From positions 1 to 52,664 of the forward strand of contig NZ_MWQY01000025.1 in assembly GCF_002087085.1 (NCBI RefSeq): a stretch of 52,664 bases of DNA, in the 5' to 3' direction. The notes beneath the pieces are model-generated. The model searched no databases. It was not told where the DNA came from and saw only the letters and a program-made list of their open reading frames with translations. Below are positions 1-52,664 of the stretch, piece by piece; the first letter of the stretch is position 1, and the number at the start of each line of letters is the position of its first letter. The stretch comes from Marispirochaeta aestuarii. Lineage in GTDB: Bacteria > Spirochaetota > Spirochaetia > JC444 > Marispirochaetaceae. The translations under genes and the position numbers were made by a program.

Positions 1-31
1 GATTCGCAAACTGGGGGTCACTTCATATTGT

Positions 32-152
32 CTACTCTTTTTCCCATATCCTGCGCCGTCAGGAGTTCCGCGCCGGCCTCGGCCCCTGCTGCCGCAGGTG
101 TTTTTTGTGGCTGCACAATCTTTTTCCCTGACGAGGGCGAACAAAATGCACT
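32..152. repeat. Degenerate copy of an intergenic palindromic repeat
   Basis: This non-coding stretch shares an ordered series of blocks with the element at 13141-13289. Shared blocks are CTACTCTTTT, CCATATCCTGCG followed by CGTCA, a small central hairpin (here CCTGC-TGCC-GCAGG), then ACAATCTTT and a CTGAC/TTGAC block. CGTCAGG near 57 pairs with CCTGACG near 127, so the palindromic plan is kept although the bases differ. The clean 16-bp terminal inverted repeat of the other copy is not preserved. Rest of 1-210: no gene seen. Confidence 0.55.
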
Positions 153-210
153 TTCAGAGGATTTTCTATGCTATTCTCATTTTTTGATTTCTGGTGTAGT
201 ATGAGTAATC

Positions 211-1299
211 ATGTCAGCTATTAACATTAATTCGAATACCCCTGTAGCCGTAGGAATGTCCGGTGGCGTAGACTCCTCGGCCGCGGCTTTCCTCCTGCAG
301 AAGCAGAGCTCCCGGCTCATGGGGGTAAGTCACTATATCTGGCCGGAAGGTGACTGCTGCTCCGCGGAGCTGCTTGCCCGGGCCCGGGATGCCTGCACAC
401 ATCTGGGAATACCCTATATGGTTGAGGATCTCCAGGAGGAGTTCACCGGGGCTGTGGTGCAGGACTTTGTGGATGCCTATCTCGACGGCAAAACTCCAAA
501 CCCCTGTGTGCGCTGCAACCAGCGCATCCGTTTTTCCACCTTCTACCGACGCCTGGAAACGAAGCTTCATGAAACGGGATTCCTGACGGAGGGAGAGAGC
601 CTGAAGATGGCCACCGGTCACTATGTTCGTGTGGAGGAGACCGACGAGGGGCTCTTTCTCCGCCGGGGACTGGACAGAAGGAAGGACCAGAGTTACATGC
701 TCTACCAGATTCCCAGGGACCTCCTCCCCAATTTCGTGTTCCCCCTGGGAGAGATGAAGAAGACCGAGGTCGTGGCTCTGGCAAAGGAGCATGGACTGCC
801 GGCAGCGGCGGCCCGGGAGAGCCAGGACGCCTGCTTTGTCCACGGCCGTTACGGAGACTTCATTGCCGAGTTTACCGGAAGCATGAAAGGAAATGAGCCG
901 GGGGACATCGTGGATACCGCGGGAACGGCCCTGGGGACCCACCGGGGCTATATCAACTATACCATCGGTCAGCGACAGGGGCTGGGGCTTGGAAACGGTC
1001 CCTGGTTTGTTGTGAGAGTCGATCCCCGGGCCAACCGGGTTGTTGTCGGCCGCAGGGAAGAGCTGGGGACCCGGGAATTCAGTATAAGCGGATGTAACTG
1101 GTTTTTCCGAAGAAACCCCGGAAGCTTCGAGGCCAGGGTGAAAATTCGCTACAATTCATCTGCCGTTCCCTGCCGGGTCCGTCTGGAGGATGATTCCCGG
1201 GCACGGGTGAGTCTGTCCCGGTCGGAAGCGGTGACCCCCGGACAGTCAGCGGTCTTTTACCTGGATGAGCTGGTTCTTGGAGGGGGTATTATTGACTGA
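211..1299 (+). CDS. mnmA: tRNA-specific 2-thiouridylase MnmA
   Basis: MnmA activates U34 of Lys, Glu and Gln tRNAs with ATP and inserts sulfur, a cytoplasmic step of wobble modification. The PP-loop motif GMSGGVDSSAAA lies near residues 14-25. The motif TPNPCVRCNQ near residues 95-104 holds one catalytic cysteine, and ESQDACFV near residue 200 holds the second. The 362-residue length is normal for the family. The start is the ATG at 211, which places the PP-loop close to the N-terminus as expected; the ribosome-binding site is weak. The 3' end overlaps the next gene by 8 nt, so the two are probably co-translated. Function is secure from the motifs. Confidence 0.95.
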   Translation: MSAININSNTPVAVGMSGGVDSSAAAFLLQKQSSRLMGVSHYIWPEGDCCSAELLARARDACTHLGIPYMVEDLQEEFTGAVVQDFVDAYLDGKTPNPCVRCNQRIRFSTFYRRLETKLHETGFLTEGESLKMATGHYVRVEETDEGLFLRRGLDRRKDQSYMLYQIPRDLLPNFVFPLGEMKKTEVVALAKEHGLPAAAARESQDACFVHGRYGDFIAEFTGSMKGNEPGDIVDTAGTALGTHRGYINYTIGQRQGLGLGNGPWFVVRVDPRANRVVVGRREELGTREFSISGCNWFFRRNPGSFEARVKIRYNSSAVPCRVRLEDDSRARVSLSRSEAVTPGQSAVFYLDELVLGGGIID

Positions 1300-2044
1300 G
1301 CTGGACCTGGAGAATCCCTTTTTTTCCGCCCCAGTCTACCATTTAGAGGAAACCGGTTCGACCATGGAGGATGCGGCACGCCTGGCCGCGGAGGGGAAGG
1401 CTTCGGGCTTCGTTGTAACGGCGGATCATCAGATCTCAGGACGCGGGCGAATCGCCGACCGGCGCTGGGAATCCTCCCGGGGCAGGGACCTGCTTTTTAC
1501 CCTGGCCCTGAGACTCAATGATATCCCCTTTGGTCCGACGGCCTTGTCCCTGCGCTGCGGGCTGGGATTGGCCCTCCTGCTGGAAAAACGCTGGGGCCTG
1601 GAGCCGTGGATCAAGTGGCCCAACGATCTGCTCATAAGGGGCGGAAAGATCGCGGGAATCCTCTGCCAGGGACGGGGAGACTGGTTCTTCACGGGGATAG
1701 GTCTGAACCTCGTTTCCCCGACGTCTGCTTCAAAGCTGCGGCGCAGGGCGGCATCAGTTACGGACGAGACCGGCAGGGAAGAAGAGCCTTCTGTTGTGCT
1801 TTCCGCGCTTCTTCCTGCGCTGAAGGAGGCACTGTCTGCCCGGGACTGGCAGGAACAGATTAACCGCAGGCTCTTCGGGGCTGGTTCTCAGGTTACCGTC
1901 TATCCCGGAGCTGCCGGGAGCGGAGAGAGCTATCGCGCCCGGATTCTGGGTGCGGCCCCGGATGGCGGTCTCATCCTTCTGGACGGTGACGGCCGCCGTG
2001 TTACCCTTATTACCGGAGAGATCGATTTCCAGGACCTATCCTGA
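1292..2044 (+). CDS. birA: Biotin--[acetyl-CoA carboxylase] ligase (BirA type, no HTH)
   Basis: Biotin protein ligase makes biotinyl-5'-AMP and transfers biotin to the carrier lysine of acetyl-CoA carboxylase. Visible motifs are the ETGSTM segment near the N-terminus, the adenylate-binding GRGR loop (ISGRGRIADRRW) and the KWPNDLLI motif followed by KIAGILCQ. The N-terminal winged helix of repressor-type BirA is absent, so this is probably a monofunctional ligase. I chose a TTG start at 1292 because GGAGGGGG ends five bases before it; an ATG at 1265 would add nine residues inside mnmA. The gene overlaps mnmA by 8 nt and converges with the gene ending at 2036. Confidence 0.9.
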   Translation: MTELDLENPFFSAPVYHLEETGSTMEDAARLAAEGKASGFVVTADHQISGRGRIADRRWESSRGRDLLFTLALRLNDIPFGPTALSLRCGLGLALLLEKRWGLEPWIKWPNDLLIRGGKIAGILCQGRGDWFFTGIGLNLVSPTSASKLRRRAASVTDETGREEEPSVVLSALLPALKEALSARDWQEQINRRLFGAGSQVTVYPGAAGSGESYRARILGAAPDGGLILLDGDGRRVTLITGEIDFQDLS

Positions 2045-3664
2045 GTGCACTTCCTCCTGCCGCGTTTCCCTGCAGATCTGATGGCTCTCCAGGTGGGGCA
2101 ACAGGGGAGCCAGGGAGTGTAACGGCGGGTTTTCCGGAGAGAGGGGGTCGAGGCTCAGTACGATGCTGAAGCGTTCCCCCAGTCCTTCAACCTTTTCACC
2201 TGGAAAACCCAGATAACTTCCCCCGGGATTAATGCAGAGCTCCCCGTCGCTGACCTTGAAGGGAAGCTCCCTTACCTTTGCCTGATGATCCGCGAATACG
2301 AGACTCAAGGCTGTGGTCTCATCTTTGAAGGAGAAGGTCGTACCGTGAAGCAGTCCCGCCGATACCGAATCCAGAGGTACCGGAGATGCTCCCTCGTCGG
2401 GATAACGGACCTCCACCACGGGATATCCCCGGGCAGACCGGAAGGGTATTTCGCATACTCCGTAGGAGCGGATCTCTACCCCCGGCCTGCATCGGGGAAA
2501 GAACAGGAAAAAGGAGATACAGAGCCGGGGATCTCCGGCGGCGAAGAAATAATCCCGCACAAGCCGCCCCGGTTCAAGGAATTCCTCGGATTCAAAAACG
2601 GAGCTGTCCCGAAGACCCCGGATGCTGCTGTTCTGAAACGAGAAGGAGCCGATTCTTCGGGAGCGTACAAGATTTCCGGAGGTCTCAATCCATGAGGCTG
2701 AAGGAGCATGAATAAGCCCGGCTGTTCCACCCCTGGAGAATCCCGCCAGTTCTCCCTGACTGAAAGAAGCGGCAACATCCTCTTCATCCATCTCGACCTC
2801 TCCCGGCATGTGGGCAATCAGTCCTCGTTCGGGAACCGGGAGGGATCCGCACTCCCGCTTCTCTTCGTCGTTATCTGTCTCAAAGGCTCTTGACAGCAGG
2901 AGAAACCGGGTCTCCTTCGGTTTGTCCCAGGCTATCTCCCGACGGCTGCGGCTGAGGGGATCAGCCGGCAGGGGCGGATTTGGCGATTTGGAAAGGAGGA
3001 TTTCCTCAGGGGCTGCCGCTGACTCCCGGGTACTGCCGGCCATGTCAAGGAGATCCTCCAGCTCCAGTACATCACAGCGGAATTTTCTGCGCAGCCGTAC
3101 CAGCAGAGAGACCGCCGCCTCCGCATCTTTCGTTGAGCCGGCGTCGAGTACTATGATGGCCGGGATCCTCTCCGTCTGTACCAGGCGTTTGACCTGTTTC
3201 ATGCGCCGTTTCAGAGAGGGATACTCCTCAGTGCCGACCATATGCAGCAGGGGAAACCGAATCGTCCGCCGGGAATCGAAATAAAGCAGCCTGTTCCGGT
3301 CTTCAAGGAAAAGCCGTCCCCGTTTCAGGTAAATGCTTCTCAGGTCTTTGCGAAAAGGAGCGGGACAGGGGGGAAAAAGGTACTCAAGAAGAGCATCGTT
3401 CTGCCTGCTCCGGGGCAGCAGAAGCTCCTCTTCGATTTCATCCCTCCGTAACAGAGCATGGGGCAGGGCGTATTTTCCCTGGGAAATCAGGTTTCTCTCT
3501 TCTGAGCCGGGAACATGAATGTTTCGCGGAAGGCTCCAGAAAAACAGAAAACCCTCCCGGGCGAGTCTTTTCTGCAGATACTCAATTACCTCCCTGTCGG
3601 CGTTCTGACAGGAATGGGATGGACGGATACAGATCCCGCAGGTAAAGGGAAACCTATTTTTCAC
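2036..3664 (-). CDS. Hypothetical protein with an N-terminal Cys motif
   Basis: I do not recognise this 542-residue protein. The N-terminus has four closely spaced cysteines around residues 9-19 (TCGICIRPSHSC), which could be a metal site. A central region near residues 140-215 alternates beta and alpha elements and contains IPAIIVLDAGSTKDAEAAV, which resembles a small nucleotide-binding or VWA-like fold, although no diagnostic motif is present. The C-terminal 150 residues look beta-rich. There is no signal peptide or membrane segment. It is a single gene, divergent from groEL and overlapping the birA stop by 9 nt. Codon use matches the neighbours, so it looks like a real resident gene of unknown function. 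Confidence 0.7.
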   Translation of the reverse strand: MKNRFPFTCGICIRPSHSCQNADREVIEYLQKRLAREGFLFFWSLPRNIHVPGSEERNLISQGKYALPHALLRRDEIEEELLLPRSRQNDALLEYLFPPCPAPFRKDLRSIYLKRGRLFLEDRNRLLYFDSRRTIRFPLLHMVGTEEYPSLKRRMKQVKRLVQTERIPAIIVLDAGSTKDAEAAVSLLVRLRRKFRCDVLELEDLLDMAGSTRESAAAPEEILLSKSPNPPLPADPLSRSRREIAWDKPKETRFLLLSRAFETDNDEEKRECGSLPVPERGLIAHMPGEVEMDEEDVAASFSQGELAGFSRGGTAGLIHAPSASWIETSGNLVRSRRIGSFSFQNSSIRGLRDSSVFESEEFLEPGRLVRDYFFAAGDPRLCISFFLFFPRCRPGVEIRSYGVCEIPFRSARGYPVVEVRYPDEGASPVPLDSVSAGLLHGTTFSFKDETTALSLVFADHQAKVRELPFKVSDGELCINPGGSYLGFPGEKVEGLGERFSIVLSLDPLSPENPPLHSLAPLLPHLESHQICRETRQEEVHSG

Positions 3665-3738
3665 CCCTTTATTCGGCCCGAAAGGGCAAAATAAGTCAAG
3701 GGATGGGGAAAAAATGGTTCAAAATCTCCAGCTATTGG

Positions 3739-5482
<1,744 letters not shown>

Positions 5483-5512
5483 GCCCCCGGCTCTCTTTTG
5501 CTGTCTATCTTC

Positions 5513-5548
5513 GGCGGTCCTCTTGGCGGGGACCGCCTTTTTTATTTA
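5513..5548 (+). terminator. Rho-independent terminator of groEL
   Basis: GGCGGTCC (5513-5520) pairs perfectly with GGACCGCC (5530-5537) and is followed directly by a T-rich run. This is a textbook intrinsic terminator and isolates groEL transcription from the next gene. Confidence 0.9.
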
Positions 5549-5573
5549 CACTGAGCGGGACGGAGGTTCTGCA

Positions 5574-5870
5574 ATGAAACAGCAGGAGTACATGTTCACC
5601 ATCGGTTTTTCCGGTAACACCGCAATTGTCGACGGCGCGGCAATGAAGAAGTACGGAAAAATGGGGATTGATGAACTTGTCGACCGGGGACTTTTCAAAC
5701 CGGCTCTGGCGGCGGCCTTTTTCGCCGGAGATACCGAGGCCCTGAACAGGGTGCGCGACGCCTACAACAACACGGCAGGCACTGATTTTGAGGGGTATGA
5801 GCAGATTATGCGGGTCTTCGGTCTCGATCCCGCCCCGGAAAACCTGGAAAAAGTGAAAGTTCTTTCCTGA
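5574..5870 (+). CDS. Small hypothetical cytoplasmic protein
   Basis: This 98-residue protein has no domain I can name. The start is the ATG at 5574, preceded by GGAGG at good spacing. The N-terminus reads as a short beta-strand pair (YMFTIGFSGNTAIVDG), followed by helices rich in Ala and Leu, with no signal peptide or membrane span. It is alone between the groEL terminator and the yajC promoter. The composition and the good ribosome-binding site support a real gene. Confidence 0.65.
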   Translation: MKQQEYMFTIGFSGNTAIVDGAAMKKYGKMGIDELVDRGLFKPALAAAFFAGDTEALNRVRDAYNNTAGTDFEGYEQIMRVFGLDPAPENLEKVKVLS

Positions 5871-5910
5871 GAGAGCCTGACCTGCGCGGAAGGCCCCCGA
5901 ATCTTTAAGC

Positions 5911-5939
5911 TTGACCGCGTTTACCTATATGTGTTACGT
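5911..5939 (+). promoter_or_regulatory. Candidate promoter of yajC-secD-secF
   Basis: A strong -35 box TTGACC (5911-5916) is followed 17 bases later by a weaker -10 TTACGT (5934-5939), 35 bases before the yajC ATG. The -10 departs from consensus, so the exact start is uncertain. Confidence 0.4.
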
Positions 5940-5974
5940 TTTTGCAATCCCATGGATAGAGGTAAGTGATTATA

Positions 5975-6304
5975 ATGACTACGCTTTCTGCATTATTACC
6001 GATCGCCCAGGCGGGCGGTTCCGGTCAGTTGATGACGACCTTCGTAACCTTCGGTCTCGTCATCCTGATCTTTTATTTTCTCATTATCCGGCCCCAGAAC
6101 AAACGCCAGAAAGAGGCGAAAAAGATGCTCGATGCCCTGAAGAAGGGTGATCGTGTCGCCAGTATCGGCGGAGTTCGCGGGGTTGTGCAGTCCGTTAAAG
6201 AGGACACCGTGATTGTTAAGGTAGATGACGCGACCAAGCTTGAGTTTTCCAAGAACGCGATAGCTTCCGTGTTGGCCCCCAGGGAGGAAAAGGTCGAGGA
6301 CTAG
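5975..6304 (+). CDS. yajC: Preprotein translocase subunit YajC
   Basis: YajC is the small membrane partner of SecDF in the Sec translocon. One membrane helix (TTFVTFGLVILIFYFLII) is followed by the family signature RPQNKRQKE and a KRGDRVxSIGG-like segment (KKGDRVASIGGVRGVV). At about 109 residues it is normal length. I chose the ATG at 5975, eleven bases after AGAGG; a GTG at 5966 lies too close to that site. It is first in a yajC-secD-secF operon, the usual order. Confidence 0.95.
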   Translation: MTTLSALLPIAQAGGSGQLMTTFVTFGLVILIFYFLIIRPQNKRQKEAKKMLDALKKGDRVASIGGVRGVVQSVKEDTVIVKVDDATKLEFSKNAIASVLAPREEKVED

Positions 6305-6381
6305 GGAAGCAATCCGTACGCGGATTCCCGCTTTTAATTTTTCTTTTCCAAGCAAATAAATTATTCCATCCGGAGTAGAAC

Positions 6382-8106
6382 ATGAGTAAACGATTCCGAT
6401 TCTTCATCGTGCTCCTGGTGCTGGCGATATCGGGAGCCTTTCTGTACCCCACCTTTGAGTGGTACTTCCTGATACCCGATCAGAAGATCGACCTCGCCTC
6501 CGGTTCCCGCGAGCAGGTCCAGATGTACGCCAAAACCAAAGCTGCGGAGGTTTCCGCCGAGCTCAGGGCCATGGTTGCCCAGAGCCCCGACAAGGAAATC
6601 CCCGCGGAGTACGACTTTTTGATCACCAAGGCAAAGGAGAACTATAAGCTTGCCAAAAAAGAACTGCCCAAGGTCTGGACCGTAGAGGCGGTTTTTGCCG
6701 GTTTTACCGGTGAAGGTGAGTTCTTTGCCGCTGTTGAGGACTATTACCGCAGCGATCTTCTCGCTGTAAAGGAACAGGGCAATTCAATCATGCAGCTCGG
6801 ACTTGATCTGTCCGGAGGTATGCGGGTTCAGCTCAGCGCGGACCGGGAGAGCCTTGCCGAACGGCTGGAGCGGGAACCGAGTACCACGGACATGAACGAG
6901 GCCGTTGACCGCGCCATGGAGATCCTTACCAACCGTATCGACAAGTTCGGCGTAACCGAACCATCGATCCGCAAGCAGGGAGACTCCCAGATAATCATAG
7001 AGATTCCCGGAGCCGCCGACCCCGACAGGGTGCGATCCTTTCTAATGGGCAAGGGAAGCCTGAACTTCCATATTGTCGATCAGGAAATCAGCCAGGAGGT
7101 TCAGAACTTCCTGAACGATAATCCCCAGGCCATGGTAACCAGTGAAGGAAAGATCCGGGGTACCGATATCGTTCCCGCCGGTTATATTATCCGGGGGTAT
7201 TACGTAAAGGACAGCTACGGTATCGACCAGCTGCAGCGTTACGTTGTCATCCGCCAGGATGCCGGGCTCGACGGCGGCCGTATACAGGAAGCCACCGTCG
7301 GATCCCACCCCATTACCGGCAAGCCGGTTATCAACTTCCGCCTTGATCGCGAGGGGGGCGACATCTTCTTCAAACTTACCTCTGAAAACGAAGGAGAAAC
7401 CCTGGCTATCGTTCTGGACGACAAGGTAAAGGCCATGGCCCGTATTTCCGAGCCCATCCGCGAGAGCGTGCAGATGACCGGTTTCGACCGGCAGGAAGCC
7501 AATGATCTCGCCCTGGTACTGCGGACCGCTGCCATGCCGGTGGATCTGATTGTTGAGAACCAGCAGGCCATCGGCGCCGCCCTGGGAGAAGACTCCATCG
7601 CCGAGGGACTGATGGCCATAACCATCGGTTTCATTGCGGTTATCGTCTTTATGCTGGTCTATTACAAGGGTGCCGGACTTGTCTCTGACCTCGCCCTTGT
7701 TCTGAACCTCATTTTCATCGTAGCCATTCTTTCGGCTTTCAATCTTACCCTTACCCTGACCAGTATTGCCGGTCTGATCCTTACCGTGGGTATGGCGGTG
7801 GACGCGAACGTTATCATCTTTGAAAGAATAAAAGAGGAATACCGCATTGGTAAGAGTGCCGATGCTGCGGTGAAAGCCGGCTTCCGGAAAGCTTTCTGGA
7901 CGGTAATGGATGCGAATATCACAACCTTTATCGCGGCAATCTTCCTGTCCCAGCTCGGGTCCGGTCCTATTCAGGGTTTTGCCTACACCCTTGCGGTTGG
8001 TATTGTATCGTCCATGTTTACAGCTCTCTTTGTTTCCCGTCTTGTCTTCGATTTCGGACTTGAGACCCTGGGTATGAAAAAGCTGAGCATCGGGTGGAGG
8101 AAATAA
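6382..8106 (+). CDS. secD: Protein translocase subunit SecD
   Basis: SecD is an RND-type membrane protein that uses the proton gradient to assist late steps of Sec export. At 574 residues it has an N-terminal membrane helix, the LGLDLSGGMRVQLS motif near residues 137-150, a large periplasmic P1 region including the NRIDKFGVTEPSIRKQG block, and five C-terminal membrane helices with the SecD signature VGMAVDANVIIFERIKEE. Residues 30-135 form a charged helical insert between the first helix and the DLSGG motif. The stop codon shares its last A with the secF start (TAATG), which indicates translational coupling. Confidence 0.97.
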   Translation: MSKRFRFFIVLLVLAISGAFLYPTFEWYFLIPDQKIDLASGSREQVQMYAKTKAAEVSAELRAMVAQSPDKEIPAEYDFLITKAKENYKLAKKELPKVWTVEAVFAGFTGEGEFFAAVEDYYRSDLLAVKEQGNSIMQLGLDLSGGMRVQLSADRESLAERLEREPSTTDMNEAVDRAMEILTNRIDKFGVTEPSIRKQGDSQIIIEIPGAADPDRVRSFLMGKGSLNFHIVDQEISQEVQNFLNDNPQAMVTSEGKIRGTDIVPAGYIIRGYYVKDSYGIDQLQRYVVIRQDAGLDGGRIQEATVGSHPITGKPVINFRLDREGGDIFFKLTSENEGETLAIVLDDKVKAMARISEPIRESVQMTGFDRQEANDLALVLRTAAMPVDLIVENQQAIGAALGEDSIAEGLMAITIGFIAVIVFMLVYYKGAGLVSDLALVLNLIFIVAILSAFNLTLTLTSIAGLILTVGMAVDANVIIFERIKEEYRIGKSADAAVKAGFRKAFWTVMDANITTFIAAIFLSQLGSGPIQGFAYTLAVGIVSSMFTALFVSRLVFDFGLETLGMKKLSIGWRK

Positions 8107-9431
8107 TGAAGCGCGTAATACAATTCACAAAATTCCGATATCTTATGATCCTTTCTCTGCTGATCATTATCGCCGGTATTGCAGGTACTGTTGTCCAGGG
8201 AGGATTCAACCTGGGTATCGACTTCAACGCCGGCTTGAACCAGCGCGTGCAGATTGCCCCCGTGGCCATGAAGGTCAGCTACAGTGGAGAGGATTCGGTT
8301 CTGTTCAATGTTACCTCCTCGGGACTCATCCTTGAGATTCGTGATGCCGATGGCCTCGATCGGACGGAGATCTCCTATGGTGATTATCCTGTACTGAGGG
8401 CGGTCGCGGCGGCGCTGAACGGCGTAGAGGGTGTCCAGGCGGAGCTGATGGTTTCCGGCCAGATATCTTCCAGCGACCTCTTGAGTCTCAACTTCGCCAT
8501 CGATCTTTCCCAGGAAAGCGCCGTTGTCAACATGCTTCCCGCCGGGGATGAGTCGAGTATCGAGGAAATCCGGTCCCTTCTGGACGGAATCGGTTCTACC
8601 ATGATTCAGATCGTTGGTAGTCCTCAGGACCAGGAGTACCTGATCCGGGTCAAGGATCCCGGCAATACAGATAACTTCAGCGAAACAATGGCCTCGGAAA
8701 TCCGCAGCCGTCTGTCGTCCGAATACGGAGCGGAACAGGTCATAGTCAAGCAGACCGACTACGTGGGTCCCAGGTTCTCCCAGGACCTTGGCCGGCAGTC
8801 CTTTACCCTGACTCTGATCGCCCTGACCCTTATCCTTGTGTACATCTGGTTCAGGTTCCAGCTGGCCTATGCGGTTTCAGCAATTGTGGCCCTGATCCAT
8901 GACGTGGCCTTTATGCTGGGTATTATCGGTACCTTTCAGCTGGAAGTCTCCACCGCGACAATTGCGGCAGTGCTTACCATCATAGGATACTCCCTGAACG
9001 ATACCATCGTTATCTTCGATCGTATCCGTGAAAACCGGGACCTGATGAAGGACTCCCGTCTGCCCGAGGTTATCAATACCAGTATTACCCAGTCCCTCAG
9101 CCGGACGCTGATTACCTCCATTACAACCCTGCTGGCGGTCCTGGCCATCTACATCTTTGCTACCGGTTCAATCAAGCTCTTCGCACTGAACCTGATTATC
9201 GGAATCCTGGTGGGTACCTATTCATCCATCTTTATCGCCTCTCCCGTACTTCTGACCTGGTCCTCCGTGGCCAATAAACGTCGTCAGAGCAGGGACGAAG
9301 CAAAGTATGGAAGTACCAGGAAAGAAGCCCTTCCCAAGGAAGCCTCACCGGAGCAGAAGGCTCAAACTCCCCAGACCGCTATTCCCACGGTGGAACGTAA
9401 AAAACGGGGCGGAAAACGCAAGAAAAAGTAG
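8106..9431 (+). CDS. secF: Protein translocase subunit SecF
   Basis: SecF pairs with SecD in the Sec translocon. An N-terminal membrane helix is followed by GGFNLGIDFNAGLNQRV, which corresponds to the GIDFxGG motif of the family, then a periplasmic domain and five membrane helices carrying GYSLNDTIVIFDRIREN. The C-terminus is a long basic tail ending in KKRGGKRKKK, probably for ribosome or lipid contact. The periplasmic part is longer than in E. coli SecF, giving 441 residues. The start is the ATG at 8106 with GGAGG just upstream. An intrinsic terminator follows. Confidence 0.96.
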   Translation: MKRVIQFTKFRYLMILSLLIIIAGIAGTVVQGGFNLGIDFNAGLNQRVQIAPVAMKVSYSGEDSVLFNVTSSGLILEIRDADGLDRTEISYGDYPVLRAVAAALNGVEGVQAELMVSGQISSSDLLSLNFAIDLSQESAVVNMLPAGDESSIEEIRSLLDGIGSTMIQIVGSPQDQEYLIRVKDPGNTDNFSETMASEIRSRLSSEYGAEQVIVKQTDYVGPRFSQDLGRQSFTLTLIALTLILVYIWFRFQLAYAVSAIVALIHDVAFMLGIIGTFQLEVSTATIAAVLTIIGYSLNDTIVIFDRIRENRDLMKDSRLPEVINTSITQSLSRTLITSITTLLAVLAIYIFATGSIKLFALNLIIGILVGTYSSIFIASPVLLTWSSVANKRRQSRDEAKYGSTRKEALPKEASPEQKAQTPQTAIPTVERKKRGGKRKKK

Positions 9432-9455
9432 AATTGATTCCTTTGATTCAAATAC

Positions 9456-9483
9456 GGGGTCCTGGAAACGGGACCCCTTTTTT
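9456..9483 (+). terminator. Rho-independent terminator of yajC-secD-secF
   Basis: GGGGTCC (9456-9462) pairs with GGACCCC (9471-9477) and six T residues follow. The hairpin begins 24 bases after the secF stop. Confidence 0.88.
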
Positions 9484-9498
9484 CGTACCTTTACATGC

Positions 9499-10758
9499 AT
9501 GGAACCTGTGGAGTTGACAATATATGTGGGAATCGGAGAAATTGAGCGGGACAGCTGGAACAGCCTTGCCCTGGGATCACGGACACCTTTTTATGAGTGG
9601 GAATGGCTGGCACTGCTCGAACAATCCGGCTCCATAGACAGCTCCTCCGGCTGGCAGCCTCTGCATATAAGTTTCAACCGCAATGGGATTCCGGTGGGTA
9701 TTATGCCCCTGTACCTGAAATCCCACAGCCACGGTGAGTTCGTGTTCGACTACGGCTGGGCGGATCTGGCCGGACAGCTGAATATTCCCTATTATCCGAA
9801 ACTGGTGGGAACAGCCCCTGCGACTCCTTCCGGCTATTACCGTCTTTTCTGTTCCGACCCCGGCGAGCTGGATACGCTCCTGTCCCGGGGGCTCTCCACC
9901 CTGGAGGATATAAGCAGGGATAATCAGATACGGGGACTCAATTTTCTCTTCTGTGACCCGGTTTTTGCCCGGGGATTGAAGGAATTTCATCAATGGGAGA
10001 ACCAGAGTTACCTGTGGATAAATCGGGATTACTCGGATTTCCAGGACTTTCTGTCGGAACTGTCAAAAAATCACAGAAGGAACATACGCCGTGAATGGAA
10101 CAGTCTCTCAGATCAAGGACTAGAAATCACAGCTGTAAGCGGCGCTGATTTAAGCGAAGGGATCATGGAACGGATGTACCGTTTCTATCTCCGGACCAAC
10201 GCGCGCTTTGGTCCCTGGGCTGCAAAGTATCTGAACCGGGAGTTCTTTCTGCGCCTGCCCGAGTTCGTTGACCACCGGGTGGTAATCTTCTCAGCCCATC
10301 CCCGCAATGCCAAACCGGAAGAGGCCCTTGGCATGTCCCTCTGTGTGTACAAGGGGGACTGGCTCTTCGGACGTTACTGGGGCGGGGATCCGGGCACCAA
10401 GAACCTGCATTTCAATACCTGCTATTATGCCCCCATGCAGTGGATGATTGAGCGGGGTATGCGTTACTTCGATCCCGGCGCAGGTTCGCCTCATAAGCTT
10501 CACCGGGGATTTATGCCCCATCCCGTGGTCAGCTGCCATCGATTTTTTGACCCCCTGCTTTCAGAAATCTTCAGAGAGAACATTCCGGCCATCAACAGGG
10601 AGAACCGCCGGATGATCCGCAGCATGGAGGAGTCCGTTCCCTTCTCTGAAAAACTCAAGTCGGAACTGCGAACAGAGATCCGACAGCTCTTCAGTCTCTC
10701 CGAGGATGAGACCTGGGGGAATCCTGAAGAGGCGTCCCGGTCTGAGGGCTTGTATTGA
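9499..10758 (+). CDS. FemAB/GNAT-like acyl-aminoacyl transferase family protein (COG3146 type)
   Basis: The protein resembles the large GNAT-fold family once labelled DUF482 or peptidogalycan biosynthesis protein. The diagnostic C-terminal block is present: LHFNTCYYAPMQWMIERG, then FDPGAGSPHKLHRGF. SKNHRRNIRREW near residue 185 is typical of FemAB-like acceptor-binding regions. Its biochemical substrate is unknown. I chose the ATG at 9499 because it lies just after the secF terminator; earlier in-frame starts lie inside secF. No clear Shine-Dalgarno is visible, so the start remains uncertain. It is followed after 31 bp by the thioesterase gene. Confidence 0.75.
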   Translation: MEPVELTIYVGIGEIERDSWNSLALGSRTPFYEWEWLALLEQSGSIDSSSGWQPLHISFNRNGIPVGIMPLYLKSHSHGEFVFDYGWADLAGQLNIPYYPKLVGTAPATPSGYYRLFCSDPGELDTLLSRGLSTLEDISRDNQIRGLNFLFCDPVFARGLKEFHQWENQSYLWINRDYSDFQDFLSELSKNHRRNIRREWNSLSDQGLEITAVSGADLSEGIMERMYRFYLRTNARFGPWAAKYLNREFFLRLPEFVDHRVVIFSAHPRNAKPEEALGMSLCVYKGDWLFGRYWGGDPGTKNLHFNTCYYAPMQWMIERGMRYFDPGAGSPHKLHRGFMPHPVVSCHRFFDPLLSEIFRENIPAINRENRRMIRSMEESVPFSEKLKSELRTEIRQLFSLSEDETWGNPEEASRSEGLY

Positions 10759-10789
10759 GCTTGTCCCGCCATATTGGTAGGATATCGGC

Positions 10790-11206
10790 ATGGAACACAG
10801 ATGTACCCTGAGCGTGCGATCCTACGAGCTTGACAACTACGGACATGTGAATAATGCCGTATACCTGAACTATCTTGAGTATGCCCGGCACCAGTTTCTG
10901 AACGACACGGGATTTCCCTATGAAAATCTGCGCAGGGAAGGCTTCGGCCTGTATGTAGCCCGTGTGGATATCCGCTATATCAAACCCGCCTTTCTGGAAG
11001 ACCAGCTGGTTATTGTTTCAGAGTTGACCGGCATGGGAAGGGTCAAGGGAAGTGTCCGACAGATGATCCTGCGGGGGGATGAGCTGATTGCCGAGGCCCG
11101 TGTCGATTTTGCCACCGTCAACGGAAGCGGCCGTCCCGCCTCGATGCCCGAAGAGGCCAGGAAGGCGTGGACCGCGGCGGAAGCCTTGAAATCCTCCGAA
11201 AGATGA
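10790..11206 (+). CDS. Acyl-CoA thioesterase, 4HBT (YbgC) family
   Basis: A 138-residue hot-dog-fold thioesterase that hydrolyses acyl-CoA or related thioesters. The catalytic motif DNYGHVNNAVYLNYLEYAR near residues 14-32 is the family signature, with the aspartate as the likely catalytic residue. The second strand block VARVDIRYIKPAFLEDQLVI also fits. The physiological substrate cannot be told from sequence. The stop overlaps the next ATG by 4 nt (ATGA), so it is translationally coupled to the RlmN-type methylase, although no functional link is known to me. Confidence 0.88.
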   Translation: MEHRCTLSVRSYELDNYGHVNNAVYLNYLEYARHQFLNDTGFPYENLRREGFGLYVARVDIRYIKPAFLEDQLVIVSELTGMGRVKGSVRQMILRGDELIAEARVDFATVNGSGRPASMPEEARKAWTAAEALKSSER

Positions 11207-12324
11207 CCCTGGACCCCCTTTCGTTTTCCTTTTCCGGACTCACAGATGAGTTCCGGAGGCGCTATGGAAAAGGGGAGTACTATGCGGATCCCTTTTTTCG
11301 TTCTCTGTATCAGAGAGGCTCTACCGGTCTAAGCGGGCTTCCTCAGTTTTTCTCCAGGCCGGAGCTTGCCAGGCAGATCAGGAATGATTTTACCCTGCGT
11401 CTGCCGGAAATAAAGACTGTTCTCAGGGATGAGACGAGCATCAAGCTTCTCCTGCAGTATCCTGACGGGGCCCGCATCGAAACGGTGGTGCTCTTCATGA
11501 GCACGTATGCTTCCCTGTGTGTTTCAACCCAGGTTGGCTGCGCCCGGGGCTGCAGCTTCTGCGAGACAGGACGCCTTGGTTTCAAGCGGAACCTGACGGC
11601 GGGAGAGATCGTCGCCCAGCAGATGCTTGTTCAATTCTACCTGGGGATACGGGTAAGCAATATTGTTTTTATGGGAATGGGGGAGCCCTTCGATAATTAT
11701 GACCAGCTCCTCATATCGATAGATGTTCTGAAGGATCAGCGTGGCAGTAACATAACGGCTTCGGGTATGACTATTTCCACCGCCGGTCATGTTCCCGGAA
11801 TCCGCCGCCTTGCCCGGCTGATTCGGGAGGAACCGGAACGGGGAATCCGCAGGCTCTCCCTTGCAGTAAGTCTTCACAGCGTCGATAACCGACAGAGGAG
11901 CGCAATAATGCCGATAAACCGGGTCTGGCCCCTGGAGGAGCTGCGTTCGGCCCTGCTGGAATTTCCCCTGTCCAGGAAGCGGGATCGTATTTTCATCGAG
12001 TACACCCTTATTCCCGGTTTCAATGATCATCCGGAAGCGGTACGGGGATTAATTGACTATCTTGAGGGCATTCCAAGCTGTGTTAATATTATTCCCTGTA
12101 ATCCCGTTTCCAGCGGCGGTTTTCCGCGACCGGGCCGGGATCAGGTGGAAAAATTCTTCAAAGCCCTGGTTGCGGGTGGGCAGTACTGCAGGGTGCGGGA
12201 TACCAGGGGCGACTCCATCAGAGCAGCCTGCGGCCAGCTGGGAGAGCTCGCCGGCCACGGGCATAAAAACGTAAGCAACCCCGGGGCAGGCGGCACCGGG
12301 GAGCCTTTGTCTCTTTCTGTCTAG
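11203..12324 (+). CDS. rlmN: RlmN-type radical SAM RNA adenine methyltransferase
   Basis: RlmN methylates C2 of A2503 in 23S rRNA and A37 of some tRNAs by radical SAM chemistry. Visible are the resolving cysteine C106 in SLCVSTQVGC, the cluster-binding motif C113-x3-C117-x2-C120, the GFKRNLTAGEIVAQQ block, FMGMGEP, and the methyl-carrier cysteine C343 in DSIRAACGQL. The length (373 residues) is normal. The start is the ATG at 11203, which overlaps the thioesterase stop; an upstream in-frame start at 11167 lies within that gene. Cfr enzymes share the same residues, so C8 activity cannot be fully excluded, but the housekeeping context favours RlmN. It converges with the next gene, with overlapping stop codons. 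Confidence 0.88.
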   Translation: MTLDPLSFSFSGLTDEFRRRYGKGEYYADPFFRSLYQRGSTGLSGLPQFFSRPELARQIRNDFTLRLPEIKTVLRDETSIKLLLQYPDGARIETVVLFMSTYASLCVSTQVGCARGCSFCETGRLGFKRNLTAGEIVAQQMLVQFYLGIRVSNIVFMGMGEPFDNYDQLLISIDVLKDQRGSNITASGMTISTAGHVPGIRRLARLIREEPERGIRRLSLAVSLHSVDNRQRSAIMPINRVWPLEELRSALLEFPLSRKRDRIFIEYTLIPGFNDHPEAVRGLIDYLEGIPSCVNIIPCNPVSSGGFPRPGRDQVEKFFKALVAGGQYCRVRDTRGDSIRAACGQLGELAGHGHKNVSNPGAGGTGEPLSLSV

Positions 12325-13115
12325 CGAAAATCGACAGTTACAGTCTCTTTTGCCTCGATGCATACCCCTGCAGCGGCAAGATCTTTCTGGATATCCTTTT
12401 CGCTGACGGAGCTGCTGGCTACAACCTTGGAAAAAAGCTTTTCGTTGTCCAGAATTTTATCCATCTGAAAGTCCATTATGGTGACGGTATCGCCGTCGAC
12501 GTAGCTGGCATCGGTGGAGTGGATTCCGCTGTCAATCTTTACTGCCACGCTGAAGGCCATTCCTCCGAGAAAGGGCTTCATCATCGAGGCCATCATGGCC
12601 GCTTCCTCCGGACTCTGTTCATCGTATTCATCGCTTTCATCTTCGTCTTCCCCGGACTGCTGAATACTGATGGTCAGACGCGGCCGGCCGGCGCGGTCAA
12701 AACCGAAGGTAACAGCATCGCCGTCTGCGGACTCCTCTTCATCCGTCGGTGCACCCAGCATCGGGTTGATCCTCACCCTGGATATATCGTCGTATTCAAA
12801 GAGCGCCGTATAGCCCATGCTGCCGGAGCTGTCGGATACGGGTGTCGCGGATACGAAGCGTACACCTTCGCCCATGGCTGATGCGAGCTCGCGCATGCCT
12901 TCCGGATCAATCAGGTCTTCGCTGCTCGAGGGCGGCGCATCGTCCCCGTCTTCGGAAAAACTCTGCATCATCTCCATCATTGATTTGTCCATCGAGAAAT
13001 CGACCGAAATCGTTCCCGACCCGTCTCTGTTGACTGTAACCAGCCAGTTGTTGGTGAAGCACCCGCTTAAGAACAGTATGACGACTGCCAGCAGGGCAAG
13101 TCTGATCTTTTTGAT
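12321..13115 (-). CDS. Putative lipoprotein with apparent ATC start
   Basis: The frame encodes a classic lipoprotein leader, KKIRLALLAVVILFLSGC, with cysteine at residue 19, followed by an acidic, Met-rich domain of unknown function. The only codon that fits the leader is ATC at 13115-13113, placed six bases after GGGAGG on the minus strand. No ATG, GTG or TTG lies between it and the upstream in-frame stop. The next ATG, at 12992, would remove the leader and has no good ribosome-binding site. Either a rare AUC start is used, or a G-to-C change has crippled the gene. The body (265 codons in all) is intact. I do not recognise the family; an outer- or inner-membrane lipid-anchored role is inferred. 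Confidence 0.7.
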   Translation of the reverse strand: MKKIRLALLAVVILFLSGCFTNNWLVTVNRDGSGTISVDFSMDKSMMEMMQSFSEDGDDAPPSSSEDLIDPEGMRELASAMGEGVRFVSATPVSDSSGSMGYTALFEYDDISRVRINPMLGAPTDEEESADGDAVTFGFDRAGRPRLTISIQQSGEDEDESDEYDEQSPEEAAMMASMMKPFLGGMAFSVAVKIDSGIHSTDASYVDGDTVTIMDFQMDKILDNEKLFSKVVASSSVSEKDIQKDLAAAGVCIEAKETVTVDFR

Positions 13116-13140
13116 ACTTTGCCTCCCTTGAGCTACATAA

Positions 13141-13289
13141 GGGCACCTCTAAAAACTACTCTTTTCACCATATCCTGCGTCGTCAAGATTTCCCGCGGTC
13201 CTCAACTCTTGCTACCACAAGAGTTTGCGGGCGCTACAAAATCTTTCCTCCTTGACTATGGTAAAAATACCACGTTTTTAGAGGTGCCC
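13141..13289. repeat. 149-bp palindromic element with 16-bp terminal inverted repeats (MITE-like)
   Basis: GGGCACCTCTAAAAAC (13141-13156) is repeated perfectly in inverted orientation at 13274-13289. Further nested pairs lie inside: ACCATA with TATGGT, TCAAG with CTTGA, AAGATTT with AAATCTT, CCGC with GCGG, and a central hairpin AACTCTT-N8-AAGAGTT. The whole unit can fold into one long interrupted hairpin. It carries no open frame. A divergent copy lies at 32-152. Short TAA-like bases flank both ends, but an exact target duplication is not clear. Bases 13290-13429 hold only the leader of the kinase gene. Confidence 0.75.
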
Positions 13290-13429
13290 GTAATTACTAT
13301 GCTGGAATTTACCCAATAACACGGGAATAAACAATATCCCCGCAGCCTGGAAGAGTGCCCGGGGACCTTGGAATTCCCGGGTAAAAAACGTAGTATCCCA
13401 CCTATCCCGATGTGTTACGGGGGAGGTCC

Positions 13430-15211
13430 ATGATATTTCAGCGGAGCAACCTGATCCGTGGTTTTCTCTTCTATCTGCTGATTCTTATCCTTATTGTCGC
13501 AGTGTTCGTTTTCGGGATCGTCCGCTTCTTTTCGGCCAGCATATTCGGACAGGTGGAATATGAGCTGCGGGATTCAGCCCTTATGCTGAAAGGGCTCCTG
13601 GTGTATTCAGAAAAGCAGGGAAGCCCCGATTATGATGCCTTCTGCAAGGAAGCCGGTAAAAACGGTCATACCCGCATTACCATAATTAATGAGGACGGCA
13701 GGGTTCTTGGAGACTCCCATGCCGAAATATCATCCATGAATAACCATGGGGACAGACCGGAGTTTATTCAATCCCTTCGTGGGGGGGAAGGATTCTCCGT
13801 CCGTCATTCCGCATCTGTCGGTTACAGGCTTATGTACCTTGCTTTGCCGGTCGAGGTCGGCACGGGGAATCTTGTCCTCCGCATCTCCCGTCCGGTAAAC
13901 GCTGTCGATCAGGTAATTGCAGGAGCCAACAGAACTGTAATGTTCATCAGTCTGCTCTTTCTGGTTCTTGCCCTGGTGGCTGCCGTAAGAACAGGACAAT
14001 GGATACGCCGCCCCTTAAGACGCCTCGTGGATGTTGCCTCCCGTCTTGAAACGGGTGATCTGGATGCGCGGTCCGAGGTTGCGTATCCCGAAGAGTTCCG
14101 GGTTCTGGGGCATACCATGAACGCCATGGCGAAGAGCCTCGCCGGGAGAATGGAAACGGTTCGGCGTCAGCGGGATGAATACCAGTCGGTACTCTCGGGT
14201 ATGAGCGAGGCCGTTATTGTTCTTGATGAGAAACTGCAGGTCGTGGAGTCGAATCCCGCGGCGGAGAGAATTTTCCTCAGATCAAGAAAGGAGATGCTTT
14301 CCCGGCCCCTGCTGAACGCTGTGCGTAATCTGCACCTGCAGGAATTCGCCGAAGGGCTTCTTGCCGGTCCAGGTACCATGAGTGCGGAATTTCCCCTGAG
14401 CTTCACGACCGGAGGGGAGAGGGACCTCTATCTTCAGGTTCACGGAGCCCTCATACCCAGAGGAGAGAGCGGACACGCCAGGGCGGTGCTGGTTTTTACC
14501 GATATAACCGGCATCAAGCGCAGCGAACAGGTGCGGAAGGACTTCGTTTCCAATGTATCCCACGAACTCAAGACGCCGATAACCTCCATAAAAGGTTTTG
14601 TGGAGACCCTGATTGACGGTGCCGCCGAAGACCGGGAGATCCTGGAGCGCTTTCTCGGTATAATCGCCAGGCAGGCGGACAACATGCATGCCATTATCGA
14701 GGATCTGCTGCAGCTTTCCAGGCTTGATGAACAATCTCTGGGCCTTGAAGAGTCCCCGGTGAATGTGGAAACGGTGCTGAGGAATGCCCTGGAACGTGTC
14801 AGGGAGATCGCCAGGAGCCGGGATATCAGGCTCGAGCTGAGAACCGACGAGGCTTGTATGGTCCGGGGCAACCAGGGACTCCTGGAACAGGCGGTTTTTA
14901 ACCTGCTGGATAATGCTGTAAAATACAGCGGCTCAGGAGGGGAGATCGTTGTGGGCGTTCGGAGAAAAGGAGCCGTGGCGGAGGTTTTTGTCAGGGACCA
15001 GGGTGTGGGAATCCCTCCGGAAGACCTTCCCCGGGTTTTTGAACGCTTCTATCGCGTCGACAAGGCCCGCAGCAGGGAGACCGGCGGGACAGGACTCGGG
15101 CTTGCCATTGTAAAGCACATTGCCCTGGTGCACGGGGGAGGTGTTTCCGTGGAGAGCAGTCCGGGGATGGGATCGGAATTCATGATAACCCTCCCTCAGG
15201 AACAGGCATGA
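13430..15211 (+). CDS. Membrane sensor histidine kinase (PhoR-like)
   Basis: A 593-residue two-pass sensor kinase. In order: membrane helix 1 (about residues 11-33), an extracytoplasmic sensing domain, membrane helix 2 (about 165-187), HAMP (about 188-240), PAS (about 250-350), HisKA with phospho-acceptor H378 in VSHELKTPITS, and a full HATPase_c domain with N, G1 (DQGVGIPPEDL) and G2 (GGTGLGLAIVKH) boxes. The start ATG follows GGGGGAGG. No response regulator is adjacent, although PhoR-type kinases usually sit beside PhoB. Instead the stop overlaps the RimB-like gene by 4 nt, making this the first gene of a kinase-RimB-RimK unit. Confidence 0.9.
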   Translation: MIFQRSNLIRGFLFYLLILILIVAVFVFGIVRFFSASIFGQVEYELRDSALMLKGLLVYSEKQGSPDYDAFCKEAGKNGHTRITIINEDGRVLGDSHAEISSMNNHGDRPEFIQSLRGGEGFSVRHSASVGYRLMYLALPVEVGTGNLVLRISRPVNAVDQVIAGANRTVMFISLLFLVLALVAAVRTGQWIRRPLRRLVDVASRLETGDLDARSEVAYPEEFRVLGHTMNAMAKSLAGRMETVRRQRDEYQSVLSGMSEAVIVLDEKLQVVESNPAAERIFLRSRKEMLSRPLLNAVRNLHLQEFAEGLLAGPGTMSAEFPLSFTTGGERDLYLQVHGALIPRGESGHARAVLVFTDITGIKRSEQVRKDFVSNVSHELKTPITSIKGFVETLIDGAAEDREILERFLGIIARQADNMHAIIEDLLQLSRLDEQSLGLEESPVNVETVLRNALERVREIARSRDIRLELRTDEACMVRGNQGLLEQAVFNLLDNAVKYSGSGGEIVVGVRRKGAVAEVFVRDQGVGIPPEDLPRVFERFYRVDKARSRETGGTGLGLAIVKHIALVHGGGVSVESSPGMGSEFMITLPQEQA

Positions 15212-15654
15212 ACGAAGCGAAGCGTGCGGGCTGGAAGGAGTATGTCTCTCTTCCGGAACTTGGGCTTCACCGTATAGTTGCCAAACTGGATACCGGTGCT
15301 CGCTCAGCCGCACTGCATGCGTCGGACATTCTGGTATACGATTCCCCCGGCGGACCCCGGGTCGCCTTCACCGTTTTTCCCCACCGGGGTCTTTCAGGGA
15401 GCGGCACCCGCTGCACCGCACCCCTGGTTGACCGGCGGGAGGTGACCAACTCCGGGGGTGCCGTACAGGTCCGGTACATCATTTCCACCCTGCTGGTACT
15501 GGGCAGTGAAGCCTGGACTGCAGAAATAAGCTTGACCGACCGGACGAGAATGCGGTATCCCATGCTTCTGGGGCGTGCAACCCTGGGAGACCGTTTTCTG
15601 GTTGATCCCGGCAGGAGCTATCTCATGAAAAGACGAAAAGGAAAGACCCAGTGA
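15208..15654 (+). CDS. RimB-like retropepsin-type protease (Pfam Zn_protease family)
   Basis: A 148-residue single-domain protein with the aspartic-protease-like motif [14 protein letters not shown] (D28-T29-G30), and a conserved [16 protein letters not shown] block near the C-terminus. The family was annotated as ATP-dependent zinc protease. In Pseudomonas, RimB acts with RimK to process poly-glutamate tails of ribosomal protein S6; that activity here is transferred from the family. It overlaps the kinase gene by 4 nt at its 5' end and rimK by 4 nt at its 3' end, which strongly suggests co-translation with both. Confidence 0.85.
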
Positions 15655-16556
15655 AATTTGCCCTGTTATCCCAAAGGAGCTACCTGTATACAACCAAGCG
15701 TCTCGTGGAGGCCGCGACATCCAGGGGACACAAGGTCAGAATAATCAATCCTCTGGAGTGCTACATGAATATCGCCTCCGGAAAACCGGAAATCCATTAT
15801 CGTGGTGAGAACCTGACCGGTTTCGATGCGGTCATCCCCCGTATCGGTGCTTCCATAACCTTTTACGGTACGGCGGTGGTACGTCAGTTCGAGATGATGG
15901 GGGTTTACTGCCTGAACGAGTCGGTACCCATTTCGCGATCCAGGGACAAACTGCGCTGCCTGCAGCTCCTTTCAAAGGGGGGTATCGGAATGCCGGTAAC
16001 CGCCTTTGCGCATTCTACCCGCTATACGGATGATCTTATCGATATGGTCGGAGGCGCACCCCTGGTGGTGAAGATCCTGGAGGGTACCCAGGGAATCGGG
16101 GTAGTGCTGGCGGAGACCAGAAAAGCCGCCAAGAGCGTGGTAGAGGCCTTCCGGGGGGTCAAGGCGAATATCCTGGTGCAGGAGTACATCGCAGAATCCG
16201 AAGGAAGCGATATCCGCTGTCTGGTTATCGGCGACCGTGTGGTGGCCAGCATGATGCGCCGGGGAAGCGAAGGGGATTTTCGTTCCAACCTGCACCGTGG
16301 AGGTTCGGCAGTCAAGATCGAGATCAGCGATGAGGAACGGGAGGCCGCCGTCAAAGCCGTGAGAATTGTAGGCCTCAACGTTGCCGGGGTGGACCTTCTG
16401 CGGAGCAGCAGAGGGCCCGCGGTTATCGAGGTGAACTCGTCGCCCGGGCTGGAAGGAATAGAACAGGTATCCCGCCGGAACATTGCCAAAGATATCATTC
16501 AGTTTATCGAAGAGAATGCCCGGCCGGGACACACCAAGGAGATCGGAACCGGCTGA
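15651..16556 (+). CDS. rimK: Alpha-L-glutamate ligase RimK (ATP-grasp)
   Basis: RimK adds glutamates to the C-terminus of ribosomal protein S6, and some homologues make free poly-glutamate. The ATP-grasp fold is clear: an N-terminal pre-ATP-grasp domain with [13 protein letters not shown], the ATP-binding [18 protein letters not shown] segment, the NILVQEYI hinge, [17 protein letters not shown], and the Mg-binding [14 protein letters not shown] block near the C-terminus. The 301-residue length is normal. It ends the kinase-rimB-rimK unit and converges with the hydrogenase gene 16 bp away. Confidence 0.93.
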
Positions 16557-16574
16557 TTCCAGCCGCTTCTTCTT
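16550..16574 (+). terminator. Weak hairpin at the rimK stop
   Basis: CGGCTG (16550-16555) pairs with CAGCCG (16560-16565) over a 4-base loop, followed by a pyrimidine run CTTCTTCTT. The stem is only six pairs and the tail is mixed, so this is a possible terminator between convergent genes, not a strong one. Confidence 0.35.
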
Positions 16575-18048
16575 ATCCGGCGGACTTTTGCCCCGCTGCA
16601 GACAAGGCAAGATTCTTCTCCTCCGCATATTCATCCAGGCGTCTGCTGCTTACCCGCGGATCAGCGACGGTGCCGGGTCCGCAGATACAGCCGCCGGGGC
16701 AGCTCATGACCTCGGTGAAGTCCGCCGACAGTTTTCCGGAGGCGATAAGTCGCAGTTTCGCCAGGGCCTTTTTATCCAGTCCGTCAATCCGGAGTACCTC
16801 CGGCTCCCGTCCCAGGGTTTCCCCTGCATAGGTCAATACAGCCTGGCTGACGCCGCCGGCCCGGGCAAAGAGGCGTTCGAACCTGTCCACCCGCGGGTTG
16901 TCCGTACCCGATTCGGAGCATTCCGCCACGTCGATATCCATGGCCAGAAACAGGGAGGCCAGTTCTTCGAAGGTCATGACCAGGTCGGCGGATTTATCGT
17001 GTCTGGCCTCCACCCTTTTGGCGATACAGGGGCCGATAAAAACGGTCCTTCGATCCGGCCATCCTTCTTTGGCCCAAGCCGCGCTTGCGGCCATGGGCGT
17101 AGGTGCGGTGGAGACATGGGGGGCGAAGTCCGGACAGTGAAGGCGAACCGCCTCGGTGTAGGCGGGACAGCAGGAGCTCGCCAGGGGCTTGCCTTTTTTG
17201 AGGTGCTCCGCGAGCTCTTCTGCTTCCTTTCGGACCGTCTCGGCGGCACCCCAGGCGACTTCAACGACAGCTGCGAAGCCCGCCTGCCTGAGAGCCGTTG
17301 TGAGCTGACCGAAACCTCCAGGAAACTGGCCCGCCGCAGCGGGGGCAACCAGGGCGACGGGACGCTCCGACTCGGGACCCAGGAGGTCCCGGGCGATGCT
17401 GTACAGGTGGCTGCGTTCCATTACCGCACCGAAAGGACAGCTGATGCTGCACTGTCCGCAGGAGATGCATTTTTCGTGGTCGATAAGCGCGGAGCCGTCC
17501 TCGTTCTTCCGTATTGCTCCGACGGGACAGGCTGCTTCGCAGGGGACCGGGGTGTAAACCACCGCGTTGTACGGACAGGCTTCACGGCATTTTCCGCAGT
17601 TGACGCACTTCTCGTGATCTATTACAGCCTTGCCGTTCACAAAGCTTACAGCGTCCCGGGGACATACGGAGGCACAGTTTCTTGCCAGGCACCCCCGGCA
17701 AAGGTTTGATACTGTATGCCTGCCCGAGGGACAGGAATGACAGGCAGCGTCGATGAGTGTAAGGACCGGTCCATCCGGAGCGCCCTGTCTGCTCCCGGCT
17801 TTTTCGGCGTATTCCTTCAGGGGCCGTGTTTCATCCGTCTCCTCCTCAATGGAAAAACCGAGGAGGGCCATTAGCCGGTACCTGGTTATAGCCCGATCCT
17901 TGTAAATACAGCACCTGTAGGAGCCGCCTTTTTTAGGAAACAGATCAACAGGTATTTTGTCGATAATATCGGCCAGGTTTCTGTTGATAATTCCCTGAAG
18001 GAATCGCTTCGCCAGTTGTATGCGCAGAAAAACAGTATTGTTATTCAT
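16573..18048 (-). CDS. [FeFe] hydrogenase, group-B-like, with ferredoxin domains
   Basis: A 491-residue iron hydrogenase that would interconvert protons and H2 in the cytoplasm. The N-terminal part has several cysteine clusters (residues 103-204), including CVNCGKCREACP and CISCGQCSISCP for [4Fe-4S] centres. The H-cluster motifs are L1 SSCCPAY (291-297), L2 GPCIAKRVE (339-347) and L3 EVMSCPGGCICGPG (446-459). The SSCC form of L1, instead of TSCCP with a following Gly-Trp, suits group B enzymes, which are usually ferredoxin-linked. It is the last gene of the rex operon and its start overlaps the preceding small ferredoxin gene by 8 nt. No HydEFG maturases are in the window. Confidence 0.88.
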   Translation of the reverse strand: MNNNTVFLRIQLAKRFLQGIINRNLADIIDKIPVDLFPKKGGSYRCCIYKDRAITRYRLMALLGFSIEEETDETRPLKEYAEKAGSRQGAPDGPVLTLIDAACHSCPSGRHTVSNLCRGCLARNCASVCPRDAVSFVNGKAVIDHEKCVNCGKCREACPYNAVVYTPVPCEAACPVGAIRKNEDGSALIDHEKCISCGQCSISCPFGAVMERSHLYSIARDLLGPESERPVALVAPAAAGQFPGGFGQLTTALRQAGFAAVVEVAWGAAETVRKEAEELAEHLKKGKPLASSCCPAYTEAVRLHCPDFAPHVSTAPTPMAASAAWAKEGWPDRRTVFIGPCIAKRVEARHDKSADLVMTFEELASLFLAMDIDVAECSESGTDNPRVDRFERLFARAGGVSQAVLTYAGETLGREPEVLRIDGLDKKALAKLRLIASGKLSADFTEVMSCPGGCICGPGTVADPRVSSRRLDEYAEEKNLALSAAGQKSAG

Positions 18049-18325
18049 GGTTCTGCCTTGTGTTCCCTTTATCCTGCAGTTTCCCGCGAACGATCTCCGT
18101 CAATTCATCAATGTCGATACCGCCGAAGAGGGTGTCGTCAACCATGGCAAAGGGAGGTCTGGGTCCCGACGAATCCCCGCAGCAGCCGAGGCACCCGACA
18201 CCCTGGATCCGGACGGCGGCGAGTTCCTCGCTGTTCAGTTTGTTCTCAAGATCGAGAAGAAACGAGCCTCCCTGTACATAACAGGCAGTTCCGGTACAGA
18301 TTTTCACGACCACGGAATCCTTCAT
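18041..18325 (-). CDS. Small [2Fe-2S] thioredoxin-like ferredoxin (NuoE-like)
   Basis: A 94-residue protein of the thioredoxin-like [2Fe-2S] family. Four cysteines fit the cluster pattern: CTGTAC near residues 10-15 and GCLGCCG near residues 44-50. Such proteins pass electrons to or from hydrogenases and NADH-binding subunits. It lies between the phosphatase and the group-B-like hydrogenase, 9 bp after the former and overlapping the latter by 8 nt, so it is probably the electron-transfer partner of that hydrogenase. Confidence 0.85.
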   Translation of the reverse strand: MKDSVVVKICTGTACYVQGGSFLLDLENKLNSEELAAVRIQGVGCLGCCGDSSGPRPPFAMVDDTLFGGIDIDELTEIVRGKLQDKGNTRQNHE

Positions 18326-18334
18326 AGTTCTCTC

Positions 18335-19525
18335 CTATATAAATTCAAGGCTTGTTGTTTTCAGGTAGTTTTTTTCCAGGATCTCGCAAATTCTCTTTAC
18401 CAGGGTACGGCGAATACCGATCTCCACCGGCATGTCAGGATCCTGATGGGCTTCATTGATCTTTGTCCCCACCAGGAAACAGACCTTGTCGCTGTCCACC
18501 AGAAGCCGGCACAGGCGTACCGCAGCGTTGTCCGTGCAGGTATCCGCAAACTCGCCGGTTTCCAGCTGACGGGCCGTTTCGGTAAGGGTGAGCATTCCCT
18601 CGGTCACCAGGTCGATCCCATCCATCTCTGCGGAGGGGGGAATCCTCCGGTCCCGGCTCTTCAGATCAACCAGGACCTCTCTTCCCAGCTCCCGGGCTGC
18701 GAGCTTGGCTGTTGTACCGCCGCAGATAATCTTTTTTCCGGGGAAAAGGGAAAGGCGCTTCGCCAACAGGGTATCCCGTCCGGGGTCCATGGGCGGTCCC
18801 GTGGCGACCATCGCCTGCCTGGGAGTCCTGAAATAGATAACCCCGCAGGTTATATCGTCCTTGGGGGCGTATCCGTCAAGGAGCTGGGAGTTTACGGCGA
18901 TCTTTCTGGCCAGGTCCCTGGCTGAGACCGAGGGGTCTGCGGTAATTCTCCCCCGGGTAAACTGTCGGACTCCATCGAGTCTGAGACCCAGGGGATAAGC
19001 CCGGGATCCCATGCCGCTCTGACTTACCCCGTCGGAAAAGAAGACCAGCCTGTCCTGTACCTGGAGGTCAAGACTGGTATAATACAGGTGCTCCTCTTTG
19101 TGCTCAAAACGCCTGGGCAGTTCCATTACCCGCCTGTCCGGTCTGATTTCTCCGGTGCCCCGGTAAAAGAGAAAGCGCGGATTGTCGTATTCCACGATCT
19201 CCGTTTTTCCGTCCGCCTGGACGTCTATAATGGAAAAGGTCGCGTAACTGATTTTTCTTTCCCGGCAGACCGGAAGGGTCCTCATGATTATCTCCGCGGC
19301 CCTTCGGACATCGAGTTTTTCCGCCACGTATTTCTCCGCCATGGTCGCGGTCAGGTTTGCCAGTACATTTGCCTTTACACCGCTGCCGAGGCCGTCGGAG
19401 AGGACACAGATAATCCTTCCGTCCTCCTCTCGCCGGGACAGGAGAAAGACATCCCCGCCTATCTTGTTGCGGTGTTTGTAAAACTGGCAGTAATCGACCT
19501 CAATAAAACCGTGTTCCACGCTCAT
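18335..19525 (-). CDS. SpoIIE/PP2C-type protein phosphatase in a hydrogenase operon
   Basis: A 396-residue PPM/SpoIIE-family serine phosphatase. Metal-binding aspartates sit in IGGDVFLL and CVLSDGLGSGVKAN, and further conserved blocks are VFFSDGVSQSG and PKDDITCGVIYF. The C-terminal third carries a second, less clear domain. SpoIIE-like phosphatases are known neighbours of sensory (group C) [FeFe] hydrogenases, where they are thought to relay an H2 or redox signal. The start codon shares one base with the stop of that hydrogenase gene, which supports direct coupling. Confidence 0.85.
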   Translation of the reverse strand: MSVEHGFIEVDYCQFYKHRNKIGGDVFLLSRREEDGRIICVLSDGLGSGVKANVLANLTATMAEKYVAEKLDVRRAAEIIMRTLPVCRERKISYATFSIIDVQADGKTEIVEYDNPRFLFYRGTGEIRPDRRVMELPRRFEHKEEHLYYTSLDLQVQDRLVFFSDGVSQSGMGSRAYPLGLRLDGVRQFTRGRITADPSVSARDLARKIAVNSQLLDGYAPKDDITCGVIYFRTPRQAMVATGPPMDPGRDTLLAKRLSLFPGKKIICGGTTAKLAARELGREVLVDLKSRDRRIPPSAEMDGIDLVTEGMLTLTETARQLETGEFADTCTDNAAVRLCRLLVDSDKVCFLVGTKINEAHQDPDMPVEIGIRRTLVKRICEILEKNYLKTTSLEFI

Positions 19526-21237
19526 CAGCTCCGTCTGAATTCACCGGGCTCAAAGGAGTCTATAAGGGAGTTGAGGATTATCTCCGTCTCCGCGGCGTTT
19601 TCTCCCAGAAGTCCTGCGATCTGCTGTACGCTCTCGAGGTTTTTGCGGATGACCTCCTCCGCTTTTTTTACCACCATCTCCCGTTTTACCGCCGGGGCCG
19701 TAATATCCTGAAAAACCGCTCCCACAAGGCGCCCCTTCTGTATCTGAAAGAAGTTGCCCCGCATGACCTTGCCGTCTATCTGGATAATCTTTTCCATTGT
19801 CTCGGATCGTTCCAGAAGAGTCCGGAAGGCGTCGGTCTTCGGCAGAAAGGAGGAGAGGCTTTTACCTTCCACCCGCTTGAGTACCTCGAGATCAGGTTCA
19901 AAAGGAATCTGTGCAAAGAGATCCAGAAAATTACGGTTGCATTCCACAATGTGCATCTTTTCATCCGCGATCACGACCCCCATGGGAATGGTATGGAGCA
20001 GAGCTGTTACCTTGTTCTGGGCAATCTTGCGCATTTCGGTGACGCACATCTCCTTTTCAGCTTTTCCGTCCAGAAAGGCCCGGGCGAACTCTTCGCAGGT
20101 CGGGTAACCGCAGCCTCCGCAGTTCTTTCGATCCTCCCGGCTGATTTTACCCAGGGCATTCAAAGCGTCTTCGATCTCTTCATGGGTGTAAGCGCCCCCC
20201 GGTGTTACGGGGATGTTCCAGCAGGAATCAATCAGGTCCGCCGGAAGGAAGTCCAGGGAGCTGCAGCTTTCACGCTGTTCCCAGGTATCGAAGAGCCTGG
20301 CCCGGCGTGTAATGGAGGCCTCATCGGTGTGGCTGACCGGTCCGTTGATGCAGCCTCCTTCGCAGGTCATGAGTTCCAGGAAGTAGTTCTCTTCATCGAT
20401 CTCGGAAAAATGCCTGAGAGTATCCATGAGCTGGGCGGTTCCGGACTGATGAAAGTACCGGTAGTTTTCCGGGGCGGAATTTCCCATGGAGCGGATCATG
20501 CCTCCGTCCACCGGGTAGAGGGAAGCCTTGCCGGCCTTAAAAGGAACAAAGCCTGTTTTTTCCGCAGAGATTCTGTCAGCTTTGATCGTCCCGTCGCATT
20601 CCCCGATCCAGGCAGCCGCCTCCTTGAAGGTCAGGGCAACATCCACCGTATCGGGGTACTGATCGGCCTCCGTCTTCTTCGCGATACAGGGACCGATAAA
20701 GACTACTCCGATATCTTCGCCGTAGAGACGTCGCAGGTATCGTCCGTGGGCAATCATGGGGGAGGTAATACCGCTGATCTTTTTCGCGGCGTCGGGAAAA
20801 TACCTTTGGGCCAGCAGACGCACGGAGGGGCAGGCGGAGGAGATACAAGCCCCGCTGCCGTTGTGCAGCTGTCTTTTCTGTTCCAGGCTGACGATCTCGG
20901 CACCGATGGCGGTTTCAGAAACCCCGGTGAAACCCAGACTCTTCAGCTTGTCGATTAAAACCTGCTCTCCATCGGTAAAGACAGCTGCGTAGGAGGGTGC
21001 CAGGGAAACGTAGACCTTCTCTCTGATGGATAAAAGCTGTTTTGCCCGGGGGATATCGTTACGGACCTTTTTGGCCCCGGCGGGACAGACATCCACACAG
21101 CGTCCGCAGAAGATACAGAGATCATGGTCCACCGTGGCGCTGGATTCCTCAACCCTGATGGCCTTGACCGGACAGTGGCGGACGCATTTATAGCAGTCCC
21201 GGCACTGGGTCTTTTCCGTGTAGATGGCGGGGATCAT
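19525..21237 (-). CDS. hydS: Sensory [FeFe] hydrogenase with PAS domain (HydS, group C)
   Basis: This 570-residue protein joins an N-terminal two-[4Fe-4S] ferredoxin domain (cysteines 12-51), an H-cluster domain, a CGGCGYPTC-type [4Fe-4S] domain near residue 380 and a C-terminal PAS domain (about 415-520). H-cluster motifs are L1 SSACPS (133-138), L2 GPCIAKKTEA (182-191) and L3 ELMTCEGGCINGP (288-300). L1 has Ala where catalytic enzymes have a second Cys, as in group C enzymes proposed to sense H2 and not to turn it over fast. The PAS domain and the coupled SpoIIE phosphatase support a signalling role, which is inferred. Confidence 0.88.
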   Translation of the reverse strand: MIPAIYTEKTQCRDCYKCVRHCPVKAIRVEESSATVDHDLCIFCGRCVDVCPAGAKKVRNDIPRAKQLLSIREKVYVSLAPSYAAVFTDGEQVLIDKLKSLGFTGVSETAIGAEIVSLEQKRQLHNGSGACISSACPSVRLLAQRYFPDAAKKISGITSPMIAHGRYLRRLYGEDIGVVFIGPCIAKKTEADQYPDTVDVALTFKEAAAWIGECDGTIKADRISAEKTGFVPFKAGKASLYPVDGGMIRSMGNSAPENYRYFHQSGTAQLMDTLRHFSEIDEENYFLELMTCEGGCINGPVSHTDEASITRRARLFDTWEQRESCSSLDFLPADLIDSCWNIPVTPGGAYTHEEIEDALNALGKISREDRKNCGGCGYPTCEEFARAFLDGKAEKEMCVTEMRKIAQNKVTALLHTIPMGVVIADEKMHIVECNRNFLDLFAQIPFEPDLEVLKRVEGKSLSSFLPKTDAFRTLLERSETMEKIIQIDGKVMRGNFFQIQKGRLVGAVFQDITAPAVKREMVVKKAEEVIRKNLESVQQIAGLLGENAAETEIILNSLIDSFEPGEFRRS

Positions 21238-21500
21238 GAGGCCTCCGGATTCCGGGCATCAAGATGGTAACGCAGAAGATCTTCTAGGGCGTCGGGGTGA
21301 ACCTGGCTGTAGCTGGTATTGTTGATGCTCATGCAGGGGCCGGAGGCGCAGTTTCCGGTGCAGAGGCGCCCTTTTAATTCCACCTCTTCCAGAAGACCTG
21401 TTTTCTGCAGATAGCTTTCCACCCTTTCCAGGCTAAGGGCATTGCCCCTGGAAAAGCAGGAGCTCCCCATACAGATCTCTATGACGGGTTTTGTTTTCAT
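21234..21500 (-). CDS. Small [2Fe-2S] thioredoxin-like ferredoxin
   Basis: An 88-residue paralogue of the protein at 18041-18325. The cysteine pattern CMGSSC near residues 10-15 and CTGNCASGPC near residues 47-56 fits one [2Fe-2S] centre. Its stop overlaps the hydS start by 4 nt, so it probably feeds electrons to, or senses with, the sensory hydrogenase. A 68-bp gap separates it from rex, with no clear terminator, so it is read as part of the rex transcript. Confidence 0.83.
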   Translation of the reverse strand: MKTKPVIEICMGSSCFSRGNALSLERVESYLQKTGLLEEVELKGRLCTGNCASGPCMSINNTSYSQVHPDALEDLLRYHLDARNPEAS

Positions 21501-21568
21501 TAAAGCCTCCGGTGCAAATCCATCCCCGGGATGGAGAGTCTCGGCACCGGCAGGCGTATTACGGCGGC

Positions 21569-22240
21569 CTATACCGGTGCGCTTGGTCCGTTGTTTTCGT
21601 GTTTGAGCATCTCCGATAAACGGACCGACAGTACTGCAAGTCCGGCTGAGAGCTCTTCCCTTTGCACAACCACGTTATCGGGTACCTCGATCTTACAGGG
21701 CGAAAAACTCCAGATGCCCCGTATGCCCGCTTGGATCAGCAGGTCAGCGCACTCCTGTGCAGCAGATTCCGGAACGGTAAGAACGGCAATCAAAACGCCC
21801 ATGCGTTTTGCGAGTTCCGGAACCCGCTCCATGGGAAAGACCTTCTTCCCGTGAATGGCGGTGTTGTGCTTCGACGGGTCCAGGTCAAAGGCCGCAACAA
21901 TATCCAGCCCGTATTCCTGGAAACCCCGGTATCCGAGCAGGGCTGACCCAAGGGCGCCGGCTCCGATAAGGAATGCCTCCTTCGGGTCCTGCCAGCCAAG
22001 CAGCTGATGAAGAGCTGATGTAAGCTGCTCTATATCGTAGCCTACCTTCGGACGGCCGATTATGGCTGAATATCCCAGATCCTTTCGTACCTGAACCTGA
22101 TTGAGCCCAAGGCGTTCTGCTATATCCCTCGCTGATACCGTAGTTATTCCCGTAGATTTCAGTTCCTTCAGTACCTGAAGATACGCGGGGTAGCGTTTTA
22201 TCGTCGGGTACGGAACGGACTGAATCGATGCATCCTCCAT
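21569..22240 (-). CDS. rex: Redox-sensing transcriptional repressor Rex
   Basis: Rex binds DNA when the NADH/NAD ratio is low and releases it when NADH rises, controlling fermentation and hydrogen genes. The N-terminal winged helix (residues about 15-75) contains the family signature SARDIAERLGLNQVQVRKDLGY. The Rossmann nucleotide site is FLIGAGALGSALLGY, followed by AFDLDPSKH. The 223-residue length is normal. It is the first gene of the hydrogenase operon, with a palindrome at its own promoter, so autoregulation by Rex of the whole H2 operon is a natural inference. Confidence 0.95.
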   Translation of the reverse strand: MEDASIQSVPYPTIKRYPAYLQVLKELKSTGITTVSARDIAERLGLNQVQVRKDLGYSAIIGRPKVGYDIEQLTSALHQLLGWQDPKEAFLIGAGALGSALLGYRGFQEYGLDIVAAFDLDPSKHNTAIHGKKVFPMERVPELAKRMGVLIAVLTVPESAAQECADLLIQAGIRGIWSFSPCKIEVPDNVVVQREELSAGLAVLSVRLSEMLKHENNGPSAPV

Positions 22241-22259
22241 GGTATACCTCCGTTCTTAT

Positions 22260-22288
22260 ATAGTATCGTAAGTATACCGTTCTTACAA
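22260..22288 (-). promoter_or_regulatory. Promoter of the rex-hydrogenase operon
   Basis: On the minus strand, -35 TTGTAA (22288-22283) and -10 TACTAT (22265-22260) are 17 bases apart, about 20 bases upstream of the rex ATG. The operator at 22289-22308 abuts the -35 box. Confidence 0.6.
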
Positions 22289-22308
22289 ATCGTTATTTTA
22301 GTAACGAT
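22289..22308. promoter_or_regulatory. Candidate Rex operator
   Basis: ATCGTTA and TAACGAT form perfect 7-bp arms around six bases. Known Rex sites are 18-20 bp palindromes of the TTGTTA-N8-TAACAA kind, and this differs from them mainly in the outer bases. Its position next to the rex -35 box and in front of the hydrogenase operon supports Rex binding. Confidence 0.6.
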
Positions 22309-22437
22309 AAAAATATATCGATTGAATCGTTTACTGTCAACAGGCCAATCTTTATTTCTGGCGGTTTCTGTACTTTTTTTACCCATTGTCATGAATGGTC
22401 AGGAGGGATAAACTGGGCGATAAAAACGGAGAACAGT

Positions 22438-23334
22438 ATGACCAATAATGCCCTTGTGTTCATCAAACCCCAGGCGATCACCGCCAGGGCGATAGCCTTT
22501 GTGGAGGAGCAACTGGGGAAGGCGGGTGTCAGTTTTTCCGAAGCCGGTGAGATAGAGGCGGCGGTTTTAAAAGAGAAGAGAATAATTGATCGGCACTACG
22601 CTTCCATCTCCCGGGCTGCCATGGATCTGTCTCCCCGGGATCTGCGCATACCCGAGAAAGGCCGGGAAGAGTTTTTCAGGATCTTCCACCGCAGTATTGA
22701 CCAGGTCCTCGCCGCCGGGGAGCTCCTGAACTGTACCGAAGCCTTTGAGATCCTGGGCAATCCGTCGGCCCAGACCCTGAACACCCTGTGGCGGAACGGC
22801 ATCGAAGTAAAGCTTGGTCCGGGACTCTATGTAAGCCGCATGGAGAAGAGCGATCTCTTTGTAATCAACGGATTTTACCCCTCCATGAAGGAGCTCTTTG
22901 TCGCCCCCGGTTTGAAGGTCAGACTCTATGACGCCGGTTTTGATCCCGACGACCTGAGCTGGAAGGATTTTCGCCGTCTGGTAATCGGGGCGACCAACCC
23001 CGAAAAGGCTGCCCCGGGCTCTCTTCGGAGGCTGCTTCGTGACAGATACAAGAACCTGGATCTGGAGGAACAGCCGAGGACGGCCTTTAACGGAATACAC
23101 GCCTCCGCCGGTCCTATAGAGGGTTTACGGGAGTTCCAGGTATGGCTCGATCGGGATCCGGCGGAACATGAACTGGGAGAGGCCCTGCTGAAAGGGGGAA
23201 TGAGCCCCCGGGACCTTCGCGGGTTAATGGAAAATGCTCCTGCCCGTTTTCAGGATACAGAGGGACCGGTTTTTGATATTACCGAAGACGTCGATGCCAG
23301 GGATCTCCCCGGTAATATCCGGCTCCTTGCCTAG
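22438..23334 (+). CDS. Expanded nucleoside diphosphate kinase-family protein
   Basis: The ends of this 298-residue protein match nucleoside diphosphate kinase. It has VFIKPQAITARAI at residues 7-19, the block LVIGATNPEKAAPGSLRRLL at residues 181-200, and FNGIHASAGPIEG around the predicted phospho-histidine H221. Ordinary Ndk is about 140-150 residues. Here about 100 extra residues lie between the first strand and the GATNP block, and about 65 follow the histidine. The usual HGSD is HASA, so activity may be altered. A good Shine-Dalgarno precedes the ATG. It is divergent from rex and convergent with the next gene, only 3 bp away. Nucleotide binding is likely; kinase activity is inferred. Confidence 0.8.
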   Translation: MTNNALVFIKPQAITARAIAFVEEQLGKAGVSFSEAGEIEAAVLKEKRIIDRHYASISRAAMDLSPRDLRIPEKGREEFFRIFHRSIDQVLAAGELLNCTEAFEILGNPSAQTLNTLWRNGIEVKLGPGLYVSRMEKSDLFVINGFYPSMKELFVAPGLKVRLYDAGFDPDDLSWKDFRRLVIGATNPEKAAPGSLRRLLRDRYKNLDLEEQPRTAFNGIHASAGPIEGLREFQVWLDRDPAEHELGEALLKGGMSPRDLRGLMENAPARFQDTEGPVFDITEDVDARDLPGNIRLLA

Positions 23335-23337
23335 TTT

Positions 23338-24411
23338 TCAGTATGCCTCTCCGAAGAGGAAATAGACGCCGAAGTCTTCACCGGTCCACCCGACGTCGAG
23401 TCGAAAGGATGTATCAGGAGTAGGACCGGTCTGGAATCGCAGGCCTCCTCCCCAGGCCGCCTTGAGTCCCCCCTCTCCGAGGGAACTGATATCCGGGGCA
23501 ACATTTCCGAGGGCGCCGAAAAGGGCCCCCTTCAGTTTACCGTAGATGGGAAACCGGTAGTCCGCCTGAAGCGCCATGGCAACTGCGTCCCGGAAACGGT
23601 CTGCAGCGTAACCCCTGAGCAGGTTTCCCCCGCCGACGGAAGGCAGCTCAAGGAATGGCAGTTCCCCGCCGGAAACGAGGCTCAGGTGCTGAAGGGCGAA
23701 CTGGTGTCCCCTGAGCCCGAGGGGGGAACCGGCAAGGTCGTAAAAGAGGCGGAAATCGCTTTTAAGGTAAAAATCTTCAGCCCGATCTCCCCGGATTGTT
23801 GTGGCGTAGCTTCCGATCGCCTCGTAGAAGATTCCCAGGGCGGGAGTCAGGGGAATAAGCTCTCTTCCAGTTCCCAGACCGATTCCTGAGTAGAGTATCT
23901 GGTAGCCCTCGCTGCCGGCTACGAGATTTCTGTCGATGAGTCCCCCTTCGTCGGGATCCACAAACTCGTTGATTTTGTAGCGGAAAGCCGGCCCTATATA
24001 AAGACCGTCAAAAACCCTGCGGTAGGCACTCAGGCTCTGATCGAGTCCGAGGGTAGTAAAGCCCTCCTCGTCGTCAAGGTCCGTAGCCTCTCCCAGGCCG
24101 TAAAAGGATTCGGGATAATACCTGCCGCTGCCGTCGTACTGGATCCACCAGGGGAACTCGGGTGTAAAGTAATCCAGGTTGTAAAAGATATTTATCTGGT
24201 TTTTCTGCGTGTAGAATCCGGCGATGCTGAAGTTCAGTCCCGAAGGATAGAGGCGCTGAAAGAGTCCGCCCCCCGCAAAACCGGTATCGCTGGTATAAAA
24301 GGCTATGGGTACCAGAAGATTGAAGGTTCCGTCATCCCGTTCTTCCCCTGTCAGGGCGAGGGGGGCAAGGAGAAGGATGACAAAAAGAGCCGGCAGGAAT
24401 TTATTTTTCAC
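23338..24411 (-). CDS. Outer-membrane beta-barrel protein, BamA/TamA (surface antigen D15) like
   Basis: The 357-residue protein starts with a signal peptide (KNKFLPALFVILLLAPLALTG), then runs as alternating amphipathic strands with many Tyr, Phe and Gly residues, ending in an aromatic YFLFGEAY terminus. GGGNLLRGYAADRFRD near residue 280 corresponds to the conserved RG(Y/F) turn of the Omp85 barrel. No POTRA repeats are present, so it is a barrel-only member. I chose the GTG at 24411, eight bases after GAGG; an in-frame ATG 39 bases upstream lacks such a site and would disturb the leader. The transported substrate is unknown. Confidence 0.75.
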   Translation of the reverse strand: MKNKFLPALFVILLLAPLALTGEERDDGTFNLLVPIAFYTSDTGFAGGGLFQRLYPSGLNFSIAGFYTQKNQINIFYNLDYFTPEFPWWIQYDGSGRYYPESFYGLGEATDLDDEEGFTTLGLDQSLSAYRRVFDGLYIGPAFRYKINEFVDPDEGGLIDRNLVAGSEGYQILYSGIGLGTGRELIPLTPALGIFYEAIGSYATTIRGDRAEDFYLKSDFRLFYDLAGSPLGLRGHQFALQHLSLVSGGELPFLELPSVGGGNLLRGYAADRFRDAVAMALQADYRFPIYGKLKGALFGALGNVAPDISSLGEGGLKAAWGGGLRFQTGPTPDTSFRLDVGWTGEDFGVYFLFGEAY

Positions 24412-24520
24412 AGGTCTATCCTCATTGTTTCTGCTTAAGAAATGTACCATAAATCGGCAGGCTTAGACAGAAAAAAACTGCGGTCAGCTTTTATCAAATG
24501 AAGATAGACTTATTCATAAA

Positions 24521-24542
24521 TTGTCTAAAAATATATAGACAA
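24521..24542. promoter_or_regulatory. Palindrome upstream of the DUF2087 regulator
   Basis: TTGTCTA (24521-24527) and TAGACAA (24536-24542) form perfect 7-bp arms around an 8-bp AT-only spacer, 38 bases before the ATG. The position and symmetry suit a dimeric regulator, possibly the adjacent HTH protein itself. Confidence 0.5.
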
Positions 24543-24580
24543 AAAAGGTGTATGTTGATAATAATGATGAAGGAGGACGT

Positions 24581-25327
24581 ATGGATGATATAAAACCCCC
24601 CGATAATCCCTCCCTAACGGAGCTGAAAAGGGGGTACAGAAAGACCGGTGAAAGACTGTTGTGTCTGCAGTGTTCTCATATCCTTGAACGCGGGATGGTA
24701 TACTCCGAGGGAGAGCGCTTACTGACTGCCCGGAAGGCAATGGAAGATCACATCGTATCCGCCCATGGGGGCCCCTTTATGGCCCTGGCATCAGGAAGAT
24801 GGGGATCCGGCGGATTGTCTGAAGTACAGATGAAGGTAATGATGGGAATGTACCGGGGGGAGAAGGACGCGGAAATAGCGAAGCTCCTGGGTAACAAGGC
24901 GAAATCCACCGTAAGAAATCACCGGTACCAGCTGCGTGAACGCTATCGGGAGGCCAAGGTGCTGATGGCCATGACCGAACTTCTGCAGGAACCGCCCGGG
25001 GAAGAACAGCTTGTGGAATATCCCCTGCATATCCGGGCCGATGATATGCGGCTGGTTGTAACCGAAAAGGAGAAATCGGATATCCTGCGGAAGTACATGC
25101 CCGATGCCCGCCTAATCCGATTTCCCAGAAAAGAGAAGGAAAAGCTGGTTATCCTGCAAAGGCTGGCACAGGGCTTGAATGCGGAGCGGAAGTACAGCGA
25201 AGGAGAGATTAATCGGCATATAGCCGGATTCTTCGACGACTATGTAACCCTTCGGCGTTATCTCGTGGAATACGGTTTTCTCGACAGGAGTCCCGGGGGA
25301 AAAAGTTACTGGCTAAAGGAGTCCTGA
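24581..25327 (+). CDS. Predicted transcriptional regulator: HTH plus DUF2087
   Basis: A 248-residue protein. The N-terminal part has CLQCSHIL and HIVSAHGG, a possible zinc-finger-like C-C-H-H arrangement. It is followed by a LuxR-like helix-turn-helix (residues about 85-125: KDAEIAKLLGNKAKSTVRNH). The C-terminal domain matches DUF2087, with IRFPRKEKEKLVILQRLA, YSEGEINRHI and LRRYLVEYGFLDRSPGGKSYW. DUF2087 is commonly fused to HTH domains but its ligand is unknown. The start is the ATG after AGGAGG. An inverted repeat lies just upstream, consistent with autoregulation. Confidence 0.75.
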   Translation: MDDIKPPDNPSLTELKRGYRKTGERLLCLQCSHILERGMVYSEGERLLTARKAMEDHIVSAHGGPFMALASGRWGSGGLSEVQMKVMMGMYRGEKDAEIAKLLGNKAKSTVRNHRYQLRERYREAKVLMAMTELLQEPPGEEQLVEYPLHIRADDMRLVVTEKEKSDILRKYMPDARLIRFPRKEKEKLVILQRLAQGLNAERKYSEGEINRHIAGFFDDYVTLRRYLVEYGFLDRSPGGKSYWLKES

Positions 25328-25385
25328 ACAGAAAACCTCCAGCCTGGTTGCCGTTGAACGGCCCGTCGGAGTAGACTCAGGGGTA

Positions 25386-26189
25386 ATGAAACCAGACTTT
25401 GCAACCAAAGATTTTTTTCTCTCCCTTAAAGAGAGTTTTCATTCCCCTGCTCCATACCGGCGGCGGCCGGAAAAGCCCGGACGGCCTTTTCTGGTGCTGC
25501 TGGCGGTAACGGCTCTTCTTTTTATTCCCGGTTATATCAATCTTCTGATACTGGTCAATACCATCAAGCGGGAGGTGGTGGATCCGCTGGTATATCGGCT
25601 GCCGGTCATGGAGGTTATCAGCGGAAGGGTCACCTCCTCGGTGAAACAGCCCTACGAAATCCGTCTCGATGATCAGCTTATGTTCGTTCTTGATACCACT
25701 GGTCAGATAAACAGCCTGGAAGAATCGGGGGCCCTTGCCTTTATGGGTCCCCAGGGACTCGCGGTATACGAGGACCAGCAGAGAACCCGGATCCGCCGTC
25801 TATATTTTTCCGATACCGATTATCTCCTCATCGATCCCCTGTCAATAAAGAACTGGACGGACAGTATTCTGCCTCTGTTGTACCCTCTGGCGTTCATCGT
25901 CACCCTGGGGGGAATCTATCTGTTCCGGGTGGCCCAGATGATGGTCTACATCGCCCTGACCAGAATAACTCTAAGGCTCCGGGGCCAAAGGGCTCCCTTC
26001 GAGGGAATTCTGAATGTGGCGGTCTATGCCATGGTCCCTGCCATGAGCTTTGAGGTGCTGCTGATGTTTGTTCCGGTCTATTTTCCCGGTCGGGGACTGA
26101 TCTTTTACCTGATCTATGCGGGATACATGTGGTGGGGTACCAGGGCCTATATGGAAGGCCGGGATGTGAATCCCGGCCCGGAAGTGTAA
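25386..26189 (+). CDS. DUF1189 family membrane protein
   Basis: A 267-residue integral membrane protein. One N-terminal helix near residues 35-55 (FLVLLAVTALLFIPGYINLL) is followed by an extracytoplasmic beta-rich domain. Three or four helices follow in the C-terminal half, near 160-180, 185-205, 215-235 and 240-255. The layout matches DUF1189, a family of unknown function that is common in Firmicutes and some spirochaetes. It lies 58 bp after the DUF2087 gene in the same direction and converges with malic enzyme. Confidence 0.65.
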   Translation: MKPDFATKDFFLSLKESFHSPAPYRRRPEKPGRPFLVLLAVTALLFIPGYINLLILVNTIKREVVDPLVYRLPVMEVISGRVTSSVKQPYEIRLDDQLMFVLDTTGQINSLEESGALAFMGPQGLAVYEDQQRTRIRRLYFSDTDYLLIDPLSIKNWTDSILPLLYPLAFIVTLGGIYLFRVAQMMVYIALTRITLRLRGQRAPFEGILNVAVYAMVPAMSFEVLLMFVPVYFPGRGLIFYLIYAGYMWWGTRAYMEGRDVNPGPEV

Positions 26190-26194
26190 GTAGA

Positions 26195-27649
26195 TTACGT
26201 GCGCACCGCGGCAATAGCCGCCGCCATGGCCTCATCAAGAAGCTTCTGGGGCGGTTCGGCGATATGTCCGCGGTCTTCCATGTCCCGGTAGAGTCGGCGG
26301 GCCGCTTCTATGTCTGTTTTGGTGCGGGTATATACCTCGTCCCAGCTGAGTTCCCGCCGGGCAACCCCCTCCTCGATGGCCTGCATGGCCACATCGGCTG
26401 CCTCCCGGGCGAAGACCTCCGTCTCTTCCATGGTCGCTATGATATTGTCGGGAGTGATGCCCCGCTTCTCGGAGAAGTCCGCGATGGAATGGGAACAGCG
26501 GATGGCCATGCCGTCGGTAATCTTCTTTGCCCGGACCAGCAGGGCTCCCTTCAGGATTCCCGGAAAGCAGACTGAGTTGTTTACCTGGTTCGGGAAATCT
26601 CCCCGTCCGGTGGCTACAATATAAGCCCCTTCCTCTTTCGCGGCATAGGGCCAGATCTCCGGTACGGGATTAGCGCAGGCAAAGACGATGGATTTGGGCG
26701 CCATGGAGCGTATCCACTCCCGCTTTACCGTGTCAGGACCCGGGGTGGAGAGAGCAATCAGTACATCGGCCCCTTTCATTGCTTCTTCGATGGTGTTGAT
26801 TTTTCCGGGGTTGGTCCTTTCGCAGATCTCCCATTTGCGGTAGTGCCGTGGATCTTTCTGTATATCCTCCCGTCCCGAGTGGAGTCCTCCCCGGGAGTCG
26901 AAGACGCACATCTTAGCAGGATCTCCTCCGTCAGCGAGTATGAGACGGGCAATGGTCGTGTTGGATGCTCCGGCACCGAGAAGAACGATCTTTGCGTCGC
27001 CGATCTTCCTGTCCGTCAGCTTGAGGGCGTTGATGAGGCCGGCGAGGGTCACACAGGCGGTACCCTGGGCGTCATCGTGCCAGACGGGAATATCGCAGCT
27101 GTCCCTGAGTTCATCCAGAACGCGGAAGCAGTTGGGCTGGCTGATGTCCTCGAGGTTGACCGCACCGAAGGAGTGCTGCGCCATCTTTACAAACTCGATG
27201 ATCTTGTCGGGATCGTTTTTTCCGTCCTTTCCCCTGGAATCGACACAGAGCGGGACGCCGTCCACCCCCCCGAGGTACTTCATCAGTAGGGCTTTGCCTT
27301 CCATAACTCCCAGTCCGCCGGGGGGAGTGCAGTCTCCGTCTCCCAGGACACGGGTCGAATCACTGATCACCGCAACGGTATTACCCCTGCTGGAGAGGGC
27401 AAAGGAGCTGTCGCTGTCGTCCCGGATGCTGGTCGATATTTTGGATACCCCCGGGGTATACCAGACATTAAACCAGTTGAAACCGTAGAGCCCGCACCTG
27501 GGAACGGTCTGCATCTTACCGCCGTAGAAGCGATGGGCTTTTTCCGAGAGGTTTTTTAAAAAGAGGGTCTTTGCCTGGGCTTTCTGGTCTTCTGTAAAGT
27601 CCTCGGGAAAGGCCGCCTCCAGGTTTTTCAGGTCCAGATTGATCGACAT
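26195..27649 (-). CDS. NAD(P)-dependent malic enzyme
   Basis: The enzyme decarboxylates malate to pyruvate with NAD or NADP as acceptor. Of 484 residues, the N-terminal malic domain has the lysine and acidic residues of the family (LLMKYLGGVDGVPLCVDSRGKDG, WHDDAQGTACVTLAGL). The NAD-binding domain has the Rossmann motif IVLLGAGASNTTIARLIL near residue 225. IALSTPGPDTVKREWIRSM and FACANPVPEIWPYAAKE match the conserved C-terminal blocks. I chose the ATG at 27649, nine bases downstream of an in-frame TTG. It is monocistronic. In a fermenter it would link C4 acids to pyruvate and reducing power. Confidence 0.92.
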   Translation of the reverse strand: MSINLDLKNLEAAFPEDFTEDQKAQAKTLFLKNLSEKAHRFYGGKMQTVPRCGLYGFNWFNVWYTPGVSKISTSIRDDSDSSFALSSRGNTVAVISDSTRVLGDGDCTPPGGLGVMEGKALLMKYLGGVDGVPLCVDSRGKDGKNDPDKIIEFVKMAQHSFGAVNLEDISQPNCFRVLDELRDSCDIPVWHDDAQGTACVTLAGLINALKLTDRKIGDAKIVLLGAGASNTTIARLILADGGDPAKMCVFDSRGGLHSGREDIQKDPRHYRKWEICERTNPGKINTIEEAMKGADVLIALSTPGPDTVKREWIRSMAPKSIVFACANPVPEIWPYAAKEEGAYIVATGRGDFPNQVNNSVCFPGILKGALLVRAKKITDGMAIRCSHSIADFSEKRGITPDNIIATMEETEVFAREAADVAMQAIEEGVARRELSWDEVYTRTKTDIEAARRLYRDMEDRGHIAEPPQKLLDEAMAAAIAAVRT

Positions 27650-27808
27650 AATCTCCAAACTCCTTATGATCCATGCTCGTTATCATCCCTGGGGAGTATC
27701 CACAGGTTGTATACAGAACTATATCATATAAGACTGAATTCTGTATATATGTGTATAAGTTGTATCTTACTAATTGCTATCTCGAAAAACGCGTTTTTTA
27801 AGGCGCCC

Positions 27809-29452
27809 TTATTCAATGAGTGTTTTCGCTTTTTTCACAGCCGCGGAAAAATCTGCAAATATAGCGTCCCGTCCAAGAACGCCGTGTTTTATCAGTTTTT
27901 CTGTGATTCTGCTGTTTGCTCCGGAGACCAGAACGCGAATTCCTTGTTTCTTCAGGGCATGTACTATCTCCGTAAAACGGCGAAGCCCGGAACTGTCCAT
28001 AATCGGGACATAACGCATGCGGAACAGCACCAGGCTGTGGTGGCTTTGTACATAGGCATGGACATTCAGAAACTGGCCGGCGGAACCGAAGAAGAGGGGT
28101 CCGTTAATCTCGAAGACCTGGACCTCCTCCGGTATCTCCTCTCCGTCGGTACTGAAGAGGGATTCCCCGCTCTTGGATGCCACCAGGGGATTGATATCCA
28201 CCGCTTCGGACATCCGTTTCATGAAAAGAACCAGGGCGAGCACGAAGCCTGCGGGTATGGCTATGGTCAGATCCGTAAACACCGTCAGAAAGAAGGTGGT
28301 CAGCAGCACTGCTGTCTCATAGATGTTTATTCTGCAGGAGAGTATGAAGTAGCGGTACTCGCTCATATTCCATGCAACGACGACAAGGATGCCCGCCAGG
28401 CAGGCCATGGGAATGGCGGAAACCAGGGGCATGGCGACAAGGAAGATAACAAGCAGCGTCAGGGCGTGGACGATCCCCGCTATGGGAGTGCGGGCCCCGA
28501 GTTTTATGCTGGTCATGGTGCGGGCTATTGCCCCCGTGGCTGGTATTCCTCCGAAGAGGGGAGAAACGATATTCGCAAGACCCTGGGCGATCAGTTCGAT
28601 ATTGGAACGATGGCGGCCACCGATGACGCCGTCGGCCACAACAGCCGAGAGCAGGGATTCCAGGGCTCCCAGCAGGGCTATGGAGAAGGCCGCCAGCAGA
28701 AGTCCGCTCCAGATTTGAGGATCAAAGGCGGGGAATACGGGAGGGGGAAAGACCGGGCTCAAAGGGCCGAAGCGTCCGGCGATGGTTTCCACGGGAAGCT
28801 CGAAAAGACTCACCAGGACGGTTGATACTATGATCGCGACGAAGGCTCCGGGGACCTTCGGCAGGAGCCGGGGAACCAGGACTACCGCGGCAATACTGAA
28901 TAGTCCGATAACGAGGGCCCAGGGATTAAGCGTGCTCAGTCCGCCGAGGTAGGTTCCCCACCTGGGAATAAACTCTGCGGGAACTTCCTCAAGATTCAGT
29001 CCCAGAAGGTCCTTGATCTGGCTGCTGAAGATAAGCACCGCGATCCCGGAGGTGAAACCGGTTATAAGAGTCTGGGGGATGTATTTTATCAGGGAACCGA
29101 GACGCAGCAAGCCCATAAGAACCAGGATAATTCCCGCCATCAGGGTGGCAATGAGGAGTCCCTCGTAACCGTGCTGCCGGATTATCCCGTACACAATTAC
29201 AACGAAAGCTCCGGTGGGTCCCCCGATCTGGACCCTGCTGCCGCCGAATATGGAAATCAGAAGACCAGCCAGGATGGCCGTCAGTATCCCACGATCAGGA
29301 GACACTCCGGATGCTATGGCGAAGGCGATTGCCAGGGGCAGGGCCACAATTCCGACGATAAGACCCGCACTTATGTCCCGGACCAACTGCTGCCGGGGAA
29401 CACCTTCTTTAAGGACATGGAAGAGTTTTGGAGTAAACTCAGTGTGTTTCAT
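27809..29452 (-). CDS. SulP family anion transporter with STAS domain
   Basis: A 547-residue SLC26/SulP transporter. The N-terminal 400 residues form many membrane helices with the signature blocks VGIVALPLAIAFAIASGVSPDRG and GGSRVQIGGPTGAFVVIVYG. The C-terminal STAS domain (about 440-545) has FRMRYVPIMDSSGLRRFTEIV, in which a Ser-Ser pair occupies the usual regulatory position. SulP members carry sulfate, bicarbonate, dicarboxylates or other anions, and the substrate here cannot be told. The upstream neighbour is a lipoprotein gene 67 bp away, without overlap. Confidence 0.92.
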   Translation of the reverse strand: MKHTEFTPKLFHVLKEGVPRQQLVRDISAGLIVGIVALPLAIAFAIASGVSPDRGILTAILAGLLISIFGGSRVQIGGPTGAFVVIVYGIIRQHGYEGLLIATLMAGIILVLMGLLRLGSLIKYIPQTLITGFTSGIAVLIFSSQIKDLLGLNLEEVPAEFIPRWGTYLGGLSTLNPWALVIGLFSIAAVVLVPRLLPKVPGAFVAIIVSTVLVSLFELPVETIAGRFGPLSPVFPPPVFPAFDPQIWSGLLLAAFSIALLGALESLLSAVVADGVIGGRHRSNIELIAQGLANIVSPLFGGIPATGAIARTMTSIKLGARTPIAGIVHALTLLVIFLVAMPLVSAIPMACLAGILVVVAWNMSEYRYFILSCRINIYETAVLLTTFFLTVFTDLTIAIPAGFVLALVLFMKRMSEAVDINPLVASKSGESLFSTDGEEIPEEVQVFEINGPLFFGSAGQFLNVHAYVQSHHSLVLFRMRYVPIMDSSGLRRFTEIVHALKKQGIRVLVSGANSRITEKLIKHGVLGRDAIFADFSAAVKKAKTLIE

Positions 29453-29519
29453 GGACGGAGTATATTCCTTTCAGGTTGGTCTGACCAGTAGGATTACACA
29501 GGCTGCCTTGGTATTTTTA

Positions 29520-30044
29520 TCAGTTCAGGTCGATACCTTTGAGCTCCAGGGAGCACTCTGCGGCTTTATCTATCTGTCCCGAACGATGGTAAACTGCACA
29601 GCGGAGGACCATCAGGGACGGATCGTCGGGATAGACTGTCTCTGCTCTTTCAATACGGCTGAGAGCCCCATCATGGTTTCCCAGGTCAAGCTGTTCCTCC
29701 GCCTCTTTTATGAGGCTCTCGAAGGAGGCGATACTGACATAGAGAACCTCCAGGGTACTGGAAAAATCCACCCGGGTTCGCTGTTCCTCGTAACCCTCCC
29801 TGCCGATCAGCAGCAGATGGGCACCCTTCGCCAGGGAAGGCGTAACAAATCGTCCGTTCAGGTCGGTGGAAGTCTCCAGCGTGCCGTCGATAAGGACCCG
29901 GGCACCCTGAACGGGCCGCCCGTGGGTATCGTAAACCATTCCTGTGAGGGGCGCCCTGTCACCCGGGGACGACGGTGCGGTAGAACAGGAAGCGGTAAAC
30001 AGCAGGATCAGCAGCAGGAGAAGTGAGCTATTTTTTCGGCACAT
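29520..30044 (-). CDS. Lipoprotein with carboxypeptidase-regulatory-like and TPR-like parts
   Basis: A 174-residue lipoprotein: leader MCRKNSSLLLLLILLFTASC with the lipobox TASC at residue 20. The middle part (residues about 33-95) reads as a transthyretin-like carboxypeptidase regulatory domain: GMVYDTHGRPVQGARVLIDG, then TDLNGRFVTPSLAKG. The C-terminal part has two TPR-like helical pairs (LIKEAEEQLDLGNHDGALSRIERAE and following). It follows the T2SS gene cluster after 59 bp on the same strand and could be part of that transcript, perhaps as an accessory envelope protein; that is a guess from position. Confidence 0.75.
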   Translation of the reverse strand: MCRKNSSLLLLLILLFTASCSTAPSSPGDRAPLTGMVYDTHGRPVQGARVLIDGTLETSTDLNGRFVTPSLAKGAHLLLIGREGYEEQRTRVDFSSTLEVLYVSIASFESLIKEAEEQLDLGNHDGALSRIERAETVYPDDPSLMVLRCAVYHRSGQIDKAAECSLELKGIDLN

Positions 30045-30103
30045 AAAGACTCCTTATTTACGGTCGCCATCGGCATGCTGCCTCCGGCTCCGCACAATTT
30101 TGT

Positions 30104-30586
30104 TCAGGGCCGGCGAAGCCGGTACTTTGCTCCCCGGTATTCCAGTATCAGCTCATTTTTTGTGGCGCTGATCAGCCTGTATTCACCCTCTGATTCCTCC
30201 GTGAGACCTACGAGTTTTTCAGGACGGCCTGCCATAAGGTAGTAAACAGGACGGCCCTGGATTACCGCTTCTCCCACGTAGCGAAGGGGAGGGAGAGGGG
30301 GAAGCGGTGAAGCGGGTTCCGGTGATGACGCTTCGCGGGTCTGCTCTTCAGGTGGCTTCGGATCCCTGGGACGGGCCGGAATGGGCCGGACTTCAAAGAG
30401 ATGTGAAAGATCATCCGGCGTAGAGTGCTGCCAGATTTGTGATGACGGAACCTGTACCGGTGTTTTTTTTCCATGCATCTGTGGCGGAATAACAGGGGGC
30501 TTGGAATCCGGCAGGGGCAGCAGGAAGCCCGCTGTAATAAAGCCTGCCGCGATAATCAGCCGGATAGCAGCTTGTTGAAATTTCAT
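30104..30586 (-). CDS. gspC: GspC/PilP-like type II secretion inner-membrane protein
   Basis: A 160-residue protein with one N-terminal membrane helix, a Pro-rich periplasmic linker (residues about 60-98) and a compact C-terminal beta domain (PLRYVGEAVIQGRPVYYLMAG), which resembles the HR region of GspC or PilP. There is no PDZ domain. GspC normally links the inner-membrane platform to the secretin. It is the last gene of the gsp cluster and its start overlaps the gspM stop by 4 nt. Assignment rests on size, topology and position more than on sequence. Confidence 0.6.
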   Translation of the reverse strand: MKFQQAAIRLIIAAGFITAGFLLPLPDSKPPVIPPQMHGKKTPVQVPSSQIWQHSTPDDLSHLFEVRPIPARPRDPKPPEEQTREASSPEPASPLPPLPPLRYVGEAVIQGRPVYYLMAGRPEKLVGLTEESEGEYRLISATKNELILEYRGAKYRLRRP

Positions 30587-31146
30587 TCTTTTGCCTCCGG
30601 AGATTTTGGGCCCTGCACAATATCGAAGGCAATATCCAGCTGTCCCGGGGTGCTGCTGGCGCTGATCATGAGACTCGTAACATTCCAGCAGGAATGCTCC
30701 TGTGAAAGTTCCTGTAAAAAGCGGAGAAGATCTTCGGCGGCGGCGTTCCCGGCAAAGGAGAAACCCGGGACATCCTTCCGACTTTCTCCTCTCTGTCCTG
30801 TCAGGGGACGGTAACGGCGGACCCTTACGGAATGCACCTGCAAAAGTTTCAGTACCGACTCGCCCAGGGAGTACGCGTCGGGGGAGGACTCGGCGCTGAC
30901 AGATTTGAGGCGGGCGGCAAGGGCGTCGCGTTTCCGACGCAGGACTACGGGTGAGGCTGTATCTGTGCTGCGCGCCGTCGTTTGAATAAGCTCCCGTTGC
31001 GCTGCGATGCTGCCGCTGACTTCGGTATAGCGCAGGTAAAAACGGATAAAGCCTGCGGCAGCAAGAGCGATCAGGGCGGTGAAAAGAAGGATCTTTATGA
31101 AGAGCCTCTCCCGTCTGGTCAGGGAGGGTTTACCGTTTTTATTCAT
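30583..31146 (-). CDS. gspM: GspM/PilO-like type II secretion platform protein
   Basis: A 187-residue bitopic protein: a short cytoplasmic basic N-terminus, a membrane helix (residues about 18-38), a periplasmic coiled segment and a ferredoxin-like C-terminal fold (DLLRFLQELSQEHSCWNVTSLMISA). This matches GspM or PilO, the partner of GspL in the inner-membrane platform. It overlaps gspL and the gspC-like gene by 4 nt each, so it is co-translated. The family name is inferred from topology and operon order. Confidence 0.65.
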   Translation of the reverse strand: MNKNGKPSLTRRERLFIKILLFTALIALAAAGFIRFYLRYTEVSGSIAAQRELIQTTARSTDTASPVVLRRKRDALAARLKSVSAESSPDAYSLGESVLKLLQVHSVRVRRYRPLTGQRGESRKDVPGFSFAGNAAAEDLLRFLQELSQEHSCWNVTSLMISASSTPGQLDIAFDIVQGPKSPEAKE

Positions 31147-32192
31147 TCGTCCTCCCGTTCCGTTGTGAACCGACCAGCCGGAGTAAAACAGCCGCTAAGC
31201 CGATAGCGGGAACGATATGGACCCTCAGGAGATTCCTGAAGGATGCGCACCTCCTGGAAAACGATATCGGTGAAGCCGGACTCCCGGGAAAGGGCATCTC
31301 CCAGTCCCAGGGCGCTTTCCCGGGAATCGTCGCTGCTGAGTTCCAGGGTAAAAGCGTCTCCCCGGGTAGTCAGGTTTCGGATTCGAGTCCCTCGGGGCAT
31401 CAGGGGGACAAGGCGGTTCAGAAAAAGCCACGGGTCAATATGCGCTGCTGTTTCAGCCTCCTGCAGCCGGTTTTCCAGCGCTTCGATCTCTGCTTTGAGT
31501 GCGGCAGCCGTCTCGATGCGCTCGTTCTCGTCCCGGGTAAGGCGGGACAGCACGGTGAACTCGGCTTCCCGGTCGATCAGGAGGCGCTCCCCGTAGATCC
31601 CAAGCCCCGAGAGGATGGCAACACCGGTAAGAAGGGCTCTGATACCCAGGGACATTCGGGTATTCTGCTTTACGCTGAAGGCGCCGCGATACCCCTTTAT
31701 ACTCTTTTGAATCCTTGTAGCGGCGGTGAGGGGAGAACAGATCTTCCAGCTGTTCCTGTCAGCCTCGGGGTAGACACTGTCTGCAGTCTCCGCCGGCAGG
31801 GAGGAGAGGCGGTAGTTGTCGTCCGTATCCCGGATCAGGCTGTCTTTCAGAGATCCGCTGTATTCCAGCTCCAGGCTTTGCCCCCGGCGGGGGTACCCAC
31901 GGTCGATACAGTGAAGCAGGGGGACGTACACGATTGCCTCCGGCTGAGCGCCGCGGATTTCTTCGATCTCCCGCCGGGAGACAAGCACACTCAGAACAGC
32001 TCCCGAGGTTCCCGGCAGCAGCCTGCTTTCCCAGAGAATGTCCTCCATGGAGCCGGGGTAGAGTTCGGGCAGCCGGAACTCCACGGCCCTGAGGCGTTCT
32101 GATTTCTTGAGACCGGGAAAAACCGACAGCACCAGACGATAGCTGTCTCGGGGGAGCAGGACTGCACGTTTCGGCAGACGTGAGCTTACCAT
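31143..32192 (-). CDS. gspL: GspL/PilN-like type II secretion platform protein
   Basis: A 349-residue protein with a cytoplasmic N-terminal region (about residues 1-180) where GspL carries an actin-like domain, a membrane helix near residues 184-203 (RALLTGVAILSGLGIYGERL), a coiled coil (about 205-245) and a periplasmic ferredoxin-like domain. GspL connects the ATPase GspE to the membrane platform. The start overlaps the gspK stop by 7 nt and the stop overlaps gspM by 4 nt. Sequence similarity is weak by eye; topology and position support the call. Confidence 0.7.
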   Translation of the reverse strand: MVSSRLPKRAVLLPRDSYRLVLSVFPGLKKSERLRAVEFRLPELYPGSMEDILWESRLLPGTSGAVLSVLVSRREIEEIRGAQPEAIVYVPLLHCIDRGYPRRGQSLELEYSGSLKDSLIRDTDDNYRLSSLPAETADSVYPEADRNSWKICSPLTAATRIQKSIKGYRGAFSVKQNTRMSLGIRALLTGVAILSGLGIYGERLLIDREAEFTVLSRLTRDENERIETAAALKAEIEALENRLQEAETAAHIDPWLFLNRLVPLMPRGTRIRNLTTRGDAFTLELSSDDSRESALGLGDALSRESGFTDIVFQEVRILQESPEGPYRSRYRLSGCFTPAGRFTTEREDE

Positions 32193-33259
32193 GGCAGTAC
32201 CTCATAAACAGTACGGTACTCCCTGTGCAGCTCTCCCTCAGGACCCCGCTTATCGGGAATACGGGCGACTACCCGGATCAGGCGGGACGCATCTTTTTCC
32301 ACGCTGATTTGCCAGAACCAGGTGACAGTCCCCATATACGCGAAAAGCCGATTCTGCTCTTTCGGGAGGATGATGTTTCCTCCCTCATCTTTCTCCTGTA
32401 CCGGAATCATGTCAGGGAGTTCCTCCTGCAGTATGGCCCGGGAACCCCGCAGGGAGCTGATCTCCCGGGCAACGGCTTCCGGGGCTGTCACCCGGAAGGC
32501 AGGGTAGGAAATAATCTGTTTCAATACCCAGTCCGGAGTAAAATGTATGTTGACGGAAGGAAAGGCATTGATGCAGGGAAAAACCCGGTCGAACCAGTGT
32601 ACCCCGACAAACTCTTCAAGCTCTTCGGGCTTGACCAGGGTGACTGTCCTGCGGCGTTCCCGCAGTTTGTGGTGAAACTCTTCCGCCGCAGCTTCGTTCC
32701 CGGTTATCTCGGCGAAGACTTTTTTCAGGCTGAACTCGTCGGCGGTGTTGATGTTCCAGTATCCCCGGGAAGTCGCGTAGTTTGCAAGGAACTCCTCCTT
32801 GAAGACGTTACCGAAGCGAGCCAGGATATCCACGGCAAAACCATCGTCCTCCCGGTCCTGCTGAAAGGCGTCGGCTCCCATTCCCGGCAACAGGAAGGAA
32901 CGGACCTCTGTTTCGCTTATCATCTTTGTGTTCATGGAGTTTATGGAAAAGCGGCTGGAGATATCCTCCAGCGTAACAGTGCAGCTCTCCTCGCTCTCCA
33001 GGAGAGCTATATCGGTAAAGACCGCACTTCCGGACCAGTCCGGTTCAGACGGATCCAGTTCCTCAAGGAATTCCTGGACGGAGTCGGCAATTTTTATCAT
33101 CTCGGCGGACTTTTTGGTGGAATCTCTGAAAGAGGCAAGCTGCCGCCGTTGTGTCCAGGCCATGGAAGCCGCGGAGAGGGTGAGTCCGGTGGAGATAATC
33201 AGTAGCACGAGGGCGACTGCTGTAATGCTGCCCTCGTCGGCGTGTTGCCTGCTTCTCAC
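32186..33259 (-). CDS. gspK: GspK minor pseudopilin
   Basis: GspK caps the pseudopilus tip. The 357-residue protein begins with a short basic leader and a prepilin-like hydrophobic stretch (DEGSITAVALVLLIISTGLTL). It continues with a large alpha domain and the conserved segment RGYWNINTADEFSLKKVFAEITG, the helix-hairpin-helix-like NINTA motif typical of GspK. It is larger than the other pseudopilins, as expected. The start overlaps the gspJ stop by 4 nt. Confidence 0.82.
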   Translation of the reverse strand: MRSRQHADEGSITAVALVLLIISTGLTLSAASMAWTQRRQLASFRDSTKKSAEMIKIADSVQEFLEELDPSEPDWSGSAVFTDIALLESEESCTVTLEDISSRFSINSMNTKMISETEVRSFLLPGMGADAFQQDREDDGFAVDILARFGNVFKEEFLANYATSRGYWNINTADEFSLKKVFAEITGNEAAAEEFHHKLRERRRTVTLVKPEELEEFVGVHWFDRVFPCINAFPSVNIHFTPDWVLKQIISYPAFRVTAPEAVAREISSLRGSRAILQEELPDMIPVQEKDEGGNIILPKEQNRLFAYMGTVTWFWQISVEKDASRLIRVVARIPDKRGPEGELHREYRTVYEVLPW

Positions 33260-33762
33260 CGGGAATCCTCCATAAGGGAGTGTGTGCCGAAGACAACGCA
33301 GATTTCCGGGAGTCTCCCTTCGGTATCCAGCAGCAGGCGAAAGCCGCCTTCTGCTTCCTGGTTTGCTCCCTCAAATCGGGGAGTCCAGGTTACGGGAAAG
33401 CTGAGACGGGAGAGCTCGCCGCCGCAATTGACACGAAGTTCTCCCGATCCGATTTCAAGATGCAAGGTATTTTCCCTGACTCCGTCGAGCCAGTTAACTG
33501 TGAGGGACTCAGGGAACAGAGCCATATCCGGACCTTCCGTCCACCAGGGCCCCTGAATCCGGGCAGCCATGAGCCTGAGTTCACGGTCCAGCAGCGCCAC
33601 GGAGGCACTCTCCCTGCTGCCTGAGCGGATAGTAAAAGGAGCTCTGAAAAGGCCGAGAACCAGCACCGCCAGGGCTGAAGCGCTGATTGCAGCGATAAAA
33701 AGGGCGGCGATGGTTTCCATGTAGCTGAAGCCTTCGTCTCCGCGCCGGGATGAACTCCTCAT
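33256..33762 (-). CDS. gspJ: GspJ-like minor pseudopilin
   Basis: A 168-residue prepilin-like protein. The N-terminus has a type IV prepilin cleavage site (RRGDEGFSYMETIAALFIA), cleaved after Gly before Phe, with Glu at position 5 of the mature form. The C-terminal domain is beta-rich. Between gspI and gspK this position is normally gspJ. It overlaps both neighbours by 4 nt. Confidence 0.75.
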   Translation of the reverse strand: MRSSSRRGDEGFSYMETIAALFIAAISASALAVLVLGLFRAPFTIRSGSRESASVALLDRELRLMAARIQGPWWTEGPDMALFPESLTVNWLDGVRENTLHLEIGSGELRVNCGGELSRLSFPVTWTPRFEGANQEAEGGFRLLLDTEGRLPEICVVFGTHSLMEDSR

Positions 33763-33959
33763 CGGGAAGCCTCCCGGGAGGAAGGGCAGGAGATTTCGTT
33801 ACGCCTGGACACAAGGGTATACAGTCCCTCCTTACTTGAGGCGGAATCCCGCAGGGTTGCGGCAAGGAGTGTACCCAGGGGAAGAGCGAGAAGGGTAATC
33901 AGGGCCAGAGCGAGAAGAGCGTCCAGCAGGGCGTATCCTTCCTCGTGCTTGTGCTTCAT
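33759..33959 (-). CDS. gspI: Short GspI-like minor pseudopilin
   Basis: Only 66 residues. The prepilin motif is HEEGYALLDALLALALITLLALPLG in part, with cleavage expected after Gly before Tyr; position 5 of the mature form is Asp, not the usual Glu. The globular domain is almost absent, shorter than ordinary GspI (about 120). I chose the ATG at 33959 over a TTG six bases upstream. The gene lies directly after gspG and overlaps gspJ by 4 nt. Confidence 0.65.
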   Translation of the reverse strand: MKHKHEEGYALLDALLALALITLLALPLGTLLAATLRDSASSKEGLYTLVSRRNEISCPSSREASR

Positions 33960-33961
33960 TG

Positions 33962-34453
33962 TCAATGGCTCCAGCTCGCGATATCCGCGTCCTCTCCTTC
34001 TCCTCCCTCTGCGCCGTCGGCCCCGTAGCTGACAATGCCGTAGGGGAGTCCATCAGGTCCCGGTACCTTGTACTGGTAGGGATTCCCCCAGGGGTCTTTT
34101 TCAAGGGGTTTTTCCAGGTAGGGACCGTTCCAGGAGTCCGGTATCGGCGAGGAGGCAGGTTTTGTAAAAAGGGCCTTGAGCCCCTGGTCCTGGGAAGGAT
34201 AGCGGCCGCAGTCAAAAAGGTAGGCATTCAGGGCCAGGTTAAGGGCTTCGATCTGGTTTCCGGCGGCCGCCTTCTTCGCCGTGGCGATGTACCTGAATCC
34301 CATAAAGCCTACAGTGGTGGAGAGGGTTAATACAATTGCCAGTACGATGATGGTCTCGATAAAGGTCCAGCCCTCATCCCCTTTTCTCCCTGCTGTGTTC
34401 GTTCTGCCTGCATCAGCATTTTCTTTGCCGGATTTCGGTAAACGTCGTATCAT
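33962..34453 (-). CDS. gspG: Major pseudopilin GspG
   Basis: GspG is the main subunit of the T2SS pseudopilus. After a long basic leader comes the prepilin site GDEGWTFIETIIVLAIVL, cleaved after Gly with Glu5 conserved. The C-terminal part carries the hallmark of GspG: GRYPSQDQGLKALFTKP, then SWNGPYLEKPLEKDPWGNPYQY and SYGADGAEGGEGEDADI, the calcium-binding loop. The mature N-terminal residue is Trp where Phe is usual. The start is the ATG at 34453 after GAGGGA; upstream in-frame codons extend towards gspF and lack a leader. Length 163. Confidence 0.93.
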   Translation of the reverse strand: MIRRLPKSGKENADAGRTNTAGRKGDEGWTFIETIIVLAIVLTLSTTVGFMGFRYIATAKKAAAGNQIEALNLALNAYLFDCGRYPSQDQGLKALFTKPASSPIPDSWNGPYLEKPLEKDPWGNPYQYKVPGPDGLPYGIVSYGADGAEGGEGEDADIASWSH

Positions 34454-34484
34454 CTCTGGTCCCTCAAATCTGCTGAAAGTAAAA

Positions 34485-35687
34485 TCAGAATAATTCCCCG
34501 AAGCCCGAAAGCAGGGGAAGCACAAAAACAACAACCCCGGTAAACAGCAGGGCGCCGGTCAGGATAATAAGGAGCGGTTCGGCGAGACTGCTGACCCGGG
34601 TAAGAAAGGTTTCGTACTCTCCCTGGTACCAGGTTTTGAGTCCGGTAAAGACCTCCTCCACCCGTCCCGTGCGTTCTCCCAGGGCGAGCCAGCGAACCAG
34701 GCGCGGAGGGAACACCCCGGAGGATTCAAAGGCCGCTGAAGGACGCTCTCCCCGGAGAATGTTTTCCCGTGCCTGACGGAGTCCGGCAGAAAATGCCCGA
34801 TTCTCCGTTACATCCGCCGCCTGATACAGGGCATCCTCCAGACTGACCCCGGAGGAGCTGAGTACCTCCAGGGCAAAGACCAAGTTGACCGTGTCTCCCA
34901 GAGACGCGAGCCGGCCGGCCAGGGGCAGACGCAGCAGAGCGCGGTCCGAGGCAAGGCGGAAGGATCCGGAAAACCTCCGAAGGAGCAGTACGGTCAGTCC
35001 TGCTGAAAGCCCCCCGCCGACGATTGTCCCCGACAGAACTGAGAATAAGCTCATGCGCCCGGTGATCAGAAGCATCTGCTCAGGACTCTGGCCGAGACCG
35101 GCCAGGATTTCTCCCATCTTCGGGGCGACGAAAATCAGGAGCGAAAGGCTTCCGATTATTACTGCCGCCAGCACCACCGACGGATAGAGCAGGGCGTTAA
35201 CGAACTTGTCCTTGAGTTCTTTACGGGTTCGCAGATAATCCGCCAGGCCCGGGAGCACCTGGGCCAGGGAACCGACCTTTTCTCCAACCTTGATGAGACC
35301 GGAATAGATCCGGGGGAAGCTCAAGGATTCCGCAGTCCCGGAAAAGGAGTCTCCCCGTTCAAGTCCGGCGGCAAGCTCTTCCACAGTCCTGCCCGCTTTT
35401 CCCTTTGTATAGATGGTACGGGCAATCTCAAGCCCCTCTTTAATATCCAGGCCCGAGCGGTAGAGCAGCGCCAGGGTCTGGGTAAGTTCCAGTACAAAGC
35501 CCGCGGGAGGGGATGATATTCTGCCTGTTCCGTGTTCGCCTGCTGCGGCATCGAGCTCTTCCACCGTAAGGAGCACACAGCCGTTCCGGGGAATCAAGGC
35601 CGCGGCATCATAGCGGGAATCCGCATTGACAATTTTGACCCGCCGGGCTCCTGAGCCCTCTGCGTAACGCAGGCGATAGACCGGCAT
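34485..35687 (-). CDS. gspF: Type II secretion inner-membrane protein GspF
   Basis: GspF is the polytopic core of the T2SS platform. The 400-residue sequence has two T2SSF domains with the repeated ARxxL and GERTGRVEEVF-type patterns (LIKVGEKVGSLAQVLPGLADYLRTR; LALGERTGRVEEVFTGLKTWY). Membrane helices lie near residues 165-190, 215-240 and 370-395. Length and domain order are typical. It is two bases downstream of gspE and 31 bp upstream of gspG. Confidence 0.95.
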   Translation of the reverse strand: MPVYRLRYAEGSGARRVKIVNADSRYDAAALIPRNGCVLLTVEELDAAAGEHGTGRISSPPAGFVLELTQTLALLYRSGLDIKEGLEIARTIYTKGKAGRTVEELAAGLERGDSFSGTAESLSFPRIYSGLIKVGEKVGSLAQVLPGLADYLRTRKELKDKFVNALLYPSVVLAAVIIGSLSLLIFVAPKMGEILAGLGQSPEQMLLITGRMSLFSVLSGTIVGGGLSAGLTVLLLRRFSGSFRLASDRALLRLPLAGRLASLGDTVNLVFALEVLSSSGVSLEDALYQAADVTENRAFSAGLRQARENILRGERPSAAFESSGVFPPRLVRWLALGERTGRVEEVFTGLKTWYQGEYETFLTRVSSLAEPLLIILTGALLFTGVVVFVLPLLSGFGELF

Positions 35688-35689
35688 AA

Positions 35690-37180
35690 TCAGAGTACCC
35701 CCGCCCGCTGCAGTTCTTCGAAGGATGACAGCCCTTCCGCAGCCAGGGTAAGTCCCCGCTGCTTAAGGCCGATCATTCCCTGTTCCCGCAGGTGATGGTC
35801 GAGGGCTGCGGATGTGCCGGCGGAAGCTATTATTCCGGCGGCTTTCCGGTCTACCATAAAGAACTCTGCCGCAGCGATCCGCCCGCGGTATCCCTGATTG
35901 TCGCAGTCCGGGCAGCCGGAAGCGTAAAACTCCTCTTCAGGGCTGGTGAGTCCCGCCCTGTGGTAAAGCTCCGTGTAAAAATCGCCCATGGGACGGGAGC
36001 TGCGGCAGGCGGGGCAGAGCCTGCGGGTAAGACGCTGGGCAATTACCCCCCGCAACACCGCAGCGATCAGGTAGGCTTCGACTCCCAGGTTGATGAGCCT
36101 GCTGACCGCAGAAACCGCGTCGTTGGTATGCAGGCTCGAAAGGACCAGGTGTCCGGTAAGGGCCGCCCGGACCGCGAGCTCCGCCGTCTCGGAATCCCGG
36201 ATTTCTCCCACCAGGATTACATCAGGGTCCTGCCTGAGCACCCGGCGCAGCAGGGTACTGAAACCGAGGCCGATGCGCTCATCCGTCTGGATCTGGTCCA
36301 CCCCGTCAATCAGATATTCCACCGGGTCCTCGATGGTGACGATCTTTATTCCTTCGCTGTTGATACTGCGCAGCATGGCGTTCAGACTTGTGGTTTTGCC
36401 GCTTCCCGTGGGGCCTGTCACCAGAACCATGCCGTGGGGGTTTTTTAAGAGCTCAGCGATGCCGGCAAGACAATCCTCCGGCAATCCCAGATCCGTCAGG
36501 CTGAAGGCCGAATCATCGGCATTGAAGATCCTCAGGACAATGGATTCCGCCCCGGCTCCGGCGGCGGTGGGAACACAGGAAACCCGGATGTCCACATTGC
36601 TCCCCGCCATGTTTACCGTAAGGCGACCGTCCTGGGGACGTCGGCGTTCCATGAGGTTGAGCCCCGCCATGACCTTGATGCGGGAGGCGAGCCCGGAAAA
36701 ACGCTCCGCCGGCAGGGTCTGATGCACCCGGAGCACGCCGTCTATGCGGTAGCGGACAATGGTTGTATCGGCGAAGGCCTCAAGGTGTATGTCCGAGGCC
36801 CGCCGCCGGATGGCTTCGATGCAGATGCTGTTTACCAGGTTGATGACCGGCGCGTCGGAAGCCAGGGCCTCCAGGTCGAGTTTATCCTTGTATCCTGAAT
36901 TGACCGGGCCGGCGGACTCATCGTCGCCGGAGCCCATAAGGCGCCCGAGCCAGGCGGAAAACTCGGCGGAATCCAGCGTTTTTACTGTAATCGGCTTCCG
37001 GTGAAAATCGCGCAGGATACGCTGCAGTTCGCAGGTGTCCCCGTCAACGGCGCCGACTGTTACGCGGCTCTCGTCTTCCTGCAGTTTAAGGACCCTGTTG
37101 GCGCGAATAAATTCCCGGCCGTACTGCTCTTTACCCCGGGGAAGAGGGGCGTAGGCAAGGAGTGAGACCGTACCATTCAT
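35690..37180 (-). CDS. gspE: Type II secretion ATPase GspE
   Basis: The hexameric ATPase that drives pseudopilus assembly. Of 496 residues, an N-terminal domain is followed by the RRASDIHLEAF block (126-136), the Walker A motif GPTGSGKTT (256-264), the Asp box VTIEDPVEYLIDGVDQ, Walker B (DPDVILVGEIRDSETAE) and a tetracysteine zinc site (CPAC and CPDC, about residues 395-430). All catalytic residues are present. The start overlaps the gspD stop by 4 nt. Confidence 0.96.
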   Translation of the reverse strand: MNGTVSLLAYAPLPRGKEQYGREFIRANRVLKLQEDESRVTVGAVDGDTCELQRILRDFHRKPITVKTLDSAEFSAWLGRLMGSGDDESAGPVNSGYKDKLDLEALASDAPVINLVNSICIEAIRRRASDIHLEAFADTTIVRYRIDGVLRVHQTLPAERFSGLASRIKVMAGLNLMERRRPQDGRLTVNMAGSNVDIRVSCVPTAAGAGAESIVLRIFNADDSAFSLTDLGLPEDCLAGIAELLKNPHGMVLVTGPTGSGKTTSLNAMLRSINSEGIKIVTIEDPVEYLIDGVDQIQTDERIGLGFSTLLRRVLRQDPDVILVGEIRDSETAELAVRAALTGHLVLSSLHTNDAVSAVSRLINLGVEAYLIAAVLRGVIAQRLTRRLCPACRSSRPMGDFYTELYHRAGLTSPEEEFYASGCPDCDNQGYRGRIAAAEFFMVDRKAAGIIASAGTSAALDHHLREQGMIGLKQRGLTLAAEGLSSFEELQRAGVL

Positions 37181-39369
37181 TGAGAGTCCTCTTCAGGGGA
37201 GGAGAAATACTTCGCGTACAGGCGCCGGGCCTCGGCCATGCGGCTGAGCTTCTTTTTCTCCGGATATTCCACATGGGGCACCACGTAGATGACCATCTCC
37301 GTGGTATCGGTGCTTTCGCTGCGGCTCTGAAACAGGCGCCCCAGAAGGGGAATGTCCCCCAGGATAGGGGTTTTACTGATGGATATGTCCTGGTCTTGCT
37401 GAATCAGGCCTCCGATGACCACGGGCTTGCCGGAAGGACTGCGCACGTGGGTGGAGACGACCTTTTCCGTGGTTGTCGGAGGATTGGTGGTTGACGACTC
37501 CGAACCCTGGCGGCTGACGGTGGCGGAGATCTCCATGGTGATCATTCCGTCCCCGGAGACCCAGCCGTTCAGGTTGATAATAAGACCGGAGGTCAGCTCC
37601 CGGGTAACCCCCGTGGATTTGAGCTCCCCGGTGTCGGAATCGATTTCGTAATCCCGGTAGCGGTATGTATTGGTATTCTGAAATTTCAAGGTCTCTCCGG
37701 ATATCCCGTTCAGGGTTGTGTCCGCCATAATGCTGGCCCTGGTTTCGCTCAGGGAGAGGCTCAGGTCCACAGCGAAAAGATAGCCGAAGTTGGAGACGAT
37801 ATCGAAGTTCAGATTCAGCAGGGAACCGATGGAACCGAGAAAGGTGGTCTCGTCGCCGTCATTGGCAACCTTGTTCTCGTAATTGGTGTTCCAGTTTAGG
37901 CCCTGTCCCTCCTGGTACTGGACCACCAGCAGGTCGTAACGGATCTGGGGAACCGGACGGTCGACAAGGGCCAGCTGCCGGAGGAACTCCTCTTTTCTGC
38001 TCTCCGGGCCCGTGTAAAAGACCAGGGTCGGATCCACGGTGGCGACGATCTCTTCCTTCGCCGCCGCCGGAGGAAGGGACTTGATAAGAGTCTCCGCGGT
38101 AATATACTTAAGCTGCACCGGAAAGTGCCCCGGGGGTGTATCCAGGGCGGCGAGGTAGGCGGAGAAATCCTCCGCCTGGGCATCGCTCACCGGCACGATA
38201 AACGAGTTCGTTCCGGGCAGAACCTTAGGTCCCAAGGCGGAAAGTCGCGGAGGCAGCAGATTCAGGGCGTCCGTAACATCCGCGTAGCCCAGGTCGAATC
38301 GGCGGTAGCTTACGTGCTGCAGGGGCCTGTCCAGGGAACGGATAAAGCTCTCCAGGGGGCCGATCTCCTCCGGGCTGCCCCGTAGAATTATGGTATTGGA
38401 CTCGGTGTCCGCCCGCATAAGGTTTGCCGCCGCCAGATCCGGGGGCAGGAGGGCGGAGACCGACTGGGCCGGAAGGTGTTCCAGGGGGAGGGAGATGGTG
38501 GTTTTGAGTTTTTTCAGGACGTCCCGCCGTTGAATCTCGAAGATATAATAGATGCCGCCGGAAACCTGATAATCACCGTTGGCCTGTTCCAGTACCAGAC
38601 GGAGCAGCTCGCTGAACTCCTTGTCCTCGAAACGGAGTTCCTCCAGCACAGCGTCTCCCCGCATCAGCAGGCTGTACTCCTCTCCTTCGGCGCTGAAAAG
38701 ATCCTTTAAAAGGTCCCGAAAACGCACCCGTTCCAGATCAAGGCTGTACAGCCCCTCGTTATTGCGGGAAAGGAGCTGACCGCGGCGGGAGGCAGGTTCT
38801 CCTGAAGCTGTACGCCGGATATAGAAATAGTCATCTTCTGTTTCCAGTTCATGCTCCGAAAGCCGGGCAGTAAGGACCTCCAGTGCGGCGGCCGGAGACA
38901 GGTCGTCGATGTGGATTGTAAGCCGTTCATTAGGCAGAGCGTCAAACAGCACCGTTTTGCCCATGGCCCGGGAGAGAGCCCGCAGCAGCAGCCGGAGTTC
39001 AACATCCTCTCCGTGAAGGCTGACTGTTCCTGCCTCTTCGTTCCAGCGGGCATCGATGCGGGAGACGTAGATAAGCCCGTCCCGCCTGATGCCGTAGAGC
39101 TTATAGGTATCCAGGAAGACCCGCAGGGCGGTATCGAAATTCATGGTGCTGAAATGGTAGCTGGCGCTGCCGGAGACCGTCTCGTCGGGGATAATGGAAA
39201 CCTCCCCGATGTCTGCCAGCACCATGAGGATATCGGTGATCGGCTGGTTGCGGAAGGAGAGGCGGTCGAGCGTGAGGGGGGCTGCGCCAGTTGTATCCAG
39301 ATCCTGAGAGAACCCAGGGATGAAAGAAAAAACAATAATTATACTTACTATTCGGTATTTCCAATTCAT
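37177..39369 (-). CDS. gspD: Type II secretion secretin GspD
   Basis: GspD forms the outer-membrane channel. The 730-residue protein has a signal peptide (residues 1-22), N0/STN-like and N1-N2 periplasmic domains, and the C-terminal secretin domain with VISGGLIQQDQDISISKTP-like core (GGLIQQ), PILGDIPLLGRLFQS and YVVPHV. It is not a lipoprotein and no separate pilotin is visible. It is the first gene of a ten-gene run gspD-E-F-G-I-J-K-L-M-C with almost no intergenic space. The promoter lies in the shared region upstream, facing away from the tat-rhs operon. Confidence 0.95.
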   Translation of the reverse strand: MNWKYRIVSIIIVFSFIPGFSQDLDTTGAAPLTLDRLSFRNQPITDILMVLADIGEVSIIPDETVSGSASYHFSTMNFDTALRVFLDTYKLYGIRRDGLIYVSRIDARWNEEAGTVSLHGEDVELRLLLRALSRAMGKTVLFDALPNERLTIHIDDLSPAAALEVLTARLSEHELETEDDYFYIRRTASGEPASRRGQLLSRNNEGLYSLDLERVRFRDLLKDLFSAEGEEYSLLMRGDAVLEELRFEDKEFSELLRLVLEQANGDYQVSGGIYYIFEIQRRDVLKKLKTTISLPLEHLPAQSVSALLPPDLAAANLMRADTESNTIILRGSPEEIGPLESFIRSLDRPLQHVSYRRFDLGYADVTDALNLLPPRLSALGPKVLPGTNSFIVPVSDAQAEDFSAYLAALDTPPGHFPVQLKYITAETLIKSLPPAAAKEEIVATVDPTLVFYTGPESRKEEFLRQLALVDRPVPQIRYDLLVVQYQEGQGLNWNTNYENKVANDGDETTFLGSIGSLLNLNFDIVSNFGYLFAVDLSLSLSETRASIMADTTLNGISGETLKFQNTNTYRYRDYEIDSDTGELKSTGVTRELTSGLIINLNGWVSGDGMITMEISATVSRQGSESSTTNPPTTTEKVVSTHVRSPSGKPVVIGGLIQQDQDISISKTPILGDIPLLGRLFQSRSESTDTTEMVIYVVPHVEYPEKKKLSRMAEARRLYAKYFSSPEEDSQ

Positions 39370-39400
39370 ATCAACAATTTAAGGATTGACGTTATCAGGT

Positions 39401-39429
39401 ATAGTGCCAGAAAGATTGATGGAAGTCAA
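39401..39429 (-). promoter_or_regulatory. Candidate promoter of the gsp operon
   Basis: On the minus strand, TTGACT (39429-39424) and CACTAT (39406-39401) are 17 bases apart, with TGG just before the -10 giving an extended -10. It lies 32 bases upstream of gspD and 55 bases from the divergent tat promoter. Confidence 0.5.
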
Positions 39430-39484
39430 ATCGTAAAATGTGAAAAAAGGAAAGATTTGGGTAATTATAAAAAGTAAAAAAATC

Positions 39485-39513
39485 TTGTGATATCACAAAA
39501 CCAGTGCTACTAT
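39485..39513 (+). promoter_or_regulatory. Promoter of the tat-rSAM-rhs operon with palindromic operator
   Basis: A -35 box TTGTGA (39485-39490) and a -10 box TACTAT (39508-39513) are 17 bases apart, with TGC before the -10 as an extended element. The -35 box is the left half of a perfect 14-bp palindrome, TTGTGATATCACAA (39485-39498), so a dimeric repressor bound there would block RNA polymerase. It lies 32 bases ahead of the tatA start. Confidence 0.68.
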
Positions 39514-39545
39514 TATGTCCAGAAAGTTTATTTAAGGAGATTGAT

Positions 39546-39731
39546 ATGATCGGAGCCGGTGAAGCCGTCATTCTTGGCGGGGTGTTTATTCTTATCTTTG
39601 GGGCCTCCCAAATTCCGAAAGTCGCTCGATCCGTTGGAGAAGGCATTACGGAGTTAAAGAAATCTATCCGGGAAGCGAAGGATATCGATCTCGATGATCC
39701 TTCCCTGGGCGATAAGACGAAGAATAATTAA
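39546..39731 (+). CDS. tatA: Twin-arginine translocase subunit TatA
   Basis: TatA oligomers form the pore for folded proteins with RR signals. The 61-residue protein has the short N-terminal membrane helix, the glycine hinge FGASQIPKVARSVGEG, where FG is the family signature, and an acidic amphipathic tail. The start ATG follows AAGGAG. It is the first gene of an AT-richer operon tatA-tatC-tatB-rSAM-unknown-rhs-WG lipoprotein. Operon placement with an RR-signal cargo suggests a dedicated Tat system. Confidence 0.93.
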   Translation: MIGAGEAVILGGVFILIFGASQIPKVARSVGEGITELKKSIREAKDIDLDDPSLGDKTKNN

Positions 39732-39745
39732 CAATCGTTTTATAT

Positions 39746-40480
39746 ATGTCCCAGTGTTATTCTTCGGTGCGTCCTGTTCGCAAGGTCATGCCTTTTTGGG
39801 ACCATGTTTATGAACTACGTAACCGAATTGTTCTGGTTATTACATGCTCTGCTCTTTTCTCGGTTGTAAGTTACGTTTTCTACCCTGATGCCGTTGTTCT
39901 GATTCAGTCTATTTTGCGGGAAGAATTATACGTTACCTCAATAACTGAAGGATTCCTGACTCGGCTGAAAACAAGTCTGCTTTTTGGAATTTATTGTTCC
40001 ATTCCTCTCCTTGGTATTCAGATCTCGTTGTTTGCAGCTCCTGCTCTTTCCGGCTCCGAACGTTTTTATCTTGTCGCCGTGTTGGTCTCGTCTTTTATTC
40101 TGATGTCTGCGGGTCTCCTTTTTGCACTTAAGGCTGTTCTGCCGATAAGCCTTAGATTTTTGCGTTCAGAGGTGTTTTACCCAGGCGATGTCAGCAGACT
40201 GCTTTCTTATACGCTTTATCTGCAGTTCTTTTTTCAGTTTATAATAGGTTTTGGTCTGTTCTTTCAATTTCCCATTGTAATAATTATGCTTCTTAAATTT
40301 AGAATTATTGATACTTCTTTTCTGCTCAGGAATTTTAAATACTTTATCGGCATAATCTTTTTGGTCTCCGCAGCTGTTACTCCGCCGGATATAGTATCCC
40401 AGATTTTACTGGCCCTTCCAATGACACTATTGTACGGGGTGTGCATTGTGCTTGGAAAGGTCTTTCGAATGGATGATTAG
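39746..40480 (+). CDS. tatC: Twin-arginine translocase subunit TatC
   Basis: TatC recognises the RR signal. The protein (244 residues from 39746, 230 from an ATG at 39788) has FWDHVYELRNRIV at the N-terminus, matching the conserved xxHLxELRxRL motif, and six membrane helices. The P-loop F(S/A)AP segment reads ISLFAAPALSGSERFYL, and TPPDIVSQILLALPMTLLYG matches the conserved TPPD block near the end. No strong ribosome-binding site precedes either start; the ATG at 39788 has a short AAGG and gives the usual family N-terminus. The stop overlaps the next gene. Confidence 0.93.
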   Translation: MSQCYSSVRPVRKVMPFWDHVYELRNRIVLVITCSALFSVVSYVFYPDAVVLIQSILREELYVTSITEGFLTRLKTSLLFGIYCSIPLLGIQISLFAAPALSGSERFYLVAVLVSSFILMSAGLLFALKAVLPISLRFLRSEVFYPGDVSRLLSYTLYLQFFFQFIIGFGLFFQFPIVIIMLLKFRIIDTSFLLRNFKYFIGIIFLVSAAVTPPDIVSQILLALPMTLLYGVCIVLGKVFRMDD

Positions 40481-40736
40481 AATGTTTGGTATTGGATTTG
40501 GTGAATTATTACTCGCCTTGCTGGTGGTTTTTCTGGTATCCCCCAAGGACTTTCCAAAATTCATGAAGAAAGCGGGAGAGTTTATTGCTACAGGAGACAG
40601 AATCCGTAAAGAGATGTTCGCTTTGCGAAACGAGGTAGTGTCCATAGCGGAAAATCTGGAGATTGATGAAGAAACCGTAAAAAAGAGAAAAAAAGATAAT
40701 CAGGAAGAAGTCAATACGAAAACGGAGAATGGATGA
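40473..40736 (+). CDS. tatB: TatB-like subunit
   Basis: An 87-residue TatA/B-family protein. The core FGIGFGELLLALLVVFLVSPKDFPKFMKKAGEF matches in part the TatB pattern of a short helix, a Pro-containing hinge and an amphipathic helix; Glu in the helix (GFGELL) is typical of TatB. A long charged tail follows. Starts at 40473 (chosen, overlapping tatC by 8 nt) or 40482 are both possible. The stop TGA is directly followed by the ATG of the radical SAM gene. TatB presence means a complete TatABC type system. Confidence 0.82.
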   Translation: MIRMFGIGFGELLLALLVVFLVSPKDFPKFMKKAGEFIATGDRIRKEMFALRNEVVSIAENLEIDEETVKKRKKDNQEEVNTKTENG

Positions 40737-41912
40737 ATGTTGCGCAATCCCTGGATATACATTACGGAAGCGTGTAATCTCAGATGTAAATATTGTTTTA
40801 ATCCCAATAAAGTATTGAGTCGTGCAAACACGATTACATTATCGAACTTCAAACAAATTATTGAGAATATCCTGTTCTATTCTGATATCTCTGAAGATAT
40901 GCCCTTGCGGATTGTTTTATTCGGCGGAGAACCGACCTTATATCCGGAATTGTTGAAGGAATTGATGGACTATGCCTATGGACGGCTTGAAGGGAAGGTT
41001 CAGTTTCATTTAATAACCAACGGGACAAATATAACCGCAGTCGGAGATTGCATGATTGAGTACAGTCAGAAGTCTGCTTTAAGTATACAGCTTTCGATTG
41101 ATGCTGCTCCGGAAAATCTTACGCTAAGGGTCGGAGATGATAAACGACAAATCTATGAAGACTCGTTAAGAAAAACATTTGATTTTCTGCTGGATAACTC
41201 GATCAGGTTTTCTATTCGAGCAACCCTATCCCCGGAACAAGTTGAAGATTTATGGGAGAATTTCAGGTATTTTGTGTCCGTCTATGATGAATCCGACAAA
41301 ATTACATCCAATATAACTTTTTCACCTGATTTTCTTACTGGAAAGTGGAGCGAAGATAATTTCTCTCGTTTAGATGAACAGGTTGATAAAATTGTTTCCT
41401 GTATTACTAATGAATATGTAGAGAAAAAAAGGATCTTACACGAAACAAATACAAAAAGAGCATTTACTAATCTTTACCGGAAAAAAAACAAAACTACACC
41501 ATCGCGGCGTACCTTCTGCGGCTTTTCCAATAATCTGTTTTCAATAGCTCCCAACGGCGATGCATTTGCCTGTCATCGGGTATATGAGAACACGCGTTTA
41601 CAGTTTGGCAATTTTCTTGATGGAACAATCGATATCGCGAAATTCAACGGAATCTATGCTGCATATAACAACGCCCAGTTTATACGACCAAACAAACGAA
41701 TAGGGATAGAGAAGTGCAGTGACTGTGAAATACAATGGAATTGTGCATCTGTATGTCCGGCCGAGAATGCACACAGCACCAGCAGCGCTGAAATCGAGTA
41801 TGAGTGTGATTATGTGATGTACCGTATGCAGAAATCCTTTGCTGTACATGTTGAGAAGTATATGACTTCTCTGCTGGAAGATGAAGAATATAAAAAAAGA
41901 ATGGTTAATTAA
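40737..41912 (+). CDS. Radical SAM/SPASM peptide-modifying enzyme
   Basis: A 391-residue radical SAM protein. The SAM cluster motif is C13-x3-C17-x2-C20, with GGEP at 63-66. The C-terminal SPASM domain follows the published pattern closely: C261-x12-G274-x4-C279, then C327-x2-C330-x5-C336-x3-C340-x16-C357, enough ligands for two auxiliary [4Fe-4S] clusters. Known SPASM enzymes modify peptides or proteins (sactipeptides, ranthipeptides, sulfatases, quinohemoprotein amine dehydrogenase). No CxPxR sulfatase motif is in the neighbours. The natural candidate substrate is the Cys-rich head of the Rhs protein two genes on. It is AT-richer than the housekeeping genes. No RRE (PqqD-like) domain was recognised inside it. 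Confidence 0.9.
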   Translation: MLRNPWIYITEACNLRCKYCFNPNKVLSRANTITLSNFKQIIENILFYSDISEDMPLRIVLFGGEPTLYPELLKELMDYAYGRLEGKVQFHLITNGTNITAVGDCMIEYSQKSALSIQLSIDAAPENLTLRVGDDKRQIYEDSLRKTFDFLLDNSIRFSIRATLSPEQVEDLWENFRYFVSVYDESDKITSNITFSPDFLTGKWSEDNFSRLDEQVDKIVSCITNEYVEKKRILHETNTKRAFTNLYRKKNKTTPSRRTFCGFSNNLFSIAPNGDAFACHRVYENTRLQFGNFLDGTIDIAKFNGIYAAYNNAQFIRPNKRIGIEKCSDCEIQWNCASVCPAENAHSTSSAEIEYECDYVMYRMQKSFAVHVEKYMTSLLEDEEYKKRMVN

Positions 41913-41927
41913 GGGAAGAGTGATTTG

Positions 41928-42725
41928 ATGGTTATTCAGAAAATAGACTTTCGGACCTTGGATAGGGAAAACATAAAGACAATGGTTACCAGGATCGGGA
42001 ATAACAAAAAACCTGTTTGCAAACATATTCTAATGATATCCGTAGCGCACCCGGCAGATTTAACAGGCTTGGGAACAATATCCGGTCATTTTTTTAGAAA
42101 GATTTTAGAGATCCCGGCAGGACATTTATCTGCTGTTTCCAATGAACAGCTTTCTGGATTCGACGAAAGTGTGATCAACTGCTTCGGCATGGATGACGTC
42201 GCAGAGATATCCAGGAATGATCTATTATTCTCGAATAATGTTATTTCAATTGTATATAAAGGAGACATCTCTTCTGCTGAAGCGGTCGTCACCGTTCTTG
42301 ATACTTTCGAGCACAAACCCATCAAATCTCTGATAATTGAATCGGAGAAGGTCTGCCGGGACCACAGCGATAAACAGAAATGTATAGAGAATATCTTGAA
42401 AAAAAAGGATTGGCTATCAACTATCGATTTTCAATGCTGGTATCTGAACGAACTGGTTCCGGCAAAATGTGTCTTCCTGGAACAGGCTGACCTGGAAGTG
42501 TTTATCAATGGTGAACGTGCTGTTTGCCCACGCCTAACAGATGAAGGTTTTGTGCACATCACTAAATCTGAAGTCGACACGTTAAAACGCAAGCTTATTG
42601 TAGCACGACTGGAACAGTATTTGATGATGCAAAAAAGGTTTTCGTGCATAGAGTGCCGTAAGGTATTTGGCACGGTATCTCATACGATGCCAGTAAATTT
42701 AAAGGAGTGTATTTATGAAAAATGA
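41928..42725 (+). CDS. Unrecognised Cys-containing protein between radical SAM and Rhs
   Basis: A 265-residue soluble protein I cannot assign. It has ten cysteines (31, 85, 143, 152, 170, 181, 200, 240, 243, 261), with FSCIECRKVFG forming a CxxC near the C-terminus. There is no signal peptide or membrane helix. The N-terminal half alternates strands and helices (KHILMISVAHPADLTGLG; VISIVYKGDISSAEAV). The start is ATG 41928, eight bases after AGGGAAGAG, and the stop overlaps the rhs start by 11 nt, so it is made together with Rhs. Candidate roles are a recognition partner of the radical SAM enzyme or a Tat-signal chaperone of the REMP kind; both are inference from position. Confidence 0.75.
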   Translation: MVIQKIDFRTLDRENIKTMVTRIGNNKKPVCKHILMISVAHPADLTGLGTISGHFFRKILEIPAGHLSAVSNEQLSGFDESVINCFGMDDVAEISRNDLLFSNNVISIVYKGDISSAEAVVTVLDTFEHKPIKSLIIESEKVCRDHSDKQKCIENILKKKDWLSTIDFQCWYLNELVPAKCVFLEQADLEVFINGERAVCPRLTDEGFVHITKSEVDTLKRKLIVARLEQYLMMQKRFSCIECRKVFGTVSHTMPVNLKECIYEK

Positions 42726-45700
42726 AAAGGAATCATCGGATAAAAGTCAGGATATCGATCAGAATATTGACAGACGAGAGTTTCTATCCATTAGTCTAAA
42801 GACGATACTCGGTTCCTCTGTTGGCATTGCATCGTTTATTTCAACAAAAGATACGTTATATGCAGATGATAGAGGCTGCGCTGACTACTGCGGAGGAGAT
42901 TGTATTACCTATGGGAGCGGAGGATGTACGTGTGATGGGGATGATGACAGTTGCAATGACAGTTGTGATGATTGTTCTTCCGACTATTCAGAAGAAATAG
43001 CCGAAGCTCAAGAAGCCATAGCCGCTGCGGAAGAGAAAATTGAAGACGCACAGGCGGCTTATGACGAGGCGATCGCCGCCGGTGATGAAAGGGCTGTGCA
43101 GGCAGCGCGGGATGAAATCCGGGCAGCTGAGGCTTCCCGGGAAGAAGCCGCTGAACGGGTAAGCGAAGCAGAGGCAAAGCAACGGGAAGCCAAGGAAGCC
43201 GCCGCACAGTTTCGGGCAAAATTGGCTCAGACCCAGAACCAGGCTAACAGTACCGTTACCGGCGATCCGGTACGTATAGCCACAGGGGTGTTCCATACGG
43301 AAGTAACTGACCTGTCAATACCGTATCTCGGTTCAAACATTACCTTGCAGCGTCAGTATGAAAGCGATAAAACCTACGGTAAATCTTTCGGTACCGGCTG
43401 GAACTTCTCTTACGATACCCGCATCATCCTTGGTGTGGACCCTGATGCTGCTGAAACTGCGGAACTACTGACAGGATTCGCCGAAACTCAGCGCAGCGAC
43501 TACTATCAGAGGCAAACCGGTCTTGCTGGCGCAACAAGCTCCATGAACACGGCCAAAACAAAGGTCGATGCCGCCCAGGCTACGATTGCGGCTGCACTGC
43601 AGTCAGCCCAGACCGCCCTGGCCAAGGCTCGAGCATCCCACAGCTCATCGCTTATTGCACAGGCCCAGGCGCTGGTGAATCAGATTTCCGGTTCCGGTGG
43701 CTTGACCGGCCAGGCGGCTGAGGTTGAAACCAGGGTCGATGCTGTTTTGACCGAGCTTGCCGATTCAGACGCGACTCTGGAAGAGCTGGATACGCTATGC
43801 GTGGAGCTGGAGAATCTTGCATCGGATGCTAACGACAGAAACGACTATGCAAGTGCAGCTGCGGAACGAAACCTCTACGTAACCGACGGAAACGAACCGC
43901 CTTCCTTTCTCAATACCGGCAACGGTACCTGCACCTGGGTGGATCAAAGTGGAGTTCCCCATTATTACACTCTTGACAAGGCTCCGGACTACAGTAGTGA
44001 TGTACAGTATACGGATGGCAGCAGAAATTACTTTCCCCAGGGCGCCCTCGGCATCCCCCAGCTGCCTATCGATGACGTGTTGCATCTGAACTCACACGGA
44101 ACATGGACCCTTGTGCGCAAGGACCTGCATCATTTTGAGTTTTCGTTTCTCGGGTTGCTCAGCTCGATCAGTGACGCCAACAATAATCAGCTTGCATGTA
44201 CGTACAGCAAGGGTTTGCTGTCCGTGATAAATGATGATTTTGGGAGAACGATCAGGATAACACGGAGCGGAAAAAAGATCTCTGCAATAATATCACCCGA
44301 AGGGTATTCCATCAGTTTTAGCTATAACCTCGACGGAATGCTTGCATCCGTTACCGACCCTGAGGGCGATACTATATCCTACGAATACGACGGTTCGCTT
44401 CTTACCGCTATTGTCAAACCGGATGGCAAACGACGGCGATATATCTATGAATCCCTGTCCGGGACCATGGTTGTTAGCCAGGCAATCGATGAAGAGGGCA
44501 TGAGCGAATATTTCCGCTATTACCCTGCTTCCGGCTACAGCGAATATGAAAACGCTTCCGGTATTGTTGAACGACACTACTACAACGAGCGCAAGCTGGA
44601 AACAAAGGTCGAATACGGTGACGGCGGGACCATCTCCATGGAGTATGATGAGAACAACAACCTGATCAAGCGTACCAACGAGGTCGGTGAAACCTATCAT
44701 TTTACCTATGACGGGCGACGTAACCTGATTGAGTCGATTGACCCACAGGGTCATGCCCAAAAATGGACCTATAACGACATAGACAAGGTAAGCTCCTATA
44801 CTGATCGCCTGGGACGGACTACCGGCTATACCTACGATTCGAAAGGCAATCTTATCGTGCAAGAACTCCCCGACGGCGCTGAAATACATTACGAATATAA
44901 TGATCGAGGACAACGTACCAAAACCACCGACCCCCGCGGCAATTCAACCCTGTTCAGGTATGATTCCCATGGCTACCCGGCATCGGAAACAAGCCCCGAC
45001 GGTACAGTTCGCCGTTTTAAGAACGACCTAACCGGGAATATCCTGGAAGTCACCGATCAGGCAGGATATACAACCACCTATACCTACCGCAAAGACAAAA
45101 AGCTGGTTTGCCTGACCGATCCGGAAGGCAACACTGAAACCTACGAGTACAACAAGCGTAAAGACCTTGTAGCCAAAACCGACAAACGCGGCAATCGTAC
45201 AGAGTTTACTTACGATGGACGGCATCTATTGATCAAGGCAACCAACCCCCTGGGGGAAACCGCAGAGTACAGCTATCGGGCCGACGGCAGGATGATACAA
45301 AAACTCATCGATAAAAAAAGCACCACCAGCTACACTTATGATTCCCGCGGCAACCTGGCCTCCGTAACGCAGCTGGAAACCAACAGCACCGTCCGTTACG
45401 AATATGACGCAGCCCAGCGCCTTACCAAAGTAACCGACCCTAACGGAAACGCAACCTGGTACGACTACACCCTGCTCGGCGATATCGCCAGAGAGGAAAA
45501 CGCCCTGGGTAACATCCGAAGTTTTACCTACGACGCTGAACAAAACCGTACCTACCAGACCGACTTTGCCGGAAACACAACAGAATACCGCTATGATGTC
45601 CGTAACCGCCTGACCGAGTTAATCGACCCCGACAACAAACGGGAACAGTATACATATGACCTAACCGGCAACCGCACCGCGGTAATCGACAAGAACGGCA

Positions 45701-48700
45701 ACACTACGGTTTTCGAATACGACGCCCTGAACCGGCTTATCAAACAGACCGATCCCTTGAACAACACAATCAGGTATGAGTATGAGCCCAGAGGCTTGGT
45801 GAGCAAGCGGACCGACCGGAACGGCGGAACCGTTCTGTTTGCCTACAACTCCCTCGGCACAATCGTAACCGCCACCGACCCTGCAGGCAACACAATCGAA
45901 ACCACCTACAACGAGACCTCCCAGCCCCGTACCCGGAAAGACCGGAACGGTAACATTACAGCTTTCGAATATGACTCCTTAAACCGTCTGATTATAACCC
46001 GCGACCCCTACGGCCACGAAACCAGGCGCAGCTACAATTACCTCGGCCTTGTCGCCGCCATAACCGACCCCCTGGGCAACACCCGTACTTTCGACCATGA
46101 CCCTGCAGGCCGCCTGGTAAAGACAACTGACCCCTTAGGTGGAACGAAACAGTATACGTACGACCCTGCCGGCAACCTTATTTCGTACCAGGATGAAATG
46201 AAGCGGGAAACCGGCTATACCTACGATCAACTCAATCGACTGAAAAGCAGCACCAATGCCCTGGGAGAAAATTACAGCTACACCTACGATGTTAACGGCA
46301 ACCTCATAAGGGAAACCGACCCGGAAGGCAGCGCCTACCAGTATGAATATGACAAACTGAACCGTCTGAAAAAAGAGATAAACCGCCTGGGCGCAGCACA
46401 AACCTACACCCGGGACCCGGTCGGGAACCTGCTGAGCAAAACAGACTTCAACGGAGATCTCACCGCCTATACCTACGACCCGGTAGACCGCCTAATAAAC
46501 ACAAGCTTTGCAGACGGCAGTACCAAAATCTACAGCTATGATGCTGAGGGCAACCTTACCTCAGCCGAGAACCCAGAAAAGCAGCTGGCCTTCAGCTATG
46601 ACCCGGTAAACCGCCTGAGTGAAGTCTATGACTCCAGCGTCGACGACACCGTACGCTACACCTATGATGCCGAAGGCAATCGCCTCTCCACTCACTGGAA
46701 CGAGGGCAACCGCACCATAAACCGCAGCTACGGTAAAGCCAACGAACTGTTAACCGTAACCGATCCCGACGGCACCACCACCGCTTTTACCTACGATGCC
46801 CTGCTGCGGGAAACCGAATGCAAACGTCCGAACGACGTGGTAACAGAAACAGTCTACGACCCTGCAGGAAGGATAACCAGCATAAAGAACTTCGAAGACA
46901 AACACTGGCGGGATACCCTCTTAAGCTCGTTTGCCTACCTCTACAACGCTGCCGGGGAACGTAGGCATCAGATAGATGAAGAGGGGAACATCGAAACTTA
47001 CCAGTACGATGCAGTGGGACGCATTGCCGAAGCTCAGTATCCGTTCAACAGCGGAAAACCTGCCGAAGACTTTGATCAGCGCCTGCGTTTCGGCCTCTAT
47101 CCTGAAGAGGGGAGTAGTAGCTCTCATAACCACGGACATGGACACCACAACGACGAGCGTTACACCTTCAACCTGCCCCGAACCCCGGACAACGACTTTA
47201 TCAACAAGCTCAAAGATATTGCCGAACCCCAGGAAGAGGTCTTCCGGTACTACCGGAAAAAGAAAAAGGATTACCACCCGCGATGGCGCATTCAGCCCGG
47301 TGACGGTGCAACCCGGTTTGCCGCGCGGCTGTCTCTGGATCAAACTTCGCGGGAACAACTCCGAACAGCCTATCAGGACCTGACCGGCAGCCGCAGGCAC
47401 TTCGACGCAGACCCGTGGGTATGGACTGAAAACTTTACCTACGACAGCAGAAACAACCTCACCAGCAAAGCCAACGGCTGGGGAGCCGTACCCTTCAGCT
47501 ACAACGCTGCCAATGAGTTAACACAAGCCGGAGAGAGAACCTACACTCATGATGCCAACGGCAACCTTACCCGGGAAGCCTTAAATGAGGTAAGCGCCGA
47601 CTACAGCTACACCCCGGAGAACCGTATCGAACAGATAGAAACCGAAATTGAAGCCTTCATGAGTCACCACTGCGATGGTGAAACCGGGGTACGCTATACC
47701 TATGATTCCCTGGGACGGCGAAGCTCTCGGACGGCCTATACAACCAAGAGTAATCATGGCTGGCACAACGAGATTGAGTGGAACAAGGAATCGAACCAGA
47801 GTTACCTCTATGACGGTCTGTCTTTCAATGTATTAGCAGAATTAAAAGACACCCAGTTTAGGGTGGACACTCACGGAAGAACTCATCGCCGCACCTCACG
47901 TTACCAGTGGCAACCTGTTAGTGAATACCTCTACGGCAATGGGAGCAGGCTGATCAGTAAAACCGCCTTTGCCACAAACGAACGCTTCGGCAATCGCTAC
48001 CCCCGTCATACCGACACAGACTATTATCTGCAGGATGTGTTGGGATCGGTAGTCGGGATTACCGATGAACGGGGGAACCAGACGGAGGCCTACAGCTTTG
48101 ATGTATGGGGCAACCACTATGATCGACCCAACCAGACAAACAGCACTCATACCGATGCTGGCTGGAATGCGTTGCCGGCCACGTTATTCGGCTTCAACGG
48201 GAAGAAGTTTGATCCGAAGGTCGGACTGTATGATTATGGTTTCAGGGATTATAAGCCTGCCATTAACAGGTGGACCACCATAGACCCAATACGCGCGGGG
48301 AAGAACTGGTACGCCTATGTGGAGAATGATCCGGTGAATTGGGTTGATTTGTGGGGGTTGCTGCCGGAGGTGGGAGGGACTGGTCAGGTTGATGATCCGT
48401 TGGAACGAGCAATTATTGATAATTTAGACTTCGATGAACCTGGTAGCAAGTGTGATGAATTTTGTACCGAAGTTATGGATGATGCAGGCTTGACTCCCAA
48501 TGATTGGCCTGATCCTGATGATTATAAAGTTGGTGAAAACCCTGAAGATATACCTAATTATATTGATCATTATAGTAGTCAGACACAAGATGTACCAAAT
48601 ACTGGTGCAAACGCAGTGATGATGGAAACCGGTCACCCAGCAGAGCATATGGGTATTGTAGATGTTGAAGAGGATGGTTCTATTTCGGGAGCTCATTATA

Positions 48701-48795
48701 GTGGTGGAGAAGTCGAACAATTCGAATATGACAATCAAAATGATTTTGAAGACGCTTTTGTATATGAAGATTTTCATTATCTTCCTTTGGAGTAG
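42715..48795 (+). CDS. Tat-exported Rhs/YD-repeat protein with Cys-rich head and cysteine-amidase-like tip
   Basis: A 2026-residue Rhs protein. In order: twin-arginine signal (R20-R21 in DRREFL, hydrophobic stretch 24-43, likely cleavage after A50); Cys-rich, Asp-rich segment with C55, 59, 63, 71, 73, 80, 84 and 87; coiled coil (about 93-175); DUF6531-like start of the Rhs shell (about 181-240); an Ala-rich helical insert (about 242-386); roughly thirty YD repeats; a His-rich loop near 1470; and the Rhs core end IRAGKNWYAYVENDPVNW to DLWGL at 1882. The 144-residue tip is more AT-rich and has SKCDEFCTEVMDDAG (C1913) and EHMGIVDVEEDG (H1978), like NlpC/P60 or CHAP amidases. Ribosome-binding site AAAGGAG. 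An antibacterial effector role is inferred. Confidence 0.88.
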   Translation: MKNEKESSDKSQDIDQNIDRREFLSISLKTILGSSVGIASFISTKDTLYADDRGCADYCGGDCITYGSGGCTCDGDDDSCNDSCDDCSSDYSEEIAEAQEAIAAAEEKIEDAQAAYDEAIAAGDERAVQAARDEIRAAEASREEAAERVSEAEAKQREAKEAAAQFRAKLAQTQNQANSTVTGDPVRIATGVFHTEVTDLSIPYLGSNITLQRQYESDKTYGKSFGTGWNFSYDTRIILGVDPDAAETAELLTGFAETQRSDYYQRQTGLAGATSSMNTAKTKVDAAQATIAAALQSAQTALAKARASHSSSLIAQAQALVNQISGSGGLTGQAAEVETRVDAVLTELADSDATLEELDTLCVELENLASDANDRNDYASAAAERNLYVTDGNEPPSFLNTGNGTCTWVDQSGVPHYYTLDKAPDYSSDVQYTDGSRNYFPQGALGIPQLPIDDVLHLNSHGTWTLVRKDLHHFEFSFLGLLSSISDANNNQLACTYSKGLLSVINDDFGRTIRITRSGKKISAIISPEGYSISFSYNLDGMLASVTDPEGDTISYEYDGSLLTAIVKPDGKRRRYIYESLSGTMVVSQAIDEEGMSEYFRYYPASGYSEYENASGIVERHYYNERKLETKVEYGDGGTISMEYDENNNLIKRTNEVGETYHFTYDGRRNLIESIDPQGHAQKWTYNDIDKVSSYTDRLGRTTGYTYDSKGNLIVQELPDGAEIHYEYNDRGQRTKTTDPRGNSTLFRYDSHGYPASETSPDGTVRRFKNDLTGNILEVTDQAGYTTTYTYRKDKKLVCLTDPEGNTETYEYNKRKDLVAKTDKRGNRTEFTYDGRHLLIKATNPLGETAEYSYRADGRMIQKLIDKKSTTSYTYDSRGNLASVTQLETNSTVRYEYDAAQRLTKVTDPNGNATWYDYTLLGDIAREENALGNIRSFTYDAEQNRTYQTDFAGNTTEYRYDVRNRLTELIDPDNKREQYTYDLTGNRTAVIDKNGNTTVFEYDALNRLIKQTDPLNNTIRYEYEPRGLVSKRTDRNGGTVLFAYNSLGTIVTATDPAGNTIETTYNETSQPRTRKDRNGNITAFEYDSLNRLIITRDPYGHETRRSYNYLGLVAAITDPLGNTRTFDHDPAGRLVKTTDPLGGTKQYTYDPAGNLISYQDEMKRETGYTYDQLNRLKSSTNALGENYSYTYDVNGNLIRETDPEGSAYQYEYDKLNRLKKEINRLGAAQTYTRDPVGNLLSKTDFNGDLTAYTYDPVDRLINTSFADGSTKIYSYDAEGNLTSAENPEKQLAFSYDPVNRLSEVYDSSVDDTVRYTYDAEGNRLSTHWNEGNRTINRSYGKANELLTVTDPDGTTTAFTYDALLRETECKRPNDVVTETVYDPAGRITSIKNFEDKHWRDTLLSSFAYLYNAAGERRHQIDEEGNIETYQYDAVGRIAEAQYPFNSGKPAEDFDQRLRFGLYPEEGSSSSHNHGHGHHNDERYTFNLPRTPDNDFINKLKDIAEPQEEVFRYYRKKKKDYHPRWRIQPGDGATRFAARLSLDQTSREQLRTAYQDLTGSRRHFDADPWVWTENFTYDSRNNLTSKANGWGAVPFSYNAANELTQAGERTYTHDANGNLTREALNEVSADYSYTPENRIEQIETEIEAFMSHHCDGETGVRYTYDSLGRRSSRTAYTTKSNHGWHNEIEWNKESNQSYLYDGLSFNVLAELKDTQFRVDTHGRTHRRTSRYQWQPVSEYLYGNGSRLISKTAFATNERFGNRYPRHTDTDYYLQDVLGSVVGITDERGNQTEAYSFDVWGNHYDRPNQTNSTHTDAGWNALPATLFGFNGKKFDPKVGLYDYGFRDYKPAINRWTTIDPIRAGKNWYAYVENDPVNWVDLWGLLPEVGGTGQVDDPLERAIIDNLDFDEPGSKCDEFCTEVMDDAGLTPNDWPDPDDYKVGENPEDIPNYIDHYSSQTQDVPNTGANAVMMETGHPAEHMGIVDVEEDGSISGAHYSGGEVEQFEYDNQNDFEDAFVYEDFHYLPLE
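45658..46289 (+). repeat. Block in the rhs core duplicated at 50411-51042
   Basis: About 632 bp of YD-repeat sequence is nearly identical to 50411-51042, with scattered single-base differences and no frame change. Similarity starts abruptly at GACCTAACCGGCAAC and then falls to a more distant family level after GGAGAAAA-TTACAGC-type sequence near 46270-46289. Such blocks allow homologous exchange between rhs copies. Confidence 0.85.
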
Positions 48796-48799
48796 ACTT

Positions 48800-49861
48800 A
48801 TGAAAATATGGAAGAGTGCATACATAATTTTAGTTATATTATCCTGTAGCTGTAGTGTTTTCCCTCAAAATGATCTGAGAAGAATAAGATTTGAATTTGA
48901 AAGCTCAACTGGATATTTGAATTCAGATTTAGGGGTTGTTATACCAGCACAGTTTGATTCCGGGACAGATTTCGTCGATGGTATAGCAGTAGTAAAAGAT
49001 GAGAAAGGCTATCATGTAATAAATGAAAAAGGTGAAATTGTTTTTCGTACAGAGGCGGATTACGTTGAAAAACCAAATAATGGAATGATCCTATTTAAAA
49101 TGGATGGAGTATATGGTTTTTATGACTACACTGGTAAAGTAAAACTAGAGGGATATTTGCATGCAAAATCGTTTAGTGAGGATTATGCAATAGTAAGAAC
49201 AACACAAAAAGCATATTATATAAACAAACATGGCGAAGATGTTTTTCCAGATTTGGTTATATCAGGAGGAGGAAATTTTTCTAATGGGTATGCTGTTTTT
49301 TGGGTCAAAACAAATGAGGGCATACAAAAGGGGTTAATAAATAATAGTGGAGAGATTATACTTCCACCAAAGTTTACTATTCTGGGTGAGTTTTCAGATG
49401 GGTTGTGTGAAGCGTCATTTAATGACAAAGTGGGGTACATCGATTTAAGTGGAAGATTCGTTATTCCACCTAAATATAATTATGGTTTCGCTTTTAATCA
49501 AGGAATTGCTGCAGTTCAATATCGTACGTTCGAAAGAAAACAACCGTTCTATCCATTCTGGCGACTTATTAATAAAAGTGGTGATATAGTAAAGGATTTA
49601 TCTGAAGATGTTGTAGTGTTTTCTGATTTTATTGAAAATTATGCAATAATTGGCGTTTTTGACAACACGCGAGAAAAAATGCTATACGGATATTTAAAAA
49701 AAAATGGGGAAACATTAATCAATCCGATATTTGATGACGCTGATGTTTTTCATGATGGCTATGCAGTCATAGAGTACAAAGGTCGTGATGCACTTCTTGA
49801 TAAATTTGGAACAATTATTTATTTGAGGGATATATTAAATCCTCATGTCACTTCGCGGTAA
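48800..49861 (+). CDS. WG-repeat lipoprotein, candidate immunity protein
   Basis: A 353-residue exported protein. The leader KSAYIILVILSCSCSV has a loose lipobox with cysteines at 16 and 18. The rest is WG-type beta repeats of about 40-50 residues, seen in GVVIPAQFDSGTDFVDGIAVV, GEIILPPKFTILGEFSDGLCE, GRFVIPPKYNYGFAFNQGIAA and GETLINPIFDDADVFHDGYAV. The start is the ATG at 48800, four bases after the rhs stop; an upstream in-frame start lies inside rhs and would hide the leader. The gene is strongly AT-rich. A gene directly after an Rhs tip is usually its immunity gene, and a lipid anchor would place it in the periplasm, where a peptidoglycan amidase acts. This role is inferred. Confidence 0.8.
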   Translation: MKIWKSAYIILVILSCSCSVFPQNDLRRIRFEFESSTGYLNSDLGVVIPAQFDSGTDFVDGIAVVKDEKGYHVINEKGEIVFRTEADYVEKPNNGMILFKMDGVYGFYDYTGKVKLEGYLHAKSFSEDYAIVRTTQKAYYINKHGEDVFPDLVISGGGNFSNGYAVFWVKTNEGIQKGLINNSGEIILPPKFTILGEFSDGLCEASFNDKVGYIDLSGRFVIPPKYNYGFAFNQGIAAVQYRTFERKQPFYPFWRLINKSGDIVKDLSEDVVVFSDFIENYAIIGVFDNTREKMLYGYLKKNGETLINPIFDDADVFHDGYAVIEYKGRDALLDKFGTIIYLRDILNPHVTSR

Positions 49862-49884
49862 CCGAAACGATGAAAATATTCTTA

Positions 49885-49922
49885 CTGACTATTTTAGTAA
49901 TAGACACGGAATAGTCAGTTTT
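49885..49922 (+). terminator. Terminator of the tat-rhs operon
   Basis: CTGACTATT (49885-49893) pairs perfectly with AATAGTCAG (49910-49918), followed by TTTT. It lies 24 bases after the WG lipoprotein stop and is the first such hairpin seen after tatA, so it probably ends the seven-gene transcript. Confidence 0.65.
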
Positions 49923-50392
49923 ATAACGACTTTATTTAGTGTGCGAGGAATAATTTTAATGCTGTTCAACAAGCACCGGCATAAAGGTGAAAAAGTTGCT
50001 AAAAACTTGTGATCATTGACAGGTAAGAGAAAGGAAGAAAATCTGGAGAAAGAACCGTCGGGGTAGGCGAAAAGAATACGTTTACTTCTGACGTTTCTTT
50101 CTTCCTTATTTCCGCGTATTCGCATACAACGCGATTGGCGCGGATAAAGAATGTGGATGCAAATAATGGTATGGAAGTTGAAAGTACATGAAGACAGAAC
50201 CCACCGCGTTGGAGATTGCCGGCAAGGGATTGGAGGGGCGCCGAAGGCGGACCCCGCAGGGACTGAAAGGTCCGAGGAGGCCGGAGCGATAGCGGAGCCC
50301 CGGAAAGCCCGGTCCTGCACCTACTTTTCAATGTTGAAAAGTAGGTGCAGGGATGCCGCCAGACAGAACCGCGCAAATCCGAAAAAAAATCC
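49923..50392. other. Non-coding, hairpin-rich spacer between the two rhs regions
   Basis: No convincing gene lies here. The segment 50230-50312 is GC-rich and made of short hairpins, for example GGGGCGCC-GAA-GGCG-GA-CCCC and GGAC-TGAAAG-GTCC. AGACAGAACC occurs at 50192-50201 and again at 50361-50370, flanking that block and the long palindrome at 50314-50351. CGCGG-type inverted pieces occur near 50110-50140 and 50400. A short frame across 50151-50417 is a translation of this repeat and is not accepted as a gene. Confidence 0.6.
50314..50351. repeat. Perfect 18-bp inverted repeat with 2-base loop
   Basis: CCTGCACCTACTTTTCAA (50314-50331) is followed by TG and then its exact reverse complement (50334-50351). 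No T-run follows, so it is not a standard terminator. It lies 60 bp before the point where homology to the first rhs gene begins. Confidence 0.9.
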
Positions 50393-52664
50393 GTGCGAAT
50401 CCGCGGTATCGACCTAACCGGCAACCGTACCGCGGTCATCGACAAGAACGGCAACACTACGGTTTTCGAATACGACGCCCTGAACCGGCTTATCAAACAG
50501 ACCGATCCCCTGAACACAACAATCAGGTATGAGTATGAGCCCAGAGGCCTGGTGGGCAAGCGGACCGACCGGAACGGCGGAACCGTTCTGTTTACCTACA
50601 ACTCCCTCGGCACAATCGTAACCGCCACCGACCCTGCAGGCAAGACAATCGAAACCACCTACAATGAGACATCTCAGCCCTGTACCCGGAAAGACCGGAA
50701 CGGTAACACTACAACCTTCGAGTACGACCCCTTAAACCGTCTGATTATAACCCGCGACCCCTACGGCCACGAAACCAGGCGCAGCTACAATTACCTCGGC
50801 CTTGTCGCCGCCATAACCGACCCCCTGGGCAACACCCGAACTTTCGACCATGACCCTGCAGGCCGCCTGGTAAAAGTAACTGACCCCTTAGGTGGAACGA
50901 AACAGTATACGTACGACCCTGCCGGCAACCTTATTTCGTACCAGGATGAAATGGAGCGGGAAACCGGCTATACCTACGATCAACTCAATCGACTGAAAAG
51001 TACTACCAATGCCCTGGGAGAAAACTACAGCTACACCTACGACGAGAACGGCAACCTGAGGGCGGAAATCGACGGCGAAGCGAAAGCCCACAGCTATGAA
51101 TACGACAAACTGAACCGCATTATACAGGAGATAGACCGGCTCGGAAACACCCAGAGTTACACCTACGACGCGGAAGGGAACATCCTGAGTAAGAAAGATT
51201 TTAACGGTGATCAGTCAGAATACTTCTATGACAAACTGAACCGCAGAATCGAAACCCGTTTTGCGAACGGAGAGACCAAACGTTTTGAATATGACCCGGC
51301 AGGCAACCTTGTAGGCGCGGAAAACGGCGAAAAAGCCTTGAGCTTCGCCTATGATCCGGTAAATCGTCTGACAGAAGCAAGCGACGGCCTGCTGAACGAA
51401 ACAACCCGCTACGCCTACGACCCTGCCGGGAACCGCATCCGCGCCGAAAGGAAGAAGGCCAATCGCATAACAACCTACACCTATGGAAAAGCGAACGAGC
51501 TGCTCTCGGTTACCGACCCGGACGGCAAAACCACCGGCTACCGTTACGACGCCCTTGGACGCGAAACGTATAGAACGACCCCGAACGACGTGGTAACAGA
51601 AACAGTCTACGACCCTGCAGGAAGGATAAGCGCCATAAAGTCCTACGAAAAGAAGCGGGGACACAACACGGTCCTCTACTCCTTTGCTTACCTCTACAAC
51701 GAAGCGGGAGAGCAGACATTCCGGATAGACGAAAAGGGCGAGGTCATGAGCTTTGCCTACGACGAAGCGGGACGCATAGCCGAAGTGCGCTACCCCTTTG
51801 AAAGCGGGAAGCCCGAGACCGACTTTGAACAGCGGCTGAACTTCGGCCTCTATCCTGAGGAGAAAACGAGTACGTCCAGAGGAAACAAGCGGCATGGGGA
51901 TGGTGACGAAGGAATGAGCTTTGCGCTGCCGCAGGTAGACAATGACCACGAGCTTAAAGAACGGCTTAAGGAACGTTCCGTCCCCAGGATGGGGGTCTAC
52001 AAAAAGTACCGGGGATTATCGTCGCATGAACATCCCCGCTGGCATGTGACCCCGGGTGAGGGAGCGACGCCCTTCGCGACCAGACTGAACCTTGATCCTG
52101 AAACAAAGAACCAACTCCAGGACGCCTATCGGGAGATCAACCCTTACAGCCGCCGTTTCAACGACCATCAGTATCAATGGACCGAGACTTTCGGCTACGA
52201 TACACGAAACAATCTTTCTACAAGCGCCAACGGCTGGGGGAGGGTGGACTACAGCTACGATGAAGCCCACCGGCTAAAGCAGACAGGAAACAGAAACTAC
52301 CTGCATGACAAAAACGGCAACCTGATAAAAGAGTACCTGGGCGAAGAAGACGGCCCCCTAAGCGCTGACTATACTTATACGCCGGAAAACCGCATAGCCC
52401 AAATCGAAACACACTTCGAAGGCTTCCTGCCCGGACAACTGGAAGCCGACAGCGGAGTCCGCTACACCTACGACGCCCTGGGCCGGCGAAGCTCCCGGGC
52501 ATCCTACCTGAGCAAAAGCTATGGTTTCAGTAAACAACTGGAATGGAACAGGGAGAGTACGGAGACCTACTTATACGAAGCCCTGAGCTTTGACATCTTG
52601 GTGGAATATCGAGATACTGAGTATGAAGTGAACCGACGAAGCAGACACTTCTTCCCATCCTTCT
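50393..52664 (+). CDS. Orphan, N-terminally truncated Rhs core (runs off the window)
   Basis: The frame is open from 50345 to the end of the window without a stop. It encodes Rhs YD repeats equivalent to residues 982 onward of the first Rhs protein. It has no signal peptide, no Cys-rich head, no DUF6531 start and no plausible ribosome-binding site; GTG at 50393 is the nearest possible start and is given only as a boundary. The first 630 bp are nearly identical to the first rhs gene, the remainder is a diverged homologue, including its own version of the loop with GLYPEEKTSTS and the shell end. It fits an orphan rhs cassette serving as a recombination donor of a different tip, or a pseudogene. 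The tip itself lies outside the window. Confidence 0.8.
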   Translation, partial: MRIRGIDLTGNRTAVIDKNGNTTVFEYDALNRLIKQTDPLNTTIRYEYEPRGLVGKRTDRNGGTVLFTYNSLGTIVTATDPAGKTIETTYNETSQPCTRKDRNGNTTTFEYDPLNRLIITRDPYGHETRRSYNYLGLVAAITDPLGNTRTFDHDPAGRLVKVTDPLGGTKQYTYDPAGNLISYQDEMERETGYTYDQLNRLKSTTNALGENYSYTYDENGNLRAEIDGEAKAHSYEYDKLNRIIQEIDRLGNTQSYTYDAEGNILSKKDFNGDQSEYFYDKLNRRIETRFANGETKRFEYDPAGNLVGAENGEKALSFAYDPVNRLTEASDGLLNETTRYAYDPAGNRIRAERKKANRITTYTYGKANELLSVTDPDGKTTGYRYDALGRETYRTTPNDVVTETVYDPAGRISAIKSYEKKRGHNTVLYSFAYLYNEAGEQTFRIDEKGEVMSFAYDEAGRIAEVRYPFESGKPETDFEQRLNFGLYPEEKTSTSRGNKRHGDGDEGMSFALPQVDNDHELKERLKERSVPRMGVYKKYRGLSSHEHPRWHVTPGEGATPFATRLNLDPETKNQLQDAYREINPYSRRFNDHQYQWTETFGYDTRNNLSTSANGWGRVDYSYDEAHRLKQTGNRNYLHDKNGNLIKEYLGEEDGPLSADYTYTPENRIAQIETHFEGFLPGQLEADSGVRYTYDALGRRSSRASYLSKSYGFSKQLEWNRESTETYLYEALSFDILVEYRDTEYEVNRRSRHFFPSF

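Follow-up and report, generated by a model that had tools for sequence, protein, structure and literature searches.

A private TatABC set, a radical SAM/SPASM maturase and an Rhs protein with a candidate CXXX-repeat radical SAM target module in one operon of a spirochaete

We analysed a 52,664-nucleotide stretch of Marispirochaeta aestuarii DNA (the window) and found an operon in which an Rhs protein, a candidate toxin, appears to be fused to a Tat-exported Cys-Xaa-Xaa-Xaa (CXXX) repeat radical SAM target module. The same operon carries a maturase and a private TatABC set and adjoins T2SS genes, a combination that, judged from sequence, appears to be new. On balance we lean towards the explanation that the operon makes an Rhs polymorphic toxin with a radical SAM-modified CXXX-repeat N-terminus and exports it through the private TatABC and then the T2SS. 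That the product is a RiPP-like polymorphic toxin, with an N-terminus cross-linked by its own maturase, a Tat set serving one cargo and release by the T2SS, we hold to be a serious possibility, a shade below an even chance. The initial annotation of this DNA had overlooked the adjacent T2SS, the pairing of the toxin tip with a candidate immunity gene, and the target module at the Rhs N-terminus, which from its homology would be the biochemical link that ties the genes of the operon together.

The seven genes lie head to tail on the forward strand from 39546 to 49861, with gaps of at most 15 bp and one 11-bp overlap, which bears out the set first described; gene order and spacing support one operon-like unit. 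They encode TatA (39546-39731, 61 amino acids), TatC (39746-40480, the second copy in the genome), a TatB-like protein (40482-40736), a radical SAM/SPASM peptide maturase (40737-41912) that has PapB and the CXXX-repeat maturases among its relatives, P5, a candidate partner protein without a family match (41928-42725), the Rhs protein of 2026 amino acids (42715-48795) and a WG-repeat lipoprotein (48800-49861). From tatA to the WG gene, the successive intergenic distances are 14, about 0, 0, 12-15, -11 and 4 bp. For tatA, we took the ATG at 39546, which has a good ribosome site, over the less likely GTG listed at 39504. A start of the WG gene at 48662 was an ORF-finder artefact, and 48800 was used.

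The unit had been placed between one strong promoter and one hairpin terminator. The promoter was not supported, the promoter-like matches of a consensus scan being at chance level. The terminator is plausible, as a long stem (-13.2 kcal/mol) followed by the T residues of TTTTAT lies at 49884-49923 on the forward strand, although matches to the terminator consensus were at chance level and did not flag this hairpin. Upstream of tatA, at 39484-39497, there is a 14-bp palindrome, TTGTGATATCACAA, present once in the window; we claim no regulator for it, since the copy in the sister species described below differs by one base and is imperfect. The richness in A and T that had been remarked upon is real but uneven along the operon: tatC, tatB and the genes for the maturase and P5 have a G+C of 38-41%, the WG gene has 33% and the Rhs core 52% (gspD and gspE, 57-61%). 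Further downstream, on the same strand, an N-terminally truncated second rhs core (50418-52664) is cut by the end of the contig at 52664; the sister species has an orphan rhs core with which it shares 96% identity.

The N-terminus of the Rhs protein has the RR signal that had been read there (DRREFL), and 8 of its 16 cysteines fall within residues 55-87, directly after this Tat signal, a clustering that arose in none of 100,000 random placements. Signal and Cys/Asp-rich stretch together (42727-42984, forward strand) match TIGR04117, 'Cys-Xaa-Xaa-Xaa repeat radical SAM target', with an E value of 5.8e-7 and 29.5 bits, below the cut-off of 50; the corresponding N-terminus in the sister species matches with an E value of 7e-4, also under the curated cut-off. 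When we surveyed 395 genomes of the class Spirochaetia and 14 control genomes, TIGR04117 matches were found in five genomes of the class, the window's own among them, and in none of the controls. In two genomes (G460 and G504) the matches are free-standing proteins that have an xRRxF Tat signal, mostly with a lipobox, and 13 to 71 cysteines, mostly at each fourth residue. The signal IDRREF is common to these targets and the window Rhs, while the sister Rhs reads IDRKEF. Against a profile built from ten free-standing targets, the Cys part of the window Rhs scored higher than all but one of 1000 shuffles and the signal part higher than 1000 of 1000, a share of which may stem from features general to Tat signals. 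Because of the TIGR04117 match and of the free-standing Tat-signal CXXX relatives, the window Rhs gives the impression of an Rhs shell joined to a radical SAM target of a known, Tat-exported type. As a separate observation, at least ten free-standing Tat-signal CXXX-repeat proteins occur in G504 and G460 (loci L060-L069), several without a maturase in the fetched neighbourhood; and in another genome (G390, L067 7932-9386) a CXXX-repeat peptide without a Tat signal is directly followed by a radical SAM enzyme.

The tie between a Tat set and this operon, proposed at the outset, was strengthened by the finding that the TatABC is a second one. TatA scores 46.8 bits with PF02416 (cut-off 21) and just under the cut-off with TIGR01411; TatC scores 142.9 bits with TIGR00945 (cut-off 132.7); and the TatB-like protein falls below the cut-off of TIGR01410 (35.9 against 56.5 bits, E value 8e-9). 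The other, housekeeping TatC of the 4.2-Mb genome is encoded on another contig (C1), where it has a TatB-like neighbour. In a comparison of six genomes, a second TatC was confined to the two species that carry the Rhs fusion. There is a single TatC each in G393, G460 and G504, the latter two being the genomes with free-standing targets. A more distant relative, G411, has two TatC proteins, and in the regions read there was no Rhs next to either; one TatC gene of this genome (L027 4665-5471) immediately follows T2SS genes in the same orientation, which is another link between Tat and T2SS.

The operon diverges from a T2SS operon on the reverse strand (30104-39369), which encodes GspD (37177-39369), GspE, GspF, GspG and accessory genes. 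The matches to Secretin, T2SSE, T2SSF and T2SSG are all over their cut-offs; the accessory genes below 33762, which matched no family, owe their names to their position. In another genome of the genus (G393), this T2SS site is occupied instead by a Sec-signal SpvB/TcdB-like Rhs operon without tat or maturase genes. This locus (L025 864-14478) encodes a 3388-aa Rhs protein, with TPR and lipoprotein genes, and is likewise divergent from the T2SS operon. In G475, which belongs to another family, an Rhs gene that can be aligned to the window Rhs, its 5' end lost at a contig end, stands directly upstream of genes for a prepilin peptidase and GspD. A separate contig of 3.2 kb from this genome carries a maturase of the same family, with 33% identity; P5 was not found in the genome. 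No Rhs was seen beside the T2SS in G411, nor in G399 within the short stretch available.

Dependence of the window Rhs on the T2SS is suggested by gene order, and adjacency is no proof of secretion. The Rhs might instead be exported by Tat alone and stay at the cell envelope, acting through contact or as an adhesin; the T2SS would then be an incidental neighbour. Since a lipobox mostly follows the Tat signal in the free-standing relatives, that family is probably membrane-anchored, which would suit such a protein. The window Rhs, however, has no lipobox, and Rhs-type genes turn up again beside the T2SS in G393, where the Rhs is a different one, and in G475, a member of another family. We therefore regard an envelope-bound Rhs as unlikely, though not so unlikely as to be put aside, and favour passage through the T2SS.

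In the maturase, residues 13-20 form the CX3CX2C motif, and the seven-Cys SPASM pattern is complete (residues 261-357). Its best NCBIfam match is NF047865 (PapB), at 153 bits against a cut-off of 340; with TIGR04115 it scores 54.4 bits (cut-off 350), where a true member, at locus L064, reaches 432 bits. Weak viperin-type matches from a defence-system library were set aside, because neither the complete SPASM domain nor the surrounding operon suits a viperin. PapB joins Cys to Asp or Glu and accepts Cys-Xn-Asp with n of 0-6 (PMC9413430). The window Rhs stretch, whose eight cysteines are irregularly spaced, has three CX3C pairs, and the sister Rhs, which bears a (CSGD)n array, has ten. Repeated C-X3-D/E of the PapB type is lacking, this spacing being found at one of the 8 cysteines in the window and one of 15 in the sister Rhs; an Asp or Glu lies within 0-6 residues of 7 of the 8 and of all 15, respectively.

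P5 had no match in domain and family profile searches. Its low-confidence model has a beta/alpha barrel topology, and the nearest solved folds include DesII, SkfB and SuiB (Z 8-9) as well as unrelated barrels. One guess from this model is that P5 may be a clusterless radical-SAM-like barrel partnering the maturase; a profile comparison did not support it as a sequence homologue of that enzyme.

Tat commonly exports proteins loaded with cofactor, and Cys/Asp-rich stretches can bind metals. The N-terminal cysteines could accordingly hold a metal or cofactor or form disulfides, with Tat needed for a cofactor loaded in the cytoplasm and the radical SAM enzyme acting elsewhere. The TIGR04117 match, however, belongs to a family of radical SAM targets and spans the signal and the Cys repeats together, one free-standing relative is encoded directly before the genuine TIGR04115 maturase, and the operon encodes no other candidate substrate. 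We find such a role for the cysteines doubtful, marginally more so than retention of the Rhs at the envelope, and prefer modification by the maturase.

The operon appears not to be a chance neighbourhood, because the whole set recurs in a sister species (G394, same genus), at the same site beside T2SS genes in the same arrangement. Between the two loci, the proteins are 93-95% identical for GspD, GspE and GspF, 100% for TatA, 91% for TatC and 93% (78/84) for TatB. The maturases are 46% identical, the P5 proteins 30% and the Rhs proteins 52%, the last value climbing to 78% just ahead of the Rhs tip; the nucleotide similarity stops inside the start of the maturase gene. Since these three are only 30-52% identical, against 91-100% for TatABC and the T2SS proteins, the maturase, P5 and Rhs look as if they had been exchanged as one unit, which is what a fit between enzyme and target would lead one to expect. 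In the sister species, the maturase gene contains an in-frame TAA (L007 13915-13935) and the Rhs signal has RK in place of RR, with the Rhs reading frame still open; because of this, the modification may be dispensable there, or the locus may be decaying. That the tat and maturase genes were acquired by chance beside an rhs hot spot and are now decaying, as the low G+C of tat, maturase and P5 genes, this stop codon and the lack of the system in most sampled spirochaetes might suggest, is improbable, since the window has no broken frame, the two species retain 91-100% identity in TatABC, and maturase, P5 and Rhs have diverged jointly.

Beyond its N-terminus, the Rhs protein has the YD-repeat shell and core domain of its kind (RHS_repeat, 443 bits; DUF6531; TIGR03696). 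A variable C-terminal tip, a candidate toxin domain (CT; 48361-48792, forward strand), follows DxxGL, and behind it stands the gene for the WG-repeat lipoprotein (PF14903, 123 bits). The sister species has the tip (93% identical) and the WG gene (96%) together in a single orphan cassette; the two move as a pair, an exchangeable tip with its cognate downstream gene. Because of this cassette, the WG lipoprotein is likely the immunity protein for CT; toxicity of the tip and its neutralisation by the WG protein are candidate roles. The active Rhs of the sister species has a different tip, behind which lie orphan tips and candidate immunity genes. One of the orphan tips is an M23 peptidase. The candidate immunity proteins beside these tips carry signal or membrane sequences, as expected if the toxins pass through the producer's periplasm. 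A structural search with CT gave no useful match for its fold (the model was poor, pLDDT 43); a Cys/His pattern recalling papain-like peptidases and a weak C39-like match (E value 0.66) are leads only. Delivery by a T6SS was rejected, there being no PAAR match in the Rhs.

From the above we infer the chemistry, the dependence on Tat and T2SS, the toxicity and the role of P5 as follows. In the cytoplasm the SPASM maturase, aided by P5, would join the N-terminal cysteines to residues near them, probably Asp, by cross-links of the thioether type, although the exact chemistry could differ. Since the N-terminus would then be cross-linked and the Rhs shell folded, the protein would be unfit for threading through Sec and would leave by the private TatABC, by way of its RR signal. 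In the periplasm the WG lipoprotein would neutralise the tip and so guard the producer, and the folded toxin would cross the outer membrane through the neighbouring T2SS and act on competing bacteria. Counting against this explanation are the scores below cut-off for TIGR04117, TIGR04115 and PapB, the stop codon and RK signal in the sister species, the irregular set of eight cysteines in the window, and the split contigs and missing P5 in G475. If true, it would join RiPP-type radical SAM chemistry, Tat export and polymorphic toxins, fields that are usually separate. A private TatABC tied to one cargo would make Tat specificity directly testable, and the CXXX-repeat radical SAM targets, for which we came across no function, would get a concrete context. 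In addition, the N-terminus of an Rhs shell would be chemically modified, and the modification may serve anchoring, plugging or release.

The maturase family occurs in 3 of the 395 genomes of the class, and P5 was found in none of 393 genomes of the phylum beyond the window's own, in a sample that did not include the sister species. Recurrence in several lineages, which would have spoken for a system, was found in part: the full operon is present in two species of one genus, but in the third lineage, G475, the maturase is on one short contig and an Rhs beside T2SS genes on another. Conversely, rhs loci consistently without tat and radical SAM genes had been named as evidence against a system. 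Many other Rhs genes of the same genomes lack both, and wherever the start is legible the N-terminus is Sec-type or of another kind; the tat and maturase genes are thus linked with this type of Rhs, not with Rhs generally. A scan of genome contigs with a two-sequence maturase alignment gave one unrelated locus, no relatives of the operon were found in viral contigs, and tblastn against plasmids and phages returned distant radical SAM proteins or nothing.

The statement that no described system joins this set agrees with the open literature searched, where we found none, although absence there is no proof. Two elements are already known: Tat signals on CXXX-repeat radical SAM targets, as free-standing proteins of other spirochaetes, and secretion of an Rhs bacteriocin by a T2SS. 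The latter, Bcn-A of Xanthomonas perforans, is T2SS-dependent, as a gspD (xpsD) mutant lost activity (PMC7259588). It resembles the window protein in being an Rhs toxin; in contrast, the paper mentions no Tat or twin-arginine signal, and the role of the T2SS in our case is suggested by gene order. With the CXXX-repeat radical SAM systems (TIGR04115 maturase; TIGR04117, TIGR04114 and TIGR04118 targets) the window shares a Cys-repeat target, a SPASM maturase and the Tat signal seen on spirochaete targets, but here the target is the N-terminus of a 2026-aa Rhs, the maturase scores under the TIGR04115 cut-off, and the operon has its own TatABC. The PapB/PapA ranthipeptide system is alike in that, of the NCBIfam models, PapB fits the maturase best, and in the adjoining Cys and Asp; the window differs in that the maturase is under the PapB cut-off, C-X3-D/E is found once, and there is no small precursor peptide. 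Finally, the conserved shell, the variable tip after DxxGL, the downstream immunity candidate and the orphan tips are those of the Rhs/YD polymorphic toxins with orphan CT/immunity cassettes; unlike these, the window Rhs has neither a PAAR/VgrG link nor a Sec signal, and it carries a Tat signal and a putative CXXX module.
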